From Marinobacter sp. S6332 (lineage in GTDB: Bacteria > Pseudomonadota > Gammaproteobacteria > Pseudomonadales > Oleiphilaceae), in NCBI RefSeq assembly GCF_023016045.1, contig NZ_JALKAP010000001.1:186001-250000 (forward strand): a stretch of DNA of 64,000 nucleotides, written 5' to 3'. Within the stretch, counting starts at the first letter, position 1; the number at the start of each line of letters is the position of its first letter. Below the pieces are notes generated by a model. That model saw nothing but the letters and a program-made list of their open reading frames with translations. It did no database searches and was not told the origin of the DNA. The translations under genes and the position numbers were made by a program. Below are positions 1 through 64,000 of this stretch, in pieces.

Positions 1-1
1 G

Positions 2-304
2 CCTTGGCGCAAATTGATCAGCCTGCATTTCTGGCTGGTCAGCGCCGGCATTCTGATCTACGTGGTATCGCTCACCGTTGCAGGTTGGAAGCAGGGTGTT
101 GCACTGCTCGATGCGGCCATGCCTTTTATGGACATTGTAAAAATGACACTGCCCGGTCTTCAAGCTCGCACAGTCGGTGGCGCTCTGATGACCCTCGGGC
201 ATCTAGTATTCGCGTTTCATTTCATCGCCATGTTACTGCGCAGTGGGGCCGCCACTGAGCAACCGACTCTCTTCCGCCCAGCCACCAAGGAGAACGCCCA
301 ATGA
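2..304 (+). CDS. ccoN: cbb3-type cytochrome c oxidase subunit I, C-terminal end (partial)
   Basis: The window opens inside this gene; only about the last 100 residues are present. They hold two or three hydrophobic helices (HFWLVSAGILIYVVSLTVAG; a second near GGALMTLGHLVFAFHFIAML) that resemble the last membrane segments of CcoN, the haem-copper catalytic subunit that reduces O2 in the inner membrane. The catalytic histidines lie upstream of the window, so assignment rests on this tail and on the neighbour. The stop TGA at 302-304 overlaps the ATG of ccoO at 301 (ATGA), which indicates translational coupling. Confidence 0.85.
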   Translation, partial: PWRKLISLHFWLVSAGILIYVVSLTVAGWKQGVALLDAAMPFMDIVKMTLPGLQARTVGGALMTLGHLVFAFHFIAMLLRSGAATEQPTLFRPATKENAQ

Positions 305-930
305 AACGTGCTCTCGCAATAATGGTCGGCGCAGCTCTGATTCTGTTGCTGGCCACGCTTACTCTGGTGGTTATGCCTTACCTGCAAATGTCTGCTGAGC
401 AGATACCGCCAGACCTTAAGCCATACACAGAACAACAACAGCGTGGTCGGCAAGTATATATCGCCAATGGCTGTGTTTACTGCCACAGCCAGCAACCGCG
501 CGATCCAAGTTTTGCGCCTGGCGATAAAGCGCGGGGTTGGGGCCGCCCATCGGTGCCCGGAGACTATGCTTACGATGAGCCTCACTTGCTGGGCACCATG
601 CGTACCGGCCCGGACCTGTTCAACATTGGCGCCCGCCAGCCCAGCATCGACTGGCAGCTAATGCACCTGTACAACCCCAGAGCAATCATCAAAGGCAGCA
701 TCATGCCGTCCTACCCTTTCCTGTTCCGCCATGTGGAAGAACCGGTAGAGGGGGACAAAGTGGTGAACATACCACCGCCCTATGGTCCTGAAACCGGCAA
801 AATCGTCGCCACCGAAGATGCGCTGGCATTGGCGGAGTACATGCTCGCCCTTGACCACACTTACCCGGCGCCCACTTTGCCGAAAAAGCAGTCGAATTCC
901 GATGAGCCCAAGGAGAACCGTGCGCCATGA
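301..930 (+). CDS. ccoO: cbb3-type cytochrome c oxidase monohaem subunit II (CcoO)
   Basis: This 209-residue protein has one N-terminal membrane anchor (about residues 5-27), then a periplasmic c-type domain with haem motif C58-V-Y-C-H62 in the CcoO-typical context NGCVYCHSQ. The segments around RTGPDLFNIGAR and KGSIMPSYPFLF are also CcoO-like; the methionine in SIMPSYP is the likely axial ligand. CcoO passes electrons from cytochrome c to the haem b of CcoN. Length is normal for the family. It overlaps ccoN by 4 bases and the next cytochrome gene by 4 bases, so the three are one transcription unit. Confidence 0.93.
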   Translation: MKRALAIMVGAALILLLATLTLVVMPYLQMSAEQIPPDLKPYTEQQQRGRQVYIANGCVYCHSQQPRDPSFAPGDKARGWGRPSVPGDYAYDEPHLLGTMRTGPDLFNIGARQPSIDWQLMHLYNPRAIIKGSIMPSYPFLFRHVEEPVEGDKVVNIPPPYGPETGKIVATEDALALAEYMLALDHTYPAPTLPKKQSNSDEPKENRAP

Positions 931-1583
931 ACCAGCATGATCATCGCGCTCAATTTCGTGAAGCGCCCGAACCGGAAGAAGGCACACGCGCCACGCCAAA
1001 GATCGTATTGGCCTGGATTGCCATACTGATTGTGTGGGGGGTGGGCTATTACGCCTGGCAGATTGGCAAGCCCATGCTGGGTGGTGATAGCCGCTCACCG
1101 GTAGCCACTGTGCAGCAGGCACCCAAATCCGCTGGCTCAAATATCGATAGCAGCGCGGAAGCCCCGGCGAGCGCCGGTGCCGACAGCAGTACAGCAGCCG
1201 CAAAACCCGACGGCAAAGCCATCTACAGTGCTCAGTGCAGTGCTTGCCACCAAGCCAACGGGCAAGGTGTACCGGGCGCCTTTCCACCACTGGCTGGAAG
1301 TGAATGGCTGGTAGCCGATGCGGCTATTCCAGTGGCTATCGTGCACGACGGTTTGCAAGGCAAGATCGAGGTTGCAGGCAACAGTTTTCAAGGTGTCATG
1401 CCTAAATTTGGCGGCACTCTCTCCAATGCAGAGCTGGCTGCTGTTCTGAGCTATGCCCGCAGCGAGTGGGGCAATAGCGCCAACGAGATAGACCCGGCGG
1501 CAGTAGCTGAACATGTGGAACGCTTCGGCGAGCGCGGGGATTGGTCTGCCGAGGAACTGAAGGAGGTTTTCGGGGAGCCCTGA
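927..1583 (+). CDS. membrane-anchored monohaem cytochrome c, probable third cbb3 subunit (CcoP-like position)
   Basis: The protein has 218 residues: a charged N-terminus, one membrane helix (about 26-45), a linker of about 50 residues rich in Ala, Ser and Pro, then one class I cytochrome c domain. The haem motif is C104-S-A-C-H108 and a likely Met ligand sits in GVMPKFGG. It occupies the place of CcoP, but CcoP proteins normally carry two haems and this has one, so it is better called a CcoP-like monohaem subunit. It starts within the ccoO stop (ATGA overlap) and ends one base before the Cu ATPase start. It probably delivers electrons to CcoNO. Confidence 0.8.
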   Translation: MNQHDHRAQFREAPEPEEGTRATPKIVLAWIAILIVWGVGYYAWQIGKPMLGGDSRSPVATVQQAPKSAGSNIDSSAEAPASAGADSSTAAAKPDGKAIYSAQCSACHQANGQGVPGAFPPLAGSEWLVADAAIPVAIVHDGLQGKIEVAGNSFQGVMPKFGGTLSNAELAAVLSYARSEWGNSANEIDPAAVAEHVERFGERGDWSAEELKEVFGEP

Positions 1584-1584
1584 G

Positions 1585-3825
1585 ATGGTCACCAGCAACA
1601 GTAGCACAGCAAAAAAAGAGCAAAACCAGGCCATCCTGATGATTGAGGGGATGCGCTGTGGCAGCTGTGCTATTGCTGTTGAAGCTCTATTGAAGAAACA
1701 GCCTGGCGTTAGTGACGCCGCTGTTAACTTCGCAGCAGACGTTGCTATGGTTTGCTGGGATGGAGAGAGGCCGCCCTTGGCTAAGCTCCAGCAAGCTGTT
1801 GCCCGTCTGGGCTACCGTTTGCACAGTTCGGTTGACCCAGACCGCAGCAAGCTGCAAGCAGAGTCGGTGCGCAAGCATCTACAAAGGCGCCTGGCCGTTG
1901 CAGTGGTTTTCGGCATGTGGAGCATGATGCCAGCCCTGCTGATTTATCTGGCTCCACTGGGTGCGGTAGAGCCGGAAGCTTTATGGCCACTTGCGCTGGC
2001 CAGCGGCCTGTTCGCAGCGCCCGTTGTGCTCTATTCCGGCTCCCATTTCTACCGGGTGGGCTGGCGAACCCTTATTGCAGGTGCGCCGGGCCTAGATAGC
2101 CTGATCTTTCTGGCGGTATTCGCGGCCTGCATTATCTCGGCTTGGCAGCTCGCCGCCGGCAGCTACCACGTGTACTTCGACGCCGCGGTTATGCTGATCA
2201 CTTTCCAACTAATCGCGAGATTACTGGATACCAGCGTGCGTCGGCGCGCCTCGGAAATCATCCGCCGCTATCTTCAGCACGTACCCGAACAGGTCACCCT
2301 CAAAACTGCGACAGGAAAACTGGAAACCCGGCCAGCCGAAGATATTAAAATCGGCGAACGTATTGTTCTCCGGGCCGGTGAACAATTGGCGCTGGATGGT
2401 CAGGTTGTGCAAGGGCAAGGGCAAGCCGATCTCGCCATGCTGACAGGCGAGCACATGCCTCAGCTACTTAGCCCGGGCGCCGAATTGCTAGCAGGCTGCC
2501 AGTTGCTTGAAGGTGAGCTTGAACTGGTCATAACCGCCAGCACCGGCCAGCGCCGCATCGACCGGTTATCCCGCTCCATCAGCGCCCTGCTCAGCCGCAA
2601 AACCACTCTGCAGCGACTCACTGATCGCATTGCCCGCATTCTTTTACCGGTTATCCTAATTGCCGCAGCACTGGCGGTTGGCCTTGCTCTTGCTCAAGGC
2701 GTTCCGGTGCCAGAGGCAGCGGCCCGTGGGCTGGCGGTTATGATCATCAGCTGCCCCTGCGCACTCAGCTTGGCCATCCCTCTGGTGATCACCATGGGCC
2801 ATGCCAATATGATCAACCACGGCATTGTGCTGCAGGATCCAGCGGCTCTTGAGGCTGCCGCCGAAGTAGGTGCGATTGTATTCGACAAAACCGGCACATT
2901 AACTACAGGCGAGCCCAGCGTAGACAGCATCACGCCGTTCGGCCAATGGACCCAAAGGCAGCTATTGCAGTTGGCGCAGGATACGCTCAGGGAATCCATG
3001 CACCCGGTTGCCCGAGGTCTAATGACGGAATTGGCCTCGCCACTTGCCGCAGCTCCAGAGGGCACACGAGAAAGCATTACCGGTGCGGGTACGCGCTGGG
3101 TGAGCGATGCAAGTGTCATTCTGGCGGGTCGCGCGAGCTGGCTAAGGGAACAGGGTGTCGAGGTACCTCCCAGCGAAGATACCGGAATGAGCGTTCATTT
3201 GGCCTGTAATGGGCTTTATGCAGGCAAGATTGGATTTCACGAAACCCTCAGACCGGAGTCGATAGCAACGATCCGCCAACTTGTGCATCAGGGCTACGCC
3301 ACATATTTGCTCAGTGGAGATACCCGCAAGGCTTGTCTCGATCTGGCTAAGCGCCTTGGCATTGCCCCCGAGCACGTACTCTCAGAGTACTCACCCGAGC
3401 AGAAACACAGCTTTATCGACAATCTGGAAAAACAGACTCCCACCGTATTTGTGGGTGACGGCCTCAACGATGGCTTGGCTCTGGCCGGTGCAAGGTTGGG
3501 TATCGCCGTAGGTAACGCCGCTTCCGCCACGGGTGCCGCAGCAGCGATTTACCTCACAGAAAGCATCGGCAGGGTGCCCGCCACCCTGCAATTGGCACAG
3601 CGAGCGCGCAAACTCATGTACCAGAATCTCTTCTGGGCAGTGGGCTACAACGCTCTGGTGATACCGTTGGCGGTTGCGGGCTGGATTCAGCCGGTGATTG
3701 CCGCCATTGCCATGTCCCTCAGCAGCTTCTGTGTTCTGCTCAACAGCCTGCGCATGCAAAAGCAGCTAGCCGGTGATGCGCCAGCCACAACGCCTGCCGT
3801 CAGCCACGTAACTTCTCCGGCCTGA
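1585..3825 (+). CDS. Cu+-transporting P1B-type ATPase, CcoI/FixI-like
   Basis: This 746-residue protein has an N-terminal heavy-metal-associated domain with MRCGSC (M23 to C28), paired membrane helices, the membrane metal motif CPC (C390-P-C392 in IISCPCALS), the phosphorylation motif DKTGTLT (D434) and the hinge GDGLNDG. CPC plus HMA places it with Cu+-exporting ATPases. Its position right after the cbb3 subunits argues for the CcoI/FixI role, which supplies copper for oxidase assembly, rather than general copper efflux. The start ATG is one base after the previous stop. Its last 26 bases overlap the convergent TDT transporter gene. CcoS, CcoH and CcoG are not visible here. Confidence 0.88.
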   Translation: MVTSNSSTAKKEQNQAILMIEGMRCGSCAIAVEALLKKQPGVSDAAVNFAADVAMVCWDGERPPLAKLQQAVARLGYRLHSSVDPDRSKLQAESVRKHLQRRLAVAVVFGMWSMMPALLIYLAPLGAVEPEALWPLALASGLFAAPVVLYSGSHFYRVGWRTLIAGAPGLDSLIFLAVFAACIISAWQLAAGSYHVYFDAAVMLITFQLIARLLDTSVRRRASEIIRRYLQHVPEQVTLKTATGKLETRPAEDIKIGERIVLRAGEQLALDGQVVQGQGQADLAMLTGEHMPQLLSPGAELLAGCQLLEGELELVITASTGQRRIDRLSRSISALLSRKTTLQRLTDRIARILLPVILIAAALAVGLALAQGVPVPEAAARGLAVMIISCPCALSLAIPLVITMGHANMINHGIVLQDPAALEAAAEVGAIVFDKTGTLTTGEPSVDSITPFGQWTQRQLLQLAQDTLRESMHPVARGLMTELASPLAAAPEGTRESITGAGTRWVSDASVILAGRASWLREQGVEVPPSEDTGMSVHLACNGLYAGKIGFHETLRPESIATIRQLVHQGYATYLLSGDTRKACLDLAKRLGIAPEHVLSEYSPEQKHSFIDNLEKQTPTVFVGDGLNDGLALAGARLGIAVGNAASATGAAAAIYLTESIGRVPATLQLAQRARKLMYQNLFWAVGYNALVIPLAVAGWIQPVIAAIAMSLSSFCVLLNSLRMQKQLAGDAPATTPAVSHVTSPA

Positions 3826-4846
3826 ATGATCGCACCAGCCCAATAAAGGTAATGGCCCAGGCAGTCAGGGCAAGGTAAAAAAAGCTGATGGGGATAAAAT
3901 CCAGAAAGTGAAAGCCCAGAGCAGCCGCCATCTCATAGGTGCTGGCTGCATACATCCCTAATGGGAACACCGCTCCCCAATACAAAGGGTCGTATTCCAG
4001 CGGGAACATTTTGTATACATGGCGCCAGATACCCAGAATAAACAGCATGGGTATCCACCAGGTTCCTGTGGCCCAATAGAACACCGAGAAGCCCTTCAGA
4101 AAAGGCAGCAGTGAGTCCAGAAACGGCGCGTCTTTCACATTGACAATCAGCAGGGAGCCGGCCAGCGTCGAGATCGCCATGGCACCCATGTTGATCCAGT
4201 ATGGCGGCGCAAGATCCCCCGGTGAGAATTTGAAAAAGGTATAACGGTAAAAAATCAGCGACATCATCCAGATGTACAGCATGCCGCCCCAAAGCCACAT
4301 AGATAGCGCGAGAAAGTTGACCCCCAGCTTATAAGGCTGAGGCATCTCCACAGCAATCAAGGCACTGAGCACCGCAATGGATTGGGTTGCCACCACTGCC
4401 AACAACCATCCACCAGTAATGCCTTTGTCCAGCGACGGCTTTTCTTCTTTTACCGTAAAGGCCGTAAATATGGTGTAAGTCAGTGCCAGCCAAAGCAGGA
4501 TCGCAAGAACCCAAAGCACCCGCCCGGCCAGAGTAAAATCCGTCAGCATGATAAATTGGCTGCCCAGAACACTGGAGCCCGCAGGCAAGGTAAAAAAACC
4601 GGGGCCACGCAGGTGGTCTATTACATCAAGTAGAAAGGCCTGCCGATAGAGCACAAAGCGTGCAACCGTGGCAGCCCATAATGCTGCGTAAAAACACAGG
4701 TTCAAATAGAACAAGCCTTTGGCAATTACATGAAATTCCAGCATGTGCGCTGCCAAAGAGATAATCCCCGTGGCCATCACCATGCCAAAATAGGCCGGTG
4801 ACAGGTCTTTCAAATCCTTTGCTATACCCCGCCCGCCTGCTTTCAT
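3800..4846 (-). CDS. TDT-family (TehA/SLAC1-like) transporter
   Basis: This 348-residue, very hydrophobic protein has about ten membrane helices. The opening LSPAYFGMVMATGIISLA is typical of the tellurite-resistance/dicarboxylate transporter family (TehA, Mae1, SLAC1 relatives), which conduct anions or dicarboxylates across the inner membrane. The substrate cannot be read from sequence; tellurite, malate, sulfite and chloride are all known in the family. The gene converges on the Cu-ATPase gene and overlaps its end. The first ATG (4846-4844) is kept. Confidence 0.8.
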   Translation of the reverse strand: MKAGGRGIAKDLKDLSPAYFGMVMATGIISLAAHMLEFHVIAKGLFYLNLCFYAALWAATVARFVLYRQAFLLDVIDHLRGPGFFTLPAGSSVLGSQFIMLTDFTLAGRVLWVLAILLWLALTYTIFTAFTVKEEKPSLDKGITGGWLLAVVATQSIAVLSALIAVEMPQPYKLGVNFLALSMWLWGGMLYIWMMSLIFYRYTFFKFSPGDLAPPYWINMGAMAISTLAGSLLIVNVKDAPFLDSLLPFLKGFSVFYWATGTWWIPMLFILGIWRHVYKMFPLEYDPLYWGAVFPLGMYAASTYEMAAALGFHFLDFIPISFFYLALTAWAITFIGLVRSFRPEKLRG

Positions 4847-5158
4847 TTACCAGAACACTCCCTCTTTGGTGCGCGCCTGTCATCAAGTTTGCAGTTTAGT
4901 TCAGGGTTGGGTTGGTTCAACTAAACCGGGGTGATCTGGCACATCCTTGCCTTTAATTCCAAAGCTGCTATGGTGCCGTCAACCTCAATGAAGGAGCTTT
5001 CTATGGTTTCTTTAATCCCACTTTCGATTACCTTCCATTAGTCGGCGAGCCCCGCCACTCGGTGCTCGCGAGCTTTCCTATGTTTTTGTAGAACACAATC
5101 GACAACACGTTTGTGGCACCCGTAACAACAGAATTTTTTAGCAGGCAGAGATACTGAC
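4847..5158. other. 312-base intergenic stretch
   Basis: No convincing gene was found. It separates the diverging TDT transporter and GreA/GreB-like genes and presumably holds both promoters. A 17-codon reading frame (MKELSMVSLIPLSITFH, from about 4988) follows an AAGGAG-like string but has no recognisable product. Confidence 0.4.
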
Positions 5159-5485
5159 ATGATGATGAATGTAGGTTTTAACCTGGGTTCACGTGATATC
5201 AAAACACTTAACGCAAAGCTGGGAAGGATCTACAGCAACCCCATCACATCGCCTAAAAATACGGCTTTGATTGGCAGCACAGTCACGCTGATTAACTGCT
5301 TGGACTCTTCGGTACTCACCTTCCGCTTAACAGATTCCAGTACCGGCCATGACGGCGACAAAGATGACGTATGCATTGGCTCCCCCTTCGGCCTTGCACT
5401 ACTAGGCACCAAGCCGGGAAGCGTGGTTAAGTTAGGGTTGTCCAACGAAGAAGGCCATGCTGTAGTGCTAAAAGTATCAAGCTGA
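5159..5485 (+). CDS. small protein resembling the GreA/GreB C-terminal (Rnk-like) domain
   Basis: The protein has 108 residues. Its second half, with SPFGLALLGTKPGSVVKL, resembles the FKBP-like C-terminal domain of GreA/GreB and Rnk, where the pattern SPLGxALLGxKxGDxV is conserved. That domain binds RNA polymerase near the secondary channel. The N-terminal coiled coil of true Gre factors is absent, so transcript-cleavage stimulation is unlikely; a Rnk-type or regulatory role is possible. Three consecutive ATG codons (5159-5167) make the exact start uncertain. The gene stands alone between a transporter and an AraC regulator. Confidence 0.6.
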   Translation: MMMNVGFNLGSRDIKTLNAKLGRIYSNPITSPKNTALIGSTVTLINCLDSSVLTFRLTDSSTGHDGDKDDVCIGSPFGLALLGTKPGSVVKLGLSNEEGHAVVLKVSS

Positions 5486-5589
5486 CTCTATCGAGCTGAA
5501 ATCCGGTCACTCGGGCATAGCATTCCGGGACTCCCTTGTCACCCGTAATTGACACTGGCGCGCCCGAGTGACATGTTTGCATCCGTTTA

Positions 5590-6651
5590 GTGCAAACAAC
5601 AATAACAGCGCCGAGTACCCCAAGCATGTTGATTTTGACCGGTTTTGGTCTGGCTTGTCTGGTCATTCTACTGATTACCACAACCCACGAATTACACCAT
5701 TCATCCGCTGCGCGGGTGTTTGCGGTTTTTCTCATCGCAAGCGCCGGGTTCTTGCTCCACCCACTCACACCCCCTAGTTGGCAATGGCTCACCCTGAATC
5801 TGGAAGTGATGGTTCCGGCTTTATTTTGGCTGCTTTGCCAGGCTACATTCCGCCAGCGTATCAATCTACGGTCAGGCTGGGGCGCGATGGCGCTTTACAG
5901 CGTGATTGCCCCTTGGACGGCAAGACTGTTCACCAGCCACCAGAGCGCCGAAGGCATGCTGCTGTTTTTCGGCTGGGAACTGGGCGAGTTATTTGAATTT
6001 TTTATCATCGCCAACGGTTTCTGGGTTGTACTCGCAGACTGGCCTGCCGACCTTGTAGAGCCACGCCGAAAGCTTAGGGCTCTTGTTTTATTTATCGCAG
6101 GTACTGCCGTGCTCTTGGTTGCGCTGGCATTCAACTTGGGTACGGCTTACGCGATAAACCGGGCGCTGGTGGTCTCCATTGCCGGTGTTGCAATAGCTAC
6201 GTTCCTGTTGCAAGGCAGGTTCAACGAACTGTCATTGCGCCATGGGCCCACGCCGCCCGTTGAGCCCGAGCATTGTGATCCGGTCGACGACAGCCCTCCT
6301 CAAACAGATGTCCAACTCGAACACGCAGAGCGCCTTTCCAGCCTGATGCAGCAAGGCTATTACCGAACAGAGCATCTGACCCTAAAAATGCTGGCCGAAC
6401 AGCTGGAGCTCCCGGAGTACCGCACCCGGGCACTCATTAATAAGCAATTGGGTTATCGCAACTTCAACGATTACATCAACCAACTACGAATTGCAGAAGC
6501 TTCAAAACGCTTGGTCTCGGACCCGGATACGCCGGTACTCAACATTGCGCTGGATGTCGGATACAGAACTCTCAGCTCATTCAACCGTGCATTCCGAGAA
6601 ATCAAGCAGTCTACGCCTACCGAATTTCGTCGGAATAACACGGTTTCATAG
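5590..6651 (+). CDS. membrane-anchored AraC-family transcriptional regulator
   Basis: The N-terminal 200 residues or so are hydrophobic, with about six predicted membrane helices. The last 90 residues are a typical AraC DNA-binding domain with two helix-turn-helix motifs (LTLKMLAEQLELPEYRTRAL and VLNIALDVGYRTLSSFNRAF). Membrane AraC regulators of this layout usually sense something at or in the membrane. The start shown is GTG; an ATG at 5626 would remove 12 residues, and neither has a clear ribosome site. It converges with the dihaem cytochrome gene (2 bases apart), so it may control that pair. Confidence 0.82.
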   Translation: MQTTITAPSTPSMLILTGFGLACLVILLITTTHELHHSSAARVFAVFLIASAGFLLHPLTPPSWQWLTLNLEVMVPALFWLLCQATFRQRINLRSGWGAMALYSVIAPWTARLFTSHQSAEGMLLFFGWELGELFEFFIIANGFWVVLADWPADLVEPRRKLRALVLFIAGTAVLLVALAFNLGTAYAINRALVVSIAGVAIATFLLQGRFNELSLRHGPTPPVEPEHCDPVDDSPPQTDVQLEHAERLSSLMQQGYYRTEHLTLKMLAEQLELPEYRTRALINKQLGYRNFNDYINQLRIAEASKRLVSDPDTPVLNIALDVGYRTLSSFNRAFREIKQSTPTEFRRNNTVS

Positions 6652-6653
6652 CA

Positions 6654-7949
6654 TTACGGTGCGGGAGAACAACTTGCCGAAGGCAGTTGGTTAATCCAGC
6701 TGCTTACAAGCGCCACGCCTTCTTGATGCACAGTATTGCGTGCAAGTTCTGGCATTTTATGGCGGTTATCGTCCGTCGACATACGGAACAGCAAGTAAGA
6801 ATTATCGGGGCTGCCCGGAATGACATCGTATGGGTATCCCACTTTTCCGCCAGCGACCGGCTCTTTGCAAACGCCAAACTTGCTAGGAGAGTCTGCATAA
6901 ACTCGGTTGTACTCCAGTTGTACACCACTGCTACCAGCAGGCCCAGCGTAATCGGCTGGCAATGTTAGGTCTGCCCGGTGGCAGTGGGCACAGTTAATGT
7001 CGAGGTAGGCACGCGCAGCGCTGTTTAATTCATCGCCACTGAGCGAAGCAACGGGCACCTGATCATTGAACACTGGCGCTTTCTCCACACTCTGCAGATC
7101 AAACGGCAAGCCCGTTAACAGCTCACCTTCCGCTAAATATTGCAGCTGGTTGTATACGGTTCCATCTGCATAGGTAAAGTCTTTGTTCAGATAGCGTGCT
7201 TTCGGGCCAATAGGTAGGAAAATCTGCCCGCGGTCGTCACCCGAACCTGCCAGATTGGGCACAATAGAGTGACACGAACTGCAATCTGCAGCATTTGGCA
7301 CCGAATAATCAAACGTAATCTCTTGCCCCTGATTGTTAATGGTTGTGAGGCCGTTCAGGCGCTTACCGGCGATGGCCAGAGTGGCGTCGGATTCTGACGA
7401 CCAGTAATAAGGCAGCGCAACCCAACCACTGGTGCGATGGATCAGCAACCGAGTTTCAATGACTTGTTCATCGCCATCACGAAAGGCGGTGTTTTCAGGT
7501 AGCGCAAAGGTTTTGGTGATGACCGTTCCTACCGGGAAATCGAGCACTTCCGAAGCGTTGTAGCTAACCGTTTTGCCTTCAGGCACAAATATAAAACGGT
7601 ACTTGCTGGTGTAGTCAGAGAACAAAGCCGTAGACAAGTCATAAGGGACACCGCCCTGAGTTGGTGCCGCAGTTGGGTCACTGGCATTGGTAAACAGGTT
7701 GTAGTCCGAAAGCTTGGGACACGCCTCACTCATCAGCGCGTTCCAATTAACTCCGGAGATGGTCGCATCGCAGCTTCCATCTGCCCCCGTCGGCGCGCCC
7801 GCTCCGGCATTCAGTGCGCTGCTGGCAGGTGGAGGTGTGCCACCACCATCGGGAGCACCGCCGCTACTGTCACTGCTGCTGCCGCCACACGCTGCTAAAA
7901 ACAGAGAGGCTGCCATAATTGCTATTGTCGTTTTATTGTTACTTCTCAT
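6654..7949 (-). CDS. dihaem c-type cytochrome lipoprotein (HNE_0200/SO2930-like family)
   Basis: The protein has 431 residues: a lipoprotein signal peptide with lipobox LFLAAC (C21), a Gly/Ser/Pro linker, and two c-type haem motifs, C223-S-S-C-H227 and C320-A-H-C-H324. The surrounding sequence (FDYSVPNAADCSSCHSI; YLDINCAHCHR; GYPYDVIPGSPDNSYL) matches my memory of the family that TIGRFAMs describes as regularly paired with a beta-helix lipoprotein, as it is here. It should sit in the periplasm or outer membrane as an electron carrier or oxidoreductase; no substrate is known. It lies downstream of the beta-helix gene on the same strand, with about 100 bases between them. Confidence 0.8.
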   Translation of the reverse strand: MRSNNKTTIAIMAASLFLAACGGSSSDSSGGAPDGGGTPPPASSALNAGAGAPTGADGSCDATISGVNWNALMSEACPKLSDYNLFTNASDPTAAPTQGGVPYDLSTALFSDYTSKYRFIFVPEGKTVSYNASEVLDFPVGTVITKTFALPENTAFRDGDEQVIETRLLIHRTSGWVALPYYWSSESDATLAIAGKRLNGLTTINNQGQEITFDYSVPNAADCSSCHSIVPNLAGSGDDRGQIFLPIGPKARYLNKDFTYADGTVYNQLQYLAEGELLTGLPFDLQSVEKAPVFNDQVPVASLSGDELNSAARAYLDINCAHCHRADLTLPADYAGPAGSSGVQLEYNRVYADSPSKFGVCKEPVAGGKVGYPYDVIPGSPDNSYLLFRMSTDDNRHKMPELARNTVHQEGVALVSSWINQLPSASCSPAP

Positions 7950-8050
7950 AGGTAATGCTCTCGTGCCGCAGCGTATGACCGGGGCAAAGCTCCCCGGTCA
8001 TACGCCGTGTTGACTCTCTTACAAGGTCGATTAATGCTCAAAGGGCCTGA

Positions 8051-9619
8051 TTAAAGTGCGCAGGCCGCTTCCGCCAAATCATCCCCAGTACAACCGTAGA
8101 TATTATTTCTGAAGTTCACCACCGCAGGCGACAGGCGCGGCTGGGTGCAGTTGAGGTAGGTATTATTGACCATCTGATCAATCAACAAGTGAGGCAGCGG
8201 ATTACCCTCAGCATCAAACTGTGTCAGGTCCGCAGGGTTGGTTGGATAAACCAGACCAGTGTTAACTTCCTCATACTGAGGCGCCGGATTACCGTTGATA
8301 TTGCGGTTCGCACAAATCCGGTCTTCAGGACCATAAGGATCGTAGTTCACGCCGTCGGCAGCGGCATCTGCCCCCACAATCATATTGAACCCGGCAAGAT
8401 CAGTGGTGTTTGACAGCAACTCGCCAATACCATCATAGAGGATAGCCGGGAAGGTCTGCGCCATGCCTGTGCTGTTCTGATCAGAGGTGTAGCCACCAAT
8501 AATAGGTGCTAGCAGGTCCCCACGCGGGGCTCCGCCATTACGAGCGATCGTGTTGTCGTGCAGATAGACGTTCTTCAGTATTGGGCTCCAACCATCAACT
8601 ATGGTAGCGCCGAAGCTCGTCGGGTAGCTCGCCACATCATCCTCAATTAAGAAGTAGCTGGTGATAGCAACTGCGGTGGTGTCGTTGTCCGTAATCTGGT
8701 TGTTGTAAACTTCCACATCACTGGAGGCTAGGATAATCACCCCCGTACCCGGCGGCACAGCGCCAACCACACCGGCACCTACGTTATCGGCGTTGTTTGC
8801 GTAAATCTGGTTATTGAAAATCCGCACATTGCTGCCATAGGCCTTGTCCAGCCCCGGCAGATCGAATGATAAAATACCGCCAGAGTTTCCAACGGCAATA
8901 TTGTTGTAAACATCGGCCATGCTGGAGTTTTCAATTTCAATACCGGCAACGTTATTTTTCGCCGTATTGTTACGCACCACGATGTTCTCTGACTGGCCAA
9001 CATAAATGCCCGCATCCGCCGAGCCATATGCGTAGTTGTTTTCCATCAGCACGTTCTGGCTTTTAAGGGGGTACAGGCCATAGGCGCCGTTATCTGATTC
9101 CAGCTCGCCTTCCCAAACGGTCGCGGTGTTGGTGATGTGAATACCGTTTACGTTGGTCGTTTTGATGCCATTTTTGGGCGCCTCGTAAACAGCTAAATCG
9201 CGAACGGTAATGCCGTTACCGCCCTGAAAACGAAACGCGTCGTCGCCATTGGATGTACTGAAATCGAGAATCGTCTCATTCATACCGTGGCCAGCAATCG
9301 TAAGGCCTCTTGCGCTGTTCACAACAATACTTTCAGTCACAACAAACCGGCCCTTCGGCAGCACTACCAATGCATCTTCCGGGGCCTCAAACAAAGCTAA
9401 AGAAAGCGCTTCGGTAATATTCTCGCCATCTGCCGCATCCGGGGCTACGAAGATGGCACCGTCCGGAATTGCAAATCCGGAGGTGGTTGTTCCAACAACG
9501 CTTTGGGCATCTTCGCCATCTTTACCGTCTTTGCCGTCATCCCCACAACCTGCCAACAGTAACCCGCTGGCTAATGCTGAGATCGTGAAAATTTTTGAGA
9601 GCTTCGTTCTATGACGCAT
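8051..9619 (-). CDS. parallel beta-helix repeat lipoprotein, partner of the dihaem cytochrome
   Basis: The protein has 522 residues from the ATG at 9619, which is preceded by AAGGGG; a longer frame to 9697 lacks such a site. Lipobox LLLAGC gives C25 as the lipidated residue, followed by a short collagen-like tract (GKDGKDGED). The middle shows right-handed parallel beta-helix repeats rich in Asn and Val/Ile (NNYAYGSADAGIYVG, VRNNTAKNNVAGIEI, VYNNQITDNDTTAVAI), as in NosD and pectate-lyase-like folds. Family knowledge: this type occurs beside or fused to the dihaem family encoded next door; function is unknown. Such helices often bind or cleave polysaccharides, but no catalytic residues can be named. 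Confidence 0.83.
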   Translation of the reverse strand: MRHRTKLSKIFTISALASGLLLAGCGDDGKDGKDGEDAQSVVGTTTSGFAIPDGAIFVAPDAADGENITEALSLALFEAPEDALVVLPKGRFVVTESIVVNSARGLTIAGHGMNETILDFSTSNGDDAFRFQGGNGITVRDLAVYEAPKNGIKTTNVNGIHITNTATVWEGELESDNGAYGLYPLKSQNVLMENNYAYGSADAGIYVGQSENIVVRNNTAKNNVAGIEIENSSMADVYNNIAVGNSGGILSFDLPGLDKAYGSNVRIFNNQIYANNADNVGAGVVGAVPPGTGVIILASSDVEVYNNQITDNDTTAVAITSYFLIEDDVASYPTSFGATIVDGWSPILKNVYLHDNTIARNGGAPRGDLLAPIIGGYTSDQNSTGMAQTFPAILYDGIGELLSNTTDLAGFNMIVGADAAADGVNYDPYGPEDRICANRNINGNPAPQYEEVNTGLVYPTNPADLTQFDAEGNPLPHLLIDQMVNNTYLNCTQPRLSPAVVNFRNNIYGCTGDDLAEAACAL

Positions 9620-9949
9620 AGGTGTCCCCTTCTTGCTTATTGTTAGTTTTTCGCAGGCGCGTTCTTGATAAAAATGAACAACGCGCCACACCAACATTAT
9701 TCATGAGCAGTAAGCAAAGCGAGGACAAACGACAATCAGAAACACCAAGCCTCTGTGCAATTCCTTCAATGCACTGTGCCACATGGCTTTCACGGCAACT
9801 TTTTTCACTGACGAATTCTTTAAATGAGGGCTTTTTAAGTTTTTGTTTAGGTTTTCGAGGGTAGGTTTACGTTATTGAAACTCGTCGAAGGTAGTGCCCT
9901 GGAGCGTTAGCGGAGAGAGGCATGTGACAAGCAAAAGCGATCAGTTATA
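9620..9949. other. 330-base intergenic stretch upstream of two diverging genes
   Basis: No gene is supported here. It carries the ribosome site of the beta-helix gene (near 9626-9632) and must contain promoters for that gene and for the EAL gene. It is AT-rich around 9800-9870, with runs of T on the + strand. No convincing operator repeat was found. Confidence 0.4.
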
Positions 9950-11557
9950 GTGTTGGAAAGTCTGCAAGGAATTCGCTGCCAGATGTTCGATGCTGCTAAA
10001 AAAACTCGCTGGGCCAACGCCCTCATCAGTATATTAGTCGGCATCGGCACCTTTTTTGTCTATTTCGTTTTAATTCTCGCCTTGGTGGTTCAAGGCCTGC
10101 TGACATCGCACTATGAAAAGCTGAACGCTCTGATTTCCGAAGCTGAAAAAATCGGGGCCGAGAGTATCGAAATCATCGATCGACTGAATGCTCTTGCTGT
10201 CGATAGCTGCACAGATGAGCTGCTTAGCATTATGCGAAAGGAACTGTTTTTCGCCAGCCGCATAAGAGACATCGGGTTTATCAAAGACGACCTTTTAGTT
10301 TGCACAACGGGTCAGGGAGTTCTTGAAACACCGGTCAAGCAAGCTCCGTGGGATTTCATTAACGAGCGAGGAATCAAACATTGGCCAAACGCTCGCCTTG
10401 TTCTTTTTGATGGCGAGATTACCGCCACAGTTGCAGAAAGAGGCCAGTTCAACGTTGTTTTTGACACTCGATGGTTGGAACAACAGGCAGCCATAAGCAC
10501 CCATTGGGAGCTTGTATACCGCAACAATCGATCCGAAACTATGCACACCTATGGTGACACGGGGCTATTTCGAAATTTGGCTGAAAAATCAGCGCAGGCT
10601 GTGACTCTCACATCCACCTATTCGGAAGCCTGCAGCACGACCATCCCCTACTGTGCAGGCATGGAAACGAAGCACCAAGACGTTATCAAGCGCAATCAAG
10701 CTTTTGCGGCCTATGCTTTATTGATTGGTATCGCTTTGAGTGTCGGGGCCAGCCTCTTAATCAGGCCCTTTCTTAAAAAACGACTGGGCACTGAGAATCG
10801 AATAATTAGAGGCGTAAAGCAAAGCGCCTACTTCCCACTGTATCAGCCGATTGTTGATTTGGAGAGCGGAGAGGTTATCGGGTGTGAAGTTCTAGCCCGG
10901 TTCAAAGACGCCTACGGCGCTATATATCCAGATGAGTTTATCCCTGCACTGGCCCGAGCCAAGCTTAGTTGGCCGTTTACCCAATTGATCATGCAAAAGA
11001 CCTTAGAGGATTTGAGCCTTAGACCGGGCTTACCCGAAGGTTTCAAAGTAAACATCAATCTATTCCCTTCCGATATCGCTCAAAGCCGGGTACAAGGCGC
11101 GGATATTTCATTGGCACTTGCTGCATCTCGCTTTCATATTACATTTGAAATCACCGAGGATGAGCAGCTCGACTCGGCAACAGCCAGAGCCTGCCTTGAC
11201 TGGATCAAGCAGCAGAAATTTGAGCTGGCTGTAGATGACTTTGGCACTGGTTACTCCAACCTATCCAAAGTGCGTGATCTGGGCTGCAACACCTTAAAAA
11301 TCGACCGCAGTTTTGTGTTTGATATCGACTCTGGAGGCCTTGGCGCAGTGCTGGTGCCGTTGATGGTCCGTATTGCCAGCGAGTTGGGCATGGAGGTCGT
11401 CGCCGAAGGGGTCGAGACGGAAGCTCATGCCGCCATTGTTCGTAGAATGGGAGCCAGATTCGCGCAGGGCTGGGCGTTTGGCAAGCCCATGACAGCAGCA
11501 GATTTAGAGCAGCGCGTGTACGCAACAGCGTCAACAGCGTCAACAGCGGAGCCCTAA
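9950..11557 (+). CDS. CSS-motif EAL-domain c-di-GMP phosphodiesterase
   Basis: Up to 535 residues. Two membrane helices (about 24-50 and 250-268) flank a periplasmic domain with the Cys-containing CSS-type pattern (VDSCTDELL ... LLVCTTGQGV), which in enterobacterial relatives responds to thiol redox state. The C-terminal EAL domain keeps the key residues: CEVLARF, NINLFPSD, EITEDE, VDDFGTGYSN, KIDRSF and VAEGVET. It is therefore probably an active phosphodiesterase lowering c-di-GMP. The GTG at 9950 has no clear ribosome site; the ATG at 9983 (524 residues) is a good alternative with AAGGA upstream. The last codons form three 9-base repeats and the stop lies in a hairpin loop. Confidence 0.88.
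   Translation: MLESLQGIRCQMFDAAKKTRWANALISILVGIGTFFVYFVLILALVVQGLLTSHYEKLNALISEAEKIGAESIEIIDRLNALAVDSCTDELLSIMRKELFFASRIRDIGFIKDDLLVCTTGQGVLETPVKQAPWDFINERGIKHWPNARLVLFDGEITATVAERGQFNVVFDTRWLEQQAAISTHWELVYRNNRSETMHTYGDTGLFRNLAEKSAQAVTLTSTYSEACSTTIPYCAGMETKHQDVIKRNQAFAAYALLIGIALSVGASLLIRPFLKKRLGTENRIIRGVKQSAYFPLYQPIVDLESGEVIGCEVLARFKDAYGAIYPDEFIPALARAKLSWPFTQLIMQKTLEDLSLRPGLPEGFKVNINLFPSDIAQSRVQGADISLALAASRFHITFEITEDEQLDSATARACLDWIKQQKFELAVDDFGTGYSNLSKVRDLGCNTLKIDRSFVFDIDSGGLGAVLVPLMVRIASELGMEVVAEGVETEAHAAIVRRMGARFAQGWAFGKPMTAADLEQRVYATASTASTAEP
11523..11549 (+). repeat. three tandem 9-base repeats at the end of the EAL gene
   Basis: The unit CAACAGCGT occurs at 11523, 11532 and 11541 (the last copy ends in G). 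It encodes Ala-Ser-Thr-type residues at the C-terminus (ATASTASTAEP). Such a run can change copy number by slippage without altering the reading frame. Confidence 0.75.
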
Positions 11558-11567
11558 GCGGGCTCCG
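11547..11567. terminator. hairpin between convergent EAL and nhaD genes
   Basis: CGGAGCCC (11547-11554) pairs perfectly with GGGCTCCG (11560-11567) around the loop TAAGC, which contains the TAA stop of the EAL gene. It lies just downstream of nhaD on the other strand, so it may act in both directions. No clear T-run follows on either strand, so terminator function is inferred. Confidence 0.5.
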
Positions 11568-11578
11568 TATGAGAACAA

Positions 11579-13087
11579 TCAAAACAGGTTAGCGTTCAAC
11601 CACATGTGCGTGACAATCGACGCGGCGTACCCCAGTGCAATAACCGGTGTCCACCGCAGGTGCGACATGAGAGTGTAGTAGCCCCGCGCCTGCCCCATCA
11701 GCGCTACGCCAGCGGCAGAGCCAATGGACAGCATAGAGCCACCAACGCCAGCCGTAAGCGTAACTAGTAGCCACTGCCCATGCGACATGTCAGGTTCCAT
11801 CGAGAGCACGGCGAACATCACCGGAATGTTGTCCACGATGGCAGACATAACACCCACCGCAATGTTGGCGCCCGTGGCGTTCCAGTCGCTATACAGAATC
11901 TGGGATACCTCGGCGAGATATCCAATGTAACCAAGCCCGCCTACACAAAGCACCACACCGTAGAAAAACAGCAGTGTATCCCACTCTGTGCGCGCCATCG
12001 GGTTGAAAATGTCGAAGGGTACCGCTTTGTCGAGCCGCTCAAGAAGACGAGTATTCTTGTGGTTTTCAGCCCAAACCCGTTCGCGGGCCACACCCCGCTT
12101 GAAGCTTAGTTGCAGGTAGTAGCTCAGGAACTGCAGGTAAGCCAAACCCATCATCATACCAACCACCGCAGGGAGGTGGAGGAAGTTGTGGCCCAGCACC
12201 GCAGTCGTGATGGTGAGGAGAAATAGCACCACGGTGCGACGGGCACCGCGCTTCATGATCACAGGGTCTGATGTATCTTTTGGTGGCTCATTGGGAATGG
12301 CAAAACTCATGATCACGGCTGGCACCAGAAAGTTGACAGCAGAAGGAATGAACAATCGGAAAAACTCAGTAAACTCCACGACGCCTTTCTGCCAGACCAT
12401 CAGTGTAGTGATATCTCCAAACGGTGAAAAAGCTCCACCAGCATTCGCCGCCACTACGATATTAATACAACCAAGGCCGATAAAACGCGGGCTGTCCTCA
12501 CCCACTTTCATCAACACTGCACACATCAGTAATGCTGTAGTTAGGTTGTCGGCAATGGGCGAGATGAAGAATGCCAACACACCGGTAATCCAGAATAGGC
12601 TGAGATAGCTAAAGCCTTTGCTAACCAACCAGCCACGCAATGCGTCGAAAAGCTGGCGTTCCTCCATGGCATTTATGTACGTCATAGCCACTAGCAAAAA
12701 TAGCAGCAACTCAGAGTATTCCAACAAATTATGCTTCAAAGCCGCATTAGCGCTCTCGGTATCGCCGTTCATAGCAGCCGCGCCAGCAACTAGAAACCAG
12801 ATTAAGCCCGCCGCCAGAAGCACCGGTTTGGACTTGCGTAGGTGCAGCTTTTCTTCAAGCATAACGAACGCATAAGCAATAGCGAAGATAACTACCGCAA
12901 TGTAACCCACCGGATGGTGGGTCAGGCTCTGGGCGCCGGATTCGGCGGCACTGGCAAATACGCTAAACCCAAAAGAAAAAATCGCGAAGATGAACAAAGT
13001 CATTTTCGCGACGAGGTTACGGGAGGCGGTTGCTTGCGTGCAGCAACGCCGGACAGGAAGCTTTTCAGAACTGTGATTTTCGGTCAT
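11579..13087 (-). CDS. nhaD: NhaD-type Na+/H+ antiporter
   Basis: The protein has 502 residues with about 12 membrane helices. Conserved NhaD stretches include LLEYSELLLFLLVAMTYINA, FFISPIADNLTTALLMCAV, ANAGGAFSPFGDITTLMVW and SAIVDNIPVMFAVL. NhaD exchanges Na+ (or Li+) for H+ at the inner membrane and is common in marine and haloalkaliphilic bacteria. The N-terminus is 28 residues longer before MTLFIFAIFSFGFSVFASAA, which looks like a signal-like first helix; the ATG at 13003 is an alternative start. Neither start has a strong ribosome site. The gene is monocistronic and converges on the EAL gene. Confidence 0.9.
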   Translation of the reverse strand: MTENHSSEKLPVRRCCTQATASRNLVAKMTLFIFAIFSFGFSVFASAAESGAQSLTHHPVGYIAVVIFAIAYAFVMLEEKLHLRKSKPVLLAAGLIWFLVAGAAAMNGDTESANAALKHNLLEYSELLLFLLVAMTYINAMEERQLFDALRGWLVSKGFSYLSLFWITGVLAFFISPIADNLTTALLMCAVLMKVGEDSPRFIGLGCINIVVAANAGGAFSPFGDITTLMVWQKGVVEFTEFFRLFIPSAVNFLVPAVIMSFAIPNEPPKDTSDPVIMKRGARRTVVLFLLTITTAVLGHNFLHLPAVVGMMMGLAYLQFLSYYLQLSFKRGVARERVWAENHKNTRLLERLDKAVPFDIFNPMARTEWDTLLFFYGVVLCVGGLGYIGYLAEVSQILYSDWNATGANIAVGVMSAIVDNIPVMFAVLSMEPDMSHGQWLLVTLTAGVGGSMLSIGSAAGVALMGQARGYYTLMSHLRWTPVIALGYAASIVTHMWLNANLF

Positions 13088-13228
13088 GACATCTGGCTCA
13101 AAAGTTAGGGGCGCACATTATCAATCAAAGTGCACCTGGCAAACCATAGCTTCCGTCAAGTTGACTTGATCAATGTCGTTTACAGCTACCCTCCTACCTA
13201 TTCTGCCCAAAACTGATTTGAAGCTTGG

Positions 13229-15031
13229 TCAGCTATACAACGACTCAATCACTTCCGCGTACTTCTCAAAGATTTTGCTACGGCGTACTTTCATGGTGGC
13301 AGTCACTTCGTCATCGTCGTGATCCAGCTCTTTGCTCAGCAGGTGGAAGCGCTTGATCTGGGCCACTTGTGGTAGTCTTCCGTTACCCTTATCCACCTCT
13401 GCCTGAATCAGTTCCTGCACCTTCTCATGCTCGGTTAGGCTGCGGAATGTGGTGTAGGCAATCCGCTCCTGCTCCGCCCATTTTGCCGCAGTTTCAAAAT
13501 CTACCTGAATTAACGCTGAAACATATTTCCGGGCCTCACCGATGACAATGCATTCCTTAATGTAGGGGCTTGCCTTAATCGTATTCTCAATCTCCGTGGG
13601 CGAGAGGTTCTTACCTCCTGCGGTAATCATGATGTCTTTGAGGCGATCAACAATTCTTAGCTGCCCATCCTGCCACTCACCCACGTCGCCCGTGTGCAGC
13701 CAGCCGTCTCTCAGAGTAGCCTCCGTTGCTTCATCATTTTTGTAGTAGCCTTTAAAGACTGTGCCGCCCCGCATGAGTATTTCATCGTACTCACCCAATG
13801 CCACCTCAAGCCCGGAAACCGCCGTACCGACCGTGCCAAGGCACACTTTGTCTAGGCGTTGAGCGGTTGCAACACCGGTGCTTTCGGTCTGGCCAAAAAC
13901 CTCAACCAAAGGCACTCCTAAAGTGCGGAAGAACTGCAGAATACCCGTTGAAATGGGGGCTGCGCCGGTCAATGCGATGGTGCAACGGCGCAAACCGATG
14001 AAGTTCTGCAGAGCACGGAATACAAGCCAGTAGTACAGGCTATAGGTAAGCCGTTCACCAAGGCTCCAGTTTGTTTTGGGCTTGGTTGCCATAGGTTCAC
14101 AGGCTTTTATAGCGCGGGCAAAGAGAGCCTGCCGCAGGCGTCCGGTTTCCTGCATCTTGATGTAGATGGAGGAATGGAGCTTTTCCCAAATTCGCGGAAC
14201 ACCCAGAAAAAATGTCGGCGCAATTTCCCGAAGGTCCTCTTGAATCGTGCGCAGGCTTTCACCAAAGCTCACTGCGCTGCCCACATAAACAGGGGCTATA
14301 TTAGTCAGGGCCTGTTCGGCCACATGACACAATGGCAGATAGGACAAGCTGGTGCTGTGTTGGTCCACTCCTAAAAGCTCCACTAGGCCGGGCGCAGCGG
14401 CATGCAGATTGCCCCAGCTGATCATCGCACCTTTGGGCCGGCCGGTAGAGCCCGAGGTGTAGATCATCAGGGCTATCTCGTCCATCTGCTGGCTGTCGAG
14501 CAACTCATCAATCAACCCAGGGTGGTTGTTCTCGAATTCCCGCCCAATTTTCTCGACCTCATCGAAGGATGAGGGTGGTTCCGGATAAGACCGGAGCCCC
14601 TTCGGATCAATAACAATATTGTGCTTGAGTTGAGGTAGCTCGGGCCAGGCTTCCAGAACCTTATCGGTCTGCTCCTGATCTTCGCACACCACCATTTCTG
14701 CATCACTGTGCTCAAGCACATAGGCCACTTCATTCCATGGACTGGTAGGATAAACCCCCACGCAGATCCCTTTCACCAGACCTATACCCATCTGGGCGAT
14801 AACCCACTCAACCCTGTTTTCGGAAATAATGGCAACATGGCCACCCTCTGAAAGACCGAGTGCTCGTAGGCCCAAACCAAAGTGCCGCGCCCGTTGATAA
14901 TAGTGCTGCCAGGAGCAGGTCTGCCAAATACCAAAATCTTTCTGCCTGAGCGCCAGCATGTCAGGGCGTTCTTTCGCATGGGCCCGTAGCATTTGTGTCA
15001 GCGTGAGATCACGAATTTGCGGTGTGCTCAT
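13229..15031 (-). CDS. long-chain-type acyl-CoA synthetase (AMP-binding)
   Basis: The protein has 600 residues from the ATG at 15031, which overlaps the livF stop as ATGA; an in-frame GTG at 15040 is less likely. Adenylate-forming motifs: YTSGSTGRPKGAM (phosphate loop), VFGQTEST, HTGDVGEW and the C-terminal hinge around DRLKDIMITAGGKNLSP. It activates a carboxylic acid to its CoA ester via an acyl-AMP. Being the last gene of a branched-chain-type ABC import operon suggests that the importer brings in the acid it activates. The actual substrate (fatty, branched or aromatic acid) cannot be told from sequence. Confidence 0.88.
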   Translation of the reverse strand: MSTPQIRDLTLTQMLRAHAKERPDMLALRQKDFGIWQTCSWQHYYQRARHFGLGLRALGLSEGGHVAIISENRVEWVIAQMGIGLVKGICVGVYPTSPWNEVAYVLEHSDAEMVVCEDQEQTDKVLEAWPELPQLKHNIVIDPKGLRSYPEPPSSFDEVEKIGREFENNHPGLIDELLDSQQMDEIALMIYTSGSTGRPKGAMISWGNLHAAAPGLVELLGVDQHSTSLSYLPLCHVAEQALTNIAPVYVGSAVSFGESLRTIQEDLREIAPTFFLGVPRIWEKLHSSIYIKMQETGRLRQALFARAIKACEPMATKPKTNWSLGERLTYSLYYWLVFRALQNFIGLRRCTIALTGAAPISTGILQFFRTLGVPLVEVFGQTESTGVATAQRLDKVCLGTVGTAVSGLEVALGEYDEILMRGGTVFKGYYKNDEATEATLRDGWLHTGDVGEWQDGQLRIVDRLKDIMITAGGKNLSPTEIENTIKASPYIKECIVIGEARKYVSALIQVDFETAAKWAEQERIAYTTFRSLTEHEKVQELIQAEVDKGNGRLPQVAQIKRFHLLSKELDHDDDEVTATMKVRRSKIFEKYAEVIESLYS

Positions 15032-15837
15032 GACAGCCACCGCTTACGACGTTTGTAGTGCTTGATGTCCCGATAGCTTCGAGCTTCGCCTTCTTTGCCG
15101 CCAACACCCAGATAAAACTCCTGAACGTCTTCATTGGACGAAAGCTTGTCTGCCGGGCCATCGATTACGATTTTGCCGTTTTCCATAATGTAGCCGTATG
15201 AAGCAATAGCTAGGGACACTGCCGCATTCTGCTCAACTAGCAGTATGGCCGTACCCTGCTCACGGTTTATTCGCGCGATAATAGTGAATATTTCTTCCAC
15301 CAGCTGCGGCGCCAGACCAAGCGACGGTTCGTCCAGCATGATTAGCTCTGGCTGGGCAATCAGTGCGCGACCAAGTGCCAGCATTTGTTGCTCGCCACCA
15401 GATAGATAGCCCGCTAGCTGCTTGCGGCGCTCTCTCAGGCGCGGGAAATAGTCGTAGACCAGCTCATAAGAGTCGTTCAGCGAGGTTTTACGCCCGCTAA
15501 GGGCGTAGGTTGCTGCAACGAGATTTTCTTCAACGGACAGATCTTCGAATACGCGACGCCCCTCCATAACATGGAAAAGGCCATCACGTACCAGTTTTTC
15601 CGGTGCCATTCCTTTCAATGGGTGGCCCTTGAAGCGGATCTCTCCGGCAGTCACCTCGCCATCCTCCAAAGCAAGCAACCCAGACACACTTTTCAGTGTG
15701 GTGGACTTGCCAGCACCGTTGGAACCCAGCAGCGCCACAATGGCGCCACGGGGAACACGCAGTGACAGGCCCCGGAGAACCTGCACCGCCTTGTTGTAAA
15801 CCACTTCTATGTTATCGATTTCCAGCAAGGCTTCCAT
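15028..15837 (-). CDS. livF: branched-chain-type ABC transporter ATP-binding protein LivF
   Basis: The protein has 269 residues. Walker A GSNGAGKST, signature LSGGEQQ and Walker B IMLDEPSLG are all intact, and the LivF-type strings AVQVLRGLS and GLFHVMEGRRVFEDLSVEEN are present. It is longer than usual by about 30 residues at a basic C-terminus (KHYKRRKRWLS). It powers import together with LivG. It overlaps the acyl-CoA synthetase by 4 bases and follows the binding-protein gene by 8 bases. Confidence 0.88.
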   Translation of the reverse strand: MEALLEIDNIEVVYNKAVQVLRGLSLRVPRGAIVALLGSNGAGKSTTLKSVSGLLALEDGEVTAGEIRFKGHPLKGMAPEKLVRDGLFHVMEGRRVFEDLSVEENLVAATYALSGRKTSLNDSYELVYDYFPRLRERRKQLAGYLSGGEQQMLALGRALIAQPELIMLDEPSLGLAPQLVEEIFTIIARINREQGTAILLVEQNAAVSLAIASYGYIMENGKIVIDGPADKLSSNEDVQEFYLGVGGKEGEARSYRDIKHYKRRKRWLS

Positions 15838-15845
15838 AGAGCGTC

Positions 15846-17054
15846 TCAGTCGAGGTGAATCCAGTCAGATACCGGCTCATAGCGAGCTTCTTTCGCGTTT
15901 ACGCGCCAGATGCGGCCAACCGGGAAGGACATGTCTTTCACTGTCACCGGAATGCCGATAATGCCGCCGGTATCCCAGTTTTCGATAGACGCTAGAGATT
16001 CAGCCATGTTTTCAGCGGTGAGCTCTTTACCGGCGTCCATGGTGCGCTTGACCACTTCGGTCCAGACCATCGCGTTGAACCAGCCCTGCATATAACCCGT
16101 TGGACGGTAGCCCGCATCCGGATCACTCTTTTCTGCCGTAGCGCGCAGTGCATCGAGCATTGGCCCGCTTTCGGCGCTGTCATAATAGTTGTAAGGCATA
16201 ACGCCCATATAGCCGTCAGCATCTGCGCCCATCTTGTTGATAATCAGCTTGTCACTGGACCAGAAGGTACCCATGAATTGGGTATCCAGACCCATCTGGC
16301 GCATCTGCACCATGAACTCGTTTATGGGCGACAACACATAGCCGTGGAATACCACAAAGTCCGGACGCACCCTGCGCAGCTTCAGGATTTCTGCAGACAC
16401 ATCCACACTGCCGGGCTTGGTAACGATTTCCTCTACAACTTTGATACCCATCTCGGCAGCTTTGGCCTTGCCGTTTTCAACAGGGTCTTTGCCGAACTCG
16501 GTATCGCTGTACACAAAGGCAACGGTAGGCATGTCGCCATCTTTTCCTTGGGTAGCAATGTACTCAAGAATAATGCCGAACATCTGGCTGTAGTTCGGGC
16601 CGGGGATGAACTGATACGGATACTGCTCATTGTCCGTCAGCGCGGTGGCAAAGGACGCACCGCTCATCAGCGTAGTGCCTCTGCTGTTCAATTCGGAGGC
16701 AATGGTTTTCATGAACCCGGTACTGTCACCGTAATAAACCGGCACTTTGTTACTGCCGGTGATTTTCTTGAAGGCAGCTACGGAACGGTCAACCTCATAG
16801 CCGGTATCTTCCATTACATACTTCACCGGATGACCGTTAATCCCACCTTCGCTGTTGACCCAGGTTGTGTAATCCGTAAGGCCTGCATGAAGATGCACGC
16901 CAGCAAAGGCGAACACACCAGACAGAGGTATGGAACCACCAAACACGATGGGTTCTTTGTCCTGAGCCATAACAGGCGCCGCAGCTGCAAGAGCAGCGGC
17001 CATACTACCGATGCCTACAAGCCTGCGGCTTTTGTTGAGAATGCTTTTGAACAT
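15846..17054 (-). CDS. branched-chain-type ABC transporter substrate-binding protein
   Basis: The protein has 402 residues with a signal peptide ending near AAAPVMAQD. The mature part is a type I periplasmic binding protein of the LivK/hydrophobic-amino-acid family (PIVFGGSIPLSGVFAFAG; STGFMKTIASELNSRG; YSDTEFGKDP). Members associated with acyl-CoA synthetases often bind carboxylates rather than leucine, so the ligand here is open. The gene sits inside the operon between livM and livF. Confidence 0.85.
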   Translation of the reverse strand: MFKSILNKSRRLVGIGSMAAALAAAAPVMAQDKEPIVFGGSIPLSGVFAFAGVHLHAGLTDYTTWVNSEGGINGHPVKYVMEDTGYEVDRSVAAFKKITGSNKVPVYYGDSTGFMKTIASELNSRGTTLMSGASFATALTDNEQYPYQFIPGPNYSQMFGIILEYIATQGKDGDMPTVAFVYSDTEFGKDPVENGKAKAAEMGIKVVEEIVTKPGSVDVSAEILKLRRVRPDFVVFHGYVLSPINEFMVQMRQMGLDTQFMGTFWSSDKLIINKMGADADGYMGVMPYNYYDSAESGPMLDALRATAEKSDPDAGYRPTGYMQGWFNAMVWTEVVKRTMDAGKELTAENMAESLASIENWDTGGIIGIPVTVKDMSFPVGRIWRVNAKEARYEPVSDWIHLD

Positions 17055-17090
17055 GTTACTTCTCCTTGCGGCTTCTTGTTGTTTAATCCA

Positions 17091-18134
17091 CTAGTTTTTA
17101 AAAGGCCATAAACTGAAAAAGCGCCGAATGCGGTGCCAAATCTCCGCCAGCCCATGCGGTTCAAAAATAAGAAAACCGACAATCAGGACACCGAAAATGA
17201 TCTCTAGCATGGGTGACATGAATATCGGTGCGTTCGGATAAAATGGCGTTAAAGCTGCGGTGAGCAGTTTCAGAGCTTCAGGAATCAGCGTCATAAAAGC
17301 CGCGCCCAGAATACCGCCCAATAGATTGCCCATACCGCCGACAATCACGGCGGCCAGATAAAAGATAGACATCGAGAGCGGGAAGCTCTCTGGCGTGACC
17401 ACCCGGTAAAAATAGGCAAACAAGCCGCCCGCTACACCGGCATAAAACGAGCTTAGAGCGAAAGACATCAGCTTGTAGCGCAAAAGGTTAATGCCGAGTA
17501 TTTCCGCCGAAATATCCCGGTCCCGGATTGCGATAAAAGCACGGCCCGTGCGGGTTCGGAATATGTTGGTGGCACCAAAAACCATGAGTACCGCCAACGG
17601 CACAATGATGAAGTACATCTCAAAATCGCTTTGGAAGCTGAGCCCGAACAAGTGGGCAGGCTCCAGACTTAACCCGCCCATTCCGCCGGTTACAGACTCC
17701 CACTCGGCAAAGATAAAGTGCAGAAATACACTGGCGGCCAGAGTCGCAATCGCGAGATAAAGCCCCTTTACACGCAAAGACGGAAGTCCCACGAGAATAC
17801 CTACTGCTGCGGCAAGCAGCCCGGCGAGCAAAAGCGTCACAGGGAAAGGCAAGGCCGAGTTCGCAGACAACCAAGCGACCGTATAGCCACCCACTCCCAT
17901 AAAGCCCGCCTGCCCGAGAGAAATCAGGCCGGTAAAACCGGTAAGGATGTTAAGGCCCGTGGTGCTTATAACCGCAATGCCCACCATGCAGCCCAAATAC
18001 AACAAATAGGCGTCGGCCATAAAGGGGAACACTGCCAGCACCAGCAGTAAAACAGCGAACCAGACTTTTTGGGTAGAGCTCTTCCAGATAGCCTCATCGG
18101 CCTCATAGCTCTGTTTTGCGTCACCAATGCGCAT
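17091..18134 (-). CDS. livM: branched-chain-type ABC transporter permease LivM
   Basis: The protein has 347 residues with eight to ten membrane helices. Family motifs include GLNILTGFTGLISLGQAGFM and the cytoplasmic loop RTRTGRAFIAIRDRDISAEI, which contacts the ATPase. It forms the channel with LivH. One base separates it from livH upstream, and 36 bases from the binding-protein gene downstream. Confidence 0.9.
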   Translation of the reverse strand: MRIGDAKQSYEADEAIWKSSTQKVWFAVLLLVLAVFPFMADAYLLYLGCMVGIAVISTTGLNILTGFTGLISLGQAGFMGVGGYTVAWLSANSALPFPVTLLLAGLLAAAVGILVGLPSLRVKGLYLAIATLAASVFLHFIFAEWESVTGGMGGLSLEPAHLFGLSFQSDFEMYFIIVPLAVLMVFGATNIFRTRTGRAFIAIRDRDISAEILGINLLRYKLMSFALSSFYAGVAGGLFAYFYRVVTPESFPLSMSIFYLAAVIVGGMGNLLGGILGAAFMTLIPEALKLLTAALTPFYPNAPIFMSPMLEIIFGVLIVGFLIFEPHGLAEIWHRIRRFFSLWPFKN

Positions 18135-18135
18135 C

Positions 18136-19014
18136 TTATACTCGCTCTATATCGTGGGTGCCGAAAAGGCCATAAGGACGGAAAACCAGAATGACCGCCA
18201 GCACCGCGAAAGTTGCTGGCATACGGTACTCGCCGCCCAAATAGGCGCCTGCAACGGTTTCCAGCCAACCTATGAATACACCGGCAACCAGAGCACCAAC
18301 GATGCTGTCGAGCCCTCCAACAATCACTACCACCAGAACACTCAGGCCGATGGCGCCAAACTGTGGGCTCAATCCACCGGTTGCCGCTACCAGAACACCC
18401 GCCAGCGACGCGGCGAGAGAACCAAACACCCACGCCAGATTAAACACCCTGCGCACGTTGATGCCCATGGAGTAAGCGGCTGCCTGATCCGAAGCGGTAG
18501 CGCGCAGCGCAACGCCACCCCGGGAAAAGCGGAAGTACAGCAGGTAAATGATGAGCATTGCTGCACCAATGAGAAAGCCGTAGGCGATCTTTGGCGCCAG
18601 ATACATTTCACCGATGAAAACCGGTTTGCGGGGCAGAAAGTCTGGCAAGAGCTGGGGGTCTGCCCCCCAGATCATCTCTACCACTCCCACCAGAATACTA
18701 GCGATTCCGATGGTGACCATAACCACGGAAATAGATGATTCCCCCAGCATCGGGCGGATCATAACTTTTTCGATCACGCCGCCGAGCAGGCTTCCGCCAA
18801 GAACCGCCAGCGGCAGAGCGACCCAAGGCGACATTTCCATGCCTCCGGCAAAGGCTAGAAACAGGTAGGCCGCGAACATCATGATCTCGCCAATGGCGAA
18901 GTTGATGACTCGAGTCGCTTTATAAATGATTACGAAACCCAGCCCGATCAGGGCGTAAAGACCGCCCATCGCCAAGCCTGCGAGGCTGATTTCCCCGAAA
19001 AATAACCAGTCCAC
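18136..19014 (-). CDS. livH: branched-chain-type ABC transporter permease LivH
   Basis: The protein has 292 residues and about eight membrane helices. The opening GLAMGGLYALIGLGFVIIYK and the loop LRATASDQAAAYSMGINVRR are characteristic of LivH. It starts with GTG at 19014-19012, exactly adjacent to the livG stop (19015-19017). It is the second permease of the importer. Confidence 0.9.
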   Translation of the reverse strand: MDWLFFGEISLAGLAMGGLYALIGLGFVIIYKATRVINFAIGEIMMFAAYLFLAFAGGMEMSPWVALPLAVLGGSLLGGVIEKVMIRPMLGESSISVVMVTIGIASILVGVVEMIWGADPQLLPDFLPRKPVFIGEMYLAPKIAYGFLIGAAMLIIYLLYFRFSRGGVALRATASDQAAAYSMGINVRRVFNLAWVFGSLAASLAGVLVAATGGLSPQFGAIGLSVLVVVIVGGLDSIVGALVAGVFIGWLETVAGAYLGGEYRMPATFAVLAVILVFRPYGLFGTHDIERV

Positions 19015-19830
19015 TCAAGCTACCTCGCGTTCTGGGTTCAGTTTCTTACGCAGGCTGTCCATATCGCTAGTGCCCAGATAGGCTTCGATAACCTGCTGGT
19101 TGTTCTGCACGTCTGCAGGCAAGCCTTCTGCAATCACTTGACCGAAATTAAGCACGGCGATGTGATCGGAAATATCCATGACCATGCCCATGTCATGCTC
19201 CACCATCAGCACGGTTACACCCCACTCTTCTCGAATATCCAGAATAAACCGGGCCATATCTTCTTTTTCTTCACGGTTCATTCCTGCAACCGGCTCATCC
19301 AACAAAAGCACCTTGGGCCGCATAGCCAGAGCGCGGGCCAGCTCTACGCGCTTTTGCAAGCCATAGGACAAGTTGGCAACCGGCTGACGCCTAATATGGT
19401 CAATTTCCAGAAAATCGATGATATGGCGCTCCACTTCCTCGCGTACCGCCATCTCCTCGCGGCGCGCAGCACCGAAATAAGCCAGAGAGCCCAGCAGGCC
19501 GCTTTTCATGTGTACATGAGCACCCAGCTTGATGTTATCGAGCACCGTCATGCCTCTAAATAGTGCAATATTCTGGAAGGTGCGAGCCAGACCCATGGCA
19601 GCACGTACCGGTGGTTTTACCCCCGTAAGTGCCTTGCCCTGATAACTGATAGTGCCTTGCTGGGGTTTATAGAAGCCGGAGATACAGTTAAAGAGAGAAG
19701 TCTTGCCAGCGCCATTGGGCCCGATCACAGTTGTTACTGTGTTTTCTGGCACGCGGAAACTGACACCCTGCAGCGCCTTAACACCGCCGAACGAAAGCGA
19801 AAGATTACTTATTTCGAGGATACTGGACAT
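19015..19830 (-). CDS. livG: branched-chain-type ABC transporter ATP-binding protein LivG
   Basis: The start is taken at the ATG 19830-19828, preceded by GGGGAATA, giving 271 residues; a frame four codons longer lacks a site. Motifs: Walker A GPNGAGKTS, signature LSYGLQKRVELA, Walker B VLLLDEPVAGM, and the LivG-specific MGLARTFQNIALF. First gene of the operon livG-livH-livM-binding protein-livF-acyl-CoA synthetase. Confidence 0.9.
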   Translation of the reverse strand: MSSILEISNLSLSFGGVKALQGVSFRVPENTVTTVIGPNGAGKTSLFNCISGFYKPQQGTISYQGKALTGVKPPVRAAMGLARTFQNIALFRGMTVLDNIKLGAHVHMKSGLLGSLAYFGAARREEMAVREEVERHIIDFLEIDHIRRQPVANLSYGLQKRVELARALAMRPKVLLLDEPVAGMNREEKEDMARFILDIREEWGVTVLMVEHDMGMVMDISDHIAVLNFGQVIAEGLPADVQNNQQVIEAYLGTSDMDSLRKKLNPEREVA

Positions 19831-19984
19831 TATTCCCCGCACATGAGCGATTATGTTTATTGTTGTTTACGTTAACGTCAGGTTATCTTCCTGAGCAGGA
19901 ATAAAGTAGCCTAATTTCAACATAAAAACCAAGACTGTCTGTTCAATGAATTTTTGAACGGGCTTTACGACGGAATCCAGGACC

Positions 19985-20779
19985 ATGACAATCAGCCCGT
20001 TAATCTCTGAGTTTGACGCCCAAACCGGTGTAGCAACCCTGACCTTTAACCGCCCCGAAGTACTTAATGCGATCAGCATACCCATGGCGGAGGCATTTTT
20101 GGCGGCAGTAAAAACACTGCGCAGCCAGCCAGGGTTACGCTGCATCGTACTGACAGGGGCCGGAAGAGCCTTTATGGCCGGTGGCGACGTTGCCAGCATG
20201 GTAGGCACACCGGAACAGAACAGAGACTTTATTAACGGGTTGCTGGTGCCCCTCAACGAAGCGATTCTTTTATTGCGGAGCATCGATGCGCCGATGGTTG
20301 CCGCAGTGAGGGGCCCGGCGGCTGGCGCCGGGCTCAGCCTAGCGCTGATGGCAGACATCATCGTGGCGGAAGATCGGGCAAAGTTTCTTATCGCCTACAA
20401 CGGGATAGGTGCGGTGCCCGACTGCGGCTGCACCTGGTTCCTGCCGCACAAGGCAGGCGCTACCCGGGCCGCTGAAATGATGATGCTTGGCCGACAACTT
20501 ACCGCTGAAGAGGCGCAAAGCTGGGGCTTGATAACCCGTGTCGCGCCCTCAGATTCTTATGACGAAGTTCTGGCAAGCACAATCAAGCAGGTTGCCAGCG
20601 GCCCGACCAAGGCTTTTGGTGCCTTTCGCCAACTCATTGATCAGGCCGGTGGTCGATCCCTGGCCGAACAACTTGAGGCTGAGAGGCAAGCCTTTCTCAA
20701 GATTGCGCACACAGGCGATTTTAACGAAGGTGTATCGGCGTTTCTCGCCAAGCGACCCGCCGCTTTTTCCGGCAGCTAA
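19985..20779 (+). CDS. enoyl-CoA hydratase/isomerase (PaaG-like)
   Basis: The protein has 264 residues of the crotonase fold. The oxyanion-hole segments are GRAFMAGGDVASM and RGPAAGAGLSLAL. The acidic residue in GAVPDCGCTWFLP matches the position of the catalytic Asp in PaaG-type isomerases, rather than the Glu pair of classic hydratases. It probably acts on an unsaturated acyl-CoA. It is transcribed away from the liv/acyl-CoA synthetase operon, whose product it could process. The ATG at 19985 follows CAGGACC closely. Confidence 0.85.
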   Translation: MTISPLISEFDAQTGVATLTFNRPEVLNAISIPMAEAFLAAVKTLRSQPGLRCIVLTGAGRAFMAGGDVASMVGTPEQNRDFINGLLVPLNEAILLLRSIDAPMVAAVRGPAAGAGLSLALMADIIVAEDRAKFLIAYNGIGAVPDCGCTWFLPHKAGATRAAEMMMLGRQLTAEEAQSWGLITRVAPSDSYDEVLASTIKQVASGPTKAFGAFRQLIDQAGGRSLAEQLEAERQAFLKIAHTGDFNEGVSAFLAKRPAAFSGS

Positions 20780-20840
20780 AATCACTTTTCTGGGGCGTTA
20801 GCAAAGCGGTTGCGCGCTTCGGCGAGACCATGAAGAAGTA

Positions 20841-21626
20841 TTATCTGGAGCTAGCCTTCTGCCAAAGCGTCAGCTCCGAAAAGCTGTGCTGAAACTTGTT
20901 GCGCGTCTCGCGGATAACAAATGGCAGGCTTCTGGATTCCAGTGCCAGCGTGAAGTGCGGTGCCAGCATGTCACGGAGCCCGTCGAGGGTGGTGTAGTCT
21001 TCCCCGTCTTTCTCGAAGCCTCCCACCCATTTTTCCTTTGGCGTATGATCTTCCAGCCAGGTGTATGGTGAGGCGATCAGCAGTAGCCCGTTCTCATTAA
21101 GTCGCTCGTGAATGCGGGTCAGAAAAAGGGAGGGATCATAGAGCCGGTCAATCAGGTTACCGGCCAGAACCAGATCATACCCGGTGAATTCAGGATTCAG
21201 GTCGCAGGCGTCCCCCTGATGGAAGGCCACTTTCCCTGCGGTATCTTCAAGGCCGAGTGACGCCAAAGAGCGCTCCTGATAACTCACCAGCGCCCCTTCT
21301 TCCGGGCGGGCATAGCGAACTACCTTGTCCCGGGCCATCACCTGACATTGCTCGACGAACTTGTGGGAAAAATCGATACCGTCCACATGGGCAAATGCCC
21401 GCGCCAGCTCAAAAGTGGTGCGCCCACAGGCACAGCCAATATCCAAAGCCCGACCCAAAGTGCGACCATCCATGGCATCCAGCGCCACTTTTGCCAGCCC
21501 CCTCGGGAAATTGGCCTCACCGTGCCACTGTTCACCAAAGTGGAACTCCAGATACTGGGCCAGCGTAGTGTCGTCTTCGTAGTAGGCGCTTTGCTGCACG
21601 ATCGCTTCCTTCACATTAGTGGGCAT
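20841..21626 (-). CDS. SAM-dependent methyltransferase resembling the OvoA C-terminal domain
   Basis: The protein has 261 residues of class I Rossmann methyltransferase, with motif [17 protein letters not shown]. The opening ([20 protein letters not shown], then NFPRGLAK), GIDFSHKF and the late [19 protein letters not shown] resemble the family called putative 4-mercaptohistidine N1-methyltransferase, normally the C-terminal domain of the ovothiol enzyme OvoA. Here it is a separate gene; the sulfoxide synthase part is not in this window. Without that partner, ovothiol synthesis is only a hypothesis. Divergent from the LLM oxidoreductase, 78 bases away. Confidence 0.68.
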
Positions 21627-21704
21627 GCATTACACGGGTATCAGTGCCCCACCCAATTTGAGATGGTTTGGGGTAGCACCGGCTTCAAGTGCTATCCTAG
21701 CATT

Positions 21705-22697
21705 ATGAGCAACCAACCTGACTACTCACTACTCGAACTTGCCTCGGTTCGCGAAGGCGATTCCGTGGGCAATACGCTGGCGAACAGCGTGGCCTATGCC
21801 CAGCACGCTGAAAAGCTGGGTTTCAAACGATTTTGGCTGGCTGAGCACCACAATATGGAGGGCATCAGCAGTTCTGCCACCTCGGTACTGATTGGCCATA
21901 TTGCCGGTAAAACCCAAACCATTCGAGTCGGTTCCGGCGGTGTGATGTTGCCCAACCACCCACCGCTGGTGATTGCCGAGCAGTTTGGAACTCTGGACAG
22001 TCTGTACCCCGGCAGAATCGACCTAGGGCTTGGCAGAGCCCCGGGCACAGATCCGATTACAGCGCGCGCCCTGCGCCGGGACGGTCTGGGTGCCGAACAG
22101 TTTCCGGAAGATGTGGCACAGCTGCAATCTTTGCTGGGACCTCTAAAGCCCGGTCAACCAGTCAAAGCCATTCCCGGCGCTGGCACCAAGGTGCCCATTT
22201 GGTTGCTCGGCTCCAGCCTTTACAGCGCCCAGCTAGCGGCCATGCGGGGATTACCCTATGCCTTTGCGGGGCACTTTGCTCCGCGACTTTACCGCGAAGC
22301 CCTAGCGGTGTACCGGGACAACTTCCAACCCTCCGAACAACTGCAACACCCCTACACCATTCTGGCGGTTCCCGCAGTGCCTGCTGACACAGTGGAAGAG
22401 GCAAGACACTTGGCAACCACCAGTTACCAGCGCATCCTCGCGCTTTTTCGTGGACAACCTCTGTGGATGAAGGCGCCAGTTGAGTCTATGGATGGATTGT
22501 GGAATGCAGGTGAGCGGGCTGGAGTGAAGGATTTTCTGGCACTTCAACTGCTCGGCGATGCCACAGCTATCCTGAGCCAGCTTGATGAATTGCTGGCGAG
22601 CGCAACGGTGGATGAGGTGATGTTCACAGTGGACATTTATGATCCGGAAAAGCGCCGCCATGCGCTCGATATACTTGATGAAACCCGAAGGGGTTAA
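21705..22697 (+). CDS. LLM-class (luciferase-like) flavin-dependent oxidoreductase
   Basis: The protein has 330 residues, from the ATG at 21705. An in-frame opening reaches 21348 but runs antisense through the methyltransferase gene, so the long start is rejected. Motifs: [47 protein letters not shown]. These mark the bacterial luciferase-like TIM-barrel family (YhbW/MsnO8-like), which uses FMNH2 and O2. The substrate is unknown. Six bases separate it from the following hydrolase gene, so the two are co-transcribed. Confidence 0.88.
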
Positions 22698-22703
22698 GCC
22701 ACT

Positions 22704-23246
22704 ATGCCAACAAGCATCACCCACGTTTTTCTGTCTCACGGCCTTGAGAGCGGTCCTGGCGGCACTAAAATTCAGGCCCTGAAAGCGGTAGCTGAATCTT
22801 TTGAACAGGTTCAGGCCCACGCCATTGATCACCGCAGTAGCAAAGACCCGGAAATTCGTCTTGCTCAAATGCAAGATGCGATTTCTGCCAGTGGCGCGAA
22901 TCCAGACAGGATTATTCTTGCAGGCTCCAGCATGGGTGGCTGGGTCTGCGCCCAAACCAGTGCACAGAGGGCTGTTCTCGGATGTTTTTTACTCGCACCC
23001 GCTTTGGCTATGCCTGACTACCCGCAATCCAGCCCTCGTATTCAGGCCAAACATGTACAGATTATCCACGGATGGGATGACGATGTTGTTCCGCCAATGC
23101 CAGTGATAGAGCTGGCCCGGCAACAGGCGCTCCCTATTCTGATGCTACCCGATGGCCATCGCCTTGCAAGCAGCCTTGAGCGGATCACGGAAGAGTTCCG
23201 CACCTTCCTTTTAAGGGTTGGCTCTGGCTCAACAGAAGCCGTCTGA
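22704..23246 (+). CDS. small alpha/beta hydrolase (YqiA/YcfP-like)
   Basis: The protein has 180 residues. The nucleophile elbow is GSSMGG (S76), the acid lies in IIHGWDDDVV and the histidine in LPDGHRL, giving a full catalytic triad. The short single-domain layout resembles the YqiA/RBBP9 esterase families. Substrate unknown. It follows the LLM oxidoreductase in the same unit. Confidence 0.78.
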   Translation: MPTSITHVFLSHGLESGPGGTKIQALKAVAESFEQVQAHAIDHRSSKDPEIRLAQMQDAISASGANPDRIILAGSSMGGWVCAQTSAQRAVLGCFLLAPALAMPDYPQSSPRIQAKHVQIIHGWDDDVVPPMPVIELARQQALPILMLPDGHRLASSLERITEEFRTFLLRVGSGSTEAV

Positions 23247-23349
23247 AAATAAACCAAATCGGTCAATTTCTTGCGAAAGTCGACAAGTTTTGCCAGTCTT
23301 TAGTAATGTAACAATAAATGTATGAAAAAAAACGAACGGAGAAAACCCG

Positions 23350-24378
23350 ATGAGTAGCATGAGTAAATTCAAGAAACTGGCCGGAATTTCAGCGTTCGCT
23401 TTCGCGGCTATGACCGCAGCAAACTCCGTGAATGCCGCCAACTGGCGCTATGCTCACGAAGAATATGAAGGCGACGTACAGGATGTATACGCATACAAAT
23501 TTAAGGAATATATCGAGGACAATTCCGATCACACCCTACAGATATATCGTTTCGGTGAACTCGGTGAGTCTGATGACATCATGGAGCAAACTCAGGCCGG
23601 TATCCTGAACTTTGTAAACCAGTCACCTGGCTTCACAGGTGCCTTGATTCCCGAAGCACAGATTTTCTTCATTCCTTATCTGATGCCCACCGACATAAAT
23701 ACGGTCATCGAATTCTTCCGTGAAAGTAAGGCCATCAACGAAGACTTTCCGAAGCTCTATGCTGAAAACGGCCTTGAGCTTCTGCAGATGTACCCGGAGG
23801 GTGAGTTTGTTATCACTCTGGACGAGCCAGTCACCACTCCTGAGGGCATGAAGAATAAGAAAATTCGGGTTATGACCAACCCATTGCTGTCGGAAACTTA
23901 TTCCGCATTCGGCGCAACACCCACGCCGCTGCCCTGGGGTGAAGTTTACGGCGCACTTCAAACCAACATGATCAACGGTCAGGAAAATCCAATTTTTTGG
24001 ATCGAATCCGGCGGGCTCTATGAAGTATCCCCGAATTTGGTCTATACCGGTCACGGCTGGTTCACTACAGCGGCTATGGCCAACAAAGACTTCTACGACG
24101 GTCTGCCTAAGAAAGACAAAAAGCTTATTCAGGACGCCGCAGATTATGCCTTTGAGAAAATCATCGTTCACATTGATGGTTTAGCAGACGAAGCTCTCGC
24201 AAAAATACAAGCGGCCAGTGACGAAGTTACTGTAACGCGACTGAATGACGAGCAGATCAAAGCGTTCAAGGCACGGGCGCCGCAGGTTGAGAAGAAGTTC
24301 ATTGAGATGACTGGCCAAGGCGGTAAAGACCTGCTTAACCAGTTTAAGAAAGACCTTAAAGACGTGCAGAGCAACTAA
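23350..24378 (+). CDS. teaA: ectoine TRAP transporter substrate-binding protein TeaA
   Basis: The protein has 342 residues. The signal peptide ends near NSVNA (residue 29), and the mature protein begins ANWRYAHEEYEGDVQDV. This opening, FGELGESDDIMEQTQ, FFIPYLMPTDINTV and PLPWGEVYGALQTN closely resemble Halomonas elongata TeaA as I remember it. TeaA binds ectoine and hydroxyectoine in the periplasm for Na+-driven uptake, used for osmoprotection and recovery of leaked solute. The full teaABCD order including the UspA gene strengthens the call. The ATG at 23350 follows GGAG by about 8 bases. Confidence 0.9.
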   Translation: MSSMSKFKKLAGISAFAFAAMTAANSVNAANWRYAHEEYEGDVQDVYAYKFKEYIEDNSDHTLQIYRFGELGESDDIMEQTQAGILNFVNQSPGFTGALIPEAQIFFIPYLMPTDINTVIEFFRESKAINEDFPKLYAENGLELLQMYPEGEFVITLDEPVTTPEGMKNKKIRVMTNPLLSETYSAFGATPTPLPWGEVYGALQTNMINGQENPIFWIESGGLYEVSPNLVYTGHGWFTTAAMANKDFYDGLPKKDKKLIQDAADYAFEKIIVHIDGLADEALAKIQAASDEVTVTRLNDEQIKAFKARAPQVEKKFIEMTGQGGKDLLNQFKKDLKDVQSN

Positions 24379-24400
24379 TACTTCTACTGCATGTCTTCTG

Positions 24401-24422
24401 CCCGCCGGTATCCACCGGCGGG
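24401..24422 (+). promoter_or_regulatory. GC-rich hairpin between teaA and teaB
   Basis: CCCGCCGGT (24401-24409) and ACCGGCGGG (24414-24422) form a perfect 9-base stem with loop ATCC and no following T-run. Its place between the binding-protein gene and the membrane-subunit genes suggests partial termination or 3' end protection that raises teaA mRNA above teaBCD. This is inferred from position. Confidence 0.6.
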
Positions 24423-24496
24423 TATTCCAATGAACTAATCCCGCCCCGCCAAGCCTCAATGTCCGGTCGGGAGCGACATGATCTGGAGCAGAACCC

Positions 24497-25090
24497 ATGT
24501 CCGAAAACATCCCGGAGTTAGAAGACGACACCGGTACTTTTGAGTCCGGTCTGCCCGGGTTTCTGGGAACCATAGACGGGTGGATTGCCAATGCCGAGGC
24601 CGTGATTTTGGCTGCCGGTATCATCCTCATGGCTATCAACACCTGCGTTAACGTTGTTGCGCGTTTTGTATTTGGAGAGGGGTTCTTCTTCTCCGGTGAG
24701 ATAAACCGTATTCTGATTATTCTGGTTACCTTTGCCGGCATTGGCTACGCCGCTCGCTACGGAAGGCACATACGTATGTCTGCCGTTTACGACGCGCTTC
24801 CAACCAAGGGCCGCAAAGTGCTTATGATTTTTATTGCCCTGTTCACGTCAGCGGTGATGTTCTTCCTCTGCTACCACTCGTACGGTTACATAGAAACACT
24901 GTACAGTCGGGGCCGTATTTTGCCTGCACTGGGGTTTGAAATCTGGTGGATTTATATCTGGGTTCCCGTGGGTTTCGCAGTGACCGGTATTCAATACCTC
25001 CTTACCGCTGTTAAGAACTTCACCAGTGAAGATGTTTATCTCTCGACCGGTGTTATCGATGGTTACGCAGATTCAGAATCGGAAGTCTGA
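24497..25090 (+). CDS. teaB: ectoine TRAP transporter small membrane subunit TeaB
   Basis: The protein has 197 residues with four membrane helices, of the DctQ type. The segment [21 protein letters not shown] is characteristic of the small TRAP subunit. It pairs with TeaC. GGAG precedes the ATG; 118 bases holding the hairpin separate it from teaA. Confidence 0.88.
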
Positions 25091-25130
25091 TCCGGTTTAA
25101 CTCCGGAAACGATAAAAAAAGGGCATACCT

Positions 25131-26417
25131 ATGGCGACTATATTAATGCTCATCATGATCGGGCTGCTGCTGCTTGGCTTCCCGATGATGATCCCGCTAA
25201 CGACCGCCGCAGTCGTTGGCTTTGTAATGATGTTCGATGGCTTTGGCCAGATGGGCACCTTCATTCAGCAGATGATGGGTGGGATTCGACCAGCCTCACT
25301 CATTGCAGTACCCATGTTCATCCTTGCCGCAGACATCATGACCCGCGGCCAATCTGCAGACCGGCTCATTAATATGGTTATGGCCTTTATCGGCCATATA
25401 AAAGGCGGGCTGGCTATCAGCACCGCAACCTCCTGCACGCTCTTCGGTGCAGTTTCGGGCTCCACTCAGGCAACAGTAGTGGCCGTTGGCTCGCCCTTGC
25501 GCCCTAAAATGCTCAAGGCCGGTTATTCCGACTCCTTTACACTGGCGCTTATCATCAACTCCAGTGACATTGCCTTCCTGATTCCCCCCAGTATCGGCAT
25601 GATTATTTACGGGGTTATCTCGCAAACTTCCATTGCGGAATTGTTCATTGCAGGTGTTGGCCCAGGTATCTTGATCCTGTTTATGTTCTCACTCTACTGC
25701 CTGTTTTACGCTTATAAAAACAATGTACCCACAGAACCCAAGGCAACCTGGCGTGAGCGCGCAGTCTCAATTCGAGATGCAAGCTGGCCACTGTTCTTTC
25801 CAGTCATTATTGTCGGCGGTATCTATGGCGGTATTTTTAGCCCAACTGAAGCAGCAGCTGTTTGCGTGCTGTATGCCTTCTTACTGGAATTCGTTGTATT
25901 TCGCTCGCTGAAACTTGGTGAGGTTTACAAGATAGCCAAGTCTACTGGACTGATTACCGCTGTGGTATTTATCCTTGTGGCTGTGGGCAACGGTTTCTCC
26001 TGGATTATCTCCTTTGCCCAGATCCCCCAAGCTATTCTTGAATCTGTTGGTGTAAACGAAGCTGGTCCAATAGGCGTACTTATCGCTATCTGCATTGCCT
26101 TCTTCGTTGCCTGTATGTTTGTTGACCCTATTGTCGTCATTCTGGTACTAACACCAATTTTTGCTCCTGCCATTCAGGCAACAGGACTAGACCCGGTACT
26201 GGTGGGGGTACTTATTACCCTGCAGGTTGCGATTGGATCCGCAACGCCGCCCTTCGGCTGCGACATTTTCACAGCCATTGCAATTTTTAAGCGGCCATAT
26301 ATGGAAGTTATTCGGGGTACGCCACCGTTTATCTTCATGCTGATCGCTGCAGCCGGTCTGATTATTGCGTTTCCTCAGATTGCCCTTTTCTTGCGTGACA
26401 TTGCGTTTGCCGACTAA
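25131..26417 (+). CDS. teaC: ectoine TRAP transporter large membrane subunit TeaC
   Basis: The protein has 428 residues with about 12 membrane helices, of the DctM type, which forms the Na+-coupled substrate path. Family signatures include AVPMFILAADIMTRG, LFGAVSGSTQATVVAVG, FSPTEAAAVCVLYAF and ATPPFGCDIF. It lies 40 bases after teaB and 35 bases before teaD. Confidence 0.9.
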   Translation: MATILMLIMIGLLLLGFPMMIPLTTAAVVGFVMMFDGFGQMGTFIQQMMGGIRPASLIAVPMFILAADIMTRGQSADRLINMVMAFIGHIKGGLAISTATSCTLFGAVSGSTQATVVAVGSPLRPKMLKAGYSDSFTLALIINSSDIAFLIPPSIGMIIYGVISQTSIAELFIAGVGPGILILFMFSLYCLFYAYKNNVPTEPKATWRERAVSIRDASWPLFFPVIIVGGIYGGIFSPTEAAAVCVLYAFLLEFVVFRSLKLGEVYKIAKSTGLITAVVFILVAVGNGFSWIISFAQIPQAILESVGVNEAGPIGVLIAICIAFFVACMFVDPIVVILVLTPIFAPAIQATGLDPVLVGVLITLQVAIGSATPPFGCDIFTAIAIFKRPYMEVIRGTPPFIFMLIAAAGLIIAFPQIALFLRDIAFAD

Positions 26418-26452
26418 CGCGCAACCGGGTCTGGACTTTTAAGGAGAGAACC

Positions 26453-26896
26453 ATGTTCAAACGGATACTGGTAGCGGTGGACGGCTCCAAAACTTCACTT
26501 GGAGCGTTGGACAAGGCTATAGAGCTGCAGAAGCTTCTACCGCAGGCAGAGATTTTTATTCTCTGTGTTTATAAGCACCACAGCCTGTTTGAAGCTTCGC
26601 TGTCTATCGGTAGGCCCGATGATATGGACATCCCAGATAAGGTACTTTCAGAGTACGCTAAAGAAGTCGTTAATCATGCCAAGGATATGGCCAAGGAGCA
26701 TGGAGCGACTAACGTTCGCGGCTTTGTTAAAGCCGGACGTCCCTCGAAGGTTATAATTAAATTTGCTCAGGATAAGGAAGCTGACTTGATTGTTTTGGGC
26801 ACTCGAGGCACTCACAGCGACAAAGACGGTATGTTCCTCGGCAGTGTTTCGCATCGTGTTGCCGCGCACGCCAAATGTCCTGTATTGGTGGTCTAG
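26453..26896 (+). CDS. teaD: universal stress protein TeaD, regulator of the ectoine TRAP transporter
   Basis: The protein has 147 residues of UspA fold: MFKRILVAVDGSKTSLGALD at the start and the ATP-binding pattern GTRGTHSD ... LGSVSHRVAAHAKCPVLVV near the end. In Halomonas, TeaD binds ATP and lowers TeaABC activity. The same gene order here supports that role. AAGGAGAG precedes the ATG. Confidence 0.87.
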   Translation: MFKRILVAVDGSKTSLGALDKAIELQKLLPQAEIFILCVYKHHSLFEASLSIGRPDDMDIPDKVLSEYAKEVVNHAKDMAKEHGATNVRGFVKAGRPSKVIIKFAQDKEADLIVLGTRGTHSDKDGMFLGSVSHRVAAHAKCPVLVV

Positions 26897-26935
26897 GTCG
26901 TGTGTTTCTAGCTGGCTTAGCCCTGCGCAGGTCGG

Positions 26936-29200
26936 CTAGAGTTCAGAGAACACTTCAACGCTATCTCGCCCGCCTGTTTTCGCTCGGTAAAGCATTTGGT
27001 CTGCAAGCCGCAACAGTTGCCTAGGTTTATCTGTGCTGCCCGGCCACGAAGCAACACCAACGGAAATGGTGAGACAGCCCAGATTTTGCCCTTCATAGAC
27101 AACCGGCTCATTTCGTACGGCCTCACGCAGCTGTTCAGCGCGTTCTTTGGCACCTGCCAAATCGGAAGCAGGCAGAATCACCACAAATTCTTCGCCACCA
27201 TAGCGGCAAACAATATCGCTACCACGAAAACGAGACTCTAAAAGCGAAGCAAAGGTTTGCAGTGCCGCGTCACCGGCCTCATGACCATGAGCGTCGTTAA
27301 AACGTTTAAAGTAATCGATATCCAATAACAACAGTGACAGAGGCGAATTCTTGCGCAAAGCCACGGAGGACTCGTGTTCAAATAGTTGGTCGAAATATCG
27401 ACGATTGTTTAGCCCCGTTAACGCATCTTCATAGGAGAATCGCTGCAAATTCTCCCTGAGTGAAATGCCCGAGAGCGTGACTCCAATACGCTCCGCTACC
27501 AACTTGATTGAGGATATGAGCCTTGCTGCGCCATCGTCCGTGCTCGCGGAATTGTTGATGCTATCGGCTTCCAGAAGTAATAAGCTTTCCTGCGTCGTTT
27601 CGTGGTTCACAAACTCTACATTGATGGAGAAACACACCAACCCCTGACAGGTTTTGCAGGCCGCTTCCGCTTCTTCAACAGTACTGGCCAGTTGCCGAAC
27701 CGGAGCTGGGAACCTGTCGAGGGTCGCCAGCTCTGATTCCAGCTTAGGAGGCACACCATCGTACCCCCATTGAGCAAGTCGCTCGTAACGGCCGCTGTCC
27801 GTTCGTCGATATATCATGCCTTTAATGGGATCACAGAGGCGAGGCATAGCTTCAGTGAGCAGCTGAAATGCCTGATCGAGGCTCACACAGGTCTGCAGTT
27901 CCGCAATAACCGATGCAAACACTCGGCTTTTCTCATTTTCGAATGCCAACAAGCTGGCCCTTGCCTGTTCTCGCTGCAAAAGTGTTTCTGCCTTTGCAGT
28001 TCGCTCGGCCACCTGTTGCTCTAGTGTCACCGTCAATTCATGTAAGGCTCTCTGAGTCATCGCATAATATCTTAGCGAAATGATCACAACGGCCAAGGTA
28101 AAAACCAGCAAACCATAGCTCACGGGCACCTGCCCCCAAGGTAGAACCCCGTGGGCCACAGCCATATCAACAACCAAAAGCGCACTAAAAACACCAGACG
28201 CCAGCACAAGAACCTGTTGTTCTCTGGTCATTGTCCGAATATGGGGCACTGTAATGAGTGTCATCAAACATAGAGATAGCAGGAACAAAGCATCAAAAGG
28301 AGGGAAAGTAGACGACAGGTCTATAACACCTGCCAAAGCCAAGCTGATCGCACCAACCGCATAAACGAGATGTAGTTGCCAAACCCAGCCAATCGCCCGG
28401 AGCCGCTGATCCGCCAGCCATTGTTCAAACATAAGCCACAGCGCTACGGGCAGGAGATAGTAGCTTCCAGCGGCCAAATAATCCCAAAGCAGAGGAGCAG
28501 GAACAACGAGCAGGCTAGCCTGACTTTCGGCAAGAAGCATAACCGAGGAAGCCAGTGCGAACAGGGCAATGCTGGAAAAGGTTTTTCTGCCTCCCTGAAG
28601 CAGCGATAACATCAGCGCAAGCAAGGCCACCAGTAGCGTAAACCCGGCAACAAACAAGGCTTCCAGAGAGTTCTTGAGCACATAAAGAACAAGCTCGGAG
28701 TGATCCATCACACTGATTTCGCCCCAGAGACCAATATCCGTGTAATCAGAAAACACTCGGAAATATAACGGTGTGTTCTCGTAACCCTCCGGCAGCACAA
28801 TCTCATGCCAGGGCCAGCCTTCAAATTCGCCACGTCCCTCTTTGTCGAAAGTGCCGTACTGATAGATCTTTTCACCATCCAGCCAAACCTGAACAATCAG
28901 ATCGACGCTGAGAATATATAGAACAGGATTTTGCCAGTCACCGGCCGGAAGCGTTACCCGGTACCACACTTGGTCTCGGCCATCGCGGCCGGGCGGATTA
29001 GAAGGGAAGTCAATAACCTGCCATTGCTCGGGTTGCTGCGCAACCGACCAGTCTAGTACGCCTGAGCCCTTGTAAGGAAAGTCTCCCCAGCGGTATTCCC
29101 AGCCTTCAGTCACGGGCTGTGGTGCTGCAACAGCAGAAGATCCAAACCCACAAAGAGCGCCAAGCAAGACAATCAGGATTTTCAAAAAGTGTGCGGGCAT
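26936..29200 (-). CDS. membrane diguanylate cyclase with periplasmic sensor and 7TM region
   Basis: The start is taken at the ATG 29200, giving 754 residues and a signal peptide (FLKILIVLLGALCGFGSSAV); the frame opens 44 codons earlier without support. Layout: periplasmic jelly-roll-like sensor (about 25-185, WYRVTLP, VWLDGEKIYQYG), about seven membrane helices (190-390), a coiled coil, a GAF-like region with three Cys (ACKTCQGLVC), then a GGDEF domain. The active site is GGEEF in CRYGGEEFVVI, with an upstream RGSD that fits the RxxD inhibitory site. It should make c-di-GMP. Converges with teaD. Confidence 0.88.
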   Translation of the reverse strand: MPAHFLKILIVLLGALCGFGSSAVAAPQPVTEGWEYRWGDFPYKGSGVLDWSVAQQPEQWQVIDFPSNPPGRDGRDQVWYRVTLPAGDWQNPVLYILSVDLIVQVWLDGEKIYQYGTFDKEGRGEFEGWPWHEIVLPEGYENTPLYFRVFSDYTDIGLWGEISVMDHSELVLYVLKNSLEALFVAGFTLLVALLALMLSLLQGGRKTFSSIALFALASSVMLLAESQASLLVVPAPLLWDYLAAGSYYLLPVALWLMFEQWLADQRLRAIGWVWQLHLVYAVGAISLALAGVIDLSSTFPPFDALFLLSLCLMTLITVPHIRTMTREQQVLVLASGVFSALLVVDMAVAHGVLPWGQVPVSYGLLVFTLAVVIISLRYYAMTQRALHELTVTLEQQVAERTAKAETLLQREQARASLLAFENEKSRVFASVIAELQTCVSLDQAFQLLTEAMPRLCDPIKGMIYRRTDSGRYERLAQWGYDGVPPKLESELATLDRFPAPVRQLASTVEEAEAACKTCQGLVCFSINVEFVNHETTQESLLLLEADSINNSASTDDGAARLISSIKLVAERIGVTLSGISLRENLQRFSYEDALTGLNNRRYFDQLFEHESSVALRKNSPLSLLLLDIDYFKRFNDAHGHEAGDAALQTFASLLESRFRGSDIVCRYGGEEFVVILPASDLAGAKERAEQLREAVRNEPVVYEGQNLGCLTISVGVASWPGSTDKPRQLLRLADQMLYRAKTGGRDSVEVFSEL

Positions 29201-29353
29201 TGACACTGGAATCCTGCCGTTAGGAACTACACCAAAGAGTATAGAACACCAACGCCTCCGCGTGTATAAACCAAAGACACTTGAAAGTAATAAATAGTTC
29301 GATAAGCAGGGTCGGGGGGGCGACCCTGCCATTTCAAGATCGGGAGTCCGGCA

Positions 29354-30394
29354 TCAGAGACCAGATTTCAGTTTTTCCCAGTACTTGGCATACACCTGCA
29401 AAGCTTCGTCACCAATATCCGTCTGAAACTCAGCGTTAACCATGTCTTCTGGCGTAGGGTAACTGGCTCGATCCCCGGCGACTTCATCACCCAAAAGCTC
29501 TCTTGCTGATAACACCGGCGTAGCGTACCCGATATCTTCGCTGATCAACGCCGCGATTTCCGGCTGCAGAACAAAGCTGATGAACTGGTGCGCAGCCTCC
29601 GGGTTCTTAGCGTTCTTGGGAATCACAAAGCTGTCCAACCAGGCGATAACGCCCTCTTTCGGATATACATACTCCAGCGCCTCCATGCTGCCCTTACCCA
29701 TAACAGCCTCGCCGTTCCAGATCATGCCTACATCAGCCTCTCCCTCAAGGAACGGCATACGGGGCGCATCTGAGTTAAAGGTGCGCACTGAGGGCATTAA
29801 CTCAGTCAGCTTTTCATAAGCCTCTTCAATCTGTTGCGGGTCAGTGCTGTTGCCTGAGTACCCCAGAACGCGCAGGCCCATGTGAAACACTTCGCGCATA
29901 TCGTTGGTCAGGTTCACCCGGCCTTTGAAGCGCTCATCCCAAAGATCTTCCCAAGCTGTCACTGGCTCACCTTCAATATCGGCAGTATCGACGCCAATGC
30001 CCGTCGTTCCCCACAAATAGGGCACGCTATACTGGTTTTCAGGATCGATATTCAAGCCGGTGAGTTCGGGGTCGAGCTGGTCAAAGCCACTGATTTTGCT
30101 GTGATCTATAGGCAAAAGCAGGCCTTCATTACGCATTTTGCTTACATAATAGGTCGATGGCACCGCTAGATCGTAAGCGGCGCTTTCATCTAGCAGTTTC
30201 AGCCGGGCATACATGGCTTCGTTACTGTCGTAGGTTGTGTATACCACCTTAACGCCGGTTTCCTCCTCAAAGCGGGTCAGCACTTCCTGCGGCATGTACT
30301 CTGACCAATTATACAAGTTCAGTACCTGCGGATCGTCAGAACTGCAGCCTGTCAGGCTCAAGGCCAACAGGCCAGCCAGTGCGAGTTTTTTCAT
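29354..30394 (-). CDS. potD: polyamine ABC transporter substrate-binding lipoprotein PotD
   Basis: The start ATG at 30394 is preceded by AAGGAG; it overlaps the potC stop as ATGA. The protein has 346 residues with lipobox SLTGC (C17), so it is lipid-anchored rather than free. NLYNWSEYMPQEVLTRFEEE and PYLWGTTGIGVD are typical of PotD/PotF. Ligand is spermidine or putrescine by family; which one cannot be told. Confidence 0.9.
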   Translation of the reverse strand: MKKLALAGLLALSLTGCSSDDPQVLNLYNWSEYMPQEVLTRFEEETGVKVVYTTYDSNEAMYARLKLLDESAAYDLAVPSTYYVSKMRNEGLLLPIDHSKISGFDQLDPELTGLNIDPENQYSVPYLWGTTGIGVDTADIEGEPVTAWEDLWDERFKGRVNLTNDMREVFHMGLRVLGYSGNSTDPQQIEEAYEKLTELMPSVRTFNSDAPRMPFLEGEADVGMIWNGEAVMGKGSMEALEYVYPKEGVIAWLDSFVIPKNAKNPEAAHQFISFVLQPEIAALISEDIGYATPVLSARELLGDEVAGDRASYPTPEDMVNAEFQTDIGDEALQVYAKYWEKLKSGL

Positions 30395-31158
30395 TGTTTG
30401 CTCCTTGAGAGAATCCATTGCGACAACATCAGCATGACCAGTGAGAACACCAGTAGCAGAGTGCCAAGTGCATTTACTTCGGGTTTGAGCCCCACACGCA
30501 CCATGGAGTAGATGCGCAGAGGAAGAATTTCGTAACTGGGGCCACTCACAAACGTGCTCACTACCACGTCGTCCATGGAGAGCGTGAAGCCGAGCAGCCA
30601 GCCAGCCATCAACGCCGGCATAATAACGGGTATCAGAACCGTGCGAGTCATTGTGAAATCGCTGGCACCAAGATCCCGGGCAGCTTCCGGCAAACGTTCA
30701 TCGAAACCACTGAGCCGGGCCATAACTGTAATCACTACAAACGGTAAGCAGAAGGTTACGTGCGCCAGCAGAAGCGATACGTACCCAAGCTTCAGGCCGA
30801 GCAACAGGAACAGGCCGAGCAGTGAAATGGCCAACACTATTTCAGGCGACATCATGACCACAAAGAGCATGCCGTTCAGAACTTTTTTGCCACGAAAGCG
30901 GTAACGGTGCAAAGCCAGTGCGGTGAGCGCGCCAATACAAGTAGAAACCGTAGCCGCTGTCAGCGCCAGCCAAAGCGAGTTCCACATGGCCTGCACCATG
31001 GCGTGGTTGTTGAATAGTGATTCGTACCAGCGCAGGCTAAAGCCGCCCCAGTTAAACCCGGTGCGCGAATCGTTAAAAGAAAACACAATCAGCACCACAA
31101 TCGGCACGTACAGCAGCAAGTACACCAACGCCAAATAACTACGGGAAAGCCAACGCAC
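30391..31158 (-). CDS. potC: polyamine ABC transporter permease PotC
   Basis: The protein has 255 residues with six membrane helices and the permease loop DLGASDFTMTRTVLIPVIMP containing the EAA-type motif. It starts with GTG at 31158, sharing one base with the potB stop, and its own stop overlaps potD. Family strings FNDSRTGFNWGGFSLRWYES and FTLSMDDVVVSTFVSGP support PotC/PotI. Confidence 0.9.
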   Translation of the reverse strand: MRWLSRSYLALVYLLLYVPIVVLIVFSFNDSRTGFNWGGFSLRWYESLFNNHAMVQAMWNSLWLALTAATVSTCIGALTALALHRYRFRGKKVLNGMLFVVMMSPEIVLAISLLGLFLLLGLKLGYVSLLLAHVTFCLPFVVITVMARLSGFDERLPEAARDLGASDFTMTRTVLIPVIMPALMAGWLLGFTLSMDDVVVSTFVSGPSYEILPLRIYSMVRVGLKPEVNALGTLLLVFSLVMLMLSQWILSRSKQ

Positions 31159-32018
31159 TAGGCTCCCTCCTCGCCCAAGCGGCGCTTACTCAGCCGATGT
31201 GCAAACATTAACAATGCCATGGTAAGGGTCAATACAATGCTGGCAGCCGCGCCGAACGGCCAGTTGCGGGCATCCAAAAACTGGTTTTTGATCACGTTGC
31301 CCACTAGCAAATTGCGTGAACCACCCAGAATATCAGGCACAAAAAATAGCCCCATCGCAGGCAGCAATACCAGCATAACCCCCGCCAGTACCCCCGGCAG
31401 CGTCAAGGGTACAATTATGTTTTTAAACGTTGCCAAGCGGCCTGCGCCCAAATCGTGAGAGGCAAGCAGAACATCTTGCCGCAAGTCCTCAAACACAGAG
31501 TATAGAGGCAGAACCATAAAGGGCAGAAGCAGATACACCAGACCCACAATAACAGCACCTTCGGTGTACAAAAGCTGCGCTGGCTCATCGAGCACGCCTA
31601 AGGATATAAGTGCACTGTTGAGCAGCCCATTTGTGGCCAGAATTAATTTCAGAGCGTAAGTACGTACCAACGAGTTGGTCCAGAAAGGCACAATCAGCAG
31701 GAAGATCAGCAACATCTGTCGGCGCTTGTCCACTCGCGACAAAGCCCAGGCAAAAGGATAACCAATCAACAGGCAAATCAGTGTGGTTATGGCAGCCATA
31801 TACAAGGAGTGAAGGAACACCTCCAAATACAGCGGATTAAACAGTTGCCGGTAAGCGTCCAGATTTAAGGGAAAGGAGATAAAGGTAGAGGGGTTCCGGG
31901 TCATCACACTCGCGCCCACCACCAGCATATTGGGCGCCAGCACGAGGAACAGAAGCCACCCCCACACCAGCACCAGAACAGCCGCCCTGAACGGCTGCTG
32001 CTTAATGCTCAGCATCAT
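31158..32018 (-). CDS. potB: polyamine ABC transporter permease PotB
   Basis: The protein has 286 residues with six membrane helices. The coupling loop [20 protein letters not shown] and [19 protein letters not shown] are PotB/PotH-like. Two ATG codons in a row (32018 and 32015) follow GAGGAG. It overlaps potA by 17 bases. Confidence 0.9.
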
Positions 32019-33138
32019 CGGCAGCCAGCTCCTCTTCGTCGGTCAACGGCTCGTCGCCCTCTTCCGCCAACAACCATTCCCAACCATCTACCCAGCTAAC
32101 GCGCACCCGCTCGCCAATGCTGTAGTCGAATGCCGGGTCGTCCTCGTCAAAGAATTCACTGGCCATCACATGGCTGCCGTCTTCCAGCTCAATAACCGAA
32201 TCCAGAGTACTGCCTTTGTAGTTACGCTCTACAATCTTGCCTGCGACGCCCTCGGTATCATCCGGCGCAAGCACCCGAATATCCTCCGGGCGTAGCAAAA
32301 CGTGCAAGGACTGATTCAGAGCAACACGGAATGAAGGCTTGCTCAGATCCCGGTTCAGGCCGAACACGTCCACGCTGATACGCTCACCCTCAATTTTAGT
32401 CACGCGCCCGGGGAAAAAATTCGTCTGGCCCACAAAGCGCGCGGTAAACACATTTGCCGGACGCTCGTATACTTCGCGGGGCGTGCCGAGCTGTTGTATG
32501 CGGCCATCTTTGAGCACCACAATACGATCAGACATCGACAGCGCCTCTTCCTGATCGTGGGTTACAAATACGAAGGTTATACCCAGCTCCCGCTGCAGGC
32601 GTTTGAGTTCTACCTGCATGGTACGGCGCAATTTATAGTCCAGTGCAGACAGAGGCTCGTCCAATAGCAGCATTTTGGGGCGCTTCACCACGGCGCGAGC
32701 AATGGCAACCCGTTGCTGCTGTCCACCAGATAGCTGGTGGGGTTTGCGCTTAGCAAAATCCTCCAACTGAACCATGGCGAGGGCTTCTTCAACTCGCTCC
32801 TGTATTTCGGCTTTCGGCCGCTTTTCCATTTTTAGGCCATAGGCCACATTGTCGAAAACCGACATATGGGGAAACAGCGCATAGTTCTGGAACACCGTAT
32901 TAAGAGGTCGCTTCTCCGGTGGGGTTTGAGTGATATCGACACCGGAAAGCGTAACCGTGCCCTGATCCGGAAGCTCAAAACCAGCCATCATGCGCAGCAG
33001 CGTGGTTTTACCACAGCCAGACGGCCCCAAAAGGGTAATGAACTCGCCATCATCAATAGTGAGGCTCAGCTCATCCAACACGGTTTTGTCGTCAAACTGC
33101 TTGCTGATACCGCTCAGCGATAGGAGTGTTTCAGTCAT
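32002..33138 (-). CDS. potA: polyamine ABC transporter ATP-binding protein PotA
   Basis: The protein has 378 residues from the ATG at 33138, with GGTAGGG upstream; the open frame runs 45 codons further up but lacks a start context. Walker [10 protein letters not shown], signature LSGGQQQR, Walker [12 protein letters not shown], then a C-terminal TOBE-type domain ([14 protein letters not shown]). The C-terminus is strongly acidic ([12 protein letters not shown]). First gene of potABCD. Confidence 0.92.
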
Positions 33139-33274
33139 CAACCCTACCCAAAATAAAGTAAGTGAGCCTCTGAAAAAGCCCCTGTTGCGGCGTATTTTTC
33201 CAGAAAGTGGGTGATATAAAAAGCACTGTGCAGAATTTAGGCAGGAAAATGCGAGAATAGTCCCGCAACGCAAG

Positions 33275-33302
33275 CACCCTGACCACTGAAGTAGTCAGGG
33301 TG
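33275..33302. terminator. hairpin downstream of the orphan TRAP binding-protein gene
   Basis: CACCCTGAC (33275-33283) and GTCAGGGTG (33294-33302) form a perfect 9-base stem with a 10-base loop, 11 bases past the end of the gene at 33314. No T-run follows, so intrinsic termination is only probable. Confidence 0.5.
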
Positions 33303-33313
33303 TACGCGTCAGA

Positions 33314-34393
33314 TCAGTCTGTAGCAATACTGTTTAGGTAGGCCTTATCTGAAATATTGGTCCACTGGCGAACCTGCTTCAGGTAATCGCGCTGGGAATT
33401 AATGATCTCCTTTGCCAAATCATCTTTCCCCGCTTCCTGAGCCAGCAACTTGTTGGTGGCGTCACGCATCGCGTCGATTACTTCCGGTGGGAAGGTTTTG
33501 TGGGTCACATTCGGGTAATCTTCCTTCATGCGATCCCAGGCTACGCCACTTTCGTGCGTGGTCTGAATGTACATATCGTATGCTGCGGTCCGCATGGCAA
33601 TACGCAAGATCGCCTGCAAATCCTTGGGCAGCTTGTTCCATGTTTTATCATTAATCAGGAACTGTACTTCAGCGCCTGGCTCCTGCCAGCCCGAGTAGTA
33701 GTATTTTGCGATTTGGTGAAAGCCCATGGGGAAGTCGAGAGCCGGGCCAACCCATTCAACAGCGTCCACCGTGCCGCGCTCAAGCGCTGTGTAGAGCTCG
33801 CCGGGAGGCAGGTTAGTAACAGCAACACCCAGCTCTGCCATAACCTCGCCCGCAAATCCGGGGGTACGCATTTTCAGGCCTTTGAGATCGGCTACGGAAT
33901 TGATTTCTTTGTTGAACCAACCGCCCATCTGGTTACCGGTATTACCGCCTGGGAAAGACAATAAACCGAATGGCTCGTAAACCTTCTGCATCAACTCCAT
34001 GCCTTGGTCGTGGTAGAACCAAGCATACATTTCCGGAGCAACCATACCGAAGGGTACGGTAGTGAAGTACATGGCGTTCGGAATCGTGCCCTTATAGTAA
34101 TAAGACGCTGTATGGCCCATGTCGTACTGGCCGTTGCGCACCAAATCAAAGATACCAAAAGGCGCTTTATGCTTGTTGGAACTGTCGATACGGATTTTCA
34201 GGCGACCGCCTGACATTTCTTCAGCCATCTTGGCCATATTCTCGGTAGTTTCACCAAGAATCGGAGAGTTGGGACCCCAGGTTTGCGCGAGTCGCAGCGT
34301 GAAGTTATCTGCAGCTACGCCAAGTGAACTAACAGAAACTAGCAGTGCTACTGCTACTATCCTGAACAGGCGAGTCATCATTATTAACACCAT
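33314..34393 (-). CDS. TRAP-type substrate-binding protein (DctP/TakP-like), orphan
   Basis: The protein has 359 residues with a signal peptide (about 1-28, ending SSLGVAADN). The mature part has GGWFNKEINSVADLKGLKMR, RTPGFAGEVMAELG and ALERGTVDAVEWVGP, resembling the TakP subfamily that binds alpha-keto or other carboxylic acids. No DctQ/DctM membrane genes are adjacent, so it either borrows another permease or serves sensing. A chemoreceptor gene lies 114 bases upstream on the same strand. ATG alternatives exist at 34381 and 34378. Confidence 0.85.
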   Translation of the reverse strand: MVLIMMTRLFRIVAVALLVSVSSLGVAADNFTLRLAQTWGPNSPILGETTENMAKMAEEMSGGRLKIRIDSSNKHKAPFGIFDLVRNGQYDMGHTASYYYKGTIPNAMYFTTVPFGMVAPEMYAWFYHDQGMELMQKVYEPFGLLSFPGGNTGNQMGGWFNKEINSVADLKGLKMRTPGFAGEVMAELGVAVTNLPPGELYTALERGTVDAVEWVGPALDFPMGFHQIAKYYYSGWQEPGAEVQFLINDKTWNKLPKDLQAILRIAMRTAAYDMYIQTTHESGVAWDRMKEDYPNVTHKTFPPEVIDAMRDATNKLLAQEAGKDDLAKEIINSQRDYLKQVRQWTNISDKAYLNSIATD

Positions 34394-34507
34394 TTATATT
34401 TTTGCATTGTTATCGTTCGAACATCCGCAATACTAGCCCGTGTTCAATCTCTACGCCATGGGGAGCGCACCAAAAACGCTCCATACTTTTAAATTTCTCC
34501 ACCTCAG

Positions 34508-36184
34508 TCAAACTTTGAACTGACTAACCAGCCCCCTCAAGCGCTCGCCCAACCGCGCCAGCTCACTACTGGCTTCATTCGTTTGGCTAACGCCTGCATC
34601 GCTGCGCTGCGCTGCTTCGACAATGCGCACAACATTCTGGTTAATTTCCTCAGCTACTTGGCTTTGTTGCTCTGCGGCTGTGGCTATCTGTGTAACCTGA
34701 TCGTGAATCTGACCAATTGAGTTTTCGATAGTGGTCAGGGCACCGGTTGCATGGTTGATACGCTCGACCGTTTCGGTTGAGTGACTCTGGGATCGGTTCA
34801 TCCGTTCAACAGCCGACAAGGACTCACTAACAAAGCCATCAATCATTTCCCGTATTTGATCAGCAGATTCTGCGCTTCGCCTCGCCAGCTGACGCACCTC
34901 ATCTGCAACAACAGAAAACCCTCTGCCGTGGTCGCCTGCTCTGGCAGCTTCTATTGCAGCATTCAAGGCCAGAAGGTTAGTCTGCTCGGTAACTGCGTGA
35001 ATGACATCTAGAACCTGCTGAATATCATCCGATTTTTCAGCAAGAGCATTGATGTTCTGAGCACTTTCCTGAATTTCTTCGGAGAGCTTGGTTACGGCCA
35101 CCTGTGCATTGGCAATTGTTTCACCGCCATCGCGAGCCATACGATCAGCGTCTGATGCCGCACCCTCAACTTCATTCGCATTACCGGCAATCTGCTGGAT
35201 GGTGGCGGCCATTTCATTGATTGCAGAGGCTATTTGATCGGTTTCTGCACCCTGCTGCTGCACTGATGATCGGGTTTCAAGGGCGACACGGCTTAGCTCT
35301 TCAGCTGCAGAAGCGACCTGATCAGTGGTAGATCCGACTTCCTTAATGGTTGTTTGGATTTTGATAACAAACGCATTGAAGCGACGGCCAAGCTCAGCCA
35401 GCTCGTCAGCGCCTTCATCCGGCAAACGCTGACGGAGGTCCCCATCACCGTCCGCAATTTCCTGCATTATATCGCTGACGTTTCTCAAGGGCCGCGTGAC
35501 TGTGCGACCAACAAATACGCCGATCAATAATGAGACAACCACAACGGCCAGAGTCACCAAAATACCAGACCATATGGTACGAGCGATACTTGCTTCAATC
35601 TCTACACGAGCGGAGTCTACTTGCCGCTCTATATCGGTTACATATACACCCGCCGCGATTAGCCAGTCCCATTCCGGTACTTCGGCAGCATAACTAATTT
35701 TGTGTTCTTCATTACCCGAGGCCGGATTGGACCAATCATATGCATAATAACCATCGGACTCTAGCGCTTTATAGAGTTGTGACAACACGCTAAGGAACGT
35801 GGGGCCAGCTTTTTTTCCCTCGATAGATGGGTTTGGCGAATAGGAGATTGCCTGCCCTGAGCGACTGAAGGCAAACACATAGTTATTTTTTTCAAACTGG
35901 ATGGCTCGAAGCCTGTCTGCTGCTGTTTTTTTCGCCTGCAGCTCTGTCAGCCCGGGGTTGTTTCTAGCCTCATCCACTATAGTCTTCGCAGCATCAACGA
36001 GGTTTTTAAGCCCCTGTTTTCGGGACTCCATGAGGCTTAACTCAAGCCGCTTTAACTCGGCCGCACCACCAGCTTGAATTTGATTAATGGAAATCCATGA
36101 AACTGTGGCTGCGGTAGCCAGCACGGGTATTAGTACAGCAAGAAGTAAGCGGGTGCGAATGCGCAGAGAGTTCATAAACTTCAT
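34508..36184 (-). CDS. methyl-accepting chemotaxis protein with single Cache domain
   Basis: The start ATG at 36184 follows AGGA; 558 residues. Layout: membrane helix (about 11-33), a periplasmic single-Cache domain (about 40-190; NNYVFAFSRSGQAISYSPNP, DGYYAYDWSNPASG, WDWLIAAGVYVTDIE), a second helix, HAMP (TRPLRNVSDIMQEIADGDGD) and the signalling coiled coil with the hairpin tip NLLALNAAIEAARAG. This Cache type senses small ligands such as carboxylates. The C-terminus has no CheR-binding pentapeptide. It may work with the binding protein encoded just downstream. Confidence 0.9.
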   Translation of the reverse strand: MKFMNSLRIRTRLLLAVLIPVLATAATVSWISINQIQAGGAAELKRLELSLMESRKQGLKNLVDAAKTIVDEARNNPGLTELQAKKTAADRLRAIQFEKNNYVFAFSRSGQAISYSPNPSIEGKKAGPTFLSVLSQLYKALESDGYYAYDWSNPASGNEEHKISYAAEVPEWDWLIAAGVYVTDIERQVDSARVEIEASIARTIWSGILVTLAVVVVSLLIGVFVGRTVTRPLRNVSDIMQEIADGDGDLRQRLPDEGADELAELGRRFNAFVIKIQTTIKEVGSTTDQVASAAEELSRVALETRSSVQQQGAETDQIASAINEMAATIQQIAGNANEVEGAASDADRMARDGGETIANAQVAVTKLSEEIQESAQNINALAEKSDDIQQVLDVIHAVTEQTNLLALNAAIEAARAGDHGRGFSVVADEVRQLARRSAESADQIREMIDGFVSESLSAVERMNRSQSHSTETVERINHATGALTTIENSIGQIHDQVTQIATAAEQQSQVAEEINQNVVRIVEAAQRSDAGVSQTNEASSELARLGERLRGLVSQFKV

Positions 36185-36265
36185 TGGCCAGATCCTAATA
36201 ATGAATTCTTGTTCACCTATTATCGACCAAAACTGCGACATCTTGAATACGACTTAACGACCGGC

Positions 36266-36472
36266 TTATCCAAAGTCTGTAGGTGCACCCTCGTCGCACT
36301 TGCGGCAATCGAGCTCAAAACCCAGCATGGACGCACGACCCTCTTCGGTGATTACCCAAGGCCGATTCACCCAGGGCGGAGTGTGGCGTACATGCTGATT
36401 GTGACCACAGGCCAGTCGGGCAACCCAGTGGTCTTCTTCATCTTTGTGGTAGGCGGTGATCGGTTGTTTCAT
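36266..36472 (-). CDS. DUF3565 small zinc-ribbon-like protein
   Basis: The protein has 68 residues from the ATG at 36472; an in-frame TTG nine bases earlier is less likely. The text HWVARLACGHNQHVRHTPPW ... NRPWVITEEGR ... LDCRKCDEG matches the conserved DUF3565 family as I recall it. Cys and His residues (CGH, CxxC) suggest metal binding. Function unknown. It begins 10 bases after the CDF gene ends, so the two are probably co-translated. Confidence 0.75.
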   Translation of the reverse strand: MKQPITAYHKDEEDHWVARLACGHNQHVRHTPPWVNRPWVITEEGRASMLGFELDCRKCDEGAPTDFG

Positions 36473-36482
36473 ACCGCCCAAG

Positions 36483-37352
36483 TTAACTGACCAGGCTGCG
36501 AATGAAAATCGCCGGGCGTACCGGAAGGTCTGAAAGATTCCTTAAAAGCCGCCACTTGAGGCGATCCGAGCGCCCTGACCAATTCGCTGGCAGGCTGATT
36601 TCCATCATCAGGTTGGGGCCAACTTTCGCCATTTTTACCTGCTCTGGAGCCAATCCAACGGAACTGATGGCTTCATGAACCTCTTCAACAAACTCTGCCG
36701 GCGGCGCTGCCAGCAATAACTCACGCACGGCACCCACAGTCATTTTCACCGGGACCAGTATGAAATAGGCGGATATTGCGATCATCATCAGTGGATCTGC
36801 GTACACCGACCATGCCGACAAGCTACCCTGCTCCAACCACCAGGCAATTCCGAACCCCATCAGCACTGCGGCACTGAGAACAGAATCCATAAACCATTGC
36901 CGCTGCTCGGCCACAAGCAACCCGGAAGGTTCCCGACGCTCGGCCCACTTCAGATAAACCCAAACGGCAGCACATCCAAGAACACTCACAGCGGCAAACA
37001 CCAACGCCTTGTCGGCACTGACCGCACGGCCACCATCAAGCACCGCTGCAACCGCAGAGGCCAAAGACAGCACACACACGAGCGTTATAACCAACCCTTT
37101 AATGGCAATCACTAGCGGCTCAACCGCGCCACGGCCAAATGGGTATTCCTTACTGGCCGGGCGGCGAATAATGCGCGCAGCGTAAAGTGACAACAGCGAC
37201 AGCAACAGGCTGACCAGTGAGTAGGCGCCGTCGAACAGAATTACCAGCGAATCAATCCACAAACCCCAAGTAATACCGGCCAGAGCAAACAGGCCAGCGG
37301 CTACCGCAGACAAACTCAGCGCCATGTTTTCCCGCGCTATAAACTTAAACAT
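36483..37352 (-). CDS. cation efflux (CDF-family) transporter
   Basis: The protein has 289 residues with six membrane helices and a C-terminal cytoplasmic domain. The metal-site aspartates are plausible in VILFDGAYSLVS (helix 2) and QRQWFMDSVLSA (helix 5), and RRPASKEYPFGRGAVEPLV is a typical CDF loop. The usual His partners are not obvious, so the exact metal (Zn, Fe, Mn, Co) is open. Divergent from the LysR gene with 95 bases between. Confidence 0.78.
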   Translation of the reverse strand: MFKFIARENMALSLSAVAAGLFALAGITWGLWIDSLVILFDGAYSLVSLLLSLLSLYAARIIRRPASKEYPFGRGAVEPLVIAIKGLVITLVCVLSLASAVAAVLDGGRAVSADKALVFAAVSVLGCAAVWVYLKWAERREPSGLLVAEQRQWFMDSVLSAAVLMGFGIAWWLEQGSLSAWSVYADPLMMIAISAYFILVPVKMTVGAVRELLLAAPPAEFVEEVHEAISSVGLAPEQVKMAKVGPNLMMEISLPANWSGRSDRLKWRLLRNLSDLPVRPAIFIRSLVS

Positions 37353-37413
37353 TTTGATCTCCCGTGAATTACCGGCATATTATCGCTGCATAGCTGACAG
37401 CGTGAGTCGGTGA

Positions 37414-37432
37414 CCGACGGAAAAACCGTCGG
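37414..37432 (+). promoter_or_regulatory. perfect 7-base hairpin or operator before lysR
   Basis: CCGACGG (37414-37420) and CCGTCGG (37426-37432) flank AAAAA, four bases before the AGGAGG of the LysR gene. It could be a transcript hairpin limiting ribosome access, or a dyad bound by a regulator, in the shared lysR/CDF promoter region. Confidence 0.4.
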
Positions 37433-37435
37433 AGC

Positions 37436-37441
37436 AGGAGG
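37436..37441 (+). promoter_or_regulatory. strong ribosome site that decides the TTG start of the LysR gene
   Basis: AGGAGG lies six bases upstream of TTG 37448-37450. No ATG or GTG is better placed, so the TTG is taken as the start. Confidence 0.7.
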
Positions 37442-37447
37442 TTTCTT

Positions 37448-38329
37448 TTGAAAACATCGCAAATACGAGTGTTTCTGGCCGTAGTTCGCAACGGCACCAT
37501 CGCCGCTGCGGCCCGGGAACTGAGCCGAAGCCGTACCACGGTGAGCACGGCCCTGGCGGCACTGGAAGACGAACTTGGCGTGGCACTTTTCGAGCGTAGC
37601 GGCAACCAGCTGCAGCTGACCACCATCGGCCATGCCATAGTGACTGACTGCCGCCGATTTGATCAGGTCGCCGGGCAAATTTTCGCACGCTGCCAGCACC
37701 ACCTCAGCGGGGCCGAATCGGTTTTGCGAATAGCCCGGGACGATTCCATTCCAGAACCGGTATGGCGGGATTTGCTACGCAGGCTCAAGATCCGCTTTCC
37801 CCAGACCAGCCTTTCTGTGTACCTGGCCACCCCCAGGGAATTGCCGCCTCTGGTAAAAAACCAGTCTGTGGATGTGGCCTACGGACTTATGCCTGCGCTG
37901 GCGAGTGAGGGCTACCAATGGTTTCGGGAACTCGCCGATGTGCGCATGCTTACCGTTGCCGCACCGGACCACCCCTTGAGCCAACTGAAACGAGTCACCC
38001 AGGACGATCTCATCAGTTTTACCGAAGTCACCCTGGCGTTTATGGAGAATGATCGGCTGGAGGCAGAGTCGCCGGAAACCGCCAACTACCTGGCCTTTAC
38101 CATGTACGAGCTGATCCGGGATGCAGTGATTGATGGTGCTGGCTGGGCAGACCTACCCCTACCGTTGATAGCGGATGCCCTGAAACAGGAAAAACTCAAG
38201 ATTGTTCACCACCGCAGTGCACGCTGGTGGAAGGTATTCAGCGCCCTGGAATCCGAACAGGCTCAGGGCGGCGCCGTTGTAGGCTGGCTGGCGGAAGAAC
38301 TGGAGCAGTATCTGGAAACAATGGAATAG
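37448..38329 (+). CDS. LysR-family transcriptional regulator
   Basis: The protein has 293 residues. The N-terminal winged helix-turn-helix is AAARELSRSRTTVSTALAAL and ALFERSGNQLQLT; the rest is a LysR effector-binding domain. TTG start, strong AGGAGG. It is divergent from the CDF/DUF3565 pair and nearly abuts (3 bases) the convergent rarD gene, so its target may be the CDF pair. Effector unknown. Confidence 0.85.
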   Translation: MKTSQIRVFLAVVRNGTIAAAARELSRSRTTVSTALAALEDELGVALFERSGNQLQLTTIGHAIVTDCRRFDQVAGQIFARCQHHLSGAESVLRIARDDSIPEPVWRDLLRRLKIRFPQTSLSVYLATPRELPPLVKNQSVDVAYGLMPALASEGYQWFRELADVRMLTVAAPDHPLSQLKRVTQDDLISFTEVTLAFMENDRLEAESPETANYLAFTMYELIRDAVIDGAGWADLPLPLIADALKQEKLKIVHHRSARWWKVFSALESEQAQGGAVVGWLAEELEQYLETME

Positions 38330-38332
38330 GCA

Positions 38333-39223
38333 TCATGCTGCTGCAGGCTTGCCGCGCCCTGCCCAGGCCGACCAGGAATAGATTCCCAGTGCGATCCAGA
38401 TCATCACAAAGCTGATTAATTTTTCCGGGCTCAACGGCTCGCTGAACACCAGCAGCGCAATCAGAAACTGAATGGATGGGTTGATGTACATAAGAAAGCC
38501 GACCGTCGAAAGCCGCAGTCGGCGAGCCGCACCGGCAAAGGCGAGTAAAGGTACCGCTGTCACTATGCCACTGGATAGCAGCAAGAGCGTGGTCGCGGTA
38601 CTTTCCCCGAGGTGAGACATCCCGGCATAACTGAGTGCCGAAAGCGCAAGGAGGCCAACCGGCAAAAGCAGAAGGGTTTCCACAAACAGGCCGGAAAGCC
38701 CGTCCAGTGCCACTTGCTTGCGGAGCAAGCCGTAGGTTCCGAAACTGAACGCTAGCACCAGAGTTATCCAAGGCACCACGCCGAGCAGAAACAGCTGATA
38801 AAGAATCGCGATGGCTGCCAGCACCACAGCCACTATCTGAAGCCGGGAAATACTCTCCTTCAGCACCAGCATGCCCAACCCGACATTCACCAGAGGCGTA
38901 AGAAAGTAACCAAGGCTGGCTTGCAGCACCTGCCGGCTCTCGACCGCATAAATGTACACACCCCAGTTCACCGCAATAAGCACGGCACAGCCAAGCACAT
39001 ACCCTAGCCTGGAGGGTTGCGCCAACGCTGCCTTTACTGGTGGCCAGCGCTTCAGGAAGGTCACAACCACCGCCAGAAAAACGCAGGACCAAAGCACTCG
39101 GTGAATCACCACTTCCCAGGCTGGCACACCGTCGAACAGCGCAAAATACAACGGAAAGCAGCCCCACATAATGTAGGCAGACAAACCGTATGCGACGCCT
39201 TTACTGGTTTCCGGCAGGGCCAT
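38333..39223 (-). CDS. rarD: RarD-type EamA-family permease
   Basis: The protein has 296 residues with ten membrane helices and two EamA repeats. KGVAYGLSAYIMWGCFPLYF at the start and NWGVYIYAVESRQVLQASLG are typical of RarD. These drug/metabolite transporters have no settled substrate (chloramphenicol sensitivity in E. coli gave the name). Monocistronic. Confidence 0.85.
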   Translation of the reverse strand: MALPETSKGVAYGLSAYIMWGCFPLYFALFDGVPAWEVVIHRVLWSCVFLAVVVTFLKRWPPVKAALAQPSRLGYVLGCAVLIAVNWGVYIYAVESRQVLQASLGYFLTPLVNVGLGMLVLKESISRLQIVAVVLAAIAILYQLFLLGVVPWITLVLAFSFGTYGLLRKQVALDGLSGLFVETLLLLPVGLLALSALSYAGMSHLGESTATTLLLLSSGIVTAVPLLAFAGAARRLRLSTVGFLMYINPSIQFLIALLVFSEPLSPEKLISFVMIWIALGIYSWSAWAGRGKPAAA

Positions 39224-39336
39224 TAAATAGCTTCCTTATCATGCTTTGGTGTCGAATTTAACATACCTGAAGGGTTACGCACCTTGGTAATATGTCTTAG
39301 TCTGGGCAAACACGCACCTGGCAGAGAGAACTTGTT

Positions 39337-39717
39337 ATGAAAACCGCACAGGATTTTGTTGCAGAAGCAAAACAGCAGATTGAAGAAATACCTCTGGAAA
39401 GAGCCGAGAGCGCCATTCAAGCCGCAGATCTGCTACTGGATGTGCGTGATGGAGATGAATACCGGCATAGCCATATCCCCCACGCCACACACGTATCCCG
39501 GGGAACTCTGGAGTTCAAGTTCAGCGCCGACCCGGCACTTGCCAATCGGGACATGAAAATTGTGCTGTATTGCAAAACCTCGGGTCGCTCGGCTTTGAGT
39601 GCAAAAGCCCTGAAAGAAATGGGCTATCTGCACGTACAATCTATCGAAGGCGGGTTTGATGCCTGGCAAGAAGCCGGTATGCCTGTTAGCAAGCGGGAAC
39701 TGCCTTCCTTCGATTAA
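39337..39717 (+). CDS. rhodanese-like sulfurtransferase
   Basis: The protein has 126 residues and is a single rhodanese domain. The catalytic Cys is C79 in VLYCKTSGRSALSA; LDVRDGDEYRHSHIPHA is the conserved entry motif. No signal peptide, so cytoplasmic. It probably carries sulfur as persulfide or binds oxyanions. The diguanylate cyclase gene starts 42 bases later. Confidence 0.87.
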   Translation: MKTAQDFVAEAKQQIEEIPLERAESAIQAADLLLDVRDGDEYRHSHIPHATHVSRGTLEFKFSADPALANRDMKIVLYCKTSGRSALSAKALKEMGYLHVQSIEGGFDAWQEAGMPVSKRELPSFD

Positions 39718-39759
39718 TAATTGCTATACTGCGCCCAAAATTGCCACAAACTGACGCTA

Positions 39760-40746
39760 ATGACTACTCATAAAGCCGATCACAGGATTCCCGTTAAGGA
39801 GCTTGGCCCCGCCGCCCCTGCGGAGCCTGTGGTTGCTAAAGGGCTTGGTGCTGACAGTGCCGCGCTCCAGAAAATTCTCGATAGTCTTGATGCTCTGGTA
39901 TACGTGGCAGACTTCGAAACCCACGAGTTGCTGTATATGAATGGTTATGGCAAAAACATGCTGGATGAAGTCGAGAAAGGGAAGAAGTGCTGGCAAGTGC
40001 TGCAAAACGCCGATGGCCCCTGCAGTTTCTGCACAAACCACTTGTTAGTTGATAGCTCGGGTAACGCCACCGGTGTCCATGTATGGGAATTTCAAAACAG
40101 GGTAAACAAACACTGGTACCAGTGCCGGGACCTGGCCATCAGATGGACAGACGGGCGCCTGGTTCGCCTGGAAATTGCCACCGACATTACTGACCGCAAA
40201 AACATGGAAATAGCCCTGCAGAATGCGCAACAGAGGGCAGAAGCCACTTCCCTGCAGGATGAACTGACACAGCTGAACAACCGCCGAGCATTTTTTCAGC
40301 TTGGGGGTCAGTTCTTAAAGCAAGCAAAACGGCGCAACACACCTATCGCAGCGATCATGTTTGATTTGGATCACTTCAAACTAATCAACGATACTTATGG
40401 CCACGAAGCCGGGGATGCGGTTCTCAGGGAAGTGGGAAGTTTGCTGCTAGCCGAAGTGCGAGAGTCGGATATCGCCGCGCGCATTGGGGGCGAAGAATTT
40501 GCCGTCTTACTGCCAGAGTCTTCTCAGGAGCACGCAATGGAACTTGCTGAGCGGCTGCGCAACGCACTTGATAGCCTAAAGGTAAGATACAAGCAGACGG
40601 AGCTTAGACCAACCGCAAGCTTCGGTGTTGCCATGTTGACGCCGGACGATGACCGGCTTGAGTCGTTGCTATCGCGCGCCGATGAAGCCATGTATCTATC
40701 CAAGTCCGATGGTCGAAACCGCGTACACCTTTTCCCGCAATTCTAA
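39760..40746 (+). CDS. PAS-GGDEF diguanylate cyclase
   Basis: The protein has 328 residues from the ATG at 39760; a TTG at 39721 is less likely. An N-terminal PAS domain (ALVYVADFETHELLYMNGYG) contains the Cys cluster GKKCWQVLQ ... GPCSFC. The GGDEF domain is intact: DELTQLNNRRAF, DLDHFKLINDTYGHEAGD and ARIGGEEFAVL, with RESD as the inhibitory RxxD site. It is soluble, so it should sense a cytoplasmic signal. Probably feeds the c-di-GMP pool read by PelD. Confidence 0.9.
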   Translation: MTTHKADHRIPVKELGPAAPAEPVVAKGLGADSAALQKILDSLDALVYVADFETHELLYMNGYGKNMLDEVEKGKKCWQVLQNADGPCSFCTNHLLVDSSGNATGVHVWEFQNRVNKHWYQCRDLAIRWTDGRLVRLEIATDITDRKNMEIALQNAQQRAEATSLQDELTQLNNRRAFFQLGGQFLKQAKRRNTPIAAIMFDLDHFKLINDTYGHEAGDAVLREVGSLLLAEVRESDIAARIGGEEFAVLLPESSQEHAMELAERLRNALDSLKVRYKQTELRPTASFGVAMLTPDDDRLESLLSRADEAMYLSKSDGRNRVHLFPQF

Positions 40747-40836
40747 GCCAAGCGCAAAGCAAGGCCTGAGAGAACCGCGGGGTTAGCTAAAAAGGGTCAG
40801 TGCAAGAATGTTTGAACTCACTCCTCTGTCTATGGA

Positions 40837-41262
40837 CTAGGGCCGACGCGTAACTGCCATGGTCAGACGCGAAATGCAGGAGGTTTTGCCTTCCTCGTTG
40901 GTCATACGAATCTCCCATACTTGGGTAGAGCTGCCGATATGAAGAGGCCTGGCGGTTCCATATACCCAGCCCTTAGTAACAGGACGTATGTGGTTGGCGT
41001 TAATTTCCAACCCTACCGCAACAGTGGACGGGTCTTTCAGGCAGCAGTTTGCTGCCATGCTGCCAAGCGTTTCCGCTAAAACCACTGATGAGCCGCCATG
41101 CAAAATACCAAACGGCTGAACCGTGCGCTCATCAACGGGAATGCGGCCTGTTACGTAGTCATCCCCAATTTCCGTGTACTCAATACCCATGTGGGAAACT
41201 GCCGTATTAGCACTGGCTTTCGCCAACTGCTCAAGATCCGGTGTACGGGTCCAGATTGCCAT
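40837..41262 (-). CDS. hotdog-fold acyl-CoA thioesterase (YdiI/EntH-like)
   Basis: The protein has 141 residues. GILHGGSSVVLAETLGSMAAN is the core hotdog helix with the catalytic Glu of the PaaI/YdiI group, and the protein ends in the usual beta strands (ISRLTMAVTRR). It hydrolyses an acyl- or aryl-CoA; candidates are 1,4-dihydroxy-2-naphthoyl-CoA (MenI) or phenylacetyl-type thioesters. Nothing nearby fixes the substrate. Confidence 0.82.
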   Translation of the reverse strand: MAIWTRTPDLEQLAKASANTAVSHMGIEYTEIGDDYVTGRIPVDERTVQPFGILHGGSSVVLAETLGSMAANCCLKDPSTVAVGLEINANHIRPVTKGWVYGTARPLHIGSSTQVWEIRMTNEEGKTSCISRLTMAVTRRP

Positions 41263-41307
41263 ACTGATAGAACTCTCTAGCTAGTTTGATAGATTACCCC
41301 TGTCGCC

Positions 41308-42144
41308 CTATGGCTGAAGGGACATGTAGCGGGCCGTATACTCGCTGATAAGCGAGTCCAAGCGGCCAGAATTGAGTAGTGTATACAAGCGGTCAGCAAT
41401 TCGCTCACGGAGTTCAAACGTATTGCACGGCGATTTTTTGGAAAACGTGTAGAACAATCCTTCGGTACTGACGGGAACATCCAGAGCGACAAACTCGTCT
41501 GCAAACCCCAAACGTTGCAGTTTTACTTGCCCTTGCAGCCGCTCATACAAAACGTAATCAACACGCCTAGCAAGCGCCATTTCAAACGACTGTTCGATTG
41601 TCCGCACACCGACTATATCCAAACTCTTTTGGGCGAAGCTGTCAAACTCTTGCCCAAAGCTGTTATTGATCAGTGTACCTCCGTGCTTGCCTTGCAGATC
41701 CGCCCAGTGGCGATATTCGAACGCTCTATCTTTAGGTACCCACACGGATACCGTAAGTTGGGTAAACGGCGGCAATAGGTAATCCATGTACTGGATGCGC
41801 TCAGGGGTGATGAAAGCCCCGGCAATCATATCCAGCTCACCATATCTGGCATGGCGCTGCACCCGAGCCCAAGAGCCGAGGCTCTTAACCTCAAGCTTGA
41901 GCCCAAGGGGTTCAAGTATTTCCGCCAGTAATGCCGTGGCAACGCCCGTAAGCGTCCCCGGCTCCCGGGGGTCTTCCCAAAGTAGCGGCGGATACTCGGG
42001 GTTACCACTCACCGTTAACGTTTTACAGTAGCGCTCTTCCGTCAATCCCGGTTTGCACAACACCATTACTGCCAGCAGCAAAAAAGAAAGTCTGGCAGAG
42101 ACGCCGAGCGAATGTTTTATATGAGCTAACACGTTAGCGAGCAT
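41308..42144 (-). CDS. periplasmic family-3 solute-binding protein
   Basis: The protein has 278 residues. A signal peptide (about 1-35, SFLLLAVMVLCKPG) precedes a two-lobed family-3 domain: PPLLWEDPREPGTLTGVATA, LDMIAGAFITPERIQYMDYL, QGKHGGTLINNSFGQEFDSF. No permease or ATPase genes are adjacent, so it may be an orphan binder rather than part of an amino-acid importer. Proteins of this single-gene type are common in marine gammaproteobacteria; no function is assigned here. Confidence 0.78.
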   Translation of the reverse strand: MLANVLAHIKHSLGVSARLSFLLLAVMVLCKPGLTEERYCKTLTVSGNPEYPPLLWEDPREPGTLTGVATALLAEILEPLGLKLEVKSLGSWARVQRHARYGELDMIAGAFITPERIQYMDYLLPPFTQLTVSVWVPKDRAFEYRHWADLQGKHGGTLINNSFGQEFDSFAQKSLDIVGVRTIEQSFEMALARRVDYVLYERLQGQVKLQRLGFADEFVALDVPVSTEGLFYTFSKKSPCNTFELRERIADRLYTLLNSGRLDSLISEYTARYMSLQP

Positions 42145-42426
42145 CCTGTTCTCGGGTTTTCAGCCACAAATTGACGCCGGAGCTATCGATGTACCCGGCA
42201 TGCCTTCTCAAACTCTTAAGCGTAATGGTCTGTATACTTCAATATCAGATCTTCGTACAGGTCTTCCGCTTTAATCAGTATAGACGCTCTCAAATCCAAG
42301 CACCCTCAGCTTGCGTAAAAAGACTCCTATCCTAACGGTTGAATTAATACGCTAGCAGCACAAGACAAAAGAACAAGTCAGGTAAAAATAGGTGACTTTC
42401 ACTTCACGACGACAAGGACCAGTATT

Positions 42427-43110
42427 ATGAAGATCCTAATGGTACTTACCTCACACGACCAGATGGGCGATACCGGGCACAAAACCGGTTTTTGGCTGGA
42501 AGAGTTTACCGCGCCCTATTACGTCTTCCGCGATGCCGGCGCAGACATCACCATCGCATCACCGAAAGGTGGAAAACCGCCCGTCGACCCCAACAGCGAA
42601 GCCGATGAAGCGCTGACCGATACCACGCGCCGCTTTCAGGCAGATGCCCACGCCAAGGAATCCCTCGCTAGCACAAAGAAACTGAGCGATGTGCAGATGA
42701 ACGAGTTTGATGCGGTCTTCTATCCCGGTGGTCACGGCCCTCTATGGGATTTGGTTAACGATGACAATTCCATCGCTCTGCTCAAGGCCGCTTATGAGCA
42801 AGACAAAGTCATTGGTGCTGTATGCCATGCGCCAGCGGTGTTCAAAAATGTTGAGATTAAGCCAGCTCAAAATCTCGTTGGCGGTCGCCAAGTAACCGGC
42901 TTTAGCAACAGCGAAGAAGAGGCAGCTGGCCTTACCGCTGTGGTGCCCTTTCTGTTGGAAGACATGCTGAAAGAAAACACAGCAACCTACTCCAAAGGCG
43001 ACGACTGGGCGCCGCATATCGTTGTGGACGGCAAGCTGATTACCGGTCAGAACCCGGCTTCGTCCGAGGGCGCGGCCAAGGCTGTAGTGCAAACTCTCCA
43101 GCAAGACTGA
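42427..43110 (+). CDS. DJ-1/PfpI-family protein, Hsp31-like (possible glyoxalase III or deglycase)
   Basis: The protein has 227 residues. The nucleophile is C133 in IGAVCHAPAVF, followed by H134; PGGHGPLWDL is the conserved Gly-rich loop. The N-terminal HKTGFWLEEFTAPYYVF is typical of the Hsp31/YDR533C branch, which converts methylglyoxal to lactate without cofactor or acts as a holdase. AAGGA lies about nine bases before the ATG. A hairpin follows (43128-43156). Confidence 0.85.
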   Translation: MKILMVLTSHDQMGDTGHKTGFWLEEFTAPYYVFRDAGADITIASPKGGKPPVDPNSEADEALTDTTRRFQADAHAKESLASTKKLSDVQMNEFDAVFYPGGHGPLWDLVNDDNSIALLKAAYEQDKVIGAVCHAPAVFKNVEIKPAQNLVGGRQVTGFSNSEEEAAGLTAVVPFLLEDMLKENTATYSKGDDWAPHIVVDGKLITGQNPASSEGAAKAVVQTLQQD

Positions 43111-43127
43111 CAGCACAATAGCTGCGA

Positions 43128-43156
43128 CCCCGGCTTGGCATCTCGCTTGGCCGGGG
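43128..43156 (+). terminator. terminator-like hairpin after the DJ-1-like gene
   Basis: CCCCGGC (43128-43134) pairs with GCCGGGG (43150-43156) around a 15-base loop, followed by CATTCTT. Position just after the stop at 43110 suggests transcription ends here. Confidence 0.6.
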
Positions 43157-43250
43157 CATTCTTGCGGATACGATCTCCGGCAATTAAGCACCAACATTCG
43201 CCAGTCTGTGCTAACGTTTTGAAGAACATCTTAAAAGGCTGGTTTTTTTC

Positions 43251-43979
43251 ATGAGTAATCCAAAACACACTCTTTTCTGGATGACGCTCTTCCTCGCGGT
43301 TGTCGCAGTTGTTGGCGTACTGATCCACAAACCTCTAGCTTCTGCATTTATGGCCAACTGGGTTTTCAACCTGCTGATTGTTGGCGTGTTACTTATCGGT
43401 ATCGGCCTCACCTATCGTCAGGTATTTATCCTGTTTCCAGAACTGCGCTGGGTTTCCCAGTTCCGCACGGGCCACTCTGGCCTTTCGGTATTGCAGGAAC
43501 CCCGCTTGCTCAAGCCTCTGGCCCGGCAGTTGGGTGAAGAATCCAAGCGCGACCGCTTCACACTTTCTACCATGTCTCTTCGTACCGTTCTGGATGGCAT
43601 TCACTCAAGAATGGATGAGCAGCGGGAGATCACCCGTTATTTTATCAGCCTGTTGGTTTTTCTCGGGCTCCTAGGCACCTTCTGGGGCTTGCTCGGCACC
43701 ATAAATGCAGTGGGTGAAGTGATTACCAATCTGGACATGGGCCAAGGAGATTTTGGCAAAGTGTTCGCAGATCTCCAAGCTGGGCTACTTACGCCGCTAC
43801 AAGGCATGGGCACCGCGTTCAGCTCATCTCTTTTTGGCCTTGGGGGGTCGTTAATACTCGGCTTTCTCGATATTCAGGCTGGCCATGCCCAAAACCGCTT
43901 CTACGATGGGCTGGAAGAATGGCTTACCGGTGTAACCAACCTGCTAGACCCATTCACCAGCAATGAACCCCAGCCATGA
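43251..43979 (+). CDS. MotA/TolQ/ExbB-like proton-channel subunit
   Basis: The protein has 242 residues with four membrane helices: two N-terminal (about 9-30 and 36-56), a cytoplasmic loop of about 85 residues, then LLVFLGLLGTFWGLLGTINA and GMGTAFSSSLFGLGGSLILG, which are the conserved channel helices. Chaperone, pilus and flagellar genes are absent, so it is not a flagellar stator by context. It overlaps the OmpA/MotB-like gene by 4 bases, so they form one complex. Likely an ion-driven inner-membrane motor acting on the cell wall. Confidence 0.8.
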   Translation: MSNPKHTLFWMTLFLAVVAVVGVLIHKPLASAFMANWVFNLLIVGVLLIGIGLTYRQVFILFPELRWVSQFRTGHSGLSVLQEPRLLKPLARQLGEESKRDRFTLSTMSLRTVLDGIHSRMDEQREITRYFISLLVFLGLLGTFWGLLGTINAVGEVITNLDMGQGDFGKVFADLQAGLLTPLQGMGTAFSSSLFGLGGSLILGFLDIQAGHAQNRFYDGLEEWLTGVTNLLDPFTSNEPQP

Positions 43980-45022
43980 TCGGTTCCAGACGCCGAAGCC
44001 GCAGTAATATCAATGTATGGCCAGGGTACGTAGACGCACTCTCGGCCCTATTAATGCTGGTGATATTCATGCTGCTGGTTTACGTGGTGAGCCAGCTTTA
44101 CCTTTCCCAAACGCTATCGGACCGCAATTCCGAGTTGGCCCGCCTGAACCAGCGCTTGAGTGAAATATCACAACTTCTAGGGCTGGAGCAAAGCAAAACC
44201 GAAGCGCTGGAGCAGCAAATGCTCACGGTTCAAAGCAACTTCAGCGACAGCCAAGCTGAAAACGAAGACCTACAAAACCGGCTGGATGCCGCCCGCAATC
44301 AGCTTATGCAGCAAACCGCCGATGCCGAAGCCCGCGCAGAAAGGCTGGCAAATATGAATCAAGAACTGGACGACAAGGAAGAGCTTTCCATTAGCCAGCA
44401 GAACATGATTTTGCGGCTATCCAACCAAATAGCATCACTCCAAAATCAACTGCGCCAGATAACCGCTGCCCTTAAACTGCAGCAGGAAATGACTGCAGAT
44501 AAAGAAGGTGAGCTAGAAAAAGTCAGTCAACGCTTGAACACCTTACTGGCGGAACGCGTCAACCAACTGGAGCAGTACCAATCTGAATTCTTCTCGCGGC
44601 TAAGGAATATTCTGGCCGCCAATGAAAACATTCGGGTGGTCGGCGACCGCTTTCTGCTGCCTTCGGAACTGCTGTTTGCATCCGGCTCCGCACGGCTAGG
44701 GGCAGAAGGTAAGCGCGAACTTGATAAACTCGCCGGCGTTCTGCTTGAAGTGGTCAAAACTATACCGGCGGATCTCGATTGGATTCTGCGTATTGATGGC
44801 CACACCGACCTAATACCCATCAACACGCCGCAGTTTCCCTCCAACTGGGAACTTTCAACCGCCCGAGCGGTGGCCGTTGTTCGCTACTTGGCGGATCAGG
44901 ACGTGCCACAAAACCGAATGGTTGCGGCAGGATTTGGCGAATTCTTCCCGGTTGCGAAGGGCACCACACCAGAGGCTTTGCAAAAAAATCGACGCATCGA
45001 AATCAAGTTGACGGATCGCTAA
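43976..45022 (+). CDS. MotB/OmpA-like peptidoglycan-binding protein with long coiled coil
   Basis: The protein has 348 residues. One N-terminal helix (PGYVDALSALLMLVIFMLLV) carries D20 at the place of the proton-binding Asp of MotB. Residues about 50-205 form a coiled coil (LARLNQRLSEISQLLGLEQS and onward). The C-terminus is an OmpA-type wall-binding domain with IDGHTDLIPI and NRRIEIKL. Together with the upstream channel protein it resembles a stator, but the coiled coil is much longer than in flagellar MotB. It ends 4 bases into the convergent panE gene. Confidence 0.82.
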   Translation: MIGSRRRSRSNINVWPGYVDALSALLMLVIFMLLVYVVSQLYLSQTLSDRNSELARLNQRLSEISQLLGLEQSKTEALEQQMLTVQSNFSDSQAENEDLQNRLDAARNQLMQQTADAEARAERLANMNQELDDKEELSISQQNMILRLSNQIASLQNQLRQITAALKLQQEMTADKEGELEKVSQRLNTLLAERVNQLEQYQSEFFSRLRNILAANENIRVVGDRFLLPSELLFASGSARLGAEGKRELDKLAGVLLEVVKTIPADLDWILRIDGHTDLIPINTPQFPSNWELSTARAVAVVRYLADQDVPQNRMVAAGFGEFFPVAKGTTPEALQKNRRIEIKLTDR

Positions 45023-45963
45023 CCCAGGCCATGCTCCAGAAGCGCATTCACGGTAGTGGTATAGGGGGCGCCAATTCCGAGTTCATTGGAGCGGCGAAGC
45101 ACTGCCCCGGCGATGCCATCCAGCTCAAGAGGGCGGCCCTTTTCCTTATCGACCAGCATAGATGTTTTGATTGCGTTGAAGCTGCTGATCAGTGCGAACA
45201 TCTCGTCAACATCGGCTTTGCCAAGCTCCACGCCGTCGGCCTTTGCGGCTGCGGCGGCTTCCGCCATCATGCCCTGCACGATTTGGCTGAACCGGGGGTG
45301 TCGGGTCAGGCTTTGCGTATCCAGCCCGGTGAGGGCAGAGATCGGATTGACCCCATTGTTGATCACCAGCTTACGCCACAATTCAGAGCGAATATTATCC
45401 GACACCATTGACGGAATGCCGGCCTTCTCAAACGCGGTCTGCAGAATTTCCAGAAGCGGGCGACGGGCGTCCTGCTCATCCGGAACCACCGGCCACTCGC
45501 CCATAATAATCTGCGCGACGCCTTCCGCTTCAACAACGCCGGGCCCAACGATATGGCCACCGATGCGCACAGCCAGGCCACCAAGAACCCGGCTCTCGCC
45601 AAGCCTTTTGGCAATCAAAGGTTCGTTATCCACCCCGTTTTGCAACGACAGAACAGGCACATCACTTTGTGCCAGCCAGAGGCCCAGCTCATCCAGCACG
45701 GCCTTTGTGGCGGTGGACTTTAACGCAATGACAACAACATCAAAGTCCCCGGGCTGGTAATCCTGCATCAACGTAGCATGATCAACTGCGGGAACCCGAC
45801 ACTCTATCTGACGATTCTCATAATGAACCAGTAGGCCCTTTTTCTTCAGGGCCGCAAGGTGTGCTCCACGGGCCGTAAGAACAACCCGGTGGCCGGCCTC
45901 AGATAACCGCGCTGCGTAGTATCCACCAACACCACCTGCGCCGACCATCAGGATGCTGAGCAT
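45019..45963 (-). CDS. panE: 2-dehydropantoate 2-reductase
   Basis: The start is the ATG at 45963, nine bases after GAGGT; 314 residues. The N-terminal Rossmann site is MVGAGGVGGYYAARLSEAG; LSLQNGVDN and LWRKLVINNGVNPISAL hold the catalytic Lys region of ketopantoate reductases. It reduces 2-dehydropantoate to pantoate with NADPH for pantothenate and CoA synthesis. Paralogues of this family sometimes act on other 2-oxo acids. Confidence 0.85.
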   Translation of the reverse strand: MLSILMVGAGGVGGYYAARLSEAGHRVVLTARGAHLAALKKKGLLVHYENRQIECRVPAVDHATLMQDYQPGDFDVVVIALKSTATKAVLDELGLWLAQSDVPVLSLQNGVDNEPLIAKRLGESRVLGGLAVRIGGHIVGPGVVEAEGVAQIIMGEWPVVPDEQDARRPLLEILQTAFEKAGIPSMVSDNIRSELWRKLVINNGVNPISALTGLDTQSLTRHPRFSQIVQGMMAEAAAAAKADGVELGKADVDEMFALISSFNAIKTSMLVDKEKGRPLELDGIAGAVLRRSNELGIGAPYTTTVNALLEHGLG

Positions 45964-46039
45964 AAGCAATAGACCTCTTTGTCCTGTTTCTTCAATCTCC
46001 CAGTTTTAACACGAAGATAGAAGCAAGCACACAAGACAC

Positions 46040-46342
46040 TTAAACAAACTTACCGCCCAAGGTGCCCAGGCCCTGATAACGCACGGTGAAAGCATCACCT
46101 TTCTCAACCTGAACCGCCGCCGTGATAGCACCGATCATGATAAAACTGCCAGCCGGCAAGCTCTCTCCACGCTCCCCCATCATGTTGGCTAGCATGGCTA
46201 CCGAAGCAGCCGGGTGCCCCAATACCGCAGCTCCCGCACCGGTCTGAATCACTTCTCCGTTGGTTTCCATCACCACGCCGATGGTCTTCAGGTCTCCATC
46301 TGCAACATCGGCCATGCGCCCGCCGGTTACGAAACGGCTGGT
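46040..46342 (-). pseudogene. C-terminal remnant of 4-oxalocrotonate decarboxylase (dmpH/xylI-like)
   Basis: About 100 residues remain of a protein normally about 260 long. [40 protein letters not shown] and [18 protein letters not shown] align by eye with the end of XylI/DmpH, which decarboxylates 2-oxo-3-hexenedioate in the meta-cleavage pathway. The frame meets a stop codon at 46345-46343 just upstream, where the sequence switches to the aldolase fragment in a different frame. The natural stop at 46040 is kept. This is a deletion remnant, not a working gene. Confidence 0.85.
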
Positions 46343-46511
46343 TCAGGTGATCAACCGTACCAATCCCCGGTAGAAGCAGTGCAGAGATCCTGACGTTATT
46401 CATTTTCGGCACCACCGCGCGGAGATACTCCTCATCGCTGTGGGCCGGAAAGCCATAGTTCAGTGAGCGTCCACCCAAGCCATCACCGTGGGTGACTTCG
46501 ATCAGGAAACT
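46341..46511 (-). pseudogene. internal remnant of 4-hydroxy-2-oxovalerate aldolase (dmpG/xylK-like)
   Basis: About 57 residues: [39 protein letters not shown] and [16 protein letters not shown]. These match the region near residues 45-105 of the DmpG/XylK/BphI aldolase, including the conserved HGDGL and LLLPGIGT. The start and the remaining two thirds are missing. Gene order (aldolase then decarboxylase) is that of the dmp and related operons, so one deletion from mid-dmpG to mid-dmpH explains the junction at about 46341. Confidence 0.82.
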
Positions 46512-46973
46512 GGCGACTTCTATGTGGAAATGGAGTGGATTGATTCTTTTGAAGTGGAGATTTGCCAGACTAAACTGGGGCAAATGGATGAGCCAGCGTG
46601 CTGGGCGCTGCTGGGCTATGCATGCGCCTATACATCCTCGTTCATGGGGCGTGAAATCATTTTCCGTGAAACCGGTGCTGGTAAAGAAGTGATCGCACGC
46701 AGTGTACACTTGCGCAGTGAAAGGGCTGACAGGCCGTTTGTTGCCGTCAATTGTGCCGCCATACCACCGGACCTTATTGAATCCGAACTTTTTGGCGTTG
46801 AAAAAGGCGCCTTTACCGGTGCTAACCAATCCCGCCCGGGCCGATTTGAACGAGCTGATAAAGGCACGATTTTTCTGGATGAAGTGGTCGAACTGACACC
46901 CCGAGCGCAGGCTTCGCCTCAATCCTCGGAGTTTATCGATGACGCGGGTCAGGTAGTCTCCGGCGATTCGTAA
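46488..46973 (+). pseudogene. internally deleted XylR/DmpR-type sigma-54 activator
   Basis: From about 46518 the frame reads [38 protein letters not shown] and MGREIIF, the end of a V4R sensor domain. At about 46665-46680 it jumps to AAA+ sequence: [14 protein letters not shown] (Walker A, with the usual leading Gly replaced by Arg), [20 protein letters not shown] (GAFTGA follows) and GTIFLDEV (Walker B-like). It leaves the family after LTPRAQA at about 46913 and stops at 46973. The sensor N-terminus, inter-domain linker, rest of the ATPase and the DNA-binding domain are gone. The first codons are antisense to the aldolase remnant. Confidence 0.85.
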
Positions 46974-47178
46974 CAAGGTGGGCCCGCACTGGCTTCTCGG
47001 CTCAAAAAAGCCGGCATACTGCAGAAAATTTGAAAGCACCAATGACTCAGGTGAGTTGGCTTACACAATTAACATGTCTGTTCCTTAGCCAAGGCTCGGA
47101 AATCGGGTAGGCAGGTTCCTGGTTTCAGTTTGCGTTACAATGTAGAACTCCAACACATTTTTTGCAGCATCTGCCCAC

Positions 47179-49956
47179 ATGATCCGACACCTCCTGCTCA
47201 GTATACTGCTCCTTTTGTCCGCCTCTGTGCTGGCTGCAGGCACACAACAATCAGCATCTCCCCGCAACGTCGGCTTCTATTACGGCAACGAAGCACCGAT
47301 AGGCAGCCTATACGCTTACGACTGGCTAGTGCTGCAGGCTGACCAAACCTCGAATGCCCGCCTCGACCTATTGAGCCAAGGCGAAACCCGCCCAATCTTA
47401 TACCTGAGCGCAGGAGAAATGGCCCGGTCACACCAAGCAGCCAAAAGCCTACAAAGCGACTGGGTGCTGGGGGAGAACAAAGCTTGGAAGAGCGAGGTTT
47501 TGGACATACGCCGGGCCGATGTTCGGAGTTTCATGATGGAGCAGTTAATCGCTCCGGAAATGGCCCGTGGGTTTCAAGGCGTTTTTCTGGATACGCTAGA
47601 CAGCCATCTTCTTACCTCTGAGGGCAAAGAAAACCAGCAAGCTTTCGCCCAGTCTCAGGGGCTGCTGATCGCGGATATTCGTAACCGTTTCCCACAAAGC
47701 CGCATCATCATAAACCGTGGTTTCCACTTGCCCGAACATGTCCATAAGCTAGTAGATGCATTAGCGTTCGAATCCTGGCGCCACGGCTATGAAGCTGGCG
47801 GCCGTCGCTACCACAGTGTTCCTGAGAATAGCCGTGAATGGCTCTCCGGCCAGCTTGCCCACTGGCGCGAGGTGCATCCGAATACCCCGGTCATTGCCAT
47901 CGACTACGCGAAAAACATGGAAGACACCCAAGAGCAGTCTCAAGTGCTCGCGCAGGAGGGTTTCATTCCCTATATTTCCGATCACAACCTGAACCGACTT
48001 GGCCCCACGCAACCGCCAGTACATAAGCGGCATGTTTTGGTGTTCCATGATCTACCGGAGCATCAGGTTGATCAAAGTGCCGCCCACCGGCGCCTCGGCA
48101 TTTTGCTAGAACGCCTTGGGCTTGTACCTGTTTACCGTTCAACCCTGCAGCCTTTTTTGCAAGAGCCGCTGGATGACCGCTACGCAGGCATAGTGGTCTG
48201 GTGGGAAGCCAACGCTAAAAAAACCGGTTTCTGCCGCTGGCTCAGCGGATGGCAATCGCCAGAAATGCCGGTGGTTACTTTCGGGCTTACGCCAACAAAC
48301 ACCCAATGTCGAAATCTGATGCAAAGCCAGCGCGTGGCTTTGCCAAACGGAGATCTCGAAACCTCACCCATACATTCTTCTATGGGCAATTATGAAAGTA
48401 CACGCTTACCTAAAGCGGTTACAGGACCATTGCCGCAGGCATCCCCTGCTGACCACTGGCTCAGCGCAACAGATATAACCGGCACCCGTTTCAGCCCGGT
48501 TTATACCCACTCTGAAGGCGGCGTGGCCGTTTTACCATTCATTTTTGAGAGAGGCCCGGAGGATGAGGCATTCTGGCTTTTCGACCCTTTCGAATTTCTG
48601 AAACAGGCTCTTAAACTGCCAGCACTTCCGGCAATCGACAGCACCACCGAAAGTGGCAGACGTATACTGACTGCGCATATTGACGGCGACGGTCTAGTAT
48701 CCCGGGCGGAACTGCCCGGTAGCCCATTGGGCTCGGACGCCATTGCGCAGCGCATTCTTAAGGTCTTCGATATTCCCCATACAGCTTCAGTGATTGAAGC
48801 GGAAACTTCGCCGGAAGGCCTCTATCCAGGCGTCAGCCAAGAGGCAGAAGCAAGTGCCCGTGCTATTTTCCGGATGGACAATGTGGAAGTTGCTTCACAT
48901 TCATACAGCCATCCTTTCTTCTGGCGTATGATTGAGGGCGGAGCGGGGAGCGCCCCGAACCCGGAGGACACCCTTTACGGATACTCGATGAATATACCCG
49001 GGTACACCCCGTCTCTGGTTCGGGAAATTCGCGACTCGGTCAGTTACATCAACGAACGTTTGGCACCCAATGATAAACCCGTGTCTATGTTTCTCTGGAC
49101 CGGAGATGCCCGCCCAGGGCCCGAGGCGCTGAGAATTACCCGGGAAATGGGATTACTCAATGTGAACGGGGGCGACACCCACCCACTGCCTTACGATTCT
49201 GAATTGGCTGGTGTTTGGCCCGATGCGCGCCCTGTGGGTGACGAGTTACAGGTCTATGCCGCCGTAATGAATGAGAATGTGTACACAGATCTATGGACCG
49301 GCCCGTTTTACGGTTTCCGCAACGTTATTGAGACCTTCCGGATTTTGGAAGCCAACAACCGCCTGAAACCCATCAGCATCTATTACCACTTTTATTCCGG
49401 CACCAAACCCGAAGCACTCAGGGCTCTGGAAGAGGTCTACACCTATGCACTTTCCCAGCCGGTAACCCCTATGTATTTGAGTGACTACGCCAAGCGTGTA
49501 CAGGGACAATACTATTCGGTTCTCCTGAAGCCTGATGAACACAGTTTTCGTTGGCGCGGTATACGCCCACCTTCAACGGTACGCATTAGTCAGGACCAGT
49601 ACCCCGACATGTCACTCAGCCGTGGCGTCGCAGGCTTTCATGACACAGGTAAGCTGCGCTTCGTACACCTCTTGGGAAATGACCCATTGTTAGTTCTTTC
49701 CCCAGACCCTGTAGTTGGGCCTGTACTGGATTCCGCAAACGCACAAATCGTACAATGGCAACGCGAGCAGCGAGACAGGCGCTGGTATATAACACTGCAA
49801 TTTGAAGGCTATCAACCACTGGACTTTACCCTTTCAGGTACATCTCAATGTTCTGTAAAAGAACAGCAGCTGTCGATTAGCAAAGACTCCAACAGGCGTC
49901 TTCACTTCCGTGCTGCAGAGCAAAACCGTGGCCGGTTTGAGATGGAGTGCCACTGA
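47179..49956 (+). CDS. pelA: Pel polysaccharide hydrolase/deacetylase PelA
   Basis: The protein has 925 residues (P. aeruginosa PelA is about 948). Signal peptide 1-20. The N-terminal glycoside hydrolase-like domain has GVFLDTLD (D138) and LAFESW (E198), positions matching the catalytic acids of PelA. A flavodoxin-like middle is followed by the deacetylase: LTAHIDGDG (D502, D504) and SHSYSHPF (H574, H578) give the Asp-His-His metal site. It deacetylates Pel in the periplasm, needed for export and cationic charge. First gene of pelABCDEFG; no strong ribosome site precedes the ATG. Confidence 0.93.
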   Translation: MIRHLLLSILLLLSASVLAAGTQQSASPRNVGFYYGNEAPIGSLYAYDWLVLQADQTSNARLDLLSQGETRPILYLSAGEMARSHQAAKSLQSDWVLGENKAWKSEVLDIRRADVRSFMMEQLIAPEMARGFQGVFLDTLDSHLLTSEGKENQQAFAQSQGLLIADIRNRFPQSRIIINRGFHLPEHVHKLVDALAFESWRHGYEAGGRRYHSVPENSREWLSGQLAHWREVHPNTPVIAIDYAKNMEDTQEQSQVLAQEGFIPYISDHNLNRLGPTQPPVHKRHVLVFHDLPEHQVDQSAAHRRLGILLERLGLVPVYRSTLQPFLQEPLDDRYAGIVVWWEANAKKTGFCRWLSGWQSPEMPVVTFGLTPTNTQCRNLMQSQRVALPNGDLETSPIHSSMGNYESTRLPKAVTGPLPQASPADHWLSATDITGTRFSPVYTHSEGGVAVLPFIFERGPEDEAFWLFDPFEFLKQALKLPALPAIDSTTESGRRILTAHIDGDGLVSRAELPGSPLGSDAIAQRILKVFDIPHTASVIEAETSPEGLYPGVSQEAEASARAIFRMDNVEVASHSYSHPFFWRMIEGGAGSAPNPEDTLYGYSMNIPGYTPSLVREIRDSVSYINERLAPNDKPVSMFLWTGDARPGPEALRITREMGLLNVNGGDTHPLPYDSELAGVWPDARPVGDELQVYAAVMNENVYTDLWTGPFYGFRNVIETFRILEANNRLKPISIYYHFYSGTKPEALRALEEVYTYALSQPVTPMYLSDYAKRVQGQYYSVLLKPDEHSFRWRGIRPPSTVRISQDQYPDMSLSRGVAGFHDTGKLRFVHLLGNDPLLVLSPDPVVGPVLDSANAQIVQWQREQRDRRWYITLQFEGYQPLDFTLSGTSQCSVKEQQLSISKDSNRRLHFRAAEQNRGRFEMECH

Positions 49957-49959
49957 TTC

Positions 49960-52900
49960 ATGCGCCACCGCAAGCCTGCCTTTTTTAGCCTCCCAGCCTT
50001 GCTGGCTTTGGCTGGCCTGCTTTTGGTGACCTTGTACTTGCTGTTTCCACGGCAGGCAGCCTTTGAGGATCCCCGTTATCTTGAGGCTCCGGATAGCATT
50101 TCTCTGGCCTATCTTGAAACGCTATTGAAATCCGATTCAGGCAACCAAAAACTGCGCCTCAACTTGAGCAGAATGCAGCAAAAAGCCGGTCAACCTAACA
50201 AAGCCATGAACACACTGGCGCCCTTGCTCGATAACGCCCAAGTCCCGCTCCAAGCCATGTCCATCCAAACGGAGCTTCTCCGGAGTGAGTTTTTCCGGGC
50301 CGAGACCGATGCGGACCGATCGCAGCTTCGGGGCCAGCTTGCGTCTACGCTTGAGCAGGCTTTTGACCAGGGCTACTCGACTGTTGATAAACGGGCGCTT
50401 GCCACCAACGTTCTACCGCTGCTTACCGCTAGCGAACAGTTGGCTGCGTACCAGCAACTTTTTAAGCAGACTACCGGCATTGCAAGGTTCCGGCTGGGGC
50501 AGGATATTGCGAACCTTCAGGAAGCCACCGGCAACCCGAACAGCGCGAAAGACACCCTTGGCACCATCTTTCCGCTGGTTCCAACCGACGAAGAAAACGC
50601 ATTTATTCGCAACCTGATTCGGCTAGAGCTGGCCACAGGAAACGCAGGCAATGCACTGAAACTATTTCAAGAAACTCACGAGGGCACCAGTCTGAACCCG
50701 CAACAGTTGCGCGAAGGCATACGCCTTGCCGATCTTGCAGGTGAGCCGGAAGCAAGTGGAAGCTGGCTTGCTTTGCTGGCGCAGAAAGAGCCCGACGACA
50801 TAGATGTACAACGCCGATTCCTCATGTTGCAGCTAGGACGCGGCGACCTCCGCGAGGCCCTGACTACTATCAAACGCATGGAAAACAGTGGCCGTGCATT
50901 GGCCAGCTCCGATAGGGAACGCATTGCCAAGGTATATGAATGGAACAGCATGCCCTCGGAAGCTCTGAGCTATTGGCGCGACCTGTTTCTTAGCCAGACT
51001 CCGGAAGACACTTCTTCAATTGCCTATGATCGCGCCACCAGCTTGGCTAGCGGCCTGTTCCGGTGGCCCACACTTGTCGAACTGTTAAAGGTTCGCGCCG
51101 CCCGTAAGCAACTGAGCCCGGAAGGCTATAACCAGCTTACCGACGCTCTCATTAGTACCGGTGACATGAGCAATGCCGATCAATATCTAACACAAGGAAT
51201 AGCCCGCTTCCCCGAAAACGCTGCCTTGCGGCAGCGCCGATTTGTATTACTTGTGAACAGTCGCCGCTTTAAAGACGCGATCAGTATGCTGCAAGCTGCT
51301 CCCTCACTGACAGACGAAGAAAAAGTACGGCTCGCCAACTTACATTGGCGTACGCGGGATCCGGAGTCAGCACTGACTGCATTGGAATTTATACCAGAAA
51401 GCCCCGAGCTGGCTCAGGAAGCAGAGGCCATGCGTTGGGACCTCGCCATCATGCTAAACCGCAAAGATCTACTCAAACAATTCTATGAACGCAGTGCTAA
51501 ACAGCCAGTTGATGGGATACCCGAAGAACTCAGAGATCGCATAATCACACTCTCTTGGCAATTTGGCTCCCCCGACGAATCCCTTGCTTTGAGCCGCCAG
51601 CAATATCGCGAGACCGGAGAGTTGCGCTACCTCATCACCATGGCAGAGCTGCAGAATTCTCTGAACCAGTGGGATGAGCTGGCCGAATCGCTCGCGCAAT
51701 GGGATAGCACATTTTCTCAAGCCTCGAATGACCCTCGATTTTGGGTACTGACAGCAAGGTTGCACCAAGCCCACAACAAGCCCGAGGCCGCCCAAAAAGC
51801 GTTTTTAGCAGCCGCCACGCTGGCACCGGATAACAGCAGCCTGCTGATTAACTGGGGTTGGTTTTTACTGAGCCGACCCAGCCTGCTGCCTGGCCAACTA
51901 CCGCAGATTCTAGCCACACTGGCCGACTACCACTCCGCAGACACCTATCCGCTGCAGATATATGGACACCTTGCATTGAATGAACCGGAATTGGCCGAGG
52001 TTTGGCTAGCAGAAGCTCGCAAGGAGCTCAGCGGCGACCCCTCGCAATTGCTTTCGCTGTCTGACTATGCCCGCAATAATGGCGCGCGGTCTGAAGCCGA
52101 GGCACTGCGGCAATACGCAGTCCTCATCACCGGGAAGCTGGAGAAGCCAGATCCAGAGGTCCTTACCCAGCTACACAGTGTTCTGAGGGATCCCATTCAG
52201 GAACCCGTAGGGCCCGTTTACCGATTTGATAACCGAGCACTACAAGCAAGCGCACAGATACTCGATCTTGGCGGTTTCTCAGTACACACAGCCGGGGTGA
52301 CCGGACAATTCAGCCACGACCGCTACCGCTGGCTCTTTTCCGCAGAGCATAGCAGCGCTCAAAACCAAGGCTTACTGCTAGCACGCCCTGAACCGACAGA
52401 AAGTGGTCGCCTGCAGTGGCAGACCAACAATCAGAACCTTCTATTGAGCACCGAACTTAGCACTTACCGCCTTGCCAGTGGCGACAAGCTGTCGGCCGCT
52501 TTTGAGCTTACAACCCAGCCCTCGGACCGTTTTACTCTGGGCGCCGGTCTGGCGTTCAACGAACGTGTAACCAACAGTGCCGAAGCCTGGTGGTTAACAT
52601 CGGCCAACCGGGCCTCAGTTTCTGGCAGTTACGCTCCTTGGCCAAGGCTGGAGCTTACCGGTGAAATTGACTATATCACTGTAGATGAAGCCTTCGGCGG
52701 CGAGATTGGCACTGGCTACAACACCGACCTGCTTGCTACTTACAGCCTGCTCCGAAACGACCCGGCTTGGCGGATTTCACTCGGGTATCAAAGCCGCCAG
52801 CTGAATTTGAGCAACAGCCTAAGCGCCGGCACCCTTGCCAAACTGAGCGTACCTCTAGCACCCGACGAGCTATTAACCGATGACTATCGGCGCATCGGGC

Positions 52901-53154
52901 TCACATCCCAGTGGTCCCATGGGGAGCCTCAGGCCCTGAACCGAACCGCTCCATCGCCACGATTGTTTTTCGCACTGGACAGCGGTTATGTATTATCCAC
53001 CTCAAGCTTCGACTTTGGCGCCCGCATGGGCCTCGGCTGGCGTATTGCGGGTGATGATGAGCTGGCGTTTTCTGCTGGCTATAGCACCGACAGTCTGGAC
53101 GGTCAGTCCCGTGCAGATGCCAAATTAACGTATACCCTTTATTTGGGCCATTAA
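49960..53154 (+). CDS. pelB: Pel export outer-membrane TPR/porin PelB
   Basis: The protein has 1064 residues (P. aeruginosa about 1190). One N-terminal helix (FSLPALLALAGLLLVTLYLL) anchors a long run of TPR helices (about 60-740) in the periplasm. The last 300 residues are alternating beta strands ending LTYTLYLGH, an outer-membrane barrel. TPRs bind PelA; the barrel is the Pel exit. It starts 3 bases after pelA ends. Confidence 0.92.
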   Translation: MRHRKPAFFSLPALLALAGLLLVTLYLLFPRQAAFEDPRYLEAPDSISLAYLETLLKSDSGNQKLRLNLSRMQQKAGQPNKAMNTLAPLLDNAQVPLQAMSIQTELLRSEFFRAETDADRSQLRGQLASTLEQAFDQGYSTVDKRALATNVLPLLTASEQLAAYQQLFKQTTGIARFRLGQDIANLQEATGNPNSAKDTLGTIFPLVPTDEENAFIRNLIRLELATGNAGNALKLFQETHEGTSLNPQQLREGIRLADLAGEPEASGSWLALLAQKEPDDIDVQRRFLMLQLGRGDLREALTTIKRMENSGRALASSDRERIAKVYEWNSMPSEALSYWRDLFLSQTPEDTSSIAYDRATSLASGLFRWPTLVELLKVRAARKQLSPEGYNQLTDALISTGDMSNADQYLTQGIARFPENAALRQRRFVLLVNSRRFKDAISMLQAAPSLTDEEKVRLANLHWRTRDPESALTALEFIPESPELAQEAEAMRWDLAIMLNRKDLLKQFYERSAKQPVDGIPEELRDRIITLSWQFGSPDESLALSRQQYRETGELRYLITMAELQNSLNQWDELAESLAQWDSTFSQASNDPRFWVLTARLHQAHNKPEAAQKAFLAAATLAPDNSSLLINWGWFLLSRPSLLPGQLPQILATLADYHSADTYPLQIYGHLALNEPELAEVWLAEARKELSGDPSQLLSLSDYARNNGARSEAEALRQYAVLITGKLEKPDPEVLTQLHSVLRDPIQEPVGPVYRFDNRALQASAQILDLGGFSVHTAGVTGQFSHDRYRWLFSAEHSSAQNQGLLLARPEPTESGRLQWQTNNQNLLLSTELSTYRLASGDKLSAAFELTTQPSDRFTLGAGLAFNERVTNSAEAWWLTSANRASVSGSYAPWPRLELTGEIDYITVDEAFGGEIGTGYNTDLLATYSLLRNDPAWRISLGYQSRQLNLSNSLSAGTLAKLSVPLAPDELLTDDYRRIGLTSQWSHGEPQALNRTAPSPRLFFALDSGYVLSTSSFDFGARMGLGWRIAGDDELAFSAGYSTDSLDGQSRADAKLTYTLYLGH

Positions 53155-53168
53155 CAGGAGTTTTCATC

Positions 53169-53699
53169 ATGCTCATCCGATCCATGACACTGGTGCTGAC
53201 ACTGGCCTTTCTGGCCGGTTGCTCCGTCATGCAAAGCCAGCAAGCATCTGAGCCTGTCGACTTGAACAGCCGATTTGCGGTTATCCCGCTGGGCAATCTG
53301 TCGCAAACACCGCAGGCTGGCGACCAAGCCGCTAGCATCCTCAGTGCACTACTACGGGCGAAAGGTGCGACCGAGGTGGAGCTTTACCTGCCAGCAGACG
53401 ATAACCCGCTAATCTACGACAACCGAGCCAGACAGCAGGACGCGATCGCTGCCGCGCAGTCAGACGGCGCGGATATTATCGTTTCGGGCACTGTTGACGA
53501 ATGGCGTTACAAATCCGGGTTAGACGGTGAACCGGCTGTCGGAATCACTCTGGAGTTCCGCGACGCCGATGACAACTCGGTGCTTTGGTCTGCCACAGGC
53601 GCCCGTACAGGTTGGGGCCGTGAAGGCGTTACCGTTGCCGGGCACAAGGTCTTGGATGATCTGCTGGACGCACTGCCTGTAACCAATTCCGCGCGCTAA
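53169..53699 (+). CDS. pelC: Pel outer-membrane lipoprotein PelC
   Basis: The protein has 176 residues with lipobox LAFLAGC. PelC forms a dodecameric ring under the PelB barrel that guides the polymer. The mature domain reads FAVIPLGNLSQTPQAGDQAA, IVSGTVDEWRYKSGLDGEPA and SVLWSATGARTGWGREGVT, matching the expected fold. AGGAG lies before the ATG. Length equals the known PelC. Confidence 0.9.
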   Translation: MLIRSMTLVLTLAFLAGCSVMQSQQASEPVDLNSRFAVIPLGNLSQTPQAGDQAASILSALLRAKGATEVELYLPADDNPLIYDNRARQQDAIAAAQSDGADIIVSGTVDEWRYKSGLDGEPAVGITLEFRDADDNSVLWSATGARTGWGREGVTVAGHKVLDDLLDALPVTNSAR

Positions 53700-53705
53700 G
53701 GCATT

Positions 53706-55040
53706 ATGAAAACACCCGACGTATCCAGTGATCCGGCTCTAGCCAGTAAGCAGTCACCCATTTGGCTGAAGTGGTTTGAAACCATCGCCATCACGGTGCT
53801 GTTCATCGCTTTGGGTTTCTGGAACCGACCGGACGATCCTCTGTTTGTCAGTGACGTATTTCCATGGCCAGCACTGGTCACCCTGCTTGCAGGTTTGAGA
53901 TACGGCTTTTTCATGGCGCTTGTCTCATCCACAGTCATTCTCGCAACCGCGGGCCTGCTTCTGCGGGCAGAGCTGTTGCCCGGGAATCAGTTGCCTTACG
54001 TATGGGGTTTGGGCGTGATGGCGATCGGCCTACTTGCAGGGGAGTTTCGTGACTACTGGGACCGGCGCATCGAAAAGCTGGTAGCTGCCAACCAATATCG
54101 GCATACACGGTTAGAAGAATTCACACGCAATTTCTATCTACTGAAAGTTTCCCACGATCGTCTGGAGCAACAACTGGCTGGCAGTTCCAGCAGTCTACGC
54201 GAAGCCCTAAGGCGCCTGTACAGCGAAATATCCCATGCCCAAGGTAGCGGGCTCAATCGGGAAACCAGCGACCTGATCATGCGCCTTATGGTTCGTTACG
54301 GCCAATTACAGATCGCTGCTATTTACGCGATTGAGGAGGGTCAACTGTCGGAAACGCCGCTGACCAGCATAGGCAACTTCCAACCCATAGAAACAGATGA
54401 TCCCCTGCTAACTCATGCCCTGCAAGAGCAAACACTGGTTTCGGTGCACACGGAATATCGCGACAACCGGGACGAACTGAAAACCAAACTTTTGCTGGCT
54501 CTGCCTCTCATTGATTCCACCGGAATCATCATCGGCATGATTGCCGTAGAAGCCATGCCTTTTTTCAGCTTTCAGCCAAAAACCCTGCGCTTATTGGCTA
54601 TTTTGGCGGGGCACATGGCAGATATGATTCAGGAACAAACGAAAGTACAGCAACAATCCGCGCCGGAATGGCGTCAGTTCAAATTCCAACTTGCCCGGGT
54701 CTTGTCTGATGCTCAGGACCACGAACTACCCGGCTCCCTTGTACACCTGTCGTTTAGGGACACGACTGATGCAGCTCGGGTAATCGAGCGAATGCAACAG
54801 ATGCGCCGCGGGCTTGATGTCATAGCCTGCCCACCTGAGGCTTCGGAGAAACAAGTGGCCATATTGATGCCACTTACGGACGAACTGGGCTGCGCGGCTT
54901 ATCTGCAAAGGCTGGCAGACGATATCCGCCAACAAACTGGGCAGTCGCTGGAAGCTTTGGCACGCATCCGGCAACAGCAAATCAGCGGCACAACAGACAT
55001 CGCCCAGTGGCTTGAGAGAATCCGGAAGGAACCTACATGA
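53706..55040 (+). CDS. pelD: c-di-GMP receptor PelD
   Basis: The protein has 444 residues. Four N-terminal membrane helices (about 24-115) are followed by a coiled coil, a GAF domain (about 175-305) and a degenerate GGDEF domain. The c-di-GMP inhibitory-site motif is kept: R368-G-L-D371 in MRRGLDVI; R165 in SSLREALR fits the second binding Arg described in P. aeruginosa PelD. The GGDEF active-site signature itself is absent, so it binds but does not make c-di-GMP. It activates Pel synthesis. Confidence 0.92.
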   Translation: MKTPDVSSDPALASKQSPIWLKWFETIAITVLFIALGFWNRPDDPLFVSDVFPWPALVTLLAGLRYGFFMALVSSTVILATAGLLLRAELLPGNQLPYVWGLGVMAIGLLAGEFRDYWDRRIEKLVAANQYRHTRLEEFTRNFYLLKVSHDRLEQQLAGSSSSLREALRRLYSEISHAQGSGLNRETSDLIMRLMVRYGQLQIAAIYAIEEGQLSETPLTSIGNFQPIETDDPLLTHALQEQTLVSVHTEYRDNRDELKTKLLLALPLIDSTGIIIGMIAVEAMPFFSFQPKTLRLLAILAGHMADMIQEQTKVQQQSAPEWRQFKFQLARVLSDAQDHELPGSLVHLSFRDTTDAARVIERMQQMRRGLDVIACPPEASEKQVAILMPLTDELGCAAYLQRLADDIRQQTGQSLEALARIRQQQISGTTDIAQWLERIRKEPT

Positions 55041-56020
55041 ACGCCTGGCTAATCTCACTGGGCCTGGCACTGGAAGCAGGTAGCATCGCATCACTTTTCG
55101 CGGACCTGCCGCCTGTTATTGGCTTTCTAACCTTTCTTGCAATACATGCATTGGCCTGCTTGGTGTTTACATTTGTGAGCCTGCCGTTATTACCTGCCAG
55201 CTACCGCCGCAAAGGCTTTCAGGCAGGCCTGCTTTTGTTTACGCTGCAGTTTGCTATCCCGGTGATCGGGAGCATTGGAGTATTTGCCGGTATGCTGCTA
55301 CCACTGCACTTGCCGCGATCGGAGCACAACATCCCTTGGCAAGAAACGGCCATACCCGATCTGCCTTTCAGCCCGGTGGACATGAGCCAGCAAATGACCT
55401 TCAGCGAAGGCGGCTTGCGCGAGGTGCTTAGAGAAGCCCAAGCTCCAGAACGGCGCCTGAAAGCCCTGCTGGCCTCCCGCCAGCTTACCGACCGTGAAGC
55501 CATCAACATTCTTCAAGAAGCGCTCAAAGACCCATCCGACGACGTGCGTTTACTAGCCTACTCCATGCTAGAACAACAGGAGAAGCGCTTGGCATCCCGT
55601 GCCCAAAACCTGCAAAAGCTTCTAGAGCAACGGCAACATCCTGATCGAAACCGGCTAAAGCGTCGGCTGGCCCACACTTGGTGGGAAATGGCCTATCTCG
55701 GTCTCGCACAAGGCGGTCTGCGGCAATACTATCTGGAAAACGCCAGAACGATTTTGGCGGAGCTGACAGACGCAACCTCACAGCACAATGACTGGCGGCT
55801 TTTGGGCCGGGTAGAACTAGCATTAAACCACACCACAGCCGCGAGCCGTGCTTTCGAAGCGGCCCTTGCCAACGGTGCCCCGCCAGAGCTGATTTTCCCC
55901 TATCAGGCAGAGATTGCTTTTCTCGCACGAGACTATCGCAAAGTACGCTTCCATCTCGCCAACTGTTCACGGTTTCGGCCCGCGCCTGTGGTCAAAAACC
56001 TGATGGAGGGCTGGCTATGA
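55037..56020 (+). CDS. pelE: Pel inner-membrane TPR protein PelE
   Basis: The protein has 327 residues with three hydrophobic N-terminal segments (about 1-95) and a helical TPR-like cytoplasmic part (LTDREAINILQEALKDPSDD, then KRRLAHTWWEMAYLGLAQGG). It overlaps pelD and pelF by 4 bases each. PelE forms the inner-membrane complex with PelD, PelF and PelG. Confidence 0.88.
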   Translation: MNAWLISLGLALEAGSIASLFADLPPVIGFLTFLAIHALACLVFTFVSLPLLPASYRRKGFQAGLLLFTLQFAIPVIGSIGVFAGMLLPLHLPRSEHNIPWQETAIPDLPFSPVDMSQQMTFSEGGLREVLREAQAPERRLKALLASRQLTDREAINILQEALKDPSDDVRLLAYSMLEQQEKRLASRAQNLQKLLEQRQHPDRNRLKRRLAHTWWEMAYLGLAQGGLRQYYLENARTILAELTDATSQHNDWRLLGRVELALNHTTAASRAFEAALANGAPPELIFPYQAEIAFLARDYRKVRFHLANCSRFRPAPVVKNLMEGWL

Positions 56021-57555
56021 TCCGCCGCACGCCCAAGCAAGAAGCTCCCACAGCCGATATCACCCTGCTGCTGGAAGGCACCTACCCGTTTATACGCGGA
56101 GGCGTTTCATCTTGGGTGCACCAAATTATTACTGGTCTGCCCCAGTTCCGTTTTTCGCTGATCTTTCTAGGTGGCGATCGCGGCCACTATGGCAAGCAGC
56201 AATACACCTTACCGGACAATGTTGTGCACCTTGAATGCCATTACCTGATGGACAATCTTGACGACACCAAGCCAAAGCCTAGCAAAGGTAGTCATCGAGC
56301 CTTCGAGACCCAACGCACTCTGCATGACCGGTTCCGCAGCAATAAACCCGTGCCCGAAGGCGTGCTCAGCCAAGCATTACGAGATCTCGGGCGCAAAGGC
56401 GGCATCAGCAAAGAAGACTTTCTGTACAGCGAAGAAAGTTGGCAGATGATTGACGAAAGTTACCGAAAATACTGCACCGAGCCTTCCTTTGTGGACTACT
56501 TCTGGACCATACGGATCATGCACGCGCCCCTGTTCATGCTTGCAGACATCGCGCAAAACATTCCGAAAACCCGGGCGGTACACTCCATCTCCACAGGCTA
56601 CGCCGGGCTTTTGGGCGCCATGCTAAGGGATTCGCGCGATGTGCCTTTTATCCTCACGGAACACGGCATATACACGAAAGAGCGTAAGATCGATCTTTCT
56701 CAGGCCGAATGGATACGTGAAGCCAGCGACCAGGTAAGCGCCAACCTCAACGACCAACTCGGCTATATTCGGCAGTTATGGATTCGATTTTTTGAGACCA
56801 TGGGCAGGCTTACCTACCAGCAGGCAGACCCCATCATTTCCCTCTACCTAGGGAATCAGCAACGACAACTGGCGGACGGCGCCGCCCCGGAACGAACCCA
56901 CATTATCCCGAACGGCATCAGCCCCGAGCAGTTCGAAGGCGCACTCGCCGCAAGGCCTGCGACAGTGCCCATGGTAATGGGTCTTGTGGGCAGGGTAGTG
57001 CCGATTAAAGACATAAAAACCTTCATAAGAGCCATGCGCTCGGTGTACGAGGTGGTTCCGAATGTCGAAGGCTGGATTGTCGGCCCGGAAGACGAAGACC
57101 CGGCCTACGTAACCGAGTGCAAAGAACTCGTCAGCAGCCTAGGCTTGCAGGATTGTGTGAAGTTTTTGGGTTTCTGCAACGTGAAAGAGATACTGCCGCA
57201 ACTTGGGTTGATGGTGCTAACCTCAATTTCTGAAGCCTTACCGCTGGTTATTCTGGAAGCCCATGCCGCTGGGCTGCCTTGTTTGGCCACAGACGTTGGC
57301 GCCTGCCGCGAGCTTATTGAGGGCGGCACTGAGGAAGATAAAAGTCTAGGTCGCAGTGGCGCAGTGGTTCCTATTGCAGACCCGGAAGCGACCGCAAGAG
57401 AAGCTATCCGCCTGTTGCTGGACGAGAAACGCTGGCAGCAAGCGAGTGAGGCAGGGCTGGCCCGAGTGAAACGCTACTACACTCTGGACGCCATGTTTGA
57501 TTCCTATCGCAACATTTACGACACGGCCATAGCCGCCGGGAGCCAGAAAGACTAA
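56017..57555 (+). CDS. pelF: Pel glycosyltransferase PelF
   Basis: The protein has 512 residues, close to the known 507, and is a GT4-type retaining glycosyltransferase. The opening ITLLLEGTYPFIRGGVSSWV is the PelF hallmark. The donor-binding motifs are HIIPNGI, MVMGLVGRVVPIKDIKTF and the E-x7-E pair in SEALPLVILEA. It uses UDP-GlcNAc/GalNAc to build Pel in the cytoplasm. It overlaps pelE by 4 bases and pelG by 1 base. Confidence 0.93.
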   Translation: MIRRTPKQEAPTADITLLLEGTYPFIRGGVSSWVHQIITGLPQFRFSLIFLGGDRGHYGKQQYTLPDNVVHLECHYLMDNLDDTKPKPSKGSHRAFETQRTLHDRFRSNKPVPEGVLSQALRDLGRKGGISKEDFLYSEESWQMIDESYRKYCTEPSFVDYFWTIRIMHAPLFMLADIAQNIPKTRAVHSISTGYAGLLGAMLRDSRDVPFILTEHGIYTKERKIDLSQAEWIREASDQVSANLNDQLGYIRQLWIRFFETMGRLTYQQADPIISLYLGNQQRQLADGAAPERTHIIPNGISPEQFEGALAARPATVPMVMGLVGRVVPIKDIKTFIRAMRSVYEVVPNVEGWIVGPEDEDPAYVTECKELVSSLGLQDCVKFLGFCNVKEILPQLGLMVLTSISEALPLVILEAHAAGLPCLATDVGACRELIEGGTEEDKSLGRSGAVVPIADPEATAREAIRLLLDEKRWQQASEAGLARVKRYYTLDAMFDSYRNIYDTAIAAGSQKD

Positions 57556-58931
57556 TGGCAGGCATCGGATTTGAACTCAGGCGCATCCTCAAGCGCGACA
57601 ACCTGAGCAGCCTGATCGGCGCCTACGGCCTCGCCAGCATCATCAGCTCCGGTCCCTGGGTGCTGTCGGTACTCGGGGTCATGCTGATTGGTATTATCAG
57701 TATCAGCCTGTCGGTTCCCGAACGGGAGATCATTCAGTTTCTGGTTTCCGTAACCTATCTGATGGCGATTTCCCTAACGTTGTCGGGGCTGTTTCAACAC
57801 GTGTTTACGCGCTGGGTTGCAGACCGGCTCTATGAAAAACGTAAGCTGCTGATTCTGCCCAACCTGATGGGCGTGCTCTGGTTTTCCACCCTACTGGCGC
57901 TGGCCTGCGGCCTACCGGCAGCGCTTTTTCTGCTGCCCGGCACCTCTGTTGTCTACAAGCTTCTGATGCTGGCCAATTTTGTAGTGCTGTGTAATCTCTG
58001 GCCAGTAACCATCTTTCTTTCAGGCATGAAGTCCTACACCTTGATTGTGGCGCTGTTTGCGGTGAGCTACTTCACCGCCATTGTCGCATCTATACTGTTA
58101 GCCAAGTATGGGTTGGAAGGGCTTTTGGGCGGCCTGCTGATAGGCCATGGCTTGCTGTTATTCAGCTTTCTATTCACCATCATCCGACAGTACCCAAGTG
58201 ACGCCCCCATGGGCTTCGACTTTACCCGCCGGGCACAGATTTTCCCCGCTCTGATCGCCACTGGCCTCTTGTTCAACGCCGCCGTTTGGGCCGATAAGTT
58301 TATCTTTTGGTTTCACCCGGACACCTCCCAGCACGTAATCGGAACACTCAGGGCATCGGTGATCTACGATCTGCCGATCTTCCTCGCCTATCTGGCCATC
58401 ATCCCCGGCATGGCTGTGTTTCTAGTACGCATGGAAACAGACTTTTCTGAAGCCTACGACCGCTTCTACAGCGCTGTACGCCAAGGCGACACTCTGGCTC
58501 GGATAAACAGTTTTCGGGATGAAATGGTACGTGTTGCACGCAACGGCATTTACGAGATCTGCAAGGTTCAGAGCTTTACCGTCATTATTCTGTTCCTGTG
58601 GGCAGATGAACTGCTATCCGCCATTGGGATATCCACGCTCTACTTGCCCCTGTTCTATATCGACTTGGTGTCTGTAAGCATGCAGCTCATTCTGCTCGCC
58701 ATTCAGAACGTCTTGTTTTATCTGGACGCCAGAAACATCAACGTGTCTTTATGTGTGATCTTTTTTGTCAGTAATATCGTGCTTACGCTTCTCACCATTG
58801 AACTGGGCGCCAGCTTTTACGGCTACGGATACGCAGGCGCTACGCTCTTATCCTCGGTAATCGGGCTGGCCATGCTGTCGCGGAAGTTCGACCGACTTGA
58901 GTACGAAACCTTCATGCTTCAGGGGCGATAG
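57555..58931 (+). CDS. pelG: Pel inner-membrane flippase-like protein PelG
   Basis: The protein has 458 residues with about 12 membrane helices, a member of the polysaccharide-transporter superfamily (Wzx-like). The start MAGIGFELRRILKRDNLSSL is strongly conserved in PelG. It is thought to form the path for Pel across the inner membrane. Last gene of the operon; no clear terminator follows before the convergent lipoprotein gene at 58946. Confidence 0.93.
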   Translation: MAGIGFELRRILKRDNLSSLIGAYGLASIISSGPWVLSVLGVMLIGIISISLSVPEREIIQFLVSVTYLMAISLTLSGLFQHVFTRWVADRLYEKRKLLILPNLMGVLWFSTLLALACGLPAALFLLPGTSVVYKLLMLANFVVLCNLWPVTIFLSGMKSYTLIVALFAVSYFTAIVASILLAKYGLEGLLGGLLIGHGLLLFSFLFTIIRQYPSDAPMGFDFTRRAQIFPALIATGLLFNAAVWADKFIFWFHPDTSQHVIGTLRASVIYDLPIFLAYLAIIPGMAVFLVRMETDFSEAYDRFYSAVRQGDTLARINSFRDEMVRVARNGIYEICKVQSFTVIILFLWADELLSAIGISTLYLPLFYIDLVSVSMQLILLAIQNVLFYLDARNINVSLCVIFFVSNIVLTLLTIELGASFYGYGYAGATLLSSVIGLAMLSRKFDRLEYETFMLQGR

Positions 58932-58945
58932 GGGGTAAAATCTGC

Positions 58946-59284
58946 TTACTCTATTTGAGCAAACTTAACCCATGTTCCCCTGCTGTTTTTCCAAGAAGTA
59001 CCAGAATTTTTGTCGATACGAATAGCTCTCCAGCTTTCACCAGTGGAGACTATTTTGACATCGTAGAGTGATTCAGGAATTGGGCTTGGGTCTTTTATCT
59101 TCCTCCACTCTGTATTCGATGCCCACCAAGTTTCGCCAGTACGTATATTGAACTTTACGTGTCGCGTTTTTCCTTCTTGGGAGAGAGAAACTATCTCCAG
59201 AGCGTAAGTTCCATGCTCGGTGCCCAATGAACTACATCCCGAAATCCCAAACAAAATCGCAACAATAAGAGCTCCGTATCGCAT
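58946..59284 (-). CDS. small lipoprotein with two Trp-containing repeats
   Basis: The protein has 112 residues. Lipobox GISGC (C17) follows a short signal peptide. Two imperfect repeats fill the mature part: RTGETWWASNTEWRKI and KNSGTSWKNSRGTWVKF, a pattern (TGxxW ... W.K) seen in many small secreted proteins with no settled role. AGAAGGAT precedes the ATG. Its start lies inside the end of the upstream ABM-like gene (94 bases overlap). Codon use is more AT-rich than in pel, which fits cassette origin. Confidence 0.7.
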   Translation of the reverse strand: MRYGALIVAILFGISGCSSLGTEHGTYALEIVSLSQEGKTRHVKFNIRTGETWWASNTEWRKIKDPSPIPESLYDVKIVSTGESWRAIRIDKNSGTSWKNSRGTWVKFAQIE

Positions 59285-59547
59285 ATCCTTCTCGCTTCAT
59301 CTTCGGTGTGATGTGAGTTTCTGTTGAGCGCTACCAACTGGTACTCCCCCGCGTGGATTGACTCCAGTTTGTCCCAGTACGTGATTAGGGTAAGTTCAAT
59401 TTTTCCCGTCAGGGCGCGGCGCAAAATCTGGGCACCGAGAAAGCCTACTGTTGCGGACGAATCCCTGATGCCAGTTTCGTATAAATATGCCGTGAACCCT
59501 TCGCTATGGGTTTCAGGCACTCGGCATTTCCACTCTCTGGCGATCAT
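59191..59547 (-). CDS. antibiotic-biosynthesis-monooxygenase-like protein with abnormal C-terminus
   Basis: The start ATG at 59547 follows AAGGGAGA; 118 residues. MIAREWKCRVPETHSEGFTA, ETGIRDSSATVGFLGAQILR and LTLITYWDKLESI fit the small ABM/dimeric alpha-beta barrel family. After WDKLESIHAGE the usual AFAGEDY-type ending is lost, and the frame runs on into the next gene, so it is probably truncated or shifted. No enzymatic activity should be assumed. Confidence 0.55.
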   Translation of the reverse strand: MIAREWKCRVPETHSEGFTAYLYETGIRDSSATVGFLGAQILRRALTGKIELTLITYWDKLESIHAGEYQLVALNRNSHHTEDEARRICDTELLLLRFCLGFRDVVHWAPSMELTLWR

Positions 59548-59594
59548 TACTACACATTCTCCCTTGCTTTGTAACGCCATGCTCAGCTGCCGCA

Positions 59595-59894
59595 TCAGCG
59601 GTCGGACTGAAGCTCCTTGATACTGTGCCGCATGCGACGCCGCTGGTTCTCATTGGGGAGTGGCTTTTCAGGTCGGTTTTCGCAATACCTACACCCTGCA
59701 TCTCCGCAGCGACCTTCAAGCCATATGTTGCAATATGCGCAGATAAAAGCATCAAAAGGCTCAGAGTAAATCGCCGGTTCTTGACACTTGTGGCATGCAA
59801 CCGAGTCTTCCGGAATGAAGCCCTCGATTTTGACTGCCCCGTCGATGAGCAGAAACCCTTCTTCATCAGCCTTTTCTACGAACTCTATGTTCAT
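59595..59894 (-). CDS. hypothetical zinc-ribbon-like protein, probable integron cassette gene
   Basis: The protein has 99 residues with seven Cys in pairs: CHKC, CAYC and CGDAGCRYC. This suggests one or two metal-binding ribbons. No family was recognised. Its ATG lies about 11 bases after the edge of an attC-like site (59905-59982), the usual position for a cassette gene start. Confidence 0.6.
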   Translation of the reverse strand: MNIEFVEKADEEGFLLIDGAVKIEGFIPEDSVACHKCQEPAIYSEPFDAFICAYCNIWLEGRCGDAGCRYCENRPEKPLPNENQRRRMRHSIKELQSDR

Positions 59895-59904
59895 GCTTGT
59901 CTAC

Positions 59905-59982
59905 AATTAACGCTGAGCGCACCGGTGACTTTGGCGTAGCGAAGCGGAGACAAGGGCATCCGAGTGCCACGCCTGGTTAAAT
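59905..59982 (-). other. attC-like integron recombination site
   Basis: Read on the minus strand, the site starts ATTTAAC (59982-59976, fits RYYYAAC) and ends GTTAATT (59911-59905, one mismatch to GTTRRRY). Inside, the arms pair imperfectly: GCACTCGGATGCCCTTG (59967-59951) against GCACCGGTGACTTTG (59919-59933), with two unpaired bases in one arm, the asymmetric bulges typical of attC. Its 78 bases are a normal length. It begins two bases after the toxin stop and ends 10 bases before the next gene's ATG. No integrase gene is visible. Confidence 0.7.
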
Positions 59983-59984
59983 TA

Positions 59985-60266
59985 CTATCGTTCACCTTCA
60001 AGGCCATGCCATACCCGCAGAATAATGATGGTGCTGGCATGAAGTGAGTATCGAACGACGTATTTTCCAAAAACCATATCTCGAACAGAGTCTGGCACCG
60101 GTGCTATTTCAACGGGTGTGCCCATTTTGGGGAAGTCTGGAAGCAGTCCGATTTTGCCAACCAGTTCGGCGGCAACCTTAGCTGCCGCCGATGGATTGTG
60201 GGCTTCAATCAACTCCCTCAAACGTTTCAAATCTTCAATGGCATCATCCGTGTAAACCAGTTTCAC
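59985..60266 (-). CDS. ParE/RelE-family toxin
   Basis: The protein has 93 residues. LVYTDDAIEDLKRLRELIEA, KIGLLPDFPKMGTPV and FGKYVVRYSLHASTIIILRV are typical of the ParE/RelE fold, ending in the VWHGLEGER tail. It blocks gyrase or translation depending on subtype; which one is not clear. Its ATG overlaps the antitoxin stop. It ends two bases before the attC-like site, as expected for a cassette. Confidence 0.85.
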   Translation of the reverse strand: MKLVYTDDAIEDLKRLRELIEAHNPSAAAKVAAELVGKIGLLPDFPKMGTPVEIAPVPDSVRDMVFGKYVVRYSLHASTIIILRVWHGLEGER

Positions 60267-60535
60267 TTACCTGACCTCGGTGCGTCCTGCTCGTTCTCGG
60301 CTCCCCAACTATTAAGCCAGCTATGAACCTCGCTGGCATCAACCACCTTGCCACGGGCAGCAGACTCCATTGCCTCTAACGTTTGTTTCCATCGCTCTTG
60401 CTCAAGCTGCTGCTTTTCTATGTATTCTGACAAAGCCTGGTTGATTACCCAGCCTTTGCTCCGGTGCAGCCTGCCGGCGATTGCTTCCAGGTGCTGTTCA
60501 ACTTCTGCTTGGAGGCGAACTGTGGTGACACTCAT
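60263..60535 (-). CDS. ribbon-helix-helix antitoxin (ParD/CopG-like)
   Basis: The protein has 90 residues. TTVRLQAEVEQHLEAIAGRL then SKGWVINQALSEYIEKQQ is a ribbon-helix-helix DNA-binding domain; the rest is a charged helix that should wrap the toxin. GAGGG lies seven bases before the ATG. It should neutralise the toxin and repress its own promoter. Toxin-antitoxin pairs are common stabilisers of cassette arrays. Confidence 0.85.
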   Translation of the reverse strand: MSVTTVRLQAEVEQHLEAIAGRLHRSKGWVINQALSEYIEKQQLEQERWKQTLEAMESAARGKVVDASEVHSWLNSWGAENEQDAPRSGK

Positions 60536-60940
60536 GACTATACCCTCGAATTTTCGACTACAACGTATTACAGCATAGTCGATGAGCGTGCGGCAAAAAA
60601 CTTAACAGCTAATTATACGAACACTTTCGCATATCACCCATTGTAAAACTCTACTGAATCGCGTCCAAAACACAAAACTTTCATAATTAAAACAGCATCT
60701 TGAGAGCCCATCACCACAGCTACCTCTGGAGTTATGCGCCCTATTATGAGCCACCCTTGCTCCCTTCATCGGCGTATAACTCTGTCACTCTAGCTCCTAC
60801 TTTTAAACACTATCAGATAGTTACGAAAAGCAGCGGAGCAGGCAAACCTGAGAAGCTGGCCTATGTCAGATTCTCAGGTTTGGCGCTGTGTTAACTGGTC
60901 AACCAACGTTGGATGTTGGTACGAAGGAAAAGGACTTGTT
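60536..60940. other. 405-base intergenic stretch
   Basis: No gene is supported. It must hold the toxin-antitoxin promoter. A GTTAAGT-type core (minus strand, 60606-60600) resembles an integron core site but no paired arm was found next to it. An 11-base perfect inverted repeat lies at 60844-60881. A 64-codon frame (60700-60894) has no recognisable features and no ribosome site. Confidence 0.5.
60844..60881. repeat. 11-base perfect inverted repeat
   Basis: AAACCTGAGAA (60844-60854) and TTCTCAGGTTT (60871-60881) flank 16 bases. It lies about 60 bases downstream of the formaldehyde dehydrogenase gene, near the cassette run. It could end transcription of that gene (no T-run) or be the end of a lost mobile element. 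Confidence 0.6.
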
Positions 60941-62113
<1,173 letters not shown>

Positions 62114-62138
62114 TCATCGAACAAAAGCACTAGCCCCC

Positions 62139-63557
62139 ATGTCTCCCAGCAATCTTTATGGCAGGCTGGTGCGTAAATCTCACACTGACATTCGTAAATA
62201 CCTGAAAAACGGAACCGTTAATTTGCGCACTTTATATTGGTTTACCCGAGACCTTCGCTTACACGATAACGCAGCTCTTCTGGCAGCCTCAAGGGCAAAC
62301 ATGCTGTTGTGTGTGTACGTGGTTGACCCGCGCTGGTTCACACCCGGGCCCATGCAATCCAAAGCCATGGGCACTCATCGTTGGCGCTTTCTATGGCAAA
62401 GCTTGATGACTTTAGAGCGCAGCCTAAGAACTTTGGGACAGCGGTTACATATTGCGTACGGCAAACCTGAAGAAGTGGTTCCAGCACTGGCCCATAACCA
62501 CGGCATAAATTGCGTTATCCGCTCACGCCAACCGGGAACCCGTGAAGCTGGCCAATGGCAAACCCTGCAAGACAAGCTGCCAAATACAGCCTTTCAAGAG
62601 TTCGAAACGCTTAGCCTGTACACCGAAGGCTCGCTACCCATGGGCTTGGAAGAGCTGCCAGAAACCTTTTCCAAGTTTCGCAAGCAGATTGAGCAAACCG
62701 GAGAGCATGGCCCCTCACTACTCAGAATTCGTACCCTCACCGCATTGCCACCGGCTCCGGGATTTCCCGAGGATAACCGGGGCGAATGCCCGCCTGTTGA
62801 AGATCCCTTACACCCCTGTGCTTTCACCGGCGGAGAACAGGCGGGTCTAGCGAGATTGCAGGAGTATTTGTTCGGCAACCATGCCATCACTGATTACAAG
62901 CAAACGCGAAACGCCCTCGACGCGTTTAATGAATGGGACGCTTCCTCCAAGTTTTCACCTTGGTTGGCCGACGGTTCGCTCTCAGCCAGAGAAGTTGCAG
63001 AAGCCATTGCGCACTATGAGCGCACAGAAACCAAAAACGAATCCACTTACTGGCTGTGGTTTGAGTTGCTATGGCGGGAGTATTTTTACTGGTACGCCCT
63101 CAAACACGGTGCTGATCTATTCCGGCGTGACGGCGTGCAACACAAGCGGCGGCCAGTAACCTTTTACGGCCATCGTTTCAAAGCCTGGCGTGAAGGCAAC
63201 ACCCAATACCCATTGGTAAATGCAGCCATGAACCAGCTCCGAGAAACTGGCTACATAAGCAATCGGGGCCGCCAGCTGGTTGCCAGTTGTTTTGTGAACG
63301 AGTTGGAGCTGGACTGGCGCTATGGCGCCGCATGGTTCGAAGAGCAATTAATCGACTATGATGTAGCAAGCAACTATGGCAATTGGCAGTATCTGGCTGG
63401 CGTGGGTGCCGATCCGCGGGGTTTAAGGCGGTTCAATCTGGAAAAGCAGGCACAACAGTACGATCCAGCCGGTGCTTTTGTTGAAACTTGGCATGGTCAT
63501 GCCAAGCAACCCGTTGGGCTGCATACCGTGGACGCGGCGGACTGGCCAATTTCCTGA
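62139..63557 (+). CDS. DASH-type cryptochrome/photolyase
   Basis: The protein has 472 residues. Photolyase N-domain: LYWFTRDLRLHDNAALLAAS. FAD-binding C-domain: ESTYWLWFELLWREYFYWYA, GYISNRGRQLVASCFVNELE and DYDVASNYGNWQYLAGVGAD, all typical of the CRY-DASH group. It binds FAD and a folate antenna and repairs cyclobutane dimers in single-stranded DNA, or acts as a light sensor. The ATG at 62139 lacks a clear ribosome site; a TTG at 62223 (after CGGAACC) would remove 28 residues. Confidence 0.9.
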   Translation: MSPSNLYGRLVRKSHTDIRKYLKNGTVNLRTLYWFTRDLRLHDNAALLAASRANMLLCVYVVDPRWFTPGPMQSKAMGTHRWRFLWQSLMTLERSLRTLGQRLHIAYGKPEEVVPALAHNHGINCVIRSRQPGTREAGQWQTLQDKLPNTAFQEFETLSLYTEGSLPMGLEELPETFSKFRKQIEQTGEHGPSLLRIRTLTALPPAPGFPEDNRGECPPVEDPLHPCAFTGGEQAGLARLQEYLFGNHAITDYKQTRNALDAFNEWDASSKFSPWLADGSLSAREVAEAIAHYERTETKNESTYWLWFELLWREYFYWYALKHGADLFRRDGVQHKRRPVTFYGHRFKAWREGNTQYPLVNAAMNQLRETGYISNRGRQLVASCFVNELELDWRYGAAWFEEQLIDYDVASNYGNWQYLAGVGADPRGLRRFNLEKQAQQYDPAGAFVETWHGHAKQPVGLHTVDAADWPIS

Positions 63558-63606
63558 CAATATAGTGCTCTGCCAACGCCAATTAACCAACAGAGGATTC
63601 TTGTTC

Positions 63607-64000
63607 ATGGCTTTTTTCAGCCAGAAAGATGCACGTAAGCAGTTAGATGCGGAATCGGAGAAGGTAAACCGCGCCGATTTGGAAGCCCTATTAGAGCGGC
63701 AGAAAGCAATTGAGGAAAAAGTCAAAGGTAGCGGCAAGCTGCAACGCTTCAGCGCCGATATCAAGTTGATGTTTTCCATTATCCGAGATTACTGGAACGG
63801 AAGCTACCGCAATGTGCCTTGGAAAAGCATCGCGGCCATGGCAGGCGCATTGCTATACGTATTGAATCCGCTGGATTTTATTCCAGATCTCATTATGGGC
63901 ATCGGGTTTGTGGACGATGTTGGTGTTGTTGCACTATGTTTAAAACTAGTGGAGTCGGATTTGCACAAATACGCGGCTTGGAAAGAGCATAAGGAAGAAC
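63607..64000 (+). CDS. YkvA/DUF1232 family protein, partial (runs off the window)
   Basis: About 131 residues are seen; the gene continues past 64000. The conserved core VPWKSIAAMAGALLYVLNPL, then DFIPDLIMGIGFVDDVGVVA, is the YkvA/DUF1232 signature, a short helical membrane-associated domain of unknown function. A charged N-terminal helix (ARKQLDAESEKVNRADLEAL) precedes it. AGAGGA lies ahead of the ATG. Confidence 0.85.
   Translation, partial: MAFFSQKDARKQLDAESEKVNRADLEALLERQKAIEEKVKGSGKLQRFSADIKLMFSIIRDYWNGSYRNVPWKSIAAMAGALLYVLNPLDFIPDLIMGIGFVDDVGVVALCLKLVESDLHKYAAWKEHKEE

Follow-up and report, generated by a model that had tools for sequence, protein, structure and literature searches.

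Pel is a partly deacetylated GalNAc polymer, and its genes in Pseudomonas aeruginosa lie in the order pelA to pelG. Going by the roles of the P. aeruginosa proteins, PelF would polymerise the sugar, PelD (with a putative c-di-GMP switch at R368, D371 and R402 in the Marinobacter protein) would form an inner-membrane synthase and transport complex with PelE and PelG, PelA would trim and deacetylate the polymer, and PelB and PelC would export it. A second system relevant here is the dmp phenol meta-cleavage cluster with its regulator DmpR, a XylR-family sigma-54 activator, which is intact in two Marinobacter genomes (G085 and G053) and represented by about 1 kb of fragments in the DNA analysed. 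The seven-gene name pelABCDEFG is used in the abstract of PMC10269871; the deacetylase active-site residues of PelA are H526, D528, D530, H600 and H604 in P. aeruginosa numbering (PMC12022489), and PelD binds c-di-GMP via R367, D370 and R402, residues that were tested in that species (PMC2170427, same numbering).

The Marinobacter operon matches its P. aeruginosa counterpart in all seven genes and their order, and has in common with it the R/D/R c-di-GMP triad of PelD, the hydrolase and deacetylase domains of PelA, and homologues of PelB and PelC. It differs in its position behind a dmpR remnant, in its diverged sequence, and in a leader with no match to the FleQ consensus. Among the titles listed in a literature search for Marinobacter and Pel, none named a Marinobacter Pel operon, which does not imply absence from print.

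A complete Pel operon in Marinobacter

The window (the whole 64,000-nucleotide stretch of DNA that was analysed) holds at 47179–58931, forward strand, an intact pelABCDEFG operon, identified by matches to Pfam and NCBIfam families and solved structures. It sits at the end of dmpR, with an alcohol-dehydrogenase gene downstream, and neighbours among its seven same-strand ORFs share 1 or 4 bases or stand 3–14 bases apart:

47179–49956, forward: pelA, 925 aa; GH114 hydrolase (Pfam) and deacetylase domain
49960–53154, forward: pelB, 1064 aa; TPR scaffold and outer-membrane barrel (PelB_C PF24604, 169 bits)
53169–53699, forward: pelC, 176 aa; lipoprotein (6.6e-35 to solved PelC 9h80_C)
53706–55040, forward: pelD, 444 aa; GAF and degenerate GGDEF domains, predicted c-di-GMP receptor
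55037–56020, forward: pelE, 327 aa; assigned by position and one match
56017–57555, forward: pelF, 512 aa; GT4 glycosyltransferase (NF038011 PelF, 765 bits against a cut-off of 100)
57555–58931, forward: pelG, 458 aa; inner-membrane transporter (Pfam PF16933 PelG, 502 bits)

PelA aligns with the solved PelA 9cgy over residues 28–894 (E=6.9e-162), and its deacetylase residues H500, D502, D504, H574 and H578 correspond at a constant offset of 26 to the five active-site residues listed above. The FLDTLD motif (136–141) and the glutamate of AFES (E198) are identical to those of the solved protein; these may hold the counterparts of the hydrolase residues D160 and E218 in P. aeruginosa numbering. 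PelB matches the solved PelB 9h80_M at 3.4e-26, its best stretch covering residues 12–640, while PelC found no match in a Pfam search. PelD is recognised by Pfam (PelD_GGDEF) and by its similarity to solved PelD (5.6e-37); it keeps R368 and D371 in the motif R368-G-L-D371, together with R402, which aligns with the arginine of YLQR in the solved protein. Judged from this alignment, the c-di-GMP site of PelD is supported. For PelE there was no PelE-specific match in Pfam or among the solved structures, and its one match (30% identity over 100% of its length) is to a place on a plasmid that overlaps an annotated PelD gene. The preliminary description of this DNA had proposed a complete operon of overlapping or nearly abutting genes with conserved deacetylase residues in PelA and R368xxD371 in PelD, all of which is borne out by the ORF tiling, the family and structure matches and the residue alignments.

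A pelA match was found in 23 of the 124 genus genomes searched. The layout of the operon was compared in ten of the 22 other pel-positive genomes, nine of which preserve the full set and its order at 41–99% identity; in the tenth (G113) pelA to pelF are listed and the pelG region is covered by a DNA match. The closest relatives are G085 and G053, which match Marinobacter sp. 1-4A and M. salexigens D2M19. The operon is a further member of a well-known system, of Marinobacter type, and is probably active.

Probable piecemeal loss of the dmp cluster upstream of pelA

In both G085 and G053 an intact dmp cluster lies directly upstream of pel. That of G085 comprises phenol hydroxylase, an extradiol-dioxygenase-type gene, aldehyde dehydrogenases, a DmpG-like aldolase and a divergent dmpR. 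The same region of the window contains only fragments, collinear and in order with the intact cluster of these relatives:

46039–46341, reverse: 3' remnant of an FAA-hydrolase-family gene belonging to the dmp cluster (94.4% to G085 3546–3848)
46342–46505, reverse: remnant of a dmpG-like aldolase gene (92.7% to G085 5086–5249, within a gene with PF07836 DmpG_comm)
46494–46992, forward: three collinear dmpR fragments joined by deletion (46494–46676, 46666–46917 and 46907–46992)
46981–47033, forward: the final 53 bp of dmpR, running straight into the pel leader, from comparison with the dmp-intact relatives
47034–47178, forward: the pelA leader (145 bp), which begins one base past where dmpR used to stop and ends just before the pelA ATG

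The dmpR fragments map within a 594-aa XylR_N/sigma-54 activator of G085. We infer that the window lost a full dmp cluster, rather than never having had one. Four of the six deletion junctions (J3–J6) lie at short stretches of shared sequence, there is no such stretch at J2, and the position of J1 is not fixed; the cluster would have been lost in the window lineage by several deletions, mostly at short repeats. The final junction (46981–46992) lies inside the 3' end of dmpR, where the deletions appear to have halted, leaving the pel leader intact. The aromatic remnant noted in the preliminary description is real, its fragments matching the dmp cluster, but it ends at 47033, 145 bp before pelA, rather than about 200.

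It had been suggested on this basis that the pel promoter may lie on rearranged DNA; the dmp loss would then have put it there in the window strain only. A dmp remnant does adjoin the leader, and beyond about 200 bp upstream of pelA the sequence differs in arrangement from that of the dmp-intact relatives. However, comparison of the upstream region with these dmp-keeping strains found a collinear, unbroken leader (124 of 145 positions identical to G085 and 123 of 145 to G053), in the same place, the dmpR stop lying 145 bp ahead of pelA in both. The leader and the last 53 bp of dmpR are continuous just as in these two species. Only elements farther upstream could have been lost; deletions reaching into the leader are rejected, and the suggestion as a whole is very unlikely. 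Strains sharing the leader exactly despite never having carried the dmp remnant had been named as counter-evidence, and this was not what we saw: the leaders of five pel-positive strains with no adjoining dmp genes align poorly with that of the window. Taken together, the sequence comparisons make it very likely that this is a standard, probably functional Pel operon, the dmp neighbour of which was deleted piecemeal without touching the pel leader.

Has the pel promoter changed?

A CTATA(A/C)(T/C) box, a motif picked after viewing the sequences, lies 67–92 bp before pelA in 11 of 23 pel loci, compared to 0.3 expected (G060 and G111, with partial pelA, are included in this count but left out of the tree). 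It is present in every one of the five loci in the two nearest lineages and in none of the three loci of the window clade (the window plus G085 and G053), in which pel follows immediately after dmpR, or its scar, on the same strand. Lacking the -10-like box seen at other pel loci, the operon could be poorly transcribed; as far as the distribution of the motif indicates, a change in the pel promoter may have occurred in the window clade before the dmp loss.

One possible history is that in the ancestor of the clade pel became placed immediately after dmpR and lost its old promoter, transcription then depending on read-through from dmpR or on a new weak promoter, and that most of dmpR, along with its promoter, later disappeared from the window strain. 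The pattern of the box among the 23 loci is consistent with this, as are the end of similarity to the dmpR flanks of pel-less genomes at about the dmpR stop and the lack, in G085, of any terminator-like site on the forward strand in the gap from dmpR to pelA, where the one minus-strand site is at the rate for shuffled sequence. However, the motif was chosen post hoc, the box is also missing in nine pel loci outside the clade, and TACAAT at -43 offers an alternative to it; we consider this history unlikely. Its fuller version, in which a Marinobacter clade lost the sister-lineage box and came to rely on dmpR read-through, the dmp cluster and dmpR promoter were then deleted in the window species, and Pel is now either re-regulated or silent, we regard as decidedly improbable.

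Searches for other control signals were negative. A sigma-70 scan of 46900–47260 found no promoter-like site. The FleQ consensus has no match in the leader, and 28 in the window compared to 41 expected. There is no well-spaced sigma-54 site in the leader, the sole match with GG/GC spacing in the window genome being at -200, in the dmpR remnant. The leader fold is not unusually stable (z +0.6 for 145 nt of G085 and +0.9 for 144 nt of the window).

Cyclic-di-GMP enzymes near the operon

Two GGEEF cyclases with RxxD sites and a CSS-EAL enzyme, as previously reported for this DNA, are all present in the window:

9950–11557, forward: CSS-EAL phosphodiesterase (domain match)
26936–29332, reverse: diguanylate cyclase with GGEEF and RGSD I-site; weak 7TM-type N-terminal match
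39721–40746, forward: diguanylate cyclase with GGEEF and RESD I-site

The RxxD lies nine residues before GGEEF in both cyclases. Matches to the reverse-strand cyclase in G085 and G053 contain in-frame stops across the 798-aa query and the open gene of G085 encodes 756 aa, so that the shorter start near 29200 given earlier is probably right.

It was also implied that these enzymes form a functional cluster with pel. Their location within 40 kb upstream of the operon could reflect a dedicated local module controlling Pel, and the cyclase at 39721–40746 is likewise found upstream of pel, within about 25 kb, in six genomes (G085, G053, G114, G060, G032 and G031). The 40 kb on either side of pel hold 4 GGDEF and 2 EAL domains compared to 1.2 and 0.47 expected (Poisson 0.033 and 0.080), which is mildly high. 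However, with 54 GGDEF and 21 EAL domains in the 4.14 Mb genome, 0.83 and 0.32 are expected per 64 kb, and at least 2 GGDEF and 1 EAL domains are found in 648 of the 2140 64-kb windows slid along contig C1, so that the density in the window is about as expected. The contig is rich in such domains, at least 4 GGDEF occurring in 536 of its 2029 92-kb windows and at least 2 EAL as well in 131. Neither cyclase is associated with pel among the 124 genomes: that at 39721–40746 occurs in 10 of 23 pel-positive vs 35 of 101 pel-negative genomes (p=0.48; 45 of 49 matches counted, excluding four of 43–49% that extend barely beyond the GGDEF domain, in G026, G100, G023 and G014), and that at 26936–29332 in 17 of 23 vs 61 of 101 (p=0.34). 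The former also lies about 20–25 kb from dmpR in five pel-less genomes (G121, G052, G009, G024 and G108) and is thus a marker of a shared neighbourhood rather than of pel. On the domain density and the genus-wide association we reject a c-di-GMP module around pel as highly improbable; which cyclase feeds PelD is a matter of inference.

Implications

Pel is patchily distributed across the genus Marinobacter (23 of 124 genomes), and the window adds one more locus of Marinobacter type. Species with dmp and pel together, with dmp alone, with pel alone, and with a dmp scar beside pel form a natural series, in which it could be tested whether a matrix operon changes its control once placed behind a catabolic regulator.

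Remnant of the dmp cluster

An intact cluster of phenol meta-cleavage (dmp) genes lies between panE and pelA in the two closest pel-bearing relatives, genomes G085 and G053, and is 97.4% identical between them across 17.9 kb. Ten genes of the G085 cluster were scanned for domains, and these are a phenol hydroxylase, a reductase-type partner, a catechol-2,3-dioxygenase-type gene, an aldehyde dehydrogenase, an acetaldehyde dehydrogenase, a DmpG-like aldolase, two FAA-family enzymes, a chemoreceptor and the activator dmpR (594 aa, XylR_N/sigma-54). The dmp remains in the window are collinear pieces only, and a search of the window's genome with G085 dmpR, in which 10 of 24 first-look candidates were scored, gave nothing at E ≤ 1e-100.

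Pieces of the dmp cluster in the window, by alignment to the relatives
46039–46341, dmp piece
46342–46505, dmp piece
46494–46676, dmp piece
46666–46917, dmp piece
46907–46992, dmp piece
46981 onward, last aligned piece

Of the six deletion junctions, five of which (J2 to J6) could be resolved, four (J3 to J6) sit in short stretches common to both sides, of 4 to 11 bases depending on the junction and relative; J2 shows no shared repeat.

Within dmpR, the lengths deleted at J4 (276 bp) and J5 (432 bp) are divisible by three, unlike that at J6 (133 bp); two such in-frame deletions have a 1-in-9 chance. An ORF of 161 aa (46488–46973), in which part of a sigma-54 domain is recognised, runs across the dmpR fragments. 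One 252-bp fragment of the sigma-54 domain (46666–46917) is 98.8% identical to both relatives, compared with 90–98% for the other dmp fragments and 91.6–92.4% for the pel block.

Origin of the pel leader

The preliminary description proposed that dmp loss might have placed the pel promoter on rearranged DNA. The two relatives that retain dmp do not support this, as they have a collinear 145-bp leader. In G085 the distance from the end of dmpR to the pelA ATG is 145 bp, the equivalent window position being 47033, and the window leader (47034–47178) aligns to these relatives free of gaps, with 124/145 (G085) and 123/145 (G053) identical bases. From 46981 through the entire operon there is a single continuous 12.4-kb alignment, at 91.6% and 92.4% identity to the two relatives. 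The deletions therefore stopped inside dmpR.

The dmpR flank was also aligned for six genomes that have dmpR but lack pel. In four of these (G121, G052, G009 and G034) the resemblance to the window ahead of pelA stops between 47020 and 47034, and the other two (G024, G108) show no match in this region; directly after dmpR in G009 comes the alcohol dehydrogenase gene that the window has at 60941–62053. Since similarity in the pel-less flanks ends at 47020–47034, the leader seems from these alignments to belong to pel rather than to dmp as the two move. In five genomes that have pel and no adjacent dmp (G114, G060, G079, G032 and G031), the leader aligns poorly to that of the window, with 47–61 identical among 128–138 aligned bases; an identical leader in strains without dmp, named beforehand as evidence against the rearranged promoter, was thus not seen in these five.

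A box upstream of some pelA genes

The motif CTATA(A/C)(T/C) occurs 67–92 bp before pelA in 11 of 23 pel loci, compared to a mean of 0.31 and a maximum of 4 in 2000 rounds of first-order Markov resampling, figures that flatter the motif as it was chosen after the sequences had been viewed. It occurs in none of the 23 loci on the reverse strand. In a PelA tree of 21 of the 23 loci, G114 is sister to the clade of the window, G085 and G053 (support 85/84), with G079, G032 and G031 next; all five loci of these two nearest lineages have the box. It is missing from the three members of the window clade and, in the range −130 to −50, from nine further loci, among which G101 has CTATA at −177 and G111 has CTATA at −92, failing the full pattern. 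The simplest reading would be loss of the box on the branch of the window clade, because the tree places box-bearing lineages as nearest.

No terminator-like site was found on the forward strand of the G085 dmpR–pelA interval, and the minus strand has one, at the rate of shuffled sequence. Taken with the missing box, this would allow for read-through from dmpR into pel in the ancestor, a reading of low probability.

Cyclases and phosphodiesterase near pel

Both GGDEF proteins in the window (26936–29332 and 39721–40746) carry GGEEF with RxxD nine residues ahead, and a third c-di-GMP protein (9950–11557) has CSS and EAL domains. The whole genome (4.14 Mb) has 54 GGDEF and 21 EAL matches, so that 0.83 and 0.32 are expected per 64 kb (Poisson chance 0.20 for at least two GGDEF, 0.28 for at least one EAL); at least two GGDEF and one EAL occur in 648 of 2140 sliding 64-kb windows of the same contig. 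Pointing the other way, the 92 kb spanning pel ± 40 kb contain four GGDEF and two EAL, compared with 1.2 and 0.47 expected (Poisson 0.033 and 0.080), but among 2029 contig windows of this size at least four GGDEF are found in 536 and at least two EAL as well in 131. Across 124 genus genomes neither cyclase is associated with pel: that at 39721–40746 is present in 10/23 pel-positive and 35/101 pel-negative genomes (p = 0.48), and that at 26936–29332 in 17/23 and 61/101 (p = 0.34). Given these densities and co-occurrence tests, closeness to pel argues at best weakly for a link.

The pel operon and its surroundings

The slot following the ExbB/OmpA gene pair (45022–47179 and its counterparts in relatives) differs from species to species, containing dmp and pel in G085 and G053, pel without dmp in G114 and G060, and the dmp scar with pel in the window; G121, G052 and G009 are genomes with dmp and no pel. 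Beyond pelG, a 112-aa ORF (58946–59284, minus strand) adjoins the operon not only in the window but also in G085 and G053, with 95–96% identity; it has no Pfam match, and among the matches listed for the eight further relatives compared none lies next to pelG. Overlapping small ORFs at 59985–60535 (minus strand), one with a ribbon-helix-helix domain (60263–60535), are perhaps a toxin-antitoxin pair.

The seven ORFs at 47179–58931 match Pel families and solved Pel proteins, PelE being assigned by position and by a relative, 30% identical over the full length, whose location overlaps a gene annotated as PelD. The nearest pel relatives, G085 and G053, share 92% PelA identity with the window. PelD R368, D371 and R402 align with R367, D370 and R402 of PMC2170427, where the substitutions R367A, D370A and R402A are described as abolishing both c-di-GMP binding and pellicle formation. 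Likewise PelA H500, D502, D504, H574 and H578 correspond, at a constant offset of 26, to the deacetylase residues H526, D528, D530, H600 and H604 named in PMC12022489. A word search of the main text of the Pel source compared did not find the name Marinobacter. The operon in the window is one more example of the already known Pel system.
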